In this document: one piece after another, positions 1-64,000 of the stretch
Layout of the letters: each line of letters begins with the position of its first letter
Position numbering within the stretch: the stretch's first letter is position 1
Assembly (NCBI GenBank): GCA_017654935.2
Contig: CM065699.1
Coordinates: 44,720,903-44,784,902, forward strand
Reading direction: 5' to 3'
DNA length: 64,000 nucleotides
From: Phymorhynchus buccinoides
Taxonomy: Eukaryota > Mollusca > Gastropoda > Neogastropoda > Raphitomidae
Notes under the pieces: generated by a model
The model's database searches: none
What the model was told of the DNA's origin: nothing
What the model saw: only the letters and a program-made list of their open reading frames with translations
Made by a program: the position numbers and the translations under genes

Positions 1-289
1 GACAGGCAGAACGGATCATAATTATTATTATTTTGGGGTTATTAATTAATCTTATGTTTGATTGGTCGATTTATTTTGAGCATAGACATATTTGCTTAGA
101 ATGGTGAATAAAACCTGTGACCTGATTCATATTTCGGTGTTCGATTCTATGTTTTTGTGTTGTCGGGTGTTAGAGTGGGTTGGATAAAGGGAGGGAATAA
201 GTGCAGCCCCTTAAGGGATGCTACAATAGGAACCCAGCTGAACGTGTCAACTGGTTTGACAATTTCAATAATATGATGGAAGATTTTCT
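1..289. other. No gene recognised
   Basis: AT-rich sequence ahead of the first LINE fragment. I see no open frame, structural RNA or terminal repeat here. It may be decayed 5' sequence of the LINE that becomes readable from about 300. Confidence 0.4.
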
Positions 290-2560
290 CTTACAGGTCA
301 CGAAGTTATTCGTTTTGGCGATTTTAACATAGATCTTCATAAAAGTAATCCTCAATGGCAACAACTTTATGATAATTTTGGACTGTCCCAGTAAATTGAT
401 TCCCTACCCGAATTACTCCAACATCTCAAACATTGATAGATCATATTTATGCTAGTCATAAACAAAATATAATTGAAATATGTACCCTACATTGTGGTTG
501 TAATGACCATTTACCCATATGTGTAACATGGTTTAAAAAGAACATAGATCATAGATTTGTTGCCAATTTTGATAAGAACGCCTCCCTTAAAGAGTTAGCA
601 GAATCACCATTATCCCATATATACAGACCCCGATCAAGCTTTTGAATTCTGGCACAAAACGTTTATACAGAGATATAATAAACATGCCCCTTTTATTACT
701 AAAAGGGTAACATATTCGCCTAAATGCCCCTGGTTAACCAAAGAAATTGAAGAAATAATTGATTGAAAAGTAAACAGTTTGAAGAATTTTTTTAAAAACC
801 GAAACAACGAAAGTCAAAAAAGAAATATTTCATAAATTTAATTTTCAGTTGTCCACAAAATAACTCAAAACCTATCTGGAAAGCCATAAGCATGCTTACC
901 AAGAAAAATGCTGATAAGTTAACCGTGGTTCCTAAAAAACTTTCTGTTGATATTCTGAATAACCATTTTTGTATCATTGATAATATCATAGTAAAAAGTG
1001 ACAGAACTGATAAAAACGATTTAAAACCTCTTTCTGAGTTAAGTAGTTATGTAAATCAATCGAAACAGAATTAGTCATCCCTCCAATTCCAATATACGAT
1101 GTTTATTTCTATCTTATTCATTTGAAGCAATCTGGGACTCGAGGTCTTGATAACTTAGATGGTATTATTTTAAAACTGAGTGCCCCTGTCATTTCTGATT
1201 CACTTACATATCTATATAATATGTATATAGATACATCTTATTTCCCTAGTATTCTCAAAAACACCATACCGCTGTTTAAATATGGAAATACAATGGACCC
1301 CTCAAACTACAGACCCATCTCTATTATTTCTCTTCTTTCTAAACCTTTAGAAAAGCATATCCATAAACATTTAGCTTCTCATATATTTAAATATGATCTA
1401 ATTCATCCAAACCAATCTGGATTTCGATCTAATCATTCTTGTCATACTGCATTAATAAATTTGGTTGATCAGTGGTTGACAAACATTAATGATTTAAAGT
1501 TTACTGGTGTTCTATTTGTTGATTTCTGTAAAGCTTTTGATGTCATGGATCATAACTTATTACGTAAACTGAACCTTTACACATTTTTAGACCCCGTCCT
1601 TTCTCTTATTAAGTCGTTTCTTTCTAATCGCCAACAATCAGTATTTCTCAATAACAAGCAATCCAGTTGTTTACCTTTTAAATTTGGTGTACCACAGGGG
1701 CCAGTTCTTGGTCCTTTGCTTTTCTTACTATATGTAAGCGATCTCCCCTTATACATTAAAGACGCGTGCGAACTTTGTGCAGACGATACATCAATTCATT
1801 CGAATCATTCTGATTTGAAACAGTTATCAGTTAACCTAAAGGAAAATGGAAATCATATGTCCTTAAATGAACAGAAACCTAAGTATATGGTAGTTACTTC
1901 TCGTCAAAAAAGACAAAAGTTGATTTCTGCCATGCCCCCTCTATTCATTAATAGCAATCAAATAGTCAGCACTCACAAAGTTTTAGGAATCACTATCGAC
2001 AATAATCTTTCCTGGTCACCCCATGTCTCCAACTTAAGCAAACGCGTCTCACCAAAAAACTTTTCAGCTTTCTAAACTTAAAAAGTTTATAGATGTAAAC
2101 GCCCGTAGGCATTTCTATCATGCGTGCGTTCAATCTTATATTGACTACTCTTCTACTCTCTATGACACCAGCAGTGCCAACACATTAAAACCTTTGCACA
2201 GGACCCATAACCGTGCTATAAAAGCAGGACTTAGCAAAACAGAAACGCTAACTACTCAGTATTATACAGCATTAGATATTTTACCTTTTTCTGACAAACT
2301 TGAATACAACAAAGCAATAATGATGCTTAGAATTATGAATCAGTCAGCACCCTTAAATATTTCAGCAAGATTTCCAATCAATCAATAACAATATAATCAT
2401 AACAAAACCAAGAATTGATTTGTTTAAAACTAGTTTAATTTATTCTGGAATAATCTATGCTTTGGAATTCTATCCCATCACATATCAAAGAAAAGCATTC
2501 ACTCCTTTAAAGTAGCATACAAACGCCTTTTATTTGAAATAATGGAAACAGATACATCAA
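290..2560 (+). pseudogene. Degraded LINE (CR1/Jockey-group family A, copy 1)
   Basis: Remains of a non-LTR retrotransposon ORF2. The C-terminal part of an apurinic-type endonuclease is readable at about 300-640: a GDFN box, an IDHIYAS segment and NDHLPI in place of the usual SDHLP. A reverse transcriptase follows at about 1120-2075 with NYRPISI, VDFCKAFD, FGVPQGPVLGP and a catalytic box reading CADD where the family normally has F/YADD. The C-terminal segment continues in other frames to about 2390, ending with KTSLIYSG-like remnants. Stops and frameshifts near 390, 650-1120 and 2075 mean no functional protein is possible. Copies of the same family lie at 17545, 20010 and 21380. The clade (Jockey superfamily, CR1-like) is inferred from RT motifs only. 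Confidence 0.85.
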
Positions 2561-3757
2561 TCTAAGTGTAATTTGTGATTGTGATCTATGGTGTCATTTT
2601 TAATCTAATAAGTTTACCCCCCCCCCCCCCCCCCCCTCTATTCCTGGTATAAAAGCAGAAATCATGCATGATTTGTCTTTTCTACTTAGTGATTTGAATG
2701 ATGGTGTCATATTATATACAGAAGATTGTGGCATATGCCTAAATATTACCCATGTGCCATTTAAATCAATCATTGTACCTTTTCCCGCCTCCAAGCCCTC
2801 TCCCCATCACCTTCTTCCTGTATTAGTCTTGTACATTGATTATGTATAGGGGATGACGGGGTAAAACGCACACTTTTGTCTCAGGATAGGCCTTATGAGT
2901 TGAATAATTTGCTTACTTCGTGCACAGAAAGCCTCTGAAACATTGTAAAATGTGCAGAAATATTTATTCTATATATCCAGGAATTTTCAGGCGAAAAAAA
3001 AGGATTTTGAGAGAAAAAGATTTTTTTGGCAAACATTTTACCGATACAAGACTAAGCTTAAAGGTCACCGTTTCCCAATGCCCCAGCCTATTAGATTTTC
3101 TCTGCTGATTAAAATTGAAAGAGAGACGTGTGAGACATAGTAATCAGCTGGCAGGAAAGTCTAAAGTGTGTCATGGAATGTTGTCATGTGCTGATTTTCA
3201 AGTTTTCCATCTAGGCCATCTTTCCGCTGTTTCAGATATCAAAGAGTTGTGTCCCCTCCTATCATTATTTAAAAGTATAAAATGACGTTTCTTTTAACTA
3301 TATTTGTCCTACTATGTAAAATGTGTTTTTGAAATTTAAACACTGAACTATTTACAATGAAATGTAACGCTTTTAGAAACATTGATCCATAAACACATCA
3401 GAAATATTGTTTTATATGCACCTTTAGAGAGCAGTCAAATATACATTTAATATGAATTATTTCACTACATTTTTTCTTTACGGCAGTGGCTATTGAGCCG
3501 CCAAGCGGCAAAATAGAACGCATGTGTGCGCGCGCGTGTGTGTGCACGCATGCCATTCTTACGTTTTATTGTTATTTTTATGAATACTAGTGTTGTTATC
3601 TACCTATTATCTTTGTTATTGTTTTACTTACAGAATGCTATGTACACATGGTTTTTTTATGGTTGGAGTGACTGAGGAGAATGAATGTGAGATAGTGATC
3701 TTTTGATTATGGCTCGTTCTGCTTGTGTGTGAATGCGCATTTAACAGATTCAAAAAA
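2561..3757. other. Intergenic, with poly-C tract
   Basis: No gene seen. It holds a 20-base poly-C run at 2617-2636 and a short CG/TG-rich stretch near 3525-3550. Short open frames here have no recognisable domain. Confidence 0.5.
2849..2880 (+). mobile_element. Terminal fragment of the ACGGGGTAAAA element
   Basis: The sequence after TA at 2847-2848 reads GGGGATGACGGGGTAAAACG. It matches the inverted termini of the complete TA-flanked foldback at 14446-14659 and the end at 13446-13521. No matching second terminus was found nearby, so this looks like a relic end. Confidence 0.4.
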
Positions 3758-3959
3758 GAAGGTCGTAGGTCATGGTCACTGGAGCCGAAAATGCTGCAGA
3801 ACACCTGGCACGATAACAGAGGGACCAAGGACACTCAAACTTTGCATGCGGATAAGTACTAAAGATATCTAGGCTAAGTTAAAAAAAGGAAGGTCATAGT
3901 TCAAGGGTCAAGGTCATTGGCGCAGAAAATGCTGCCGAGCACCTGGCACGATGATCATA

Positions 3960-4255
3960 ATCATAATAATAATAATAAATGGGGATACTTATATAGCGCG
4001 ATACCCCACATTGGGCTCATCACACTTTACAACAGTATAAAGGCATTACAAATAAATTAAAAAAACAAAACAAACAAAAAAACCATACAGTTAACAGCAT
4101 CATAATAAACTGTCATACATAAAATCACAAAGTGGATAAAAACATTGATCAATTAAGACAATATAAAACAGCACGTCACACAAAAACTATGGGAAATATA
4201 CAACTTTTAAAATATTACTGCACAGAAACAACAATACAATAACAGCATATGGTAC
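3960..4255 (-). mobile_element. 3' end of a LINE or SINE, reverse strand
   Basis: On the minus strand this reads as a retroposon tail: a GCCCAATGTGGGGTATCGCGC segment, then GCGCTATATAAGTATCC, ending in an (ATT)n run at 3960-3975 on the plus strand. The same design, a GCGCTATATAAAT motif followed by (ATT)n, closes the LINE ending at 36746 and the fragment at 41571. No coding part is preserved. Confidence 0.5.
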
Positions 4256-4395
4256 ACTTACACGCCAACACCCACACCCACATACGCACGCGCAAATACG
4301 TGTACATGCGCACACACGTGCACCTGCACCCACCCACACTCACACACGCGCACACACACACACGCGCGGGCACACACACAAACAGAGATGGACGC
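4256..4395. repeat. CA/CG-rich simple sequence
   Basis: Degenerate (CA)n with CG-containing interruptions, for example ACACACGCGCAC. It lies between the retroposon tail and the resumption of the half-site repeat. Confidence 0.6.
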
Positions 4396-4868
4396 TGTTG
4401 ATTGACCGCATGATAACGATTGAATGGAGGGACCTAGGACGTTCAAATTTTACATGCAGATAGGTACTAAGAATATCTTGGCCAAAGGTCATAGGTCAAA
4501 GGTCAAGGTCACTGGACCTGAAAATGCTGCCGCGCACCTGGCGGACTAGCATCTTAACGCTCTATTTTGACTTTTCTGCCTGTCTGTCTGAATATGTCTT
4601 CGCCTTTGCTGTTTGTCTGTCAATCAGTTTCTTTCTCTGTATCGCTGTTTCTCTTTTTTGTAGACGAATGTTATGGTACGCCAAATTGACAAATCTCTCT
4701 GGATCTGGATCTGAGGCATGCAACATACAGTGCACCCCACTTATAGTAAAGTCCAGGGGAGCAAGGAGTTTCCTTTACAGGCATGCTACTTTTCAGCGAT
4801 TTCGCGGAATTCCGCCAAACCCGTTTTGAACTGCAGCGAAACTCAAACATTTTCAGAAAAAAAAAAAT

Positions 4869-4965
4869 CGCGCCACGTTTCGCAGAACTCTTACTACGCG
4901 TGCAAGCAGTCGACTCGCGCCACGCTTCGCGGAACTCTTACTACGCGTGCAAGCAGTCGACTCGC
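4869..4965 (+). repeat. 47 bp direct duplication
   Basis: Two copies, starting at 4869 and 4916, of a unit containing GAACTCTTACTACGCGTGCA and ending AGCAGTCGACT. They differ at only a few bases and lie about 110 bases upstream of the transposase start codon. Confidence 0.85.
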
Positions 4966-5077
4966 TGCTTAAGCCCTCCGTTGCGCGCGCACCGGTTACC
5001 AACTTCCTGCGACGCCATAACTAAATAGCACGGTCGACATTTGACTCGTATCGAGTGTTAAATTGCAAACTTTCGCG

Positions 5078-5354
5078 ATGTCCAGAAGTGATATTGTGCC
5101 CAGAGGTTCCTGTGGAGACTGGGACAAAGGTTTAAAGAACAAATGGGATTGGAAATGGCTCGATAGAAAGTACAACAACGTGGAGTACGGAGAGTTTTTT
5201 GTGAAACTGAAGGAAGCTGGGAAAGCGTACTGCACCTTGTGCAGATGCGAAATCGTGTACAAGTCGTGTGGAGTGAGGTGTCTAACGGACCATCTCAAGT
5301 CAAAAAAACACCAAAAGAAAGCTGCAGATCTCAAGAAGAACTCGCGCCTGCCAG
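5078..5354 (+). CDS. Transposase-like gene, exon 1 (zinc finger)
   Basis: First coding exon of an 833-residue protein completed by the exon at 6427-8651. The ATG at 5078 is the first in frame. Residues 50-78 form a zinc finger of C2H2/BED character: C52-x2-C55, then H72-x5-H78, followed by a lysine-rich stretch, as in DNA-binding N-termini of hAT-type transposases. The exon ends in CAG followed by GTAATT, a good splice donor, leaving one base of a split codon. Exon 2 starts with exactly the two bases needed, so the phase matches. An unspliced reading would stop almost at once after the donor. The finger type and DNA-binding role are inferred from residue spacing. Confidence 0.7.
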
Positions 5355-5382
5355 GTAATTAATTTGTCTTTTATACTTTTTC

Positions 5383-5615
<233 letters not shown>

Positions 5616-5937
5616 CCCCATGTGGTTTTGTGTGTGTCACTGTGTGTGTGTGTGTGATAGAGAGAAATCCAGAACTTGAAGTTGAACAAAGTACTTAGCC
5701 ATTAAATCTATTCTCTATAGGCGTAAAATATATTGTACTAAGCTTCTAATTTCTATTCATTGGTTGGTCTGTGACTTGAAATTATTTTTAAAAAATTGGT
5801 AGGCCTACTCATATATATAGTAGAAGGAAGATAGAGCTTTGTATTAATTGATGAATGAGATTCATAAAATGAGTAAGGTGAATCTTCAGAAAAACTGTTT
5901 AACCCTTTTACTTTGGTAAATTTTTTGCAGTAGATGC

Positions 5938-5939
<2 letters not shown>

Positions 5940-6000
<61 letters not shown>

Positions 6001-6011
6001 ACACACACACA

Positions 6012-6082
<71 letters not shown>

Positions 6083-6232
6083 ATAGACAGAGGAAAATCT
6101 CTTGATTTTGTTTTTTTTCATAAGTTCAGGATTTGCATAGTATCCCCCCCCACCCCACCCCCCTCTCTCTCTCTCTTTCACACACACACACACACGCACG
6201 CACGCACGCACGCACGCACACACGCACGCACG

Positions 6233-6302
<70 letters not shown>

Positions 6303-6308
6303 CACACA
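5940..6308. repeat. (AC)n and (CGCA)n microsatellites
   Basis: (AC)n at 5940-6079, a short C- and CT-rich linker near 6144-6176, then (CA)n with CGCA interruptions at 6177-6308. All lie inside the same intron. Confidence 0.98.
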
Positions 6309-6426
6309 ACAAAAGAGTAAGCTTTTTCTTCCCTGCTGGGGAAAAACCAATTTCAATTGGAATTTTATTGCCAATTTTCTTGCACGATATTGCACAAGTA
6401 CAGAAGTCTCTACTTGTATGTTGCAG

Positions 6427-8651
6427 TTGCATTTGGAACTGCTGGACCTTTGTTTGGGAAGAAAGTGTCAGCAGGATCTGCAGAAAGTGAAAGCACGCCG
6501 AAGGACAAACCTGCTGAAAGCACTGCAAGTTGCAGTGCAACTGTGAGCACAAAGGATCCTCCACCTCCACCCGTACGACCATTGGTGCCACTCTGTGACA
6601 GATTGCATCACCAAGAAGCCACCCTGGTCGCCTTTCTGGCAGAAAACTCTATGTCCATGTCCATGGCCCCTCGTCTGGTTTCCTTGATCAGAGAGTTAGG
6701 CAGGGACCCCACGGCACTAAACAAACTGTCAATGGGCCGGGCCTCCGCTACCTATAAACTTACATATGGCCTTGCCAAGTCCTTGAAACAAGATATGATT
6801 GATGACATTGCTGATCAGTTCTTCAGCCTGAACTTGGATGAAGCGACTAGTTCTAACAATGAGAAGGTGTTGACTGTCCTCATTAGTTTTTTCAGGGAGA
6901 AAAGAGGCATGGTGGTAGTTCAGCATCTGGGCTCTGTCAGCTTGCTGCGAGTGACGAGTGCTCGTATTGTTGAAGCCTTGGACAAGATGCTGGTCAAGAA
7001 CGGTTTGAAGTGGAACAGGTGTTTGTCCATGTTAATGGATTCTTGTAATGTTATGAGGGGTGTAAGAAGTGGGGTGGAGAAGACCATCAGAGAGGAAAAA
7101 GCACCACACCTTCTTGACATAGATGGGGACAGCTGCCACCACGTGCACAATGCCTGCAAAGCATTCACATCAGTGTTTGGTGGTGAGATTGAGAAGCTGT
7201 TTGGAGACATCTACACAGACTTTCAGAATAAACAGTTCCAAGATTGCCTTAGCCTCATCTGCTTCGCCTTGGATCTGAAATACACCAGGCCTGAGAGATT
7301 CCTCCATCACAGGTGGCTGTCTGCCTTAAACTTGAGTGCGGATACGTTGCGACTATTTGATGGTTTGACCGTCTTATACTACGAGTTCTTGCCAAAGATG
7401 GAAAAGACTGCGTACCACTCCAATGTGATCAACATCTTCCACACCAAGAATGTCAATGAGTCCTGCAGGGATGAAATCAGAGACCTGAGAAAGCAACTTG
7501 GCACCATTGGCCTGACATCTGAGGGCAAGTTGAGAAAGCAGAGAATTGTGAAGAGGCTGTTCTATCACAGGGAGGACACTTTGCTTCAGCTGAAGTTCTA
7601 CGTTGATGCACTTGCTGTCCTGAAGGAGTTTGTCATGCTGTTTCAGCGCAAGGATCCCCTCATCCACATTCTTCATGATCAGCAGTTGTCTTTGGTGCGG
7701 CAGTTCCTCCTCCTCTTCATCAAACCAGAGTGTATGAAGCCCCTGAAGGCGCAGACGTTGTTATCCCTCAACCTGGATGACAAGGCCAACCACCTGGAAC
7801 TTGAAGCCATCTTCCTTGGGAAGGCAGAGGCATCGTTGAAGAAACTAGGGCCTGAGATTCAACGTAGCTTCCGTGAGACGGCACTGAAGGGATACATTGC
7901 TTGTGGCCGAGTTCTGCTTCAGAAAATGCCATTGTGCAATGGGTTCCTAGAAGCTGCTGGTGGGTTAAACCCTGAAGAGAAGTGCTCGGTGGCCCTGGAG
8001 AAGTGCCTGAAGCTGCCATCTTTTCTGCCTGCTGATGTGATTGCTGCCCCATGCCAGTCCACTGAGGAATCGGATGAAGAAGATCCAGAGCAGAAGAAAG
8101 AGGCTGTACAAGTTGCCTACAATAGGGAGGTGCGCAACTTCCTAGGTGAGGACAGCATCCCTGCCTTTGGGGATGATCAGCGGGTGGACGAGTGGTGGGC
8201 AGCCACTTTTACGAAGTACCCTCTCCCTCTCCTTTCGCGTGTTGTGAAAGCAGTGCTGTCCACTTTCCATGGCCCATTGGTGGAAAGCTCCTTCAACATC
8301 ATGGGTGATGTCATCGACCAGAGGAGTGGGAGGATGGACATGAGTACTTTTGATGCATACCACACCGCGCACTATGCCCTCATGGCTTCAGGAAAACCAG
8401 CCACCTCTCTGTTTCACAGGGGAAATGTCATGAGAGAGCCTGTGAACAAGAGGTTGATTCAGAATATATCCACTGCTCGTCAATCTTACCATGAGGTGTT
8501 GGCACACAAGTCTGAGGAAAAGAAGAGGAGAGCAGCACTGTGGAACAAACACCAGGCTCGTGTGGCATCCAAAAGAAAAGCCATAGAGACCCTAAAGGAG
8601 GAAGCAAAGAAGGCCCGCCTTCAGCATCTCATGAAGCTAGCCAGGAAATAA
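6427..8651 (+). CDS. Transposase-like gene, exon 2 (hAT-like catalytic region)
   Basis: Carries residues 93-833 of the spliced protein and has no internal stop. Candidate acidic residues are D230 in LNLDEATS, D297 in [10 protein letters not shown] and E712 in [12 protein letters not shown]. The 67-residue D-D spacing and the late E inside a segment resembling the hAT C-terminal dimerisation region ([10 protein letters not shown]...[19 protein letters not shown]) fit an RNase H-fold hAT transposase. [15 protein letters not shown] segment (about 330) and an HRWLSALN segment lie between. The last ~100 residues are Lys/Arg/Ala-rich, probably coiled-coil or nuclear-targeting. Family assignment is by motif recall; another DDE superfamily or a domesticated host gene is possible. 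Intact coding stands out in a window of decayed elements. Confidence 0.7.
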
Positions 8652-8675
8652 ATGTTTGCATGAGCAGCAGCTTTC

Positions 8676-9190
8676 ACTGATTCAGTGTCTTTTTGAAACT
8701 GTAGACTGTAACTTAATCTGACACTTCAGAAAGCTGACAAGAAATGTTTTCCTCAGATTCCTTCAGTGGTTTTTTTTCTTCTTTTTTTTAAACTGTGGAC
8801 TAAGTTCTGAATCTAACCAAGAAACAGGTGGTTTCATCAGATTCATTCAGAGTGTGTTTTTGTGTGTGTTTAAACTGTGGGCTGTAAATTCTGAATCTGA
8901 CCAAGAAGAAAGTGTTTTCATCAGATACATTCTGTGTGTTTTTGAAACTAAATTTAAGTTCTGAATGTGACACTTTACAAAGCTGACCAAGAAACTAGTA
9001 TTTTCATCAGATTTATTCTGTGTCTTTGAAACTGTGGACTATAAATAAGTTCTGAATCTGACCAAGAACAAGTGTTTTCATCAGATTCATTCAGTGTCTT
9101 TTTGAAACTGGACTGTAAGTTCTGAATGTGACACTTCAGAAAGCTGACCAAGAAACAAGTTTTTTCATCAGATTCATTCTTTGTCTTTTT
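8676..9190 (+). repeat. Imperfect ~90-110 bp tandem repeat in the 3' region of the transposase gene
   Basis: About six diverged units share GTTCTGAAT(C/G)TGAC, then ACCAAGAA, then TTTTCATCAGATTCATTC, then TGTCTTTTTGAAACTG. It starts just after the stop codon and probably forms the 3' untranslated or subterminal region of the transposon. Confidence 0.8.
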
Positions 9191-9665
9191 AAAAACAACA
9201 CATTTAGCACTAAACACTGTACTGTTCACAACCCTGAAAATATGGCTCAGAATGCACCAGATTGCACAGATTTTAGCCATTTGTTCAAACATTTTCCGGG
9301 GGGGCATGCCCCTGGACCCCCCTAGCTCGCGCTTCGCAGCCGCGCACTTGTGGCTTCGCCACTTCGAGGAACTTTCAGAGAAAATGAAATTTTGCCTGTA
9401 GCATGCCTGCCTTTACTATAACAGGTTTTTCTTATAAACGATGTTTGGATATAGTAAAATTTTGATGATATTTTTTATCTTATCCGAGGACGTTTTTCAA
9501 AGTCAAAGCTAACGTAGAATACTGAATATAAACCCATCCCACCCCTTCCTCGTATGGTTTGAGGTCCAAAAAGGTGATTGGGTTTATAAATGGTATATTT
9601 CCCTGTGCACAAAACAAAACTAGCTGTAATAGCATATAGTGTACAACCTCCGCACACACTGTAAC

Positions 9666-9789
9666 CGGACAGTTTGCCTGCGGACAGTTTGCCTACGGAC
9701 ACTTCGCCTACGGACATTATGTCTATGGTCACCATGCTCACCGGACATTTTGCCTACTGGACATTATGCCTACAGACATTATGCCTAAT
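9666..9789 (+). repeat. Minisatellite, GGACANTTTGCCTAC-type unit
   Basis: Seven or eight units of about 15-17 bases such as GGACAGTTTGCCTACGG and GGACATTATGCCTACA. Units differ by a few bases. An open frame across it has no meaning. Confidence 0.85.
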
Positions 9790-9875
9790 AATAGATTATC
9801 ATGCCTGCAATAAATTATCGCATTTTCATGATGCTATATATATATATTTCCGATTCATTTTTTCCCACTAAGAAA

Positions 9876-10110
9876 TGAGAGTGTGGGCTCAATTGTCGAC
9901 TTAGCTCGCCTTTTCCTCTGTGTGAGGGCGCTGCAGTAAAACAGATACAAATTTAATTGCAGCCAATGACTGGACAGTTCTGAAGTGTATGTAATGAATT
10001 GCAAATGAAGATTATGGACGGAAATGGTCGACTTAGTTCACCGTTTCTGCCATGCGAGGGCGCTGCGGTAGAGCGGGTACAAACCTAGTAGCTTCCAATG
10101 TAATGTTAGT
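9876..10110 (+). repeat. Diverged ~130 bp direct duplication
   Basis: Two units share GTCGACTTAG(C/T)TC, GAGGGCGCTGC(A/G)GTA and a following TACAAA...CCAATG segment, at about 9894-9966 and 10028-10101. They look like two copies of an old short repeat. Confidence 0.65.
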
Positions 10111-10319
10111 TTGTCATAATGAGTTTCATGAAAGAAATTCGTGGCGAATAGTCCCGTGTTTCGTGTCAAGCTATCAACTGATACAGTTGATACACCCATT
10201 CTACCGCAGCGTCATCGCACAGTGTAATTAACAAAATTTTGTTTAATAAAATGTATGCACGATCTCTCTTTTATCTACAGTTTAAATAGTAAAGTTCACT
10301 TTAAACAAGAATTTGTAAA

Positions 10320-10355
10320 AACAGAGAAAGAGAAAGAGAGACAGAGAGAGGGAGA

Positions 10356-10407
<52 letters not shown>
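10320..10407. repeat. (GA)n microsatellite
   Basis: Starts as imperfect AGAGAAAGAG and becomes pure (GA)n to 10405, directly before the tandem unit that hosts the telomere-like element. Confidence 0.95.
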
Positions 10408-10411
<4 letters not shown>

Positions 10412-11218
10412 GCAGTGAGACTGTGACGTATTTATAGAGGTCACGAGGAGGACAATTTGTTTTTATTGTAACCGAGAAGGAACCACAAATGACTTTAGGG
10501 TAAAGGTAAATATGTGCCCCCTCCCTGCATTTCTCGGTTAATTGTATTTTTCCGTTTTTGCCTTTCTTACCATACATAAAGCTGTATTTTAGGAACATTT
10601 TCAGCTAATTCTGTTTTTGGAATACTAACCCTAACCCTATCCCTAGCCCTAAACCTAACCCTACCCCCCACTATGTACTGCAGTACACCGCGATTTGTCA
10701 CAGTTGTGGTTCGTTGCGTTTTTCCGTCTTATAGGGTGGGGGGTAGGGTTAGGGCTAGGGTTAGGGATAGGGTTAGTATTCCAAAAAGGTTATTAGCTAA
10801 AAAGGTTCCTAAAATACAGCTTTATGTATGGTAAGAAAGGCAAAAACGGACAAATACAATTAACCGAGAAATGTAGGGGGGGTGGCACATCTTGACCTTT
10901 ACCGACTTTAGTATAGGAGTGTTTAAAAAAAATTATAACCCAGTTGCTACTATGGGTGGGTGGAGGGAGTGGTGAGACTGTGACGCATACATTGGTTACC
11001 TATTTTCAAAGGTCACGAAGAGGACAATTTTTTTTAATTGTAAACAAGGAGCCAGTCCTGTGGGGAACCAAAAATGACTTTATTATAGCAGTTTAAAAAA
11101 AATTATAACCGAGTTGCTACTATCCAAGGACTATTTAGTAGACCTTTGGCCGGGAACCAGTGCTTTCCTTTACTGTAACCGAAATTGCTTATAACCGAGT
11201 TTACTATAAACAGGGAGT
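10408..11218 (+). repeat. Duplicated ~160 bp unit, probably the end of a TA-target DNA element
   Basis: Unit 1 (10408-10490 continued at 10904-10962) and unit 2 (about 10965-11127) share GAGACTGTGACG, GGTCACGA(G/A)GAGGACAATTT, AAATGACTTTA and ATTATAACC(C/G)AGTTGCTACTAT. Unit 1 is split by the 405 bp element; unit 2 gives the uninterrupted version. Downstream, GCTTATAACCGAGTTTACTATAAACAGGGAGTACTG followed by TA (about 11190-11222) resembles the TA-CAGT termini seen elsewhere in the window. Confidence 0.6.
10499..10903. mobile_element. 405 bp foldback element with TTAGGG-like arms, 8 bp TSD
   Basis: Inverted termini GGTAAAGGT(A/C)AA(T/G)ATGTGCC are flanked by an exact 8-base duplication GACTTTAG at 10491-10498 and 10904-10911. 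Each arm runs inward through CATTTCTCGGTTAATTG, CATACATAAAGCTGTATTTT and GGAATACTAA into degenerate (CCCTAA)n at about 10623-10672. The reverse (TTAGGG)n arm is at about 10735-10782. A ~65 base centre separates the arms. It has no coding capacity. The 8 bp duplication suggests mobilisation by a hAT-type or other 8 bp transposase. A second copy lies at 51754-52133. Confidence 0.85.
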
Positions 11219-11465
11219 ACTGTACATACATACATACATACATACATGATGCATGCATACAGAGAGTGTGAGAGAGAGGGAGACATAGAATGGAGACAGA
11301 CAGAGAAAGAGACAGAACAAACAATGAACGAAAAAATGGTTTAATGGTTATGCCATAGGCCCCTATCAATGGATGTGATAGATTATTTTAAAAAACAGGA
11401 GAGAAAGAGAGAGAGCCAGGCAAAACTGCAGATTGACAGACAAGAGAAAACAGAAACACGAGATA

Positions 11466-12062
11466 ACAACAACAACAACAACAACATACAGTATTTATAC
11501 GGCGCTGAATCTTGATAGAAATCAAATCAAAGCGCACACACACGTTAGCATTCATAGCGCATTCAAACACAAACGCAATACAACGCGAACACACACAGAT
11601 AACATAAATGGAATATAGCAGAAACAGACCTAATGGCAAGAGAGAGAAGATAAAGAGAGAGGAGCTTTAATGACGGGGGAACAGGTGGGTTTTGAGGTTA
11701 GCTTTGAAAGCAGAGAGAGTCGGTCGCTGACGGAGGGAGAGCGGAAGTTTGTTCCAGGAGGTCGGTCCTGAGACAGCAAAAGAGCGCCGACCAACAGTTG
11801 AAAGCTTATACCTAGGGATCTGGAGAGAAAGAGGGTCAGAAACTGAACGTAAAGTGCGAGCTGGCGTATAGATGGAAATATTGTCACAGAGGTAAGATGG
11901 AGCAGCTTTATGAATAGATTTATAGCAAAGTGTGTTTAATTTATACTCAATTCTGTCTGCGACAGGAAGCCAGTGCAAAGAACGCAGAAGAGGGCTAACA
12001 TGATCGAACTTTTTCTTCCTAAGGACAAGACGAGCAGCTGAGATAAGCAATAGGTACACTTT
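11466..12062 (-). pseudogene. 5'-truncated CR1/L2-like LINE fragment
   Basis: On the minus strand, 12059-11667 encodes the C-terminal tail typical of CR1/L2-group ORF2: LLRSLHWLPVADRIEYK, then a PSYLCD segment, LPLSLRQRP and a KTHLFPRH end. The equivalent segment (SLHWLPVQSRIDYK ... KTHLFP) is in the fuller element ending at 36039. The RT is absent. The 3' end on the minus strand carries an AAGATTCAGCGCCGTATAAATACTGTATG motif and a (GTT)n tail (plus strand 11466-11487), the signature of target-primed insertion of a 5'-truncated copy. Confidence 0.8.
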
Positions 12063-12218
12063 TTATTTTTTACCCAGCCCTAGAAAATAGACAGACAAAG
12101 ACAATGAGATAGGAACAAAGAGGCAGAAACAAACAGGCATAGACCACAGTGAGACTAGACAGAGAAAGACAATATAAAGAAATAAACAGAAACATTTAGA
12201 CAGATGAGAACAGGAGAC

Positions 12219-12221
<3 letters not shown>

Positions 12222-12290
<69 letters not shown>
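12222..12290. repeat. (GA)n microsatellite
   Basis: About 69 bases of pure GA between 12222 and 12290, preceded by GACA-rich sequence from 12090. Confidence 0.95.
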
Positions 12291-12292
<2 letters not shown>

Positions 12293-13440
12293 TTGTTGGC
12301 TCCATAACGAAAAACGCGACGGTGAAAATAACCCTCTCCATTGTTTGCTGTGTTTTCGCTGGAAGCAAAAAGTGGCAGTAAAATAGCCTTAATTCAATTT
12401 TGCCATTGGTGGCTCAATAGCCACTGTCATTGAAGAATGACTCCAATTCAAATGTCTGATACACTGACAACTAGAACTTTGGCTTGTTTCTTTGCTATCT
12501 TCATTCTCATAGCTTAAAGCTTTATCCACAGATTTCTATATGCATTATTAAATCGACGGAAGTATTTTAGGTCTGCTTCAAAAGATCATAAAAAAGCAAA
12601 ATAAATTGGGATTGATGCCAATTGACATTTTACACACGGGGGGAAAAGACGTAACAAACCAAACAAACATAAACGTACGCGTTCATAAACGAGCATAAAT
12701 TCCCCCACCCCACCCCACCCCACAAAAAATTGCGTAAGGGCAGATTCGAACCTTTTGTTTCTAGCTTACAGGATTTTTCTACTACTAAAACGAGCTCTCT
12801 ACCTCAGTGCCAAAATTGCTTCCCTTTGCAGGGTAAAAATTAATATTTATATATCCTAGACAATGCTAGAGTGTCAGTTTCATGTAGAAAACAATCATCT
12901 TGGCTAAGATTTTATTATTTTATTCAAAGCTGAAACTGTCATATAATTGATCTTAATGAATAATGCTTGTGCCTATAGGAACCTTTGAACATTGCAGAAC
13001 GTGTTCTCTAATAATTTAAAAACGTAAATAAAACGTTTGTCAGGATATGTGGCGATAAAAAAAAGATGACCATCACCCACAATTATAGGAGTGCAAAACG
13101 CCCATGGGCTTCTTTCCCATGGGCGTCTTTCCCGTCAGAGTCAGCTAATTAATTTCAGTCTGTGTAGCTGACAATCACAGTGTTGCTGGAAAAGAAAAGT
13201 ATCGTTCAAAAGCCCATAGAATAAGCTTTGTATAAATATGCAAATATGGAAGTAGTTTGCTGTTGTTGGTTTTTTATTTAACTTTTTCCAAGGACAGAAA
13301 ATGATTTTTTTAAAACAGAACGTCAAAAAATATTCAAAAATTCATATTATTGACCACAACATCATGAAACTTAAATATGAGGTATTTTAAAAGACGTGCA
13401 AAGGAACATGGGCAAAATTTAACTGAAATTTGCTTCATTT
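12291..13440. other. Intergenic
   Basis: AT-rich, with no supported gene. It contains CCCATGGGC-rich palindromic sequence at 13101-13130, related in wording to the ACGGGGTAAAA foldback family, and a tRNA-like motif on the minus strand described separately. Confidence 0.45.
12728..12812 (-). other. tRNA-like promoter motif, possible SINE head
   Basis: On the minus strand the order is GGCACTGAGGTAGAGAGC (A-box-like) and, about 45 bases on, GGTTCGAATCT (10 of 11 to the B-box consensus GGTTCGANTCC). The acceptor and T-stem pairing I tried does not close, so this is not a working tRNA. A tRNA-derived SINE head or a decayed tRNA is possible. Confidence 0.3.
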
Positions 13441-13445
13441 CATGA

Positions 13446-13521
13446 GATAATTGACATGGGTTTCTTACCCGCCCATGGGCTTCTTACCCCGGTCGGGTGA
13501 GCTTTTTACCCCGTCTTCCCC
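13446..13521. mobile_element. One end of the ACGGGGTAAAA foldback family
   Basis: The sequence reads GATAATTGACATGGGTTTCTTACCCGCCCATGGGC and ends in TTTTTACCCCGTCTTCCCC before TA (13522-13523). This matches the right arm of 14446-14659. The other arm was not found in the expected position, although related CCCATGGGC text occurs near 13101. Confidence 0.55.
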
Positions 13522-13649
13522 TATAGTGCTGTGTTATAATATTTCTGGATATTTTCTTTTCTTGAATGCTTTGTATTATTATTGTTTGTTATGCAAACGC
13601 TTAATGTTTTTGGGTGTATATATATTTTGTTGTTGTTCTTGACCTTTGT

Positions 13650-13723
13650 TTAGCCTCAGAGCTGAGTGTAAAAAAAAGCAAACTGTATGCTTATCTCACA
13701 ACCCTGATTAAGCAAAATTTCGT

Positions 13724-13815
<92 letters not shown>
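13650..13815 (+). mobile_element. LINE 3' tail followed by (CT)n
   Basis: AGAGCTGAGTGTAAAAAAAAG, then CTTATCTCACAACCCTGATTAAGCAAAATTTCGTTC, then (CT)n from about 13724 to 13815. The same pattern (GGGCTGGNTGTAAAA ... CTTAT...ACCCT...AATAAA ... TTC repeats, CT tract) ends other LINE copies at 19440, 21135, 26930 and 39120. Confidence 0.55.
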
Positions 13816-13817
<2 letters not shown>

Positions 13818-13913
13818 TTTTGTGCTCCCAGTTCTTACAGAACCGGACTACATTGGAATGGGAACGAGGGATGTCGTGGAATGGGAACGAGGGATTGTTT
13901 ATTTCTAAACAAT

Positions 13914-14050
13914 GTACCAATACAGGAAATTATTAACACAAAAATACACAATGACCATAGAGTTCAAAATTAACTCCCCTGAATTTCATCAGTTGGTCGT
14001 AAATTTACAAGTGGCATACAATTTATTTTCTCATTAAAAAACACCATTTT

Positions 14051-14101
<51 letters not shown>

Positions 14102-14165
14102 GGAAGTATGCGTTGCTAGTAACTGGGACTACGTTTGTAGGGCGTTGCCTTGTTTATATTTTGAA
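13914..14165 (+). repeat. Dispersed segment duplicated at 16873-17070
   Basis: Shares TACAGGAAA, AACACAAAAATACACAA(T/C)GA(C/T)CATAG, CTCCCCTGAATTTCATCA and GTGGCATAC in the same order with 16873-17070. Here the segment also contains (GT)n at 14052-14098. The copies are clearly homologous but diverged. Confidence 0.7.
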
Positions 14166-14445
14166 TTTTCCAAATTTATACGTATAAAAATAACGAAATA
14201 CGTTTCTTAGCCTCTCTCTCCTTTTTGTACTCCCATTTATTACAGAACGGGAGTACATTGGAATGGGAACGAGGGCTGTGCGTTGCCTGTCCGTATGTGT
14301 GTGTGTGTGTGTGTGAAGTCAAAAATACTTTATTATCACGTTAGGTGAAATTACAGTGTGGTCTCGTACAAGCACAATACAATCAAAGAAACACAACTAA
14401 GGAAAAATGAATGACAAATCATGCTTCACAATTTGTTTTAACATA

Positions 14446-14659
14446 GGGTAAGACGGGGTAAAAAGCGCATGGGCGGGTAAGAAGCCCACCCCAATTATCT
14501 CATGACATAAAGAAAATTTCAGTCAAATTTGCCCATGAGACGAATGCTAGACATTAACGCTCGTCTCATGGGCAAAATGTGACTGAAATTTGCTTCATTT
14601 CATGAGATAATTGGGGTGGGCTTCTTACCCGCCCATGCGCTTTTTACCCCGTCTTCCCC
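14446..14659. mobile_element. 214 bp foldback MITE with TA target
   Basis: Almost perfect ~98 base arms, starting GGGTAAGACGGGGTAAAAAG and ending in its complement ...CTTTTTACCCCGTCTTCCCC, around a centre near 14545-14565. TA lies directly outside both ends (14444-14445 and 14660-14661). There is no coding capacity. TA target choice suggests Tc1/mariner-type mobilisation. Single ends of the family lie at 2849 and 13521. Confidence 0.85.
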
Positions 14660-14743
14660 TAGTTATGGTCGATACAAGCGACTATCAAAACAATAAGAAC
14701 TGCCCTCTTTCTCACCATTTCTATTATCGCATTCATTTGTTCA

Positions 14744-15416
<673 letters not shown>

Positions 15417-15725
15417 AAAAGCTTCCAAGGTTGTGCATGCATGCGTGTGTCTATGTGTGTGTGTGTATGCGTGTGTTTAAAAGTGAATTTTGATCCAAAA
15501 TAAAAGATAAAGTGAATTGAACTTAGAAAATGTTTTAATAAAACTAACATGTTTATTGCCCACTTGGTGCTGGTATTTGCAAACGTTGGTTAACAAAATG
15601 TGATGTCTTTGTATTATTTGTGAACTCTGTAATAAGTTAGTGTTTAAATGTTTATATTGATGTAACAAAAAATATGATTAGTTCAAGAATTATGTAGCAT
15701 GTGAGAAGAAGGGGAGTGAGAGAGT

Positions 15726-15730
<5 letters not shown>

Positions 15731-15768
<38 letters not shown>

Positions 15769-15790
15769 TGTGTGTGGGCGGGGGAGAGAC

Positions 15791-15864
<74 letters not shown>

Positions 15865-15891
15865 TGTTTGTTTATTCTTAGTGTTCAGGAG

Positions 15892-15930
<39 letters not shown>
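15731..15930. repeat. (GA)n and (GT)n microsatellites
   Basis: (GA)n at 15731-15767 and 15794-15861, then (GT)n at 15895-15929. Confidence 0.95.
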
Positions 15931-15931
<1 letters not shown>

Positions 15932-15949
15932 GAAATGTGTTCCAGTCCA

Positions 15950-16690
15950 TAGCGCCTAAACCACTGAACCGATAACAATGAAACTTGGTACAATGGTTCC
16001 TTAGACCTTGCACATGCTGCAGAGAGAAAATCTGTTTACGTCCTCCGGTCTGGAACAGACACATATGGGACATTAGTATATATAAAGATGATGGGAACGA
16101 TCCTGGAAACATAACGCCTAATTGGACGTTAAACCAACCATCGATCGATCCTGGAGACAATTCCCGGAAGCAGTGCAACGCCAGTTCCCGAATTTTTAAC
16201 AATACTGACAGATATGTTATAAAGAATTTGCAGATGCTGCACGAATGAATGAAAAATGGTGTTATACGTCCTCTCGGTCATAGACACATATGGGACATTT
16301 GTAAATACAAAGATGGTGGGAACAATACTGGCTGCAATGCCCGGAGGCAGTGCAACACCAGTAAAGTCCCGAGTTTTTAACAATATAGATATGTACTATA
16401 TGTACTGTGGATAAGGACATTGCAGATGCTGCACGACGACGAAAATGGTGTTTTACGTCCTCTTGGTCTGAATCAGACACATATGGGACATTTGTAAATA
16501 CAAATATGGTGGGAACAATACTGGAGGCAATGCCCGGAGGCAGTACGAAACCAGTAAAGTCCCGATTTTTAAAATTAATACAGATAGGTGTAGCGGTAAC
16601 CACGCCTCGGTTAAACCTCATCGGCTATGGCACCGCTACAAGTATTTGTTGCACTGATAAAATAAAATGAGCAGATGCTGCACACGATGA
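15950..16690 (+). repeat. Three-copy tandem repeat of about 195-225 bp
   Basis: Each unit has GCAGATGCTGCA, then TACGTCCTC(C/T), AGACACATATGGGACATT, GATGGTGGGAACAATACTGG and a CCCGGAGGCAGTGCAACACCAG segment. ACACATATGGGACA recurs near 16060, 16284 and 16478. The last unit is followed by a hairpin, GTAGCGGT ... ACCGCTAC, at about 16588-16640. No coding signal. Confidence 0.85.
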
Positions 16691-17077
16691 CAGATTCACA
16701 GAATGACAAACCATATCAACGTAATTGCAGTGAGAAAATTTTGAATAATAAAAAGATACTGATTGCTTAAAAGATAATGGAAGGATTTAAACTGAAGTAG
16801 GTTTACTAAACTGAAAAGGTGTTACTTAATAATATTTTGTTGTAAAATGCTAAATTTCAAAACAATGCTATGCTGGTACAGGAAAAAATGTAAACACAAA
16901 AATACACAACGATCATAGTCCAAAATTAGCTCCCCTGAATTTCATCACTAGGTCTTATTTAATGAAATTCAAGCGATATCATTCGATATGTACAACTAGT
17001 GGCATACGAGTTATTATTTTTTTTATTAGCTGGGAGTTCGTTTATAAGGCGCTTGCCTTCTTGTTTTATTTAAACAG
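16691..17077. other. Intergenic, includes second copy of the 13914 segment
   Basis: AT-rich. From 16873 to about 17070 it is the second copy of the dispersed segment. The end (17058-17077) is pyrimidine-rich and closes with TTTAAACAG, a possible splice acceptor. Confidence 0.5.
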
Positions 17078-17179
17078 GAAAATAGGGGGAAGGCAGGAAA
17101 AATATGGCGGTACGTGTCCCATGGATTGGAGGAAGAAGTTGAGGACTTCAGCGCTGTGAAATGGTGGCACTTGAAGAAC
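17078..17179 (+). CDS. Orphan candidate exon, 34 codons
   Basis: A 102-base open segment lies between a polypyrimidine-plus-CAG acceptor ending at 17077 and a GTGAGT donor at 17180, phase 0 at both ends. The frame gives charged, globular-looking residues (GKIWRYVSHGLEEEVEDFSA, then VKWWHLKN) with no simple-sequence bias. I recognise no family. No partner exon was identified in the window, so it could belong to a host gene whose other exons lie outside or to a spliced mobile element. Splice sites this good can occur by chance in 64 kb. Confidence 0.35.
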
Positions 17180-17544
17180 GTGAGTAACTTTGTTTTATTG
17201 TGGTTTGGTACTCTTTTTGTTTTTTTGCTTTTGTAAATCGCTCAAACAATGTCCTGTCTTACGAGCGCTGATGCGTCATGCTGCTGTAACGTTATGCGCG
17301 CCCAGCTAAAGAAAATAGACTTTTTTAACTCCACGGTAACGCATTACATGAGTTGCCTATAAAAATTATATGACCTATTGTCATGTCTCGCGTGAAAAAA
17401 CCACGCAAATGATGGAAAATACGTACGTGATGACGATGGAGGCCTACTTCATGCGTGATCGATTCCGTATCTCAACGCATTTAAATTAAAGGAACTCAAC
17501 ATGTAAACACCAATTTAACAATTTAATTCAAGTCTTCTTCTTTC
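17180..17544. other. Possible intron, no gene
   Basis: Follows the GTGAGT donor. There is a T-rich start and no recognised domain up to the LINE beginning near 17545. Confidence 0.4.
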
Positions 17545-19500
<1,956 letters not shown>

Positions 19501-19537
19501 GTCGTTCGTTCGTTCGTTGGTTCTCTCTCTTATATGT

Positions 19538-19568
<31 letters not shown>

Positions 19569-20009
19569 GTGCGTGTGCGTGTGCGTGCGTGTGCGTGCGT
19601 GCGTGCGCGTGTGCGTGCATACGTGCGTACGTGCGTATGGTTAGACGTAAGTTTATGTATGCGTTACGATTCATGTTACATGTTGTTCTTGTTCTTTTGA
19701 TTTAATTGTTATATCTGACTGTTATTTGTAGTATTGTGCATCCTTTGCATATTACTGTTTTATTATTATCATATTATTATTATTATTATAATTATTGGTG
19801 CTACTATTTCGTCGTTCTTTTGCTGTTGCGTTTAATGATGTTATAATAGTGCTTTTTGTTTCTATATTAATTTCTCTATTTTGCTTGTTTGTTATTTTAT
19901 TTGTTTGAGGACCTGATGAAAAGAAGTGTTGTTATGCTTATTCAGTTCATCCTCATTAAACATTTCGAGTTCAAATTCAAGTTCAAGTTCTCTCTCTCCC
20001 CTTCTCTGT
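19501..20009. other. Simple sequence and LINE tail, no gene
   Basis: (GTTC)n at 19502-19517, (GT)n/(GC)n at 19538-19640, then AT-rich sequence. From about 19910 a LINE-like tail ends in CCTCATTAAACATTTCGAGTTCAAATTCAAGTTC, directly before the next LINE copy. Confidence 0.6.
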
Positions 20010-21364
<1,355 letters not shown>

Positions 21365-21379
21365 AAAAGCAGCGAAACA

Positions 21380-23160
21380 AAATAACAAACATGAAGCGAG
21401 TTGCAAACAAAAAGTATTTTGGCGATCTTATTCAATCTAAATAAGACTCAAAATCTGTCTGGAAAGCAATTAACCAATTATCCTGCAAATCTTCAACACA
21501 CAGTGCGCCCTTGTCAAACGATTATCTGTAGAAGAACTCAATAATCATTTCTGTACAATAGCTGATAAAACGATACTAGCCGACCGAACTGGCTCTAACG
21601 ATCTATTGTTACTGAAAGAGTACTGTGGCTCCAAAACATTAGGTCCTAAACTCAGTTTCCAGCGTATGGCTGTACATGAGGTATACCAAGAATTAATTCA
21701 ACTCAAGCATTCTAAATGTTGCGGTTTAGATCATATTGATAACTATATCTTAAAGTTATCTGCACCTATTATCACTGACTGTCTTACCTATATTCAAGTT
21801 ATAACCTTTGTATTGAGAAATGCTATTATTCCCAATTATTTAAGGATGCCAAGGTGATACCACTATATAAATCTGGTGACCCCCAAGATCCGTCAAACTA
21901 CTGACCTATCTCTATCTTGTCTAACCTCTCCAAACCTCTAGAAAAGCATTTAAAACGTAACCTTCAAACATACTTTACCACACATGATCTTTTCCATTGT
22001 AACCAATGTGGCTTTAGAGAAAACCATTCCTGCCAATCTAATCTAATCGAACAGTGGCATTCCAATGTTAACAATGACCTTCTCACCGGTGCCATTCTCG
22101 TCGACTTTGCTAAGGCCTTTGATGCTATTGATTATGGCCTTCTATTAAAAAAACTATCATTGTATGGTTTAACCCAAGATTCTATCGCCCTCGTTTCGTC
22201 CTTTCTATCTGACAGACGACAAACGGTCTCCAAAGATACTATTACATCTTCATTTCAATCAGTCAATTATGGAGTTCACCAAGGCTCTGTCTTAGGACCT
22301 ATGCTCTTCACCGTTTATATAAATGACCCCCCCCCCCCCCCTTCATCTTACTTCATCGTGTGAGCTTTTGGCAGACGACACATAGTGCATAAAAATGTCC
22401 ATAATGCTGATTCAATCTGTTCTGGATTGCAGAGTGACATTAATAATCTAGTTGACTGGGCAGAGCAAAGTCATATGGCCTTACACCCCAAAAAGTATAA
22501 ATTCATGTTAATCACAAGACAAAAGAGGCAAAACTTTAAAAATCAATTAAGAACACCGACTATCTATGAAAAGCCTTTAGAAGAAGTTACTTCACACAAA
22601 TTACTCGGCGTATACATTGACAACAACTTATCCTGGTCAAAACACATGGAAATTCTGTCCAAGAAAATTTCAAAAAACGTAGAATTAAACACGTTTTAGA
22701 TCAACATACGAGTAGACTTTTTTCCATGCCTATATCCAACCTGATATTGATTATGCATCAACATGTTGGGATTCAGCTAGTAAAAACACACTCAAACATG
22801 TTGAAATATTATATAAACGCTCCTTAAACTCATACTCCTTAAATCGTCATCCATAGAAACCAATAACTATAAAGAGTTTAACATTCTACCATTTGATTTG
22901 AAATGCCTACTAAGCAAAGGTACTCTTATGTACAAGATCATAAATAAGTTAGCACCAAAATATCTTATTACTAAATTTAAAGTCCATACAATTCGAAGCA
23001 AAACCAAATTAACAATGCCCCGCCCCAGAACAGATCTATATAAATCATCCCTTACATTCTCAGGTGGTAAACTGTGGATGATCTCAAAAAGAAAACTAGC
23101 GTATCTTCATTTCCAAAATCTTATCACAAGTTCTTAATGGACAATCTTGTTTATCAGTAA
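21380..23160 (+). pseudogene. Degraded LINE (family A, copy 4)
   Basis: Readable from SVWKAINQLSCKS (about 21456) through the RT: KCCGLDHIDNYILKLSAPII, LSKPLEKHLKRN, LVDFAKAFDAIDYGLL, YGVHQGSVLGPMLF. Just after YINDP a 15-base poly-C (22327-22341) shifts the frame and destroys the ADD box region. Later pieces are in other frames: LLGVYIDNNLSWSKHM (near 22600), DQHTSRLF and RPRTDLYKSSLTFSGGKLW. VPQG has become VHQG. A (CT)n tract follows at 23229-23320. This is the most eroded of the three adjacent copies. Confidence 0.85.
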
Positions 23161-23226
23161 TGCTAATCAGTGAGTTTTCCTTCAAACGTTACCAATGCCA
23201 TCAGCTTATGCCTAGATTCTTATAAA

Positions 23227-23318
<92 letters not shown>

Positions 23319-23565
23319 CCTCTCATATTCCCATCTTACCTTATGGTGTGGTTTTTTCTTCCTTAAAAGTGGTTTTATTCTGAAAAAATGTCATTTTCTC
23401 AAAATTGTTTCCTTTTTTTTCGTACTCAATTTAAGCTACTGTTAAGTATTATCCATGTTTGCTTTAATTCCCAGTTTTGATATCTTTTTCACTTATTGTG
23501 CCAATTTTTGTTCCATTTTCTTGACTTGATCGTTTTATGTCCAATTTTCTTTGCATGATGCATGG
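23161..23565. other. (CT)n tract and AT-rich spacer
   Basis: (CT)n at 23229-23320, then T-rich sequence without a supported gene up to the 3' end of the reverse-strand LINE. Confidence 0.6.
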
Positions 23566-26500
23566 TATCAATCAAATCAAAACATTTTTATTATCTCTGA
23601 AAAGAGAAATTGCGTCCAGGTGCCACGATTATGACATAGACATTGACATTAAACATACAATAAAATACATTGAACGGTTATAATATGGCATAGAAGATTA
23701 AAGGTATAGAGCACACATGCATTATCATATTTACAAGCACAATTTAAAATGCAAAGAAATGCATTATATCTAATTGAACAAAGACCAAAATCACAGTCAT
23801 AAACATATTGCACACCTTCAGGGTACACACTCTATTTCGTCCCCCCCCTCCCCTCCCATACACTCACACTTTACTTAAACACACATGCTAACAATCAGTA
23901 AGAGGCAACAATTTTGAAAGATTCATGATGGGTTTAAGAAATGGATAGAGGAAGGGATAAAAGATTTCTGGGCCCTGGATTTCAGTTTAAAAGCTCTGTA
24001 GCGGCGTCCTGATGGTAAAAGATCATAGTGTTTGTTTAAAACATGAGAAGTATCAATTGCAATCTGCCTGGCCTTTTGCTTTGCGCGTCTTTCATACAAC
24101 TCTTGCATTCCAGTCTCTCTCATCCCAATAACCTTGCTGCACACATTCACTACATCGTTCAACACTTTCTTGCTCCCCACACTCAAACTCCCGAACCAAC
24201 AAATAAAAGACACAGTGAGCAAGGACTCAATGCAAGAGCGATAATATGTGTGTAAAATACCAGAATCAATGCCAATATTCCTAAGTCTCTGTAAAATAAA
24301 CATTCTTGATTGGCATTTCTTGTGAATGCACTCTGTGTTTTTATTAAAAGTCAGTTTGTTGTCTAAAATGGTTCCTAAATATTTATATTCAGTAACTCTG
24401 TCCACAGCTTGACCATCAATGACCACACTTGGAACAGGCAGCGGATCCTTTCTAAAAATCAATTAACATTTCTTTCGTTTTTACAACATTAAAATCCAGA
24501 TAATTTTCTTTGCACCAGAGGGAGAATTTGGCTATTTCATCAAAATATTGAGAGTCAGAATTAGAAAGATCTTGAATAGCAGAATCGTCAGAATATTTAA
24601 TTATGGGAATATTTTCAGTACCTTGACAGTCATTTGTGTACAGGGTGAACAGAACAGGAGAGAGGACAGTACCTTGGGGAGCGCCGGTTGAAGTAGAGAG
24701 TTGAGAGGAGAATACAGACTGATAGCGGACTGATTGGGTTCTGTTGAGGAGAAAGTTCACAAGCCAGAGAGTCAGTTTAGGATCAACATGGAGGTGTAAC
24801 AGTTTCATGGCTAAAAGGTGCAGCTGGATTGTATTAAAAGCTGAGGAAAAGTCAATAAAAAGAACACGAACAAAAGTCTTTGAATCATTTAAATGAATAA
24901 AAGCGTTGTGAAGCAGAGTTAAAATCGCATCATCAGTACCCCTGTGAGACTTGTAAGCAAACTGAAGAGGGTCGAGATATTGGTTAGTAAAAGTTAAAAG
25001 GTGTCCAAAAACAAATTTCTCAAAACATTTCATCACAACAGAGGTTAGGGCGACAGGGCGATAATCATTTAGAGCAACAGGGTTATTTTTCTTAGGGACT
25101 GGGCAAATATTGGGAACAGCACACATTTTTAAAGACCAGTTAAAAATAGTAGTAAAAACATCACACAGTTGAGACGCACAAGTTTTCAAAAGTCTACCGT
25201 GTATTGCGTCTGGGCCTTCCGCTTTTCTAACATTCAGTTTAGAGAACAAAGATTTCACAACATCTGGACTAGTCTCAATCTGTTCATAATCGTTGTCTTT
25301 GATCTGATCTTCTAAACTGGTTAACATTTTGTTAAGTTCTGGCTCCAAATCCTTTCTTTCAAAACGACAATAAAATTCGTTTAACTTGTTTGAAAAAGCG
25401 TACTGTTCATCTGCTGTCATAGAGGTAGTGCTTTTCACGTTTCTAGTCTCCCCAGTAAGAATTTTCAACCCGTCCCAAGCGTCCTTCACATTGCCTGTCT
25501 GAAACTGATGTTCTACTTTCTCTTTGTATTCCCTCTGCCCTCTACGTAATTCCCCTCTAAGCTCTTTCTGCACTACTTTTCTCTCGGCTTTATCTCCTGA
25601 CTGAAACGCTATTTTTTCCCTGTTTAAAGTTGTTTTGATTGATTTGGCTATCCATGGTTTGTTATTTGGGAACAGTTTAATGGTTTTAGTAGGGATGACA
25701 TTTTTTTTCACAAAAACGAATATAACATGTCACAACATCAGCAGCCTCATGAACATCATCACATGAATCAACAAGCACACTCCAATCAGTACATTCAAAA
25801 CACCCTTTCAACTCTTCCACACTCTCAGTCGTCCACACTTTCACACTCTTTTTCACAATGGGTTCGGTTTGGATTTTGGGTCTGTATGCAGGGATTAAAT
25901 GAACTGTGTTGTGGTCAGAAGCGCCAACAGGGGGGAGAGGCAGAGAGCGGTAAGCATGTGGAACATTGCCGTAGCAAAGGTCGATTGTTTTGTCTTGTCT
26001 GGTGTTGCATGTCACGTACTGTTTAAAAGAGGGTAAAGTTTTTCTTAAATCACATTTGTTAAAATCACCGAGGATAAAACAAGGGGCGTCAGCAGAAATC
26101 AGTTGTAGGTCACGAACAGCAGCAGCTATCTCCCTTCCCGCACGTGCAGCAGAGGCTTGGTATACACAAGAGTGACGAACACACGACCAAATTCACGGGG
26201 AAGATATTTGGGTCTTAAAGATACTGAGATCAGTTCAACGTCATTCGTACACACTCTCTTTTTCACTGCCACATTCGCCCTGTCACACCAGTTTTCATTC
26301 ATGTACAGGCACACGCCACCGCCTTTCTTCTTTCCAACTTTCTCACAGTCTCTATCCACTCTATATGGCACACCAAAACCATCAATCGACACACAATCAT
26401 CACTGACTTTCTCGCATAACCACGTTTCTGTAAAACAAAGCAGGCACGAGTTCCTGTATTCATTTAAAAACTGAGTATTTGCCCGAATTTCATCCAAATT

Positions 26501-26890
26501 GCAGTTCTGTCCATTGGGATTGATCGAACGAACGTTTGACAAGATCATTGATGGAAGTGGAAGTTTAGTCCTGTTCCTTCTCATTCTTCTCCTCACTCCT
26601 CCTCTCTGTCCTCTCTTTCGTTCTTTCGTCTTTCCAGTCACTCTCTCATTCTCTCTCTCATCTATCAGTTCAGCAGGGAATAAGTATCCAGAAATCGCAG
26701 AAATGTCTTGGGCAGTTTGTAAGCGGAGTAAAAACTTACGATCATAACGTAAGACGCCTGTGCTACCTTCCTGCTGTCCGCCATTTCTCTCACAAGACAC
26801 AAACACAGTAAAAACACAGGTCCGAAATAAAATCAAGACGATCACTAAAAACTTCACAAATGTCACACTCTTCATCTTTCACCACTGATA
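23566..26890 (-). pseudogene. Rex1/Babar-like LINE, nearly full length but frameshifted
   Basis: On the minus strand an endonuclease frame (26875-26126) reads LSNVRSINPNGQ, CFTETWLCE, a DRDCEKVGKKKGGGVCLYMN stretch and YLPREFGRVFV. GDFN follows in another frame near 26065, then GASDHNTVHL (26015-25686). The RT frame (25711-24452) has EGPDAIHGRLLK, ALNDYRPVALTSVVMKCFEK, LFIDFSSAFNTIQ, GAPQGTVLSPVLFTLY and YSDDSAIQ in place of YADD. The C-terminal part (24462-23923) has KYLGTILDNKLTF and LLPSGRRYR. Three frame changes break it. The wording matches the Rex1 clade best. The first 29 residues are strongly hydrophobic and signal-peptide-like, unusual for a LINE. The 3' end on this strand is AT-rich near 23575. 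Confidence 0.85.
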
Positions 26891-26924
26891 ATCCACCTTC
26901 ACTCAAGTATGAATGTGTGAGTGA

Positions 26925-29297
<2,373 letters not shown>

Positions 29298-29368
29298 ATA
29301 TTGCGTGAATGAAATAAAAATGAATACCGCTATGATAATGTATCTTCAGAGAAGCTAAGTTTAAATCT

Positions 29369-29460
29369 TGCCCCCCCCCCCAACAACAAACAACAACAAC
29401 CTCACAACAAACAACAACAACCCCACAACAAACAACAACAACCCCACAACAAAAAACAAG
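29369..29460. repeat. Poly-C then (CAA)n-type repeat
   Basis: A C run at 29369-29381, then four units of about 25 bases, AACAACAAACAACAACAACC(C/T)CAC. Confidence 0.9.
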
Positions 29461-30258
29461 AACCGAAAGAGACCCCACAGCTAACTCCTACAGTGGGTGT
29501 AAATATGCGCACACAAAATCAATATTTTGCAAAGAAATATAGGATTATAATGCAAAAACACGAACTGAATCTAGACTTTAATAACATAAACTGAAACATG
29601 ATAAAATAAAATGAAAGGTAAAATTAAAATAAAAAGAAAGATTGTTGACCTCACACGTTTAGACATAATGCCTTCAACTAATAAAATAATAATAAACAAA
29701 AACTATGCTTATCAATATTTGGGTTTTTGCGATGATTCGAAGAGCTTGTAGAGATCGATCCAGAGGAAACTGTTACTCATACCGGTAGGCTTCTTTAAAT
29801 TGTCACAGGGGTTTAAATGGTTTTGTGGTACACAAGTTGTTTACATTGTACTGAGCAAAGACTGTACCCCTATACAGTATCTTTGTACTGAGCAAGGAAC
29901 ACGTGGGAAACACCACCTACCCGCTGGAGGGTAGATGCAGTGGTCATTTAAAGCCCGGCATATTTCAGACCTCATTACTTTTGACGCTTACCTATATATT
30001 TTCCTACTGGTAGCCCCCAAATGTCCATCCTCTACGACGTCATTGCACGCGCACCTACTGGGTGTTCTTCATTCTTTGTAGTCCCCAAACATTTGACCCC
30101 GTGATTTTCAGACATTGCATATTCTTTTTTTTTAAAGCGTTATTATCTAACGCGAATGTTAACCATTGAGAAAAGTTAGTATTTGTTTTCAAAAAAGTAA
30201 AACACAAAATCTGGTTTACTGGTTTTGTTGTGAAAAGTTATATATATATATATATAGT
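29461..30258. other. Intergenic
   Basis: No gene recognised. There is AT-rich sequence, a (TA)n run at 30239-30257, and nothing else I can name. Confidence 0.5.
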
Positions 30259-30407
30259 TTGCTTTGATAAAGCTTTTCTTTGTCCAATGTCTTTATTTGT
30301 GAACCTCAGAAACAAAACCAGTTAATGTTAACTTTGAGTAATGTTCGTGAGATTTTTCTTTCATGCTATATATATATATATATATATATAGCATGAAAGA
30401 AAAATCT
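30259..30407. repeat. Partial array unit and AT-centred palindrome
   Basis: 30259-30351 is a direct copy of the part of the array unit that starts AGTTTGCTTTGATAAAGC and ends AATGTTCGTG. It then switches to GAGATTTTTCTTTCATGC, the inverted form of the array-unit start, followed by (TA)n and the direct GCATGAAAGAAAAATCTC at 30391. This makes a perfect hairpin with 18-base arms and an AT loop, and marks a rearranged edge of the hammerhead array. Confidence 0.85.
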
Positions 30408-30660
30408 CAGTGAATAGCCAGCTCCGTACCCCTACTCTGAAGGACTGAAAAGTTAGTGCATTTGAAATGCAGAATAGTTTGCTTTGATAAAGCTTTTCTG
30501 TGTCCAATGTCTTTATTTGTGAACCTCAGAAACAAAACCAGTTAATGTTAACTTTGAGTAATGTTCGTGTTCAAAAAATAAAATTAAAAAATAAAGAAAA
30601 TTAAAAAAATTAAAAAGTTATATAAATTGTGCTGATTTACTTTTTCTCCCAATGGGGGAG

Positions 30661-30744
30661 GGACAGTGCCTTATGCAAAGACAGCTGTTTCGATCTTGAG
30701 AAGATCTCATCAGTTTGCATGATTGGCCTGCAAATTGACTGTCC
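30661..30744 (-). ncRNA. Type I hammerhead ribozyme, copy 1
   Basis: Minus strand: helix I outer GGACAGT pairs with ACTGTCC; helix I inner ATGCAAA pairs with TTTGCAT; CTGATGA (plus 30707-30713); helix II GATCTT-CTC-AAGATC (30692-30706); GAAA (30688-30691); a minimal helix III in ACAGCTGT; then cleavage triplet GTC with H17 = C (30680). Cleavage is expected between 30680 and 30679. All invariant core positions (C3 U4 G5 A6, G8 A9, G12 A13 A14, A15.1/U16.1) are present. The tiny helix III is characteristic of animal mobile-element hammerheads, which often work as dimers. Confidence 0.85.
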
Positions 30745-31245
30745 AGTGGATGGCCAACCTGAGCAAAAAAGACATTCTACAAGAGAATGGTGTCCTCTGC
30801 ATCAAATCGAAAATCCACAATAAAAGCAAACCAGCACAAAGTTAAACCAGAACTAGTAAAAATCTTATGTAAAACGAACAAAATAATAATGTTCTGAAAT
30901 TTTAATTTCAAAACCTAATAGACATGACTAGGGAGGGCTAACTACTGAGATGGTATCCAAATTAAGGATAAAAATAGCATGAAAGAAAAATCTCAGTGAA
31001 TAGCCAGCTCCGTACCCCTACTCTGAAGGACTGAAAAGTTAGTGCATTTGAAATGCAGAATAGTTTGCTTTGATAAAGCTTTTCTGTGTCCAATGTCTTT
31101 ATTTGTGAACCTCAGAAACAAAACCAGTTAATGTTAACTTTGAGTAATGTTCGTGTTCAAAAAATAAAATTAAAAATTAAAGAAAATTAAAAAATTAAAA
31201 AGTTATATAAATTGTGCTGATTTACTTTTTCTCCCAATGGGGGAG

Positions 31246-31329
31246 GGACAGTGCCTTATGCAAATACAGCTGTTTCGATCTTGAGAAGATCTCATCAGTT
31301 TGCATGATTGGCCTGCAAATTGACTGTCC
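31246..31329 (-). ncRNA. Type I hammerhead ribozyme, copy 2
   Basis: Same helices and core as the first copy. The only change in the motif is H17 = A (plus-strand T at 31265), giving a GTA cleavage triplet, still within the NUH rule. It lies 585 bases from the preceding motif. Confidence 0.85.
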
Positions 31330-31837
31330 AGTGGATGGCCAACCTGAGCAAAAAAGACATTCTACAAGAGAATGGTGTCCTCTCTGCATCAAATCGAAAA
31401 TCCACAATAAAAGCAAACCAGCACAAAGTTAAACCAGAAATAGTAAAAATCTTATGTAAAATGAACAAAATAATAATGTTCTGAAATTTTAATTTCAAAA
31501 CCTAATAGACATGACTAGGGAGGGCTAACTACTGAGATGGTATCCAAATTAAGGATAAAAATAGCATGAAAGAAAAATCTCAGTGAATAGCCAGCTCCGT
31601 ACCCCTACTCTGAAGGACTGAAAAGTTAGTGCATTTGAAATGCAGAATAGTTTGCTTTGATAAAGCTTTTCTGTGTCCAATGTCTTTATTTGTGAACCTC
31701 AGAAACAAAACCAGTTAATGTTAACTTTGAGTAATGTTCGTGTTCAAAAAAAAAAATAAAATAAAAAATTAAAAAAAATTAAAAAATTAAAAAATTATAT
31801 AAATTGTGCTGATTTACTTTTTCTCCCAATGGGGGAG

Positions 31838-31921
31838 GGACAGTGCCTTATGCAAAGACAGCTGTTTCGATCTTGAGAAGATCTCATCAGTTTGCATGAT
31901 TGGCCTGCAAATTGACTGTCC
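31838..31921 (-). ncRNA. Type I hammerhead ribozyme, copy 3
   Basis: Identical to copy 1 across the motif, with the canonical GTC triplet (H17 = C, plus 31857). Spacing from copy 2 is 592 bases. Confidence 0.85.
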
Positions 31922-32435
31922 AGTGGATGGCCAACCTGAGCAAAAAAGACATTCTACAAGAGAATGGTGTCCTCTCTGCATCAAATCGAAAATCCACAAT
32001 AAAAGCAAACCAGCACAAAGTTAAACCAGAAATAGTAAAAATCTTATGAAAATCTTATGTAAAATGAACAAAATAATAATGTTCTGAAATTTTAATTTCA
32101 AAACCTAATAGACATGACTAGGGAGGGCTAACTACTGAGATGGTATCCAAATTAAGGATAAAAATAGCATGAAAGAAAAATCTCAGTGAATAGCCAGCTC
32201 CGTACCCCTACTCTGAAGGACTGAAAAGTTAGTGCATTTGAAATGCAGAATAGTTTGCTTTGATAAAGCTTTTCTGTGTCCAATGTCTTTATTTGTGAAC
32301 CTCAGAAACAAAACCAGTTAATGTTAACTTTGAGTAATGTTCGTGTTCAAAAAATAAAATTAAAAATTAAAGAAAATTAAAAAATTAAAAAGTTATATAA
32401 ATTGTGCTGATTTACTTTTTCTCCCAATGGGGGAG

Positions 32436-32519
32436 GGACAGTGCCTTATGCAAATACAGCTGTTTCGATCTTGAGAAGATCTCATCAGTTTGCATGATTG
32501 GCCTGCAAATTGACTGTCC
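32436..32519 (-). ncRNA. Type I hammerhead ribozyme, copy 4
   Basis: Identical to copy 2 across the motif, with a GTA triplet (plus-strand T at 32455). Spacing from copy 3 is 598 bases. It is the first motif a minus-strand transcript would meet, since the array ends about 75 bases beyond it. Confidence 0.85.
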
Positions 32520-32593
32520 AGTGGATGGCCAACCTGAGCAAAAAAGACATTCTACAAGAGAATGGTGTCCTCTGCATCAAATCGAAAATCGAA

Positions 32594-33110
32594 AGCATCT
32601 GTTTTAACTTAAGATTACTTCTGTAGCACACAATACCTATACATTTATTTTTAGCTGCATTTCAAGCTTTTTTTAAAAACAAACATTATAAAGAAGAATG
32701 ATGGGCGTGTCTATAGTACACTGCCATGAATGGATGCAATAACACAAACTATCCATAGTACAAAACGCCCAATCTTAAAGCAATTCACAGCTCAACTTGT
32801 GATGATACCTGCAAGGAAGATATTGTCAGTCTTGATATGCTTGACCTGATGTAGTATGAAGAAAAAAAAGTACATGTACGTTAGGAAGAGCCTCCCAAAC
32901 AGAAGCACTCACCAAGCAAATATCTTCTCTTACCTGCATTATCCTTTTTTTTCTTCTGAAAAACATGTTTGCTACATTCGTGCATCCAGCCTCAGTAATA
33001 TTCGATTGAATGGTGTTTGGCTGTGTGAAAGGGAAGAAGGTGGGCATAATGCTACTTGTTGAATTGCTACCTGCTCAATTCCTCGCCCTCCCCCTTCACC
33101 TACCAAACGG
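32594..33110. other. Spacer or LINE 5' untranslated region
   Basis: No gene seen. The array stops abruptly at about 32593. This stretch may be 5' sequence of the CR1/L2-like LINE whose ORF2 opens at 33111, with a C-rich run near 33080-33100 just upstream of the start. Confidence 0.4.
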
Positions 33111-36039
33111 ATGAGTATAATTTCTAACTTACTTATTGTTCCCGTTGCTTCGCCTACAAAAGATGCCAATTTTATTGTTGCCCAGTTTAACCCCCGTTCC
33201 GTTGGCGTCCCACAGAAACGTTCTTCTATTAATTATTTTATTGTAGAGAACGATGTTGATATTTTCTGCATCACTGAATCCTGGCTTCTGCCTTCGGGTG
33301 ATGAAGCTAAATGCGCTGATCCCTCTCACCCTGGCTACAAAACCATCTCCTATCCTCGCTCTTCACGTGGCGGAGGCATTGCCTATGTCGTGCGTGAAAA
33401 ACTGTGCCTCCATCTCACCTCTACCTCCCTCTTCCCCTTTCCACACTCCTCCTTTGAACTGGCCCAGCTCTCCGTTACTCTCCGTCAGCACTGCCTACAG
33501 CTTTTCTGCCTCTACCGCCCCCCTCCCAACAAGAAAAACAAACTTTCGGACTCCCTCTTCCTCGACGAGTTTCCCTCTTTGCTGGAGCACTGCAAACACT
33601 ATCAGCGGTGTTCCAATCATCATGGGAGACTTCAACATTCATGTTGATGTTCCCACTGACCCCCTCACCCTCCGCTTCACCACACTGCTGGATGACTTCG
33701 ACCTGCACCAGGCTGTGACCTTCCCCACCCACCAGAAAGGTCACACCCTTGACCTGGTTATCGTCAGACGTGACGACGAAGACGTCCTGTGGTCTACTGC
33801 TCCTGACTCCTTCCTGGACTTTTCTGACCATCTCTGTGTTCTTTCCTGCCTCCGTTTATCTCGCCCTTCATGCCCTCCTGTGTATGCTGAGACCAGGAAG
33901 ATCTCCTCCATCGACATCACTGCCTTCATGTCTGACCTCAGGGCCAGACTTGACTCATCTCTATAGCCTTCTGCCGACCAGCTCCACCACCTCCTGACCA
34001 GTCTACTCGACCTCCACGCCCCTGTCATCCGTCGCAAGATCTCCAGTAGGCCTCCATCACCGTGGTATGCTTCTGTGGCACCTGAGGTGACTCAGGGTAA
34101 ACAAGAACGCCGCCGTGCAGAGTGCCAGTGGGTTAAGACTGGACTTGAAATTCACAAACAGATTTTTCGAGCCATGAACAAAATTGTGTCTGACATTATA
34201 GATAAGGCCAAATGCTCTTGTTTGAATGCCCAAATTCTCGCTTGTACCACTTCATGTCAATTGTTTAGTTTAGCCAACTCCCTCCTTGGTAAACCAAAGT
34301 CCACACCTCTACCTTCTTCTATCCCTGTGTCTGAACTCCCTCAACGTTTCTCTGATTTCTTTCACAGCAAGATAGCCACCATCCGCCACAATCTTGATTC
34401 TCAATCTGCTCCACCATCAACTGACTCTGTCCCTGATCCCTCCTTTTCTGGCAGTATGTGGTCTGAGTTCCGTTCTGTTTCCACTGATGAGGTTAAGAAG
34501 ATTTTGACCCGAACTCAGACTAAAACCTGTGAACTAGACCCTCTACCTTCATCTCTCTTCTCCCAGTGTCTTGATGATCTCCTTCCTTACTTTACATCCA
34601 TCATCAATGAATCTCTATGTTCAGGCCGCTTTCCAACTCATTTCAAATCTGCAGTTGTCAAACCTCTCTTAAAGAAGCCTAGTCTTGATCCTGAAAATCT
34701 AAAGAACTATCGGCCTGTCTCTAATCTTTCATTCCTTTCTAAGCTTACGGAAAAGGTGGTTCTTAAACAGCTGTCTGACCATCTTCAGGTAAATGATCTC
34801 TACTATCCAAACCAGTCTGCTTATCGAGCAGGTCACAGTACTGAGACAGCCCTCTTAAAGATAACGAACGACCTGCTCACTGCCTTGGATGAAAACAAGG
34901 TTTCTCTTCTCTCTCTCCTTGATCTTTCTGCAGCGTTTGACACTATCGACCACTCCATCCTCATTTCTAGACTTCACACCTCCTTTGGTCTATCTGGGGC
35001 TGTTCTTTCCTGGTTTTCTTCCTACCTCTCTGATCGCACACAGAAAGTTGTTGTCAATGGTTCTCCATCTCTTCCAAAAGGTCTTCAGTTCGGTGTGCCC
35101 CAAGGTTCAGTCTTAGGCCCTATCCTTTTTGTTCTTTATACCCAACCTCTCTCCGCCATCATCAACCAGCATTCTATTCTACATCATAGCTTTTCTGATG
35201 ACAATCAACTGTACATTTCTGCCCACCTGAGTCAATTAGATCAAATGATTTCTTCTTCTAAGTTGTGCATCTCTGCTGTTAAAACATGGATGTTTTACAA
35301 CAAACTGCAACTGAATGCTGATAAGACAGAGATGATTCTTGTAGCCTCTAACCACACAATTAAAACTCAGGTTCTCCCAGGTTCTGTAGACATTGATGGC
35401 ACTGAGATCAAGCTATCGGCATCCGTCCGCAATCTAGGTGTTACTTTGGACCAAACCCTTTCTTTCAAACAGCATGTTTCCAATGTTTGCAAGGCTTGCT
35501 ATCTAGAACTTCGAAGAATTAGTTCCATCCGCCGTTTCCTCTCTCAGGATGCCCTGAAGACTCTAGTATGTGCTTTTGTCCTGTCTCGCCTTGACTACTG
35601 TAACTCACTTCTTGCTGGCTGTCCATCAATTCTCATCTCTAAGCTCCAACGGGTCCAGAATAATGCTGCTCGTCTCATTTCTCGCTCCCCTAGGTACGAT
35701 CACATCACTCCGGTTCTTCGTTCCCTACATTGGCTCCCAGTTCAATCACGTATTGACTACAAAATTCTCCTCCTTGCCTTCAAGTCACTGAATGATCAAG
35801 CTCCCCTGTATCTCTCTGATCTTCTTCATCTCTATGTCCCAGCTCGCCAACTACGTTCGTCCTCTGATTCTCGTCTCCTTTCCATTCCCTCCATCCGTCT
35901 CAAATCTGCTGGCCAACGTTCTTTTTCTTGTCAAGCACCATCTCTGTGGAATTCTCTGCCTTCTCCTCTCCGACACTCCAACTCAGTCTCCTCATTCAAA
36001 ACCTCTCTTAAAACCCATCTTTTCCCTGCTGCGCCCTAA
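33111..36039 (+). pseudogene. CR1/L2-like LINE ORF2 (endonuclease plus RT), nearly intact
   Basis: Opens at ATG 33111. Endonuclease motifs: FNPRSVG, FCITESWLL, SRGGGIAYVV, IIMGDFNIHVD, HTLDLVIV and FSDHLCVL, so catalytic residues look present. One frameshift falls near 33605 and one in-frame TAG at 33964-33966. The RT is fully open from there: CELDPLPSSLF, NLKNYRPVSNLSFLSKLTEK, LLDLSAAFDTIDHSIL, FGVPQGSVLGPILF and FSDD at 35191-35202 where FADD or YADD is usual. The C-terminal segment has RLDYCNSLLAGCP, HWLPVQSRIDYK and KTHLFPAAP, diagnostic of the CR1/L2 group. Only two lesions in about 976 codons implies a young insertion. ORF1 was not found upstream. Confidence 0.9.
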
Positions 36040-36746
<707 letters not shown>

Positions 36747-37242
36747 CCATTAGCTTTGTTTGGAAAGTGAAACGTGGTAAAACTTAATTAAGGTTCATAC
36801 AATGTGTTGTTTGAAAGACAGTCTCTGGTCCACCACTATCTGCCCCCCCCCCCCTTCTTTCCCCCAACCCCCACCCCACTCTCACTTCATGTCCAATAGC
36901 CTATTAAATAGGTTTGGTAGTAATGGTGGGACGATATTGGTGCATTTTAGTTCTTTACATTAGTCTATTGGTTCTCTGTCATTATCTGTCTCTGTCTGTC
37001 TCTCACTCCCTGTCTCTGTCTCTGTCTCTGTCTCTCACTCTCTCACACAGATTGTAAGAATAGGCTTCGCCTAATCTTCACCCTTGATAGTATCTGTCTG
37101 TCTGTCTGTCTCTGTGTCTCTGTCTCTCTGTTTCTCTCTCTCTGTCTCTGTCTGGAATATTTGCATACTATCTTATGTTTGTTAACTGTATCATCTTTAA
37201 TTTTTTTGTAAATGTTCGTCTGCTTCAACATGCGTGTGCATA
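36747..37242. other. Intergenic
   Basis: No gene. A poly-C run lies at 36842-36855 and CTGT/CTCT-rich words at about 36975-37045 and 37095-37155. Confidence 0.5.
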
Positions 37243-39027
37243 TGTTACGCCCAATCCATGAAATTGCCCATTTCATGAAATGGGCAAAATGGTTTGCCCA
37301 ATTCGTGAAATAGCGTATTTATAACTTGCAATTGAGAAAAGCAATATGAATGAAAAACGGTTTTTGTTCCTTAGCACACATGGATCAATAATTGGTTCAA
37401 ACGAATGAGAAATCTCATCTGTAGATGAGTTAACATTATTTTATTCAGATTTAATTTGATAAAACGTTTGATTCAACATGTGGCTCAGGTATGCCCCAGC
37501 TTAGCATCTGGTCGAGTTGGGGGGCAGGATGGGGGTGCAAATACAGTGTAGAAAAGTGTGATACTGTTAACCGCCGTTTTGTCCAAATTCCGCCGTTTTG
37601 TCTATAGACAAAACGGCGGGGCTAGAACCGCCGTTTTGTCCAAATTTTCTATTATGATTTGGACAAAACGGCGGTTCAACAATCCGCCGTTGTCTATAGA
37701 CAAAACGGCGGGTTGGACAAAACGGCGCCCGATTTTGAACCGCCGTTTTGTCCAAATGAAAGTTGGAGTTATAAAAACTCATTCTTGACAAGTTCTCTTT
37801 TTGTTTTAATCTTTGTTAAATAAAATTAATAACAAGCTGACCACTGACACTGGTCACTTTGGCCTAATTTTACCGTTTGAATGCTAATTAGTGTATTAGG
37901 AGATCATATGAACAATTGTTGATGTGGTTGACCAGTGGTCAGCGTCACTGACCAGTGGTCATTTTGGCCTATTTTCACTGTTTGACTGCAAATTAGTGTA
38001 TTAGGAGTTCAAATGAACAATGTTTGATGTGGTTGACCAGTGGTCAGTGTCACTGACCAGTGGTCACTTTGGCCTATTTTCACTGTTTGACTGCAAATTA
38101 GTGTATTAGGAGAGAGAGAGAGTCAGTGACACTGACTAATGGTCAACCACATAAAAAAATAGGCCAAAGTGACCACTGGTCAGTGACACTGACCACTGGT
38201 CAACGACATCAAAATTTGTTTATTTGAACTCCTAATACACTAATTTGCAGTCAAACCGTGAAAATTGGCCAAAGTGACCACTGGTCAGTGACACTGACCA
38301 CTGGTCAACGACATCAAAATGTGTTCATTTGAACTCCTATTGCACTAATTTGCAGTCAAACAGTGAAAATAGGTTAAAGGGACCACTGGTCAGTGACACT
38401 GACCACTGGTCAACATCAAAAATTGTTCATTTGAACTCATAATACACTAATTTGCAGTCAAACAGTGAAAATAGGCCAAAGTGACCACTGGTCAGTGACA
38501 CTGACCACTAGTCAACCACATCAACAATTGTTCATATGATCTCCTAATACACTAATTAGCATTCGAACGGTAAAATTAGGCCAAAGTGACCAGTGTCAGT
38601 GGTCAGCTTGTTATTAATTTTATTTAACAAAGATTTTTAAACAAAAAGAGAACTTGTCAAGAATGAGTTTTTATAACTCCAACTTTCATTTGGACAAAAC
38701 GGCGGTTCAAAATCGGGCGCCGTTTTGTCCAATCCGCCGTTTTGTCTATAGACAAAACGGCGGATTGTTGAACCGCCGTTTTGTCCAAATCATAATAGAA
38801 AATTTGGACAAAACGGCGGTTCTAGCCCCGCCGTTTTGTCTATTGACAAAACGGCGGAATTTGGACAAAACGGTGGTTAACAATACCATTGAATCAGTAT
38901 TATTAAATGTTTGATACCTGTGTGAATGGGGATTCAAAAATGTTATATACATCTGTCCATTTCATAAATTGGGCAAAGCAAATTGCCCATTTCATGAAAT
39001 AGGCAATTTCACAGATTGGGCGTAACA
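37243..39027. mobile_element. 1.8 kb foldback element
   Basis: Termini TGTTACGCCCAATC and GATTGGGCGTAACA are flanked by TA (37241-37242 and 39028-39029). About 66 bases of imperfect TIR contain CCCATTTCATGAAATGGGC palindromes. Inside, a second pair of long inverted arms (about 37567-38110 and 38130-38877) carries up to seven CCGCCGTTTTGTCC motifs per arm, several paired as perfect 30-base palindromes (for example 37591-37620), then tandem ~115 bp units rich in GACCA(G/C)TGGTC and CAGTG(T/A)CACTG. The right arm has more units than the left. A unique ~250 bp stretch sits only on the left (37310-37560). No coding capacity; the short frames are palindrome artefacts. Confidence 0.8.
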
Positions 39028-39117
39028 TATAACACTAGGTTCAATTTTATTTTGTCACTATGTATGACTGTGTTTTGCATGCTTGTTATTTCGCTTTGCT
39101 TGTGCTTTTGTATGCTT

Positions 39118-40643
<1,526 letters not shown>

Positions 40644-40690
<47 letters not shown>
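40644..40690. repeat. 47-base poly-G tract
   Basis: Uninterrupted G run on the plus strand, preceded by GGTGTT-type repeats. Its exact length may be an assembly estimate. Confidence 0.9.
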
Positions 40691-40691
<1 letters not shown>

Positions 40692-41570
40692 GATTGCCTT
40701 ATTTCTGAATGGCCTTTGTGATTGCATTGGGGGGCATTATACGTGGGTTGTTCAGTAAAGTTTGGCAACGGTCCTGCCATTTGTAATTTAAAAAACATAC
40801 AGGTATAATGGTGGCACAAAAGAAAACTTCAATCCTTAACGCATTGTCTTGCACACTATCATTGTGATGTCGTGTCCTACGTGAGTGTGTGATGTCATTG
40901 AAAATATGATTTAAAAAAATCAAGAATTTTTGAACTCACGTTCATTTGCTGTAACTCCATAGGGGTGAATCTTAGGAACTATTCTATGAACATTCATTCC
41001 GATTTAACAGATATTCATGGCCGACTATGTACTTCTTATTGCACTATTTGCAAATGTGTTGGGAGTTTTCAATCCTGGAAAACACAGTTTGTGAAAATGT
41101 CACCCTCTAGTTCACTTTTTTGAAGTCCTGAACGCGCAAAGCATGTAGTTTTTCAAGACACTGACTGACATATTTGATACTGATAGAAAACAGTGAGATG
41201 AATGAAAATTCTTTGTGTACAATAGTACAGATAATGCCTATGCATCTTCTAGTGAAAAAGCTCGCAACAAAATTCCCTACGTGATTCTACTTTTGCATGA
41301 AAACGCTAGTGCCTACAAGGTCAAGGTCGCCGTGACCTTCCAAAAAGAGTAAAGTAATCAATGTTTAAACCACCTATTCTACAGACTTGACTTAGCTCCA
41401 CATGACTTTCAATTTCTTTTTAGTATAATAGATTGTTTGCCTGAACAACATTTTCTGGCACCTTGACCCTCGCAAAAAGCTCAAAATCACAGCTCCGACC
41501 CTTGTCTCAAACAAGCTACCGAAATTACCTTGAAACCTGGCGTAGAGAGCTGGAACTGTACATACAACAA
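40691..41570. other. Intergenic
   Basis: No gene recognised. One AGGTCAAGGTCG half-site pair occurs at 41318-41329 followed by GTGACC. Confidence 0.5.
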
Positions 41571-41645
41571 GATTAAGCGCATAGAGCTCCACATTGGTGG
41601 AGGAATGCGCTATATAAATGATTCACTATTATTATTATTATTAAG
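41571..41645 (+). mobile_element. Retroposon 3' tail
   Basis: TTAAGCGCATAGAGCTCC, then AATGCGCTATATAAATGATTC and (ATT)n to 41645. This is the same ending type as the CR1/L2-like LINE; no coding portion is attached. Confidence 0.5.
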
Positions 41646-41754
41646 GTGTTTTTGATAGGAATGCAAAAGTTTGAAGTCCGTGAACTCTTTTGTTCCTGTT
41701 TTATGGACCCGTTGCCAATGTTTAACGAACAACGCACGTGTTATACCTGGACAC

Positions 41755-41898
41755 ATACACACACACGCACACGCACGCGCATGGACGCACGCACACACAC
41801 ATACACACACAGATATACGCACACGCGCGCACACGCACGCACGCACACACACACACACGTACGCACGCACGCACACACGCACACGCGCACACGCACAC

Positions 41899-41955
<57 letters not shown>
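41755..41955. repeat. (CA)n with CG interruptions
   Basis: Degenerate CACACG and CGCACG steps to about 41900, then pure (CA)n to 41955. Confidence 0.95.
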
Positions 41956-41958
<3 letters not shown>

Positions 41959-42540
41959 GGAAATCACTTGAGTGTTGCTTCCTCTTTGGAGTCAATACTT
42001 TCTAGATATTAATTACGTTCGACAACTAAGAGAGTGACATAATAATCCCCCCTGCTCTTCTTTGGTCAGAGAGATTGAATTGGTTTGTTGGAGGTATTAT
42101 TTTAATATATTTTTTATAGTTGATGTAAAATTATATTGGATGATATATTTTTTATTCTTCATGGGCCCTGTTTTTTGCCTCTTATTTTTTTATATGTTTG
42201 TTAACAATAATTGAAAGGTTATGATGAAGTATTGCCCATACACACGCGCGCACAGACAGACAGACAAACACACACACTGTGATGGAATGTGTCACGCACG
42301 CCCCACTTTCTCCTCTACACCCCCACCCCCCTTTTTCTTTTGTATTTTTATCCCTCCACTCTTTATTCTTAATGGCCGGGTTACAGTCTTGTGACATCAC
42401 CGGATTCCCCAACCGAAAGCTGTGTCTTTGTTCTTCCTTCTCCCCTCCGTCTATTAGTCAAAGTCTCTGCTGAGCCCTGTGACGAGGGAATGGGCTAAAG
42501 GGGAAGTCTCTTGACCTTTGACCTTGAACATTGTCAATTA
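41956..42540. other. Intergenic; DR1 half-sites at the end
   Basis: AT-rich and GACA-containing sequence with no gene. At 42512-42524 there are two TGACCT hexamers one base apart, on the edge of the MITE and satellite region. Confidence 0.5.
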
Positions 42541-42702
42541 CAGTGGAACCTCCTTTATAAGACCTTCAAAAATCTTCCAAAATGATGTCTTATAAGGGAG
42601 GTAATTTTAATACTTATAAAGAAGGGCAATGTCTTAGAGAAGGAGGTCTTATGTGGGAGGGAGTCTTATAATGGGAGGTCTTATATAAGAGAGGTTCCAC
42701 TG
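42541..42702. mobile_element. 162 bp MITE, pogo/mariner-type ends, TA target
   Basis: Starts CAGTGGAACCTCCTTTATAA and ends with the inverted TTATATAAGAGAGGTTCCACTG. TA lies on both sides (42539-42540 and 42703-42704). The interior repeats GTCTTATAAGGGAGG-like words in both orientations. CAGTGGAACC plus TA is also the terminus of the larger element at 58335, which suggests one mobilising family. Confidence 0.85.
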
Positions 42703-42762
42703 TATTTATCTTGGCCATATCTTTTATATCCTGGCAGATACAGTCCCCAAATTTGGGAAACA

Positions 42763-44553
42763 GGTAGACTAGCTTAAGATCAAATGGAATGTGAAGTGTT
42801 GTTGACCTCGGTGACCATGGTAGACTAGCTTGAGATCAAATGGAATGTGAAGTGTTGTTGACCTCCGTGACCATGGTAGACTAGCTTAAGATCAAATGGA
42901 ATGTGAAGTGTTGTTGACCTCGGTGACCATGGTAGACTAGCTTAAGATCAAATGGAATGTGAAGTGTTGTTGACCTCGGTGACCATGGTAGACTAGCTTG
43001 AGATCAAATGGAATGTGAAGTGTTGTTGACCTCCGTGACCATGGTAGACTAGCTTAAGATCAAATGGAATGTGAAGTGTTGTTGACCTCGGTGACCATGG
43101 TAGACTAGCTTAAGATCAAATGGAATGTGAAGTGTTGTTGACCTCCGTGACCATGGTAGACTAGCTTAAGATCAAAATGGAATGTGAAGTGTTGTTGACC
43201 TCGGTGACCATGGTAGACTAGCTTGAGATCAAATGGAATGTGAAGTGTTGTTGACCTCCGTGACCATGGTAGACTAGCTTGAGATCAAATGGAATGTGAA
43301 GTGTTGTTGACCTCCGTGACCATGGTAGACTAGCTTGAGATCAAATGGAATGTGAAGTGTTGTTGACCTCGGTGACCAGCAGGTAGACTAGCTTAAGATC
43401 AAATGGAATGTGAAGTGTTGTTGACCTCGGTGACCAGCAGGTAGACTAGCTTAAGATCAAATGGAATGTGAAGTGTTGTTGACCTCGGTGACCATGGTAG
43501 ACTAGCTTAAGATCAAATGGAATGTGAAGTGTTGTTGACCTCCGTGACCATGGTAGACTAGCTTGAGATCAAATGGAATGTGAAGTGTTGTTGACCTCCG
43601 TGACCAGCAGGTAGACTAGCTTAAGATCAAATGGAATGTGAAGTGTTGTTGACCTCGGTGACCAGCAGGTAGACTAGCTTAAGATCAAATGGAATGTGAA
43701 GTGTTGTTGACCTCGGTGAACAGCAGGTAGACTAGCTTCAGATCAAATGGAATGCGAAGTGTTGTTGACCTCGGTGACCAGCAGGTAGACTAGCTTGAGA
43801 TCAAATGGAATGCGAAGTGTTGTTGACCTCGGTGAACAGCAGGTAGACTAGCTTCAGATCAAATGGAATGTGAAGTGTTGTTGACCTCGGTGACCATGGT
43901 AGACTAGCTTAAGATCAAATGGAATGTGAAGTGTTGTTGACTCGGTGACCAGCAGGTAGACTAGCTTCAGATCAAATGGAATGTGAAGTGTTGTTGACCT
44001 CGGTGACCATGGTAGACTAGCTTGAGATCAAATGGAATGTGAAGTGTTGCTGACTCGGTGACCATGGTAGACTAGCTTGAGATCAAATGGAATGTGAAGT
44101 GTTGTTGACCTCGGTGACCATGGTAGACTAGCTTGAGATCAAATGGAATGTGAAGTGTTGTTGACCTTGGTGACCATGGTAGACTAGCTTAAGATCAAAA
44201 TGGAATGTGAAGTGTTGTTGACTCGGTGACCAGCAGGTAGACTAGCTTAAGATCAAATGGAATGTGAAGTGTTGTTGACCTCAGTGACCATGGTAGACTA
44301 GCTTAAGATCAAATGGAATGTGAAGTGTTGTTGACCTTGGTGACCAGCAGGTAGACTAGCTTAAGATCAAATGGAATGTGAAGTGTTGTTGACTCGGTGA
44401 CCAGCAGGTAGACTAGCTTCAGATCAAATGGAATGTGAAGTGTTGTTGACCTCGGTGACCAGCAGGTAGACTAGCTTAAGATCAAATGGAATGTGAAGTG
44501 TTGTTGACCTCGGTGACCAGCAGGTAGACTAGCTTCAGATCAAATGGAATGTG
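42763..44553. repeat. 56-58 bp satellite, 32 monomers
   Basis: TAGACTAGCTT recurs 32 times from 42765 to 44525 at 56 or 58 base spacing, depending on whether a monomer ends ACCATGG or ACCAGCAGG. Monomers share GATCAAATGGAATGTGAAG, TGTTGTTGACCTC and (G/C)GTGACC. Variants include TTGAGATC/TTAAGATC/TTCAGATC. The long variant dominates the right half. The array is cut by the LINE inserted at 44554 and resumes at 50089. Confidence 0.98.
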
Positions 44554-45509
44554 GTATCGTATTGCGCGGGGTCTCGGTCACTCTGTTTGACAAGAACCCT
44601 CTTATTGTCTCAGCCAAAGACGGCGAAACCGAAATCAAAACAACAAAGCTGACTATTGGAAACTTGCCCATTTCTTTCTCCAATGATGAAATCCATGACA
44701 TGCTGAAAAAGCTGGACGTTAAACCGCGTTCAGCCCTATTCATGGAACGTGACAGACAGAGCTCAGGGCTGACCCACTGGATCACAGGGCGCAGATTCCT
44801 GTACGTGGAGGTTCCTGAGCAGCCGTTGCCGACACGTGTCGACATGGGCCCCTTCAAAGCCACGCTGTTCCATGTGGAGCAAAAAGCGTTGCATCAGCAG
44901 CAACAGCAGCAATGTGGAAAATGCCTGCAGAAGGGGCATTCTTCGAAATCCTGCCTGAATGACGTAGTGTGTCTCTCGTGCAAGAATTCGGGACATAAAC
45001 GAGGCTCTCCTCAATGCCCCAGCCTGCCCCCTACTGAAGATTCCCACCCATCCCCCCAAGCCTCCGTTGATGACACCACCCAACCCGCCCAACCCGCCAG
45101 AGGCGACCCCACTGCTACCTCTTCCATCCCTGTTCCTTTTCCCCAGCCATGTGTCAAACCCCCTCCCCCCACCCCACCACCCGCAACGACAAAGACTACG
45201 GATCAGCCTTCAAAACCGGATCCAACTAGACAGAGCAGGCCGCGGATTGCCGAGGTTTCCACAGCCCATGAGGTACGATCTCGATCGTGCACCCCCAACC
45301 AGCGCAAACGACGGAGCTCCCCTGCTTCCTCTGACAGCCCAGGCAAGCTGTCCAAAAAGTCGGTGGACTACTGGAAACATTTTCGTGTGGTTGAAAGCCA
45401 GAAAACTGACAACACAAACAACGCCGGATCCCAGGAGCCTGCCTCAGTGTGTGGAGGCAGCATCGACCCTGCCCAGTCCCAATGGGACTCCACCAGCAGC
45501 TGGGGGTAA
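44544..45509 (+). CDS. LINE ORF1, zinc-knuckle nucleic-acid-binding protein (5' truncated)
   Basis: An open frame of 321 codons. The ATG at 44544 and first few codons come from the host satellite, so the natural N-terminus is missing. The N-terminal half (LTIGNLPISFSNDEIHDML, RSALFMERDRQSSGLTHW, GRRFLYVEVPEQPLP, GPFKATLFHVEQ) matches the ORF1 type of Tx1-group LINEs as I know it. Two zinc knuckles follow: CGKCLQKGHSSKSC and CLSCKNSGHKRGSPQC (residues about 131-160). The rest is Pro/Ser/Thr-rich with a basic RKRRSSP patch. Its role would be RNA binding and particle formation during retrotransposition. The stop is at 45507. No internal stop suggests a young copy. Confidence 0.75.
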   Translation: MECGIVLRGVSVTLFDKNPLIVSAKDGETEIKTTKLTIGNLPISFSNDEIHDMLKKLDVKPRSALFMERDRQSSGLTHWITGRRFLYVEVPEQPLPTRVDMGPFKATLFHVEQKALHQQQQQQCGKCLQKGHSSKSCLNDVVCLSCKNSGHKRGSPQCPSLPPTEDSHPSPQASVDDTTQPAQPARGDPTATSSIPVPFPQPCVKPPPPTPPPATTKTTDQPSKPDPTRQSRPRIAEVSTAHEVRSRSCTPNQRKRRSSPASSDSPGKLSKKSVDYWKHFRVVESQKTDNTNNAGSQEPASVCGGSIDPAQSQWDSTSSWG

Positions 45510-45591
45510 GAAAACAGCGCCATCCTTGGCGTCTTCTCGGCCACGACATATTGGACTGCCCATGGAATTTCGATTTAAGGATATTGAATTA

Positions 45592-45594
<3 letters not shown>

Positions 45595-45673
<79 letters not shown>
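45595..45673. repeat. (CT)n between LINE ORFs
   Basis: 79 bases of pure CT in the spacer between ORF1 and ORF2 of the Tx1-like LINE. Confidence 0.98.
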
Positions 45674-45676
<3 letters not shown>

Positions 45677-45801
45677 CTCGCTCCCCTCTCTCTTTCTCTC
45701 TCTGACTGTGTGTGCGTGTGGGTGTTTCTGACTGTGTAACAGTGTGTGTGATGCGTGTGTGTGGGTAGAACCCCTATCAATAAATAAATGTGTACTTAAG
45801 A

Positions 45802-48800
45802 ATGGAAACGATTTCTGTATGTACGATTAATGTAAATGGACTTCGTAATAAGTTTAAAAGAAAAAGTTTATTTAGATGCCTGAAACAGAACAATTGTGAC
45901 ATTGTGTGCATGCAAGAAACTTATATCCTTGAAAAGGATCAAGATGTATGGCAAAAAGAATGGGGTGGCAGTTTACTTTGTTCACCAGTTTCTAATCAAA
46001 GTAAAGGTCAGGTCACTTTAATTCGAAAGAACTTTCCATATAATGTGCAATGCACCTATAAGTCGGATCGAGTTCTATCAGTAACGTTTAATGATGAAGG
46101 TCAGCAAGTGAATGTTATAAACGCGTACGCTCCTAACAATTCTAATGAAAAGAGAGTATTTTATGAAGAGTTAGCTGATTATACTAATAACCTAGAAGGA
46201 GAGAGCATCCTTTGCGGGGATTTGAATTGCGTGTTAAATAATGAATTAGACATAATTAATGGACAACCACATAGTGCAGCTGATGTGCGAGGTTTTCAGA
46301 ACCTTATTCTGTCTTGCTCTTTCAATGATGTTTGGCGGCTTCATCACCCTGAAGAAAAAGAATATACATGGAGCCGTAGATCACCATTTATTGCCAGACG
46401 ACTGGATTATTTATTGGCTACTGATTGTATATTTGACAAAATTGTCTCCTGTAATATCTTGTCTGTATCACAGACGGATCACAGGCTAGTAGAATTAAAG
46501 TATAGGGTTTCTCAAGTTACAAGAGGTCCATCATATTGGAAGTTTAATGATAGTCTTTTACGTGATATTGACTTTGTACAAACCATGAACACAATAATTG
46601 AACAATACTCTGAAAAATATGAACACATAGATGTTCAAACAAAATGGGATTTGTGTAAAATTAAAATACGAGAATTTTCCATGAAGTACTCAATTCACAA
46701 AAAGCAAAAGCAAAAAAAACAATTAAAGGACTTTCAATTTCGGCTCTCTAACGCCGAAAAAGCACTGTCATCAACCCCAGACAACTTTCAGCTGTTGAAT
46801 CAGGTAGACTCTCTAAAACGATCGATAGAAGTATTTGCTTACCAGGAGGCCAGAAGTGCACAGGTACGATCTCGCATCAAATTTATTGAAGACGGGGAAA
46901 AGAATACTAAATATTTTTTAGGCATGGAAAAAGCCAGGGCCAATGGTAAAATTATTGATAGGTTGAAAAACTCAGAAGGGGAAATCTTTTCTTCACAGGA
47001 GAGTATTATGGAAGAACAAGTTCGATTTTATAAAGACATATACACAAACAAAAGAGAGTTTGAAGAAGCGAAAGCAAATGAATTTATGTGTAATTGCAAT
47101 GTCCCTAAATTAACAGAGGAGCAGCGACTAGATCTAGATTCAGAGCTTTCATTAGCTGAAATAGCGTCAGTATTAAAGACAATGAAAGGGGGATCTGCGC
47201 CTGGGCCTGACGGAATAACTACTAATTTTATCAAATTCTTTTGATCTAAATTACAAAAACTGATTTTCGATTCGTTCAATGCCGCTTATCAACAGGGGGA
47301 GATGTCAGTGACCCAAAGGCAGGCCGTTCTCACTCTTATTCATAAGGGGAAGGGACTAGCTAGAGACGAACTTTCTAACTGGCGTCCTATTTCTCTCACT
47401 AACACCGACTATAAACTGATGGCTAAATGCCTAGCCTTACGCCTATCTAAAACACTTCCGCATATAATACATGATAATCAGGTGGGATTTATGAAAGGAC
47501 GGAAGGTTAGTACAATGATAAGATTGATTGATGATTCAATTGACATGATGAACACATCAAATAAACCAGGCATACTTCTGGCAGTCGACTATCGCCGTGC
47601 CTTCGATTCCATCTCAAAAGAGTTTATAATCTGGGCATTTAAACGTTTTGGCTTTGGGGAACACATCGTAAGATGGGTCCAAGTGATCACTGCTAACACA
47701 GAGAGCTGTGTCAACTATTTGGGTTGGTTGTCTGAGAGCTTCCCAGTCAGGTGTGGAATACGTCAAGGATGCCCCTTCTCCCCACTGGCATTTATTTTAG
47801 CACTAGAGATGCTAGCGATTAAAGTTAGAGATGATACGCAACTGAAAGGATTGAAACTACCTATCTTGACAACAGCTACAACTCTAACAAACTTGCTGAA
47901 AATGTTATTATATGCTGACGACATTACTTTATTTTTGCAAGATCAGCATGATTTAGAAAGGGTTCTCAACATAATTAGTAAATTTTCCGAATTTTCTAAT
48001 CTGGATATTAATAAAAACAAAACTGAAGCCATGTGGCTGGGTTCAAAGAAACGTTCTGATGAAACATTTTTTAACCTAAAATGGAAGACCAGAGTTAAAA
48101 TAGTTGGAATAGTTTTCTCCAACTCCACTCCTGCCTCCACAATTGAGGAAAACTGGTCAACAAGAATAGATAACATACAGAAAATAATGGTATTGTGATC
48201 AAAACGTAATCTGAGTATAAGCGGGAAAATATGTATTATCAAAACATTTTTAGTGTCACAGTTTGTGTATATCATGCAGGCTTTAGTGGTTCCAACGAGT
48301 GTTCTTAACAAACTAAACACTCTTTTATTCAGATTTCTATGGAATAAGAACTTTTCGAACAAAAAAGCATATGAAAAGGTTAAAAGAATCGTTGTTTGCA
48401 GTGACATAGAAAAAGGGGGTTAAAAATGATTGATGTCAATACAATGCAGACGTCATTCCTTTTGTCTTGGGTAGTCCAGCTGCTCCAGTCTGAAGGGGAA
48501 ACATGGTCGATAATCCCTAAGTCCCTCTTCTCTGTCCTTGGCACCAGTTTATCCTGTTTGAAATCAGATGTTTCTTCAACACAATTTGCTGGATTGAATT
48601 ATATCAAATCCGAATTCTGGAAAAATGTACTAAAAATATGGCTAGATAATATGACTAAGCTTAAGAACGGCCCTCGTGATACATTATTTTTTAAAAACCA
48701 TGACTGTTTATGGAATAACTCACGATTAATGTACAGACAAAAATGTTTGTTTTTTAAAGAGTGGGCTTCTGCTGGCATCTCTCTTATTTCAGATATGGTA

Positions 48801-49511
48801 GTTGACGGTAATGTTTTGTCCTTCGAATATGTATGTGAGAAGGTAGGTAATAAGCCAACTCGTCAATTTGAATATAATGCAATATGCACAGCCTTGCACT
48901 CCCGTTCAGCCGAACAAATGCTTCGTTTATATTCTACCGAAGATAGGAATATAATCACACCTCGCGTTAAAATCACTCCTCAAATCATTCGACATCATCT
49001 GACGACATATTCTACTATTCAACCATGCGCTCTAAATTTCTGGCTACGTAAATACAATATCGTTCTTACAGAACATCACTGGTCAATTGCACGCATTTCT
49101 ACTAAAGAAGAAAGACTAAGACTCCTACACTGGAAACTACTTCATAATATCTATCCCACAAATATTCTTCTCTATAGAATGGGTCTCAGAAATAATACTC
49201 TTTGTACTTTCTGTAACGAAACTGATTTCATTGAACATTTGTTTTTCAAATTTTCTAGAATAGAGAAAGTGTGGAAAACGTGCACTGACGTAATCTTCAA
49301 GGAAACCAACCAACAAATATCTCTAACAGAAACTGATATTCTATTTGGATACATGCCAGACAAAGGCAAAACACCGTTTGTTCGATATGTAAATCATATA
49401 ATTTTAATTGCTAAAATGGTGATTAGTAAATTTCGGTATGGCATTGGTTATGACATTACAACCCTTTTTGAAAAAGAACTAGATATACGGAAAACATTTT
49501 TAAATCCATAA
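45802..49511 (+). pseudogene. Tx1/L1-like LINE ORF2 (endonuclease plus RT), three lesions
   Basis: ATG at 45802, about 1,236 codons. Endonuclease: TINVNGLRN, VCMQETYIL, NAYAPNN, LCGDLNCVLN, ARRLDYLLA and QTDHRLVEL. RT: GSAPGPDGITTNF, LSNWRPISLTNTDYKL, LAVDYRRAFDSI, CGIRQGCPFSPLAF, YADD at 47911-47922 and KTEAMWLGS. C-terminal: RLLHWKLLHNIYP and CTFCNETDFIEHLF, a cysteine/histidine motif usual in L1/Tx1 ORF2. Lesions: TGA at 47242-47244 and 48196-48198, both where relatives have Trp, and a one-base loss in the G run near 48416-48421 that shifts the frame before KMIDVNTMQ. The catalytic residues all survive, so this is a recently inactivated copy. Confidence 0.9.
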
Positions 49512-49518
49512 CTAAACT

Positions 49519-49740
49519 CTCTCCCCCCCCCCCCCCCCTCCCCCCCCCCCCCCTCCCCCCCCCCCCCCCCCCTCTCTCTACGAGCGCGTGCGCGCACACA
49601 CACACACGCGCACTCACACACACAAGTGCACGCTCACTCGCGCACACGCGCATGCACACATTCACACACGCACGCACGCGCGCGCTCGCGCTCACACGCA
49701 CACACACACGCACGCGCACACACACAAACACACATACACT
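49519..49740. repeat. Poly-C runs and (CA)n/(CG)n tract
   Basis: Nearly pure C from 49519 to 49571 with a few T, then CACACG/GCGCGC steps to 49740, in the 3' region of the Tx1-like LINE. Confidence 0.95.
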
Positions 49741-50088
49741 CTGTTTTCTTCTGTTTTCCCGTTTGTTTGTTTAGATCCCCCCTCCCCCCTTTCTGATGAA
49801 GTTTCATTCTTCTTTTTGTTTTTTTGTTTTTGGATTCTGTTTCTTTAAAGGTTATTTTCTTCCATAGGCACATCTTTTTTATGGAAACAGTTGTACTTAT
49901 ATCTAGAGGCATTAAGTTGTAGATTTATTGATGAATTAATTATATTAATTAATTTAATTATTTATTTACCATTCTACTAATTTTTGCATATTATTTAATG
50001 TTTTGTTAATGTTTGTTTAAAAAAAGAAAGAAAAAAAATTGGAAAAAAATTGTGGTTGATTCCAGCAACAGCAAAAAAAATAAAATAA

Positions 50089-50190
50089 AAATGGAATGTG
50101 AAGTGTTGTTGACCTCGGTGACCAGCAGGTAGACTAGCTTCAGATCAAATGGAATGCGAAGTGTTGCTGACCTCGGTGACCATGATCACT
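50089..50190. repeat. Satellite remainder after the LINE insertion
   Basis: About 1.5 further monomers continue the array in phase. They then change into CATGATCACTTTGACC and two TGACCT hexamers at 50192-50204. Confidence 0.95.
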
Positions 50191-50204
50191 TTGACCTTTG
50201 ACCT

Positions 50205-51080
50205 TGTATTTTGTCGATCACAATATCACATGAACCGCTGCACGAATTTGCTTAAAATGTTGTAGGTTGATATATCACACCAAGCAGATGAGTCCAGCAA
50301 AATATGGAGTTTATTTGAATTGGCATTTAGATTTATCTCTGGCATTTAGATCTATCTCCAAAAACGCAACGAGTGACCTTGAAGGCTTTGCCTCTTGTTA
50401 TTTAACAAGCGCGGATTCGCAATCGTTTGTGGCGTGCGACAATTTTGGACCGACCGACAGACCAACAGACCGACAAAGTGAGTTATAGGTTTGTGGCTTG
50501 TGCCACAAACAATAAAAGCGGAACATTTCCAGCTCATCAACAAAGCTTGTTGTTTTGTGGGGGTTTTAAAATATTATATTATGTAATCGTTTTGATAGAG
50601 AAAGTTGAGATTCATATTCCTAAAGACGGAGAGCTATTAAGCCTGAGGGAAGTGAGGTGCGTGTGTTTTAAAAGCTAAATTCACGAAATAGGACTGCGAA
50701 TTATGTATTAAGCTACAAAGACACAGACGAACAAAACTGAATCAAAATCCTTTTTTTTTAATAAATAAAAAATAGAAAGCTCTACAAGTAAGATTGATAG
50801 TCTTGTTCTGTTGTCATAATACAACAATAAACTTAAAAGCAAGTCATGATTTTGTTTTGGTAAATGTGTCTGTTGTCTGATAAACACACATACATTACAG
50901 ACCAAATAAATAACCCAAAACATAAACCCAAAACATTTGGAAAAAAATCAAATATTTTATAGACTTTTAGCACCTGTGGTGTATCATAACCCTGCAGTAA
51001 TGCACTCCACTTATCATGGAGAGAAGAAGCGTGCTCCTTGTTTGATGGGATGCAGTGCAAGGGAGAGTTGTTTCTGCTTC

Positions 51081-51085
<5 letters not shown>
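50205..51085. other. Intergenic, dispersed repeat flank
   Basis: No gene. GACCGACAGACCAACAGACCGAC lies at 50449-50474. A short inverted pair around TTTGTGGC/GCCACAAA sits near 50490-50510. AT-rich sequence follows. Confidence 0.5.
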
Positions 51086-51152
<67 letters not shown>

Positions 51153-51300
51153 CGCGCGCGCGCGTGTGTGTAGCTACGTAGGTGTGTGTGTGTGTGCTTG
51201 CGTGTGTGTGTGTGCGTGTGTGTGTGTGTGTGCGTGTGCGTGCGTGTGTGCGTGTGTGCGTGTGTGTGTGTGTGCGTGCGTTTGTGTGTATGAGCGCGAG
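51086..51300. repeat. (CT)n then (GT)n/(GC)n
   Basis: (CT)n at 51086-51149, CGCGCG at 51153-51164, then GT-rich sequence with GC steps to 51290. Confidence 0.95.
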
Positions 51301-51329
51301 CATGTGTATTTTTGTGTGTGCGAGCTGTG

Positions 51330-51525
51330 TTATTTGTTTATAGTGGAGATGCTTTACCCAGGATCCACTCTCTTGACCTGTTACTAGGGGAGATGCCTTA
51401 TTTGTTTATAATGGAGACGCTTGGCCCAGGTTACACACCCAACTCTCTTGGCATTATCATAGTGGAGATGCTGAATTTGTTTATAATGAAGATGCTTTAC
51501 CCATGATACATGCCCACTCTCTTAA
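51330..51525 (+). repeat. Three-copy ~70 bp minisatellite
   Basis: TTTGTTTATA(G/A)TG(G/A)AGA(T/C)GCTT recurs at about 51333, 51401 and 51476, each followed by (G/A)CCCA(G/T)G and an ACTCTCTT segment. Confidence 0.8.
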
Positions 51526-51607
51526 CTAAAGGGTCTTAAGACATCTGGCGTTAGTTCTACATAGTTTGGAAGTGATAACTACAAAGATGGACTGAGCGGA
51601 CATGGAT

Positions 51608-51651
51608 ATGAGAGAGAGAGTGAGAGGGAGAGAGAGAGAGAGAGTGAGAGG

Positions 51652-51731
<80 letters not shown>
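51608..51731. repeat. (GA)n microsatellite
   Basis: GAGAGTGAGAGG interruptions at first, then pure (GA)n to 51731. Confidence 0.95.
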
Positions 51732-51736
<5 letters not shown>

Positions 51737-51753
51737 CTGTACTGGGGGATTCA

Positions 51754-52133
51754 TGGGCAAAGGTCAAGATGTGCCCCCCCCCCCCCCTACCTATCTCGGT
51801 TAATTGTATTTTTCCGTTATTGCCTTTCTTACCATACATAAAGCTGTATTTTAGGAACATTTTTAGCTAATAACCTTTTTGGAATACTAACCCTAACCCT
51901 AGCCCTAACCCTAACCCTAACCCCCACCGTATAAGACGGAAAAACGCAACGAACCACAACTGTGACAAGTGGGGGGTAGGGTTAGGTTTAGGGGTAGGGT
52001 TAGGGTTAGGGTTAGTATTCCAAAAAGGTAATTAGCTAAAAATGTTCCTAAAATACAGCTTTATGTATGGTAAGAAAGGCAAAAACGGAAAAATACAATT
52101 AACCGAGAAATGCATGGGGGTTGGCACATCTTT
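51754..52133. mobile_element. Second copy of the telomere-like foldback element
   Basis: Left end GGCAAAGGTCAAGATGTGCC, then ATCTCGGTTAATTG, CATACATAAAGCTG, (CCCTAA)n at about 51892-51925. A centre in inverted orientation relative to the first copy follows, then (TTAGGG)n at 51973-52012 and the mirrored arm ending GGCACATCTTTAG. The right terminus lacks the last ~10 bases of the TIR, and no target duplication is visible, so this copy is damaged. A poly-C run (51774-51787) sits in the left arm. Confidence 0.8.
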
Positions 52134-52161
52134 AGTGGACTCAATAGTCCAAATGAATTAT

Positions 52162-52166
<5 letters not shown>

Positions 52167-52230
<64 letters not shown>

Positions 52231-52401
52231 ACACAATCTAATTATACACACAGAATGTGGGTCACAATGACGTCAAGAAAAGTTACTTGTTGTATTTGTT
52301 ACGTCAAGTTTGTTCTACTGTCTGTCCCGCGTCCAAGGCCAAAAGCCGAAATATTGGGAATAGTCTACATTCTTTCTTGTTAGTTTTCATTCTTTTTTTG
52401 T

Positions 52402-52462
<61 letters not shown>

Positions 52463-52490
52463 CGTGCGCGCGCGCGTGCGTGTGCGTGCG
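52167..52490. repeat. (CA)n, (TA)n and (TG)n tracts
   Basis: (CA)n at 52167-52226. (TA)n at 52407-52442 runs directly into (TG)n and GC-alternating sequence to 52490. Between them is unremarkable sequence. Confidence 0.95.
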
Positions 52491-52804
52491 CGTGAAACAA
52501 GGAGAGCGTTTTCATGTAGATGTTTTGGTATCACGCAATCCTACTCTCTTCTGCATTCGCCAGCACCGTGTTTCCTGCAATGGGGCTTTATACTATTTCT
52601 TGCCAAAATAAAGGGCAACAATGTTACGCCCGAACTGCGCATGCCACATAGTAACGAGTCAGGGGCAGATAATTGTATGTTCCTGACAGGCAAGGACGAT
52701 AATCATAAGTAGGTGGCGTTCGCATCTCAGGTCACAAGACAGAGGCAGATAATTTTCAGTATAAAGGCTGTGAAACAAGAACAATAGAGCACTGAGATAT
52801 TACA
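52491..52804. other. Intergenic
   Basis: No gene seen. GGGGCAGATAATT and AGAGGCAGATAATT form a loose direct repeat at about 52661 and 52742. Confidence 0.4.
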
Positions 52805-52838
52805 CCCCCCCCCCCCCCCCCCCCCCCACCCCCTCTTT

Positions 52839-52888
<50 letters not shown>
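52805..52888. repeat. Poly-C and (CA)n
   Basis: A C run of about 23 bases from 52805, a short linker, then (CA)n at 52842-52887. Confidence 0.95.
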
Positions 52889-52889
<1 letters not shown>

Positions 52890-53744
52890 CCTATTTTGCC
52901 CATTACACTTTCCATAACATTTCTTTGACACTCACCCACCCATTTTCCCACACGCGTAAAGCAAGAACAAAGAGGCCCAAAACTGTAATAAATCAAAGGC
53001 TTCTACTTTTTGTTTCCAGTTCCATTTACAGCCTACTTGCTAAGGGGCCGCTACACTACATACGATTCGATCTCAATGCGATGCGATTTGACATTAATTT
53101 TTGTGAGACATGATTCTCGTTAAATTCAACTGTCTGAATAAATCCGATTAAATCCTATTAGTTTTGTTCACTATTATGTAGTCCACCGTACACGAGTCTG
53201 ATGAAATAACTGTTTTTGTATCAGACATTTTATTTGATTCGTGTATTGGGGTCTACTTGAGTACAGTGAACGAAAATAGTAGAGTTAGGCCGTGCACACA
53301 CATGCGGAAACCCGTGCGCAATCCATAAATAAGTGAAACAAAGAAGGGAAAAGATTTGCGCACGTGTCCGAATTTCCCCTATATGCGTAAACTTGTATCC
53401 TTCTTTCTTCCACTTATTTAGGGTTTTCCGTACGGAACTTACGCGTCTAATGTGAACCCGGCCTCATTCTTAGACAGAAATATTTCACGTGAATCATAAT
53501 GACTCACAGATTTCGTCACAATCGTATTGTATTGGGGTCAAATCGAATGCAGTGTGGCGCATGGCTTTAGAGTTCCTTTTTTGTTGTTGCGGCATTATTG
53601 TTGTTTGACAAGAAACATGTGGGCAGAAAGATTGCTGACAAGATTACAGGACAAAGGCTGAGGGCAACAAACACACTTTACAGCATCCTCTGAAGTGAAC
53701 ATTATTGTTGAGCCCCCGTCTCTAAGTGTCCACTCTCATTGTGA
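52889..53744. other. Intergenic
   Basis: No recognised coding or repeat signal beyond scattered short words. Confidence 0.5.
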
Positions 53745-54460
53745 CTCTGTCTCTCTATGTCTCTGTGTTCACGTGTCCCCGTCTCTACGTGTCCCCGTCT
53801 TCATGTATCCCCGTCTTCATGTATCCCCGTCTTCATGTATCCCCGTCTTCATGTATCCCCGTCTATGTGTCCCCGTCTCTATGTGTCCCCGTCTGTGTTA
53901 TGTCCCCGTCTTCATGTATCCCGGTCTCTATGTGTCCCCGTTTCTATGAGTTTGCGTCCCCGTCTGTATTATGTCCCCGTCTTCATGTATCCCCGTCTCT
54001 ATGTGCTCCTCTCTCTATGTATCCCCGTCTCTATGTATTTTAATGTATCCCCGTGTCTATGTGCTCCTCTCTCTCTATGTGTCCCCGTCTCTATGTGTTC
54101 ACGTCTCTATGTGTCCCCGTCTCTATGTGTCCCCTTCTTCATGTATCCCCATCTCTATGTGTTGCCGTCTCTATGTGTCCCCGTCTCTATGTATTCCCTT
54201 CTCTATGTGTCCCCTTCTCTATGCATCCCCATCTCTATGTGTTCCCGTCTCTATGTGTCCCCTTCTTCATGTATCCCCATCTCTATGTGTTCCCGTCTCT
54301 ATGTGTCGCCGTCTCTGTGTGTCCCTTTCAATGTGACCCCATCTCGATTATGTCCCCGTGTCCATGTGTCCCTGTTTCGGTGTGTCCCTCTCTCAATGTG
54401 CTGCGCTTTGTATGTGTTCCTGGCTCTGTGTGCATGCGCCATCCGTCTCTATAATGCACC
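53745..54460 (+). repeat. 15-16 bp minisatellite, TCTATGTGTCCCCGTC unit
   Basis: About 40 units such as TCTATGTGTCCCCGTC and TTCATGTATCCCCGTC. The 16-base period is not a multiple of three, yet all frames stay open for long stretches because the unit lacks stop triplets. Apparent cysteine/serine-rich proteins are artefacts. Confidence 0.95.
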
Positions 54461-54507
54461 CGTCTCTCTGTCTATCTGTCTCTCTCTGTGTCTCTCTCTG
54501 TGTCTCT

Positions 54508-54625
<118 letters not shown>

Positions 54626-54759
54626 CCTTCGTTTGGTTGGGTCCCCGTCTGAGCCGTCTCTGTGATTGTGTCCCCTCTTGTGTTATCTTTAGGGTAAAGG
54701 TTAGGATAAGGAGGTTACGCATAGGGATATTGGAGGGATATAAGATGGAGGCACAGTCA

Positions 54760-55240
54760 TAGAGACAGGTGCATATCTTTTTTTTTCTTCTTCTCGTACG
54801 TCAGAGGGACGCCCCAGCATCCAATATGAAGGTGGCAATATGTTGCAGGTCCTCCATGCTTCCGAAGAGCTTCTGGGCCACCGAGACGTGGTCTGGCCAG
54901 GTCTGTTTTCTTTGCTGTTGGAACAGTGGACATGACTGTATGATGTGGTCACTTGTTTGGTTCCCAGTGCCACATGGGAACTTGTCTGATTCACTGGTGT
55001 GTAGTTTGTTGAACAGGTGGTGTTTCAGACGATTGTGACCTGTTCTAAGTCTGAAAACACAGACCTGTTCTAAGTCTGAAAACACAGACCTGTTCTTGGC
55101 GGGTTAGCATGTAGTATGGGTCTGCCCTGTTGTGCTTTGGGTGTTGTCTGGCGCACTTCTATTGCTCTTTAGTCCAGAGGATGGTTTTGGCCTCTGGGAA
55201 GGTAGACGGGTGCATATAATTATAAAGAAAGGGGGTATAT
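54760..55240 (-). pseudogene. C-terminal fragment of an I-group LINE, reverse strand
   Basis: Minus-strand frame 55085-54801 reads CVFRLRTGHNRLKHHLFNKL, CGTGNQTSDHIIQSCPLFQQ and GSMEDLQHIATFILDAG. This is the Cys-His tail found after RNase H in I/Jockey-superfamily LINEs: C-x-C-type start, H...C end. In front of it on that strand LTRQEQV is still visible to about 55105. A 27-base unit (AACACAGACCTGTTCTAAGTCTGAA) is duplicated at about 55042-55098. RT and RNase H are missing. Confidence 0.7.
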
Positions 55241-55747
55241 AGAATGGCCACACAGAGTGCCTGTCTCCCGATACAGACACATCACTTGGCGACTTGCTGC
55301 GCTGCGCTACTACACGCTTCACTACGAGTTACATGGACTAGCCCTTTTCAGGGCTACTAAATGTGAACACGGGTGGACAACAGAGGAACGACTTCAGGAA
55401 TCATTCTACTTTCTACGGACACACACTATCCAGTCCTTTTCAGGACTCAGTGTGTGGTGTAAGGATCCCTTCCTACCTCCAGGATCGATCCTGACTGCGA
55501 CGTATCTCACAACGGCTTTCTTCCACGGAGAAGAAAACGAGGATCATCCTCCGCCATCACAAGCTGCGCTGCTTGGTTCGACTTTCTGCCTACACTACTC
55601 TGTCCTCACTTTCTACTATCAACATACGGTTCCTCTCTCTCACACCTCACAGTGAGAGGAACTGAAGTCTACGGACGCCTCTCGGGATCTTGCTTCTCTA
55701 TTTCTGACTAAAACCTATCTTTCACCTTTCTATCCTTCTCTGTGGCT

Positions 55748-57501
55748 ATGAGCAGCCACGCTGCTCCAACCAAACCAACCGAGGGTAAGCCCGGCCATGG
55801 GCCCCCTCCTCTGTTACCACAGCCCGGCTCTGGGCAACCCACAAGGGATCAGGGAACGCTCGGCTCTGAGCACCCTGACCCCTTCGCTGACTCACCCGCC
55901 TCCCCTCACAGTGAGGAAGCCATGGAGGAGCAGTCTGATAGTAGCTCTATCAGCAGACATTCGAGAAAGAGGACCACTAGCGAGCTCAGTGACTCCTCTT
56001 CACACTCATCAGTGAAAACTGTGACCACTGATGACGATTGGGAATGCCATGACTAGCACACAAAACCCCACCGAAAACGAAAAAAGGTTGATGCTGGCTA
56101 CTGAGAACTCACGCACTACGGGTGAAGGCGCGCCTATATCCCCTGTGACCAAAGAGCAAGGAAGAACTGCTCTAACCAAACCTAGAATGATACGCTCGAT
56201 GAGCAATCCAGAACTGGGCAAAGTAAATACGCCCAACGTGAACACCCAATTACGGCTCGATATAGCCGCAGAAACCGCTGAGACTGAACTGGAAGTTCCA
56301 AAAGAGGCCACCGCCCACGGTCAAACAAGCAAAGGGCCAAGCCGAAGGCCCCCAAACCTTGTCACCAAAGGCACCACACCGGTCCTTCAGGAGTACCCCC
56401 TTGTCATCCTGGACAAAAAAGAAGGAAAACAAACCCTTATGCAGGCCAAATGGGCTCTGAATAGCCTCATCAGAGACATTGCCGGCGACGTCAAAAGCAT
56501 CCGTCCCAATAGCCTGAAAGGCACGGTCATTGTAGACTGCGTAAGCCAATGGCAGCAAGCAAAGCTCCGCAGTGCGACCAAAATAGGGGACATCCTGGTA
56601 CGATGCTACATACCGGTCCCCACTGTTGAGGGTGTTATTGGCAACATCCCTCTACACGTGACCCCGAATCAAGTCAAAGAGGCCCATGAGCGCTCATACG
56701 ACAGCGAAAATCGAATCGTGGCCTGCAAAATTAAGGAAGCCACACGCCTCAAACTGGCCAACAGAGAGCCCTCTAAGAAATTAGCTCCCTGCTACCATTA
56801 CTCTGCGTCGACAGGAGTGCCCAGTCATGCCCTTCAAAAGGGCTACGACACAATGCTACTTGTGTCACAGACTGGGACACATCCGCAGAGAATGCCTGTA
56901 CAAACCAAATTGCACCTCGTGTGGACAGACTGGCCACAAAGGGAAAGACTGTCCCTCACCCAAGCTGCAGTGTGTCAATTGCAAGGGAGAACATTCCGCA
57001 ATGTCTCCAAGATGTCCACTAAAGCAACAGTGGACAATCGCTAATGAACTCAGGGCCGCATGGTATATGCCAAGAGACCAGGTGCACCAAGAAGCCATCA
57101 AAATCATGGCGACCAAAGCGTCCGGGGGAAAACCTGACACACCCCGGACCCACAGCAGAAGACCCAGAAGTCCCACAAAAGTTGTCTCCACAGCCCCAAC
57201 CAAGTCAGGGTTGAGCTACGCTCAAGTAACAAAGAGTGGTGATGCACTGAACGCAAAACCCACCCCCATGCAGGAGTCACCCGATGAGACCGTCTGCAAT
57301 GACAGTGAGCAGGAAGGCACAATAATCGAATCGCCCAAGCCCCGAGCAGATCAGATCCCTGCCGAAGTGGAAAACAAAAAACTCTGCAAAGAAAACCAAG
57401 ATCTCTGGGAGCACCTCAGACGCCTAGAGGAAAATCGAACCTCTGCAACGCCTGCAGAAGAGGGCACAAGGGACATTTGTGCCCTGTCACCCAACTGCTG
57501 A
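55748..57501 (+). pseudogene. I-like LINE ORF1 with CCHC knuckles, frameshifted
   Basis: ATG at 55748. The first ~100 residues are Pro/Ser-rich (frame 2, stop after WECHD). The main body continues in frame 0 (56031-56815): LVILDKKEGKQTLMQAKWAL, GDVKSIRPNSLKGTVIVDCV, IGNIPLHVTPNQVKEAHERS, resembling the RNA-binding core of I-group ORF1. From about 56815 it continues in frame 1 with three zinc knuckles: CYLCHRLGHIRREC, CTSCGQTGHKGKDC and CVNCKGEHSAMSPRC. An acidic C-terminal tail follows. Two frame changes (about 56030-56045 and 56800-56830) inactivate it. Expected role: RNA binding in the retrotransposition particle. Confidence 0.75.
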
Positions 57502-58334
57502 CACGTATCTGTGGTGACAATCTGCAGGGCTTCCTGAGCTTACTCACCACCCTGGCTGCTGGAAAAGGACTACAAAATGGAGACACATCCAAATAAAAAG
57601 ACACAGAAAAGGAAGCAAAGGCTGTCTGTGCTACAATGGAACTGCAGAACTATCAATAGAAGGGCCCCCTTTCTGTCGAGATATCTGCAGGACCTGCCTA
57701 GCGTAGACGTTCTAATGCTCCAGTCACTTAATGTGAAAAAGAACGCACTCCCTACTCTAGAGGGATACCATTATCCGCCAACCGTCGGGACCGAATAAGA
57801 CCAAGTCATGGTCGCCACCTATGTCAGTACGCAACTGACATACTACGACATAGACATCCCAACCGGGGAAGTAGAATGCAGACTCTCCACTTGTGGGATC
57901 AGCATTCCTACTACCGGTAGCAAGAGAACCAACCTAGTCAATGTCTACTATCCAGAAAGCAGCAGCAACTACGCGGAAGTAGACTGGCTAAAGACAACTG
58001 CCACCAACGAGAACAGTTGGGTGGTGGCTGGCGACTTCAACGTCAGCCACAAACAGTGGGACACGGGTCAGACCCTAAACCATGGGAACCACCTAGCCAA
58101 CACTGTTACGGAATCCAACCTAACTGTTCTCAACGACGGTCGCTTTACCCGAATTGGACGAGGCAAGCAGCGCTGCACTGCCATAGACCTCACAATGGTC
58201 ACCCCAGACCTACAACTCGATGCCGAATGGGACATAGGTTATGACAACCTACAATCTGACCACCTGCCACTACACTTCGTAGTCGGTGGCTCAGATCCAT
58301 ATGTCCAAACAGACCGTGACAAAACACTGAGATA

Positions 58335-60551
58335 CAGTGGAACCCGGTTATAAGGAAATCGAAGGGAGATAATTTTTTGTTTTTTTATATCCGGGTTTTC
58401 TTATATCCGATAATCGGATATAAGAAAACTTTTTGAATTTATTTTCTTATAACCGATTTGAATGGGAAAAAAGGGAAAAAATAAAAGAGAAAAGGAGAAA
58501 TAAAATAAAAGACAAACAGAAACATAAAACAAAGAGAAAATGCTTTTACCTAATTTGGTGCATGAAAGAAAGGAAACAATGCAAAGAAGCAGGAAAAAAA
58601 GAAAGAACAGAGCATAAAATTAAAAACAAAAATGAAGGCAGACGTGGTGTGAGTTGCATGATGAGCAAGCAAGATAGCGGAGAGCAGATGAATGAGTGGG
58701 TGTGGTGTAGGAGTAACATATTTGTTTAAATGTAAATTTCTGTTTCTTGTTTTTAATCAATATTCTAATTTGGATGTATAACTCATTTTACACAGTGGAA
58801 GACAATTTTGTATTTGCCTTTGTACAATGCCAATGGACAATAAAGAAATTTGCGACATGTTTTACATCATAAAATCAAAATACAGCAAAACTCGGTTACA
58901 AGAAAATCGAAGGGAGATCATCTTTTTTGCTTATTACCATATCCAAGTTTTCTTATATCCGAAACTCGGACATAAGAAAACATTTTGAAGTTTTTTTCCT
59001 GATAACCAAATTGAAAAAGGGAAAAGAGAAAAGAAAAAGAAAAGAAAAGAAAAGAAGGACAGAAAAACAAAACGAAGAGAAAATCCTTTTTCCTAATTTG
59101 ATGCATTTCTTACATCATAAAATCAAAATCATCTACTAAGAAGAAGATTTAAAGGTGCCTACAACCACTCAAACTAAGCTTTTTTCCCTTCTTTTTACTG
59201 TTATCAAATACGTACCCATTCACCTATCTTGTACTGAATTATTACCATTTACTGTCCACCCATGCAGCTTTTTATCAATCGTTTGCTTTTGTTTATGTGG
59301 ATTTTCATCCACATATTCAGTTATTTGTATTTATCTTCTTAAATAAATGGATTGCCTTTTCCTCTCTGCCATTGCTGCTGAAAATAAAAGGCTGGACAGT
59401 CTACTCTCTACCACCAACACAAAAGTACAGGCACTCATATTTTATTATTTTCTTCTGCTCAACATTTATTTTGCACAGAATACTGAAGGAAAGTATGGAA
59501 TAAAGGAACAAAAACAACTCAATTAGTCTTGCAATCAAGTGCCTGTACTGTTTAGACTGTCTGTGACGCAACTGGTATGAGGTAAACTTTCCCTTTTTGG
59601 AATGACTTCAATTTTCTCGAACATCCTTTCAGTTCAGGTCCAACTCACTTTTAAAGACACACTGACCCAACACGATTAAGTCTCTTGTTTTTTCTGGGTA
59701 GCTGTGACCCACATACAAATTCCCCCAACTTCAAATTGAGGCTGCTCTTTAAATGTTTCGTTTTCAATTTGGGGGCATTTGTATGGGAGTCAAACCTGGT
59801 CAAAACAAGATTTCGTACCAGCTATAAGAGGGAAAACATGTGGAACCCGTGATTTTGACACGTGATCTGGTGGGTCTTTAAGCAAATGTTTTCAATGGTA
59901 ATTCGCTTATAAGAAAATAGAGCTCGCTTATAAAAAAAATGAACTGCAAACCAACTCTCTTGTATGACATACGTTTCTTATGTCCAAGTTTCCATTGCAG
60001 ATGGGAGAAGGAATTTGCTTGCTAAATAATCGAGTTTTCTTATAAGCGAGTTTCTTATATCTGAGTTTTGAAAGAAGAAGTTCGGTAGGGACATTTTTTT
60101 GCTTCATTATAAGCAAGTTTTCTTATAAGCGAGTTTCTTATAAGCGGATTCGGCTGTATATTTCTATATTAAGGTTAGAGTGTCTGTGACGTAGCTGCTC
60201 TGACGTAAATTTTCCTCTTTTGTTTGTTTTGTTGGAACACTGCACATTTTGGAACATCAATTCAGTTCATGCCCTAATTTTTAAAAAATCGCTTATAAAA
60301 AAATTAAACCGCTTATAAGAAAATGAACTGCAAACCAACGCCCTTGTATGAAATCATTTTCTTATATCCGAGTTTACATCACGGATGGGAGAACGAATTT
60401 GCTTCCTTATAACCGGGTTTTCTTATAAGCGGTTTTCTTATATCCGAGTTTTGATAATACATAAGAAAGAAGGAGTTTGGCCGGGGGGAAAAATTGCTTT
60501 CTTATAAGCGGGTTTTCTTATAAGCGGGTTTCTTATAAACGGGTTCGACTG
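58335..60551. mobile_element. 2.2 kb TA-target (pogo-type) non-autonomous element inside LINE ORF2
   Basis: Starts CAGTGGAACCCGGTTATAAG and ends with the mirrored TTATAAACGGGTTCGACTG. TA is present on both sides (58333-58334, 60552-60553). Removing the element and one TA joins the LINE frame exactly (LRY to QHDK). The interior is AT-rich and Lys-codon-rich with many CTTATAAG and TTCTTATATCCGA words in both orientations. No transposase is visible. It contains a second, nested relative at 58883-60156; without it the outer element would be about 940 bp. Confidence 0.85.
58883..60156. mobile_element. Nested relative of the same element family
   Basis: Starts CAGCAAAACTCGGTTACAAG after TA (58881-58882) and ends ATAAGCGGATTCGGCTG before TA (60157-60158). 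Its two ends align with the two ends of the outer element: GAAAATCGAAGGGAGATCAT at the left, and GAACTGCAAACCAAC, GATGGGAGAA and CTTATAAGCGAGTTTCTTAT at the right. It lies within the outer copy near a CATAAAATCAAAA segment that both share. A middle section (59130-59880) has no counterpart in the outer copy. Confidence 0.75.
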
Positions 60552-61273
60552 TACCAACACGATAAAGCAAAATGGGATTGCTTTAAATCCTGTCTTGACG
60601 CGGAGTGTCTCATAAACGACCCCCAAGACCCGGATATTGAGACTCACTACGAGAACATCAGACAGATGATTCTCAGAGCAGCCGATGCGGCAATCCCAAA
60701 ACACGCCCCAAAAGCTAACGGAAAACACCAATTCAACTCGGAATGGTGGAACGAAGAGTGCGACAAGGCCACATCCGACAAAAGATACGCTCTGCGAAGA
60801 TTCCAACTAGACGTATCAAAACTAAACGAACATGCCACAGAGGCATGCCAAAATACTGTGGACGATGTACGGCAAAGACACTGGGAACAGTTCTGCCAAG
60901 AAGAAATCCAAGACCCACGTGACTCCACCAAAATGTGGAGGAAAATCAGAATACTCAAACGGCGTGCGCGTCCAGCCGAGAGGCCACTTTTTATAGATGG
61001 CAAACTCACTCGAAACACACAAGACAAGGCAGACGCACTAGCTGATGTCTTCGCCAGAGCAAGTCAAACAGAGCACCTCTCTGATTAAATGATCCAAACA
61101 AGACTGGAAGCGGAAGCTGACTTTGAAGAACCGGTGTTTAGCGATAACACTGCCCCCTTCAACAGTGACCTCACACTTGACAAAGTGATATCAGCAATCG
61201 GTGGGCACTAGACAAGATGCAAAAGCTCGGCATCAATGGTCGACTCTACCACTTTGTCAAGACCTTATTGGCA

Positions 61274-61521
61274 AACAGGCAAATGGCAGTCAAAGTTGGC
61301 TCATCTACATCAGAGACACACCCCCTAGACATGGGAGTACCTCAGGGCAGTGTCATCGCCCCACTACTATTCAGCATCATGCTACATGATCTGGATCAAC
61401 AGGCAAATGGCAGTCAAAGTTGGCTCAGCTACATCAGAGACACACACCCTAGACATGGGAGTACCTGAGGGCAGTGTCATCACCCCGCTACTATTCAGCA
61501 TCATGCTACATGATCTGGATA
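61274..61521 (+). repeat. 124 bp tandem duplication inside the RT domain
   Basis: AACAGGCAAATGGCAGTCAA starts at 61274 and again at 61398. Each copy runs through the CCTCAGGGCAGTGTCATC (VPQGSV) motif to ATGATCTGGAT(C/A). The copies differ at about six bases, for example CCTCAGGG versus CCTGAGGG. 124 is not a multiple of three, so the duplication also shifts the frame. Confidence 0.95.
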
Positions 61522-63345
61522 AAGTGATCCAAAGTAACTTCGACCAAAATTTTACTTACACCCTGAAGGGAAAACTAAAAGACTACAAACTCAACATCGC
61601 GCTATACGCCGATGACCTGGCCATATGGACCGATGTGGCCTTTTTCGAACGAGACAAACTGGAATTCCTCCAAAGGAGTGTGGACACCACTATTGCATAC
61701 ATGGAAGCAAACGGATTCCAATTGTCCGCCGAAAAGACAGTTTTTATGGTTTTCCAACCCAAAATGACACAACGGAAAACCACTGAATCGATAACCCTCG
61801 ATGGACATACCATCAAACCCACTGACCAAGTCAAATTCCTGGGTGTTACCATCACTAAAGACCTAACATGGACAACCCATGTCAAAAACCTAACAGCCAA
61901 AGCTGGAAGAGCTGTCGGCTACATCAAGTTTCTCAGCAGAGAATCTTGGGCCACGCCCGCAAACCTAGTGCAACTCACAAATGCACTCGTCCGCTCCAAA
62001 CTAACATACGGACACAAGGCCTTTTTCAACGCCACCGACTCAAGCTGGAAACAGCTAGAAACAATAGAAATGGCTGCCCTCAAAGACGCCCTGGGACTAC
62101 CTAAGCATGCGAACAATGCTCTGGTCTACCAGGAAGCAGGATGGCTCCCAATCCGTGAGGAATGTCGCCGAAGATGTGCCAATTTTGAAATCCGCACCTC
62201 GATAGTATCAAATACTGTCAAGGCAGTCCTAAATGCGGACAACAGGAAGAGGCCTTCCTACAACACAAAAAAGAGACCAAACCGATAAAGTACAATCGGA
62301 TGAAACCCTTCCGATCCCATACAGAAGACATATGGGAAAACTGCCAAATAGACCCAGAGATAGCGGTACCAATCCCTATCTCAGCTACCCTCCCTGGGAA
62401 ATGGAAAAACCATGGATAATCACATCCATAGGCTCAGGATCCACCAAAACGTCAGACCCACTGCGACTGGCTGCCACCACCAAGGCCATGGTATACGAAC
62501 AGTACCAACACCATCTCCAAATCTACACGGACGGCTCGGTCCTGCAAGATGGAGAAGTTGGAAGTGCCTTTGTGATCCCGGACCTGGGAATCACCAAAAA
62601 GTTCCACCTGAACAAAGGAGTCAGTATCTTCACAGCTGAACTGCCTGCCATCCTTATGGCATGCAACACTGTGAACGATATGCCGCAGCCCCCCAGAGCA
62701 GTCATCATACTGTCAGACTCAAAATCCTCACTCCAAGCCCTACAAAAGGCAGGTACAAAATCCAGACGGGAACTGCAGATGGAAATCAAATTTCTGGCAC
62801 ACCAAATCATCTGCAAAGGAACAGACCTGACACTCATGTGGCTCCCCTCCCACTCGGGAATAAAGGGTAACGACTTAGCAGACAGAGCTGCAAAGTCGGC
62901 CACAAAGATCGGAACGCCTCTCGATCTGAAGCTATCCCAAACCGAAGTCGCGAACAGGGTACGCACCTATGTCCACAAAGCCCAAATTGACTACATGAAG
63001 GATTATTGCCAGTCCCACGGCCACCTCCACCGCCCAGACATAGGCAAACCAAGAATACCGAATCTGCCCCGAAAGAACCTATGGTTACTGATGCGACTCA
63101 GAACCAACTGCCAAACGGCTGCCCTCCTCGGCAAGACATGTGAGTGTGGAGCGGACACCTCACTGGACCACCTCCTGACAGAGTGCCCAGCACTGGCTGA
63201 CACTATGTCACCCCTCTGTGTGTACAGGCACACCCACGGCCTCAAAGCTTATGACTTTCTTATGCCTCACCCCTCCTTAGGGATTGAGCCAATGAAGTTC
63301 CTGACCAATAGCCTCATTTCGAGTGGTTTTGACGGCTGGTTCTAG

Positions 63346-64000
63346 CTGTCACCCACCTCGATAAATCGATCAGGGTTAAGCCCTACGCCGAAAAAGACTA
63401 AGGGTATCCCAGGCTACTCTCGTAGGCCAAGGTAACCCAAGGAATTAACACCTGTCCTCTGGCCTGGGTGGCCGGGGGATGGTTCAGCAAGGGTGTTCTA
63501 CCCGAATTGGGCTCCCCCATTGGATCACGTGGATCCATATTATACACTGGGGGTGCGGTACTGAAAAGAGAAACCTTGAAGATGAGCCAGTAGGAGCAAG
63601 GCCCGGGAGAGAGAACATGCCATCAAGTCAAACAGAGACAAAAACAAACAAGATACAGACTCTTATCTCACGAGCCCAACGAAAGCAGTACGCTGCACCG
63701 ATCCGCCTCTCCATCAACCAGACACCCATCGCCATTGCATCGTCTTCATCCCGAGAAGACCGCCCAGTCTTCACGAAGAACGTCCATAAGGGTCCGCGAC
63801 CAATTGGACGATAATCTCACCTTTTCAGTCGAATGGCCACACATAGACTTAATGATAGGGCGAGGACACATAGATACAAACTTTACGGGGACTCATAAAG
63901 ACGAGGGCGCATCGTGTGAACTCTGTATAATAATGCCACCCATTCTAGATGTGAAAAGAAGAACAAGGCGTCTATTCATTATTTTTCGTTGGTTGGTTTG
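63346..64000 (+). other. Probable 3' region of the I-like LINE
   Basis: After the stop at 63343-63345 the GC-balanced composition of the element continues to about 63830. A frame at 63479-63814 has no domain I recognise. Composition becomes AT-richer after about 63840. I saw no poly-A tail or target duplication in the window. Confidence 0.4.

What the first reader, a model, noticed from the sequence alone, without database searches (positions are those of the whole stretch)
30391..32593. Tandem ~587 bp units each carrying a complete hammerhead ribozyme (retrozyme-like array)
Seen: four near-identical units with, on the minus strand, CTGATGA, a 6 bp helix II (GATCTT-CTC-AAGATC), GAAA, a minimal helix III within ACAGCTGT, a GTC or GTA cleavage triplet and a two-part helix I (ATGCAAA/TTTGCAT and GGACAGT/ACTGTCC). 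Known: type I hammerheads with tiny helix III in tandem units define metazoan retrozymes and occur in Penelope-like elements; their RNAs self-cleave and can circularise. Inference: minus-strand transcripts yield ~585-600 nt monomers. No protein is encoded, so movement would need another element's reverse transcriptase. The class is known, but this family appears not to be something I can name.
Basis: partly seen in the sequence, partly recalled or inferred. Interest (0 to 1): 0.93.

Follow-up and report, generated by a model that had tools for sequence, protein, structure and literature searches.

The report
Hammerhead retrozyme inserting into TA microsatellites
A protein-free repeat in a likely mollusc genome carries a hammerhead ribozyme motif (predicted to cut its own RNA) and sits in TA microsatellites with two fixed start sites and head-to-head arms, the pattern reported for Penelope-like retrotransposons, whose enzyme therefore likely copies it.

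Summary
In detail: 3.7 tandem units (30391-32592), each with a complete type I hammerhead on the minus strand. The same descriptor gave no hit in 19.2 Mb of shuffled sequence. Across related copies helix II shows compensatory changes at three pairs, and 98 of 102 copies in the same genome keep an intact core. Rfam gives no hit at its cut-off, probably because helix III is tiny.

One genome search gave 149 matches (a lower bound), which I grouped into 40 places. In these, 69 of 78 mapped tracts start at just two positions of the unit, 86 nt apart (sites A and B). After removing duplicates and a second family, 50 of 60 starts lie on (TA)n runs of at least 10 nt, against 0.09% of window positions. 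The other ends are scattered. Of 16 two-ended insertions that could be classed, all are inverted head-to-head pairs; 14 have one arm from A and one from B. An optional tail on one of two inverted arms, and AT-rich simple targets, are published for Penelope-like elements (PLEs).

Best reading: a retrozyme, larger than the reported 170-400 nt, likely copied in trans by a PLE-type enzyme from circular RNA into TA microsatellites. Cleavage, circles and the enzyme are untested; the PLE gene search did not complete.

The parts
30239..30256 (.). (TA)n target tract left of the small insertion
   Evidence: motif A> at locus position 840, 18 nt
30257..30347 (+). arm of a small two-ended insertion starting at site A (AG|TTTGC...), 99% identical to unit positions 30477-30567
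30348..30366 (-). short inverted arm of the same small insertion, starting at site B
   Evidence: with what follows it makes the 62-nt perfect palindrome 30348-30409
30367..30390 (.). (TA)12 tract shared by two back-to-back site-B starts (centre of the palindrome)
30391..32592 (-). main array, 3.7 units, ribozyme sense on the minus strand; starts at site B, far end 32592
30388..30473 (-). 86-nt tail segment (between sites B and A), example from unit 1
30571..30631 (.). A-rich tract of the unit (U-rich in the ribozyme-sense RNA), variable in length
30661..30744 (-). hammerhead 1, cleavage nucleotide C at 30680
31246..31329 (-). hammerhead 2, cleavage nucleotide A at 31265
31838..31921 (-). hammerhead 3, cleavage nucleotide C at 31857
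32436..32519 (-). hammerhead 4, cleavage nucleotide A at 32455
30974..30977 (-). site B (ATAG on +, CUAU in RNA), unit 2; equivalents at 30388, 31561, 32164
31060..31063 (-). site A (ATAG on +, CUAU in RNA), unit 2; equivalents at 30474, 31647, 32250

Best explanation
The array is one copy of a dispersed, protein-free hammerhead element that starts at two fixed sites, mostly on TA microsatellites, and is likely a retrozyme copied in trans by a Penelope-like reverse transcriptase/endonuclease. Predicted cycle: (1) minus-strand transcripts of the array would be cut by the hammerheads; helix III, a weak 2-bp stem with a palindromic ACAGCUGU, suggests that two copies act as a dimer. (2) The 585-598 nt monomers would be closed by a host ligase into circles that fold into a branched rod with the ribozyme able to form. 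(3) A Penelope-like enzyme would break a (TA)n tract. Because (TA)n is palindromic, both DNA ends carry the same 3' sequence and could pair with CUAU loops in the RNA. (4) One end would prime at site A and the other usually at site B, 86 nt further 3' on the RNA, and each would be extended round the circle, up to several times. (5) The two cDNA arms would be joined head to head at a variable point, or one arm joined directly to the target. Shown: the motif and its covariation, the two start sites, the (TA)n junctions, the A/B inverted pairs, the scattered far ends. Inferred: cleavage, circles, the identity of the enzyme.
For: Ribozyme: descriptor 4 hits against 0 in 19.2 Mb of shuffles; 98 of 102 copies keep every core letter; three helix II pairs have changes on both sides and 96.8% of cells pair, against 25-42% when slid by 1-3 columns (on 19 of the 20 distinct sequences). 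Dispersal: 149 matches, from 40 scored of 2588 first-look candidates, grouped by me into 40 places. Starts: of 78 tracts of about 60 bp or more in 39 loci plus the window, 30 begin at ref 1 (site A), 33 at ref 495 by BLAST (junction at 501, site B), 6 within 497-506 and 9 elsewhere. Target: leaving out 3 duplicate loci and 5 tracts of a second family, 50 of 60 starts lie on an alternating TA run of at least 10 nt and 48 on at least 13 (up to 3 letters of each run are also in the unit); 57 of 63950 window positions follow a run of at least 10. Two-ended inserts: 14 A/B, 2 B/B, 0 A/A (with hand reading); P about 0.002 if the two ends were independent. Template: of those 60 tracts 0 have the far end at ref 203-210, where cut linear RNA would end (206/207; nearest are 214 and 215), and 50 run past it. 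Of four CUAU words in the unit only the two with highest predicted P(unpaired), 0.95 and 0.98, are start sites. PLE precedent: tail optionally on one of two inverted pLTRs, AT-rich simple targets, two adjacent start sites and extension of both target strands.
Against: No PLE gene has been found: 26 tries of the PF01541 search got no answer. The tail is 86 nt here, 30-40 nt in published PLEs. Monomers exceed the published animal retrozyme range. No target-site duplication can be read in (TA)n. No RNA data. Predicted pairing of the circle is 61-65%, below the more than 70% quoted for other retrozymes. Uncut multimeric transcripts could replace circles as template. The 40 places are the best matches only; (TA)n of 10 nt is missing at 10 of 60 starts. 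Far ends include inner junctions and breaks of the BLAST chains, not only true ends. The A/B count rests partly on hand reading.
Confidence: 0.68

Rival explanations
1. The units are pseudo-LTR pieces of a Penelope-like element itself: an internally deleted PLE whose pLTR, with its hammerhead, was multiplied in tandem. It would move by the same enzyme but would be PLE debris rather than a separate retrozyme lineage.
For: Same insertion anatomy as PLEs; hammerheads are known in PLE pLTRs.
Against: No ORF above 55 aa in the array; 75 near-full units in 39 loci, about 0.6% apart outside the A-tract in the 70 units compared, behave as one compact family; helix I has an extended two-part form with an internal loop, whereas PLE motifs are described as minimal.
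Confidence: 0.2
2. A LINE with an APE-type endonuclease copies it. The window holds several such LINEs, one starting about 470 bp to the right of the array.
For: Of 10 window ORFs tested, 6 match RVT_1, 1 the APE-type endonuclease family and 1 RNase H.
Against: LINE insertions would not be expected to start at two fixed internal sites, on (TA)n, with a second inverted arm that also starts at a fixed site. Twin priming would leave a variable outer end on the inverted piece (recalled).
Confidence: 0.1
3. It is ordinary satellite DNA with a hammerhead, spread and lengthened by unequal exchange, not by reverse transcription.
For: Tandem arrays of up to about 12 units (L048); within-locus units are not significantly closer than between-locus units (0.50% against 0.62%; 325 of 1000 permutations as low).
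Against: Dispersed places that open at A or B, mostly on (TA)n, and inverted A/B pairs are not expected from exchange alone. Later exchange may still change unit number.
Confidence: 0.05
4. The enzyme copies uncut multimeric transcripts; no circle is needed.
For: In vitro a PLE used unprocessed RNA and hammerhead mutants did not affect insertion. Arms run past the cleavage site in 50 of 60 cases, which uncut multimers also allow.
Against: In published animals such repeats give abundant circles; multimers would have to escape several hammerheads.
Confidence: 0.3

Closest known systems
Metazoan non-LTR retrozymes (Acropora, Mytilus, axolotl; Cervera and de la Pena 2020, PMC7229834)
   Same: Type I hammerhead in tandem repeats of low GC, no coding capacity, helix III of two pairs with a tetraloop as in the axolotl Amex2 motif and invertebrates
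   Different: Units 585-598 nt against about 170-400 nt; (TA)n targeting, two fixed start sites and inverted A/B arms were not described in the parts I read
Penelope-like elements (Adineta Pen2/Pen3, PMC3846280; Anolis PAc, PMC11167929)
   Same: Hammerhead (PAc), tandem or partial tandem copies, head-to-head inverted ends, optional tail on one inverted end, two start sites, AT-rich simple targets
   Different: No RT or endonuclease gene in the unit; tail of 86 nt instead of about 30-40; strong preference for (TA)n
pDo500 satellite of Dolichopoda cave crickets (PMC2837043)
   Same: About 500-bp tandem unit with a hammerhead, double-hammerhead cleavage proposed
   Different: Sequence not compared here; no dispersal signature in the passages I read
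Plant LTR retrozymes (PMC4918200)
   Same: Non-coding element of similar size with hammerhead and circular RNA
   Different: Type III hammerhead, LTR, PBS, PPT, 4-bp TSD, Ty3/gypsy partner

Membership tests
metazoan non-LTR retrozyme | type I hammerhead in each unit of a tandem repeat | tested here: met
metazoan non-LTR retrozyme | low GC (<45-50%), no protein gene | tested here: met
   GC 33-34%; longest ATG ORF 55 aa
metazoan non-LTR retrozyme | monomer about 170-400 nt | tested here: not met
   585, 592, 598 nt; the paper's discussion allows circRNAs from 150 to over 1000 nt
metazoan non-LTR retrozyme | dispersed copies in the genome | tested here: met
   149 matches, grouped into 40 places
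metazoan non-LTR retrozyme | highly self-paired RNA | tested here: inconclusive
   z -7.1 to -8.3 on the ribozyme strand, -2.8 to -3.3 on the other, but 61-65% paired, and unrelated windows reach lower z
metazoan non-LTR retrozyme | self-cleavage and circular RNA in tissue | not testable with these tools
   no RNA or bench data
Penelope-like element (autonomous) | ORF with telomerase-like RT and GIY-YIG endonuclease | tested here: not met
   no ATG ORF above 55 aa in the array
mobilised by a Penelope-like enzyme | head-to-head inverted ends | tested here: met
   16 distinct two-ended insertions classed; other loci have one start only
mobilised by a Penelope-like enzyme | optional tail on one of the two inverted ends, i.e. 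two start sites | tested here: met
   A/B 14, B/B 2, A/A 0; tail length 86 nt differs from the published 30-40
mobilised by a Penelope-like enzyme | AT-rich simple-sequence target | tested here: met
   50 of 60 starts on (TA)n of at least 10 nt
mobilised by a Penelope-like enzyme | PLE gene present in the same genome | not tested
   PF01541 search not answered in 26 tries
plant LTR retrozyme | type III hammerhead | tested here: not met
   closed helices II and III, open helix I: type I

The most novel reading that the evidence does not exclude
Retrozyme circles are copied by a Penelope-type enzyme in two-ended target-primed reverse transcription: a break in a self-complementary (TA)n tract gives two identical 3' ends, which prime at two different single-stranded CUAU loops of one circular ribozyme RNA. 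The genome keeps each event as a pair of inverted arms, one with and one without the 86-nt tail. This would identify the enzyme behind animal retrozymes and make TA microsatellites their landing sites.
Probability: 0.45. Interest if true: 0.85.

Novelty: new variant of a known kind. Interest (0 to 1): 0.74.

Why it matters
Which enzyme moves the ribozyme-bearing circular RNAs of animals is an open question: the authors who described them named Penelope-like elements as a strong candidate only. Here most of 40 sampled genomic places carry insertion marks published for Penelope-like elements, so the question becomes directly testable with a defined template (two start loops) and a defined target, (TA)n. 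It also links a microsatellite class to a mobile element.

Tried and rejected
Cleavage-site scar: within the window the cleavage nucleotide alternates C, A, C, A and is the only substitution shared by two units outside the A-tract, which suggested misreading by reverse transcriptase at the ligation junction (a precedent is suspected for viroid clones). The genome refutes it: 99 of 102 copies have C and 3 have A (two in the window, one in L053).

Rfam: no hit at cut-off; weak RAGATH-1 match only. MicroRNA models matching the palindrome around 30342-30418 stay below cut-off.

Target-site duplication: between the window flanks (30100-30260 and 32561-32760) the only exact words of 8 or more are T/A-rich ones and one 8-mer away from the ends; in (TA)n none can be read.

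Folding as evidence: the ribozyme strand is more stable than shuffles, but the 103-window background (linear folds, 12 shuffles) has sd 4.7 and its eight lowest values are -10.7 to -40.2, so I use it only as weak support. A stricter comparison timed out.

Linear cut monomers as template: rejected, 0 of 60 far ends at the cleavage position.

Relatives in viral contigs: none found with two patterns (records near the window's own genome may be left out there). Two peptides of the second family's extra stretch: no Pfam match.

Novelty in print: the ten paper searches listed no title or abstract start on (TA)n targeting or two-ended insertion of retrozymes; the lists were capped and most papers were seen as listings only. 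Two papers on PLE hammerheads (PMC4209133, PMC5785218) are not held.

Papers: PMC7229834 read in abstract, introduction, part of methods, results parts 1-2 of 3, discussion; PMC11167929 abstract and main text; PMC3846280 passages and discussion; PMC4918200 passages and one section; PMC7761336, PMC6155905, PMC2837043, PMC3088659 passages; PMC3185496 passages and one section.

Full report
Check. Each has a complete type I hammerhead on the minus strand. A strict descriptor (core, helix I of at least 5 pairs, helix II of at least 4, helix III of at least 2) finds these four and nothing else in the window, and nothing in 150 dinucleotide shuffles, 19.2 Mb. As a natural control, CTGATGA followed by GAAACAGCTGT at 10-24 nt occurs in 20 stretches of IMG/VR; 0 of 20 have both helices. 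Rfam misses it at the curated cut-off; I put this down to a helix III of only two pairs.

Ribozyme quality. Across 39 further loci plus the window, 102 copies span the motif: 98 keep every core letter (exceptions: C3 in 2, G8 in 1, an extra A in GAAA in 1), and the cleavage nucleotide is C in 99 and A in 3. On 19 of the 20 distinct sequences the structure pairs in 96.8% of cells, against 25-42% when slid, and three helix II pairs change on both sides; the changed helices sit mostly in diverged copies at the same loci. In one shuffling control the number of such pairs is reached in 21 of 500 and the number of pair types in 451 of 500; the covariation score and cells paired in 0 of 500. Helix III alone is predicted unstable (+2.4 kcal/mol as hairpin), but its palindrome ACAGCUGU pairs with a second copy at -11.1 kcal/mol, so dimer action is likely, as published for weak helix III motifs. 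The ribozyme helices fit into the predicted circle at a cost of about 4.5 kcal/mol before core contacts are counted.

Genome. The window lies in a 2.12-Gb assembly; one search with a 600-base unit gave 149 matches, with only 40 of 2588 candidates scored. I grouped the matches into 40 places and fetched the 39 outside the window. Of 75 near-full units, 70 (three duplicate loci left out) differ on average by 0.62% between loci outside the A-tract: a young family, though the sample favours the best matches.

Insertion anatomy. On a circular map of the unit (ref 1 = window 30474), 69 of 78 tract starts fall at two places, A (ref 1) and B (junction ref 501; 6 of them off by a few letters), 86 nt apart; the opposite ends are scattered. 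A recount without the duplicates L040, L057 and L062 gives 65 start-type tracts of 74; 5 of these belong to a second, diverged family whose own unit has TATATAT beside site A, and are left out. Of the remaining 60 (24 A, 36 B), 50 lie on an alternating TA run of at least 10 nt and 48 on at least 13, counting up to 3 letters that the unit also has; 57 of 63950 window positions follow a run of at least 10. Restricting to 52 tracts of 90% identity or more gives 45 and 43. The junctions read (TA)n-G-TTTGC and (TA)n-G-CATGA, that is, the RNA word CUAU at both sites. The unit has four CUAU words; the two with P(unpaired) 0.95 and 0.98 are the start sites, the other two (0.54, 0.39) are not.

Two-ended insertions. 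An automatic pass gave A/B 14, B/B 2, A/A 0, still counting the duplicates L040 and L057 and L038, and missing L034, L035 and the window's small insert. Read by hand, and dropping the duplicates and L038 (its A arm is only about 79% alike), the count is again A/B 14 (L030, L034, L035, L037, L042, L044, L050, L051, L052, L053, L056, L059, L066, window), B/B 2 (L046, L049), A/A 0; L043 and L048 are too complex to class. L035 has a 57-bp filler between its arms. L053 lacks (TA)n at its B end, L049 at its left end. Chance of 14 or more of 16 with independent ends is about 0.002. The remaining loci have one start and one truncated or gap-bounded end; a few of these (L036, L041, L045, L061) also have a short TA run at the far end.

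The window explained. Left of the array lies a complete small A/B insertion (30257-30366) between (TA)n tracts 30239-30256 and 30367-30390. The main array starts at B from that second tract and runs to 32592. Two B starts back to back around one (TA)n make the perfect 62-nt palindrome 30348-30409. L054 shows the same back-to-back arrangement.

Mechanism. Of the 60 tracts none has its far end at ref 203-210, the ribozyme cut (nearest 214 and 215), while 50 run past it; so cut linear monomers are not the usual template, and circles or uncut multimers are. Some far ends are inner junctions or BLAST breaks. PLE copies have head-to-head inverted ends, with a tail optionally on one of them (PMC3846280), favour AT-rich simple targets, and a purified PLE extends both target strands from two adjacent starts that bound the tail (PMC11167929). 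The same marks here, in an element with no gene, make a PLE-type enzyme acting in trans the best explanation. That last step is inference: the search for a PLE gene did not complete.

What is known and new. Animal retrozymes, their circles, and PLEs as candidate partner are known. A unit of nearly 600 nt, landing in (TA)n, two start loops and A/B inverted pairs are, as far as the ten searches named in Tried and rejected show, not described for retrozymes. I therefore call it a new variant of a known kind.

Noticed in passing
L069 145-1193 (also L068 750-1744, parts of L036, L038, L041, L043, L051): A second, related hammerhead repeat family, about 646-bp period in L069, roughly 71-83% identical around site A and the ribozyme, with its own helix II (GTCTTT/AAAGAC in L069) and an extra stretch of unknown origin (no Pfam match).
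   Followed up: partly
window 30348-30409; L054 about 907-926: Back-to-back site-B starts around one (TA)n tract, giving palindromes.
   Followed up: partly
L030/L040, L052/L057, L061/L062: Pairs of loci with the same arm layout and flanks in opposite orientation: segmental duplication or uncollapsed haplotypes of the assembly.
   Followed up: no
window 42763-44553: 56-bp satellite, 31.6 copies, 95% matches.
   Followed up: no
window 37842-38601: 105-bp repeats in both orientations with extreme folding energy on both strands (z -24 and -40 in the window starting at 37761).
   Followed up: no
window 33063-36039, 45784-49511, 60465-63345, 23923-26878: Several LINE-type open frames (APE-type endonuclease, RVT_1 or RNase H in those tested); the one at 33063 begins about 470 bp right of the array.
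   Followed up: partly
window 6321-8648: 776-aa open frame with a weak DUF4371 match (below cut-off).
   Followed up: no
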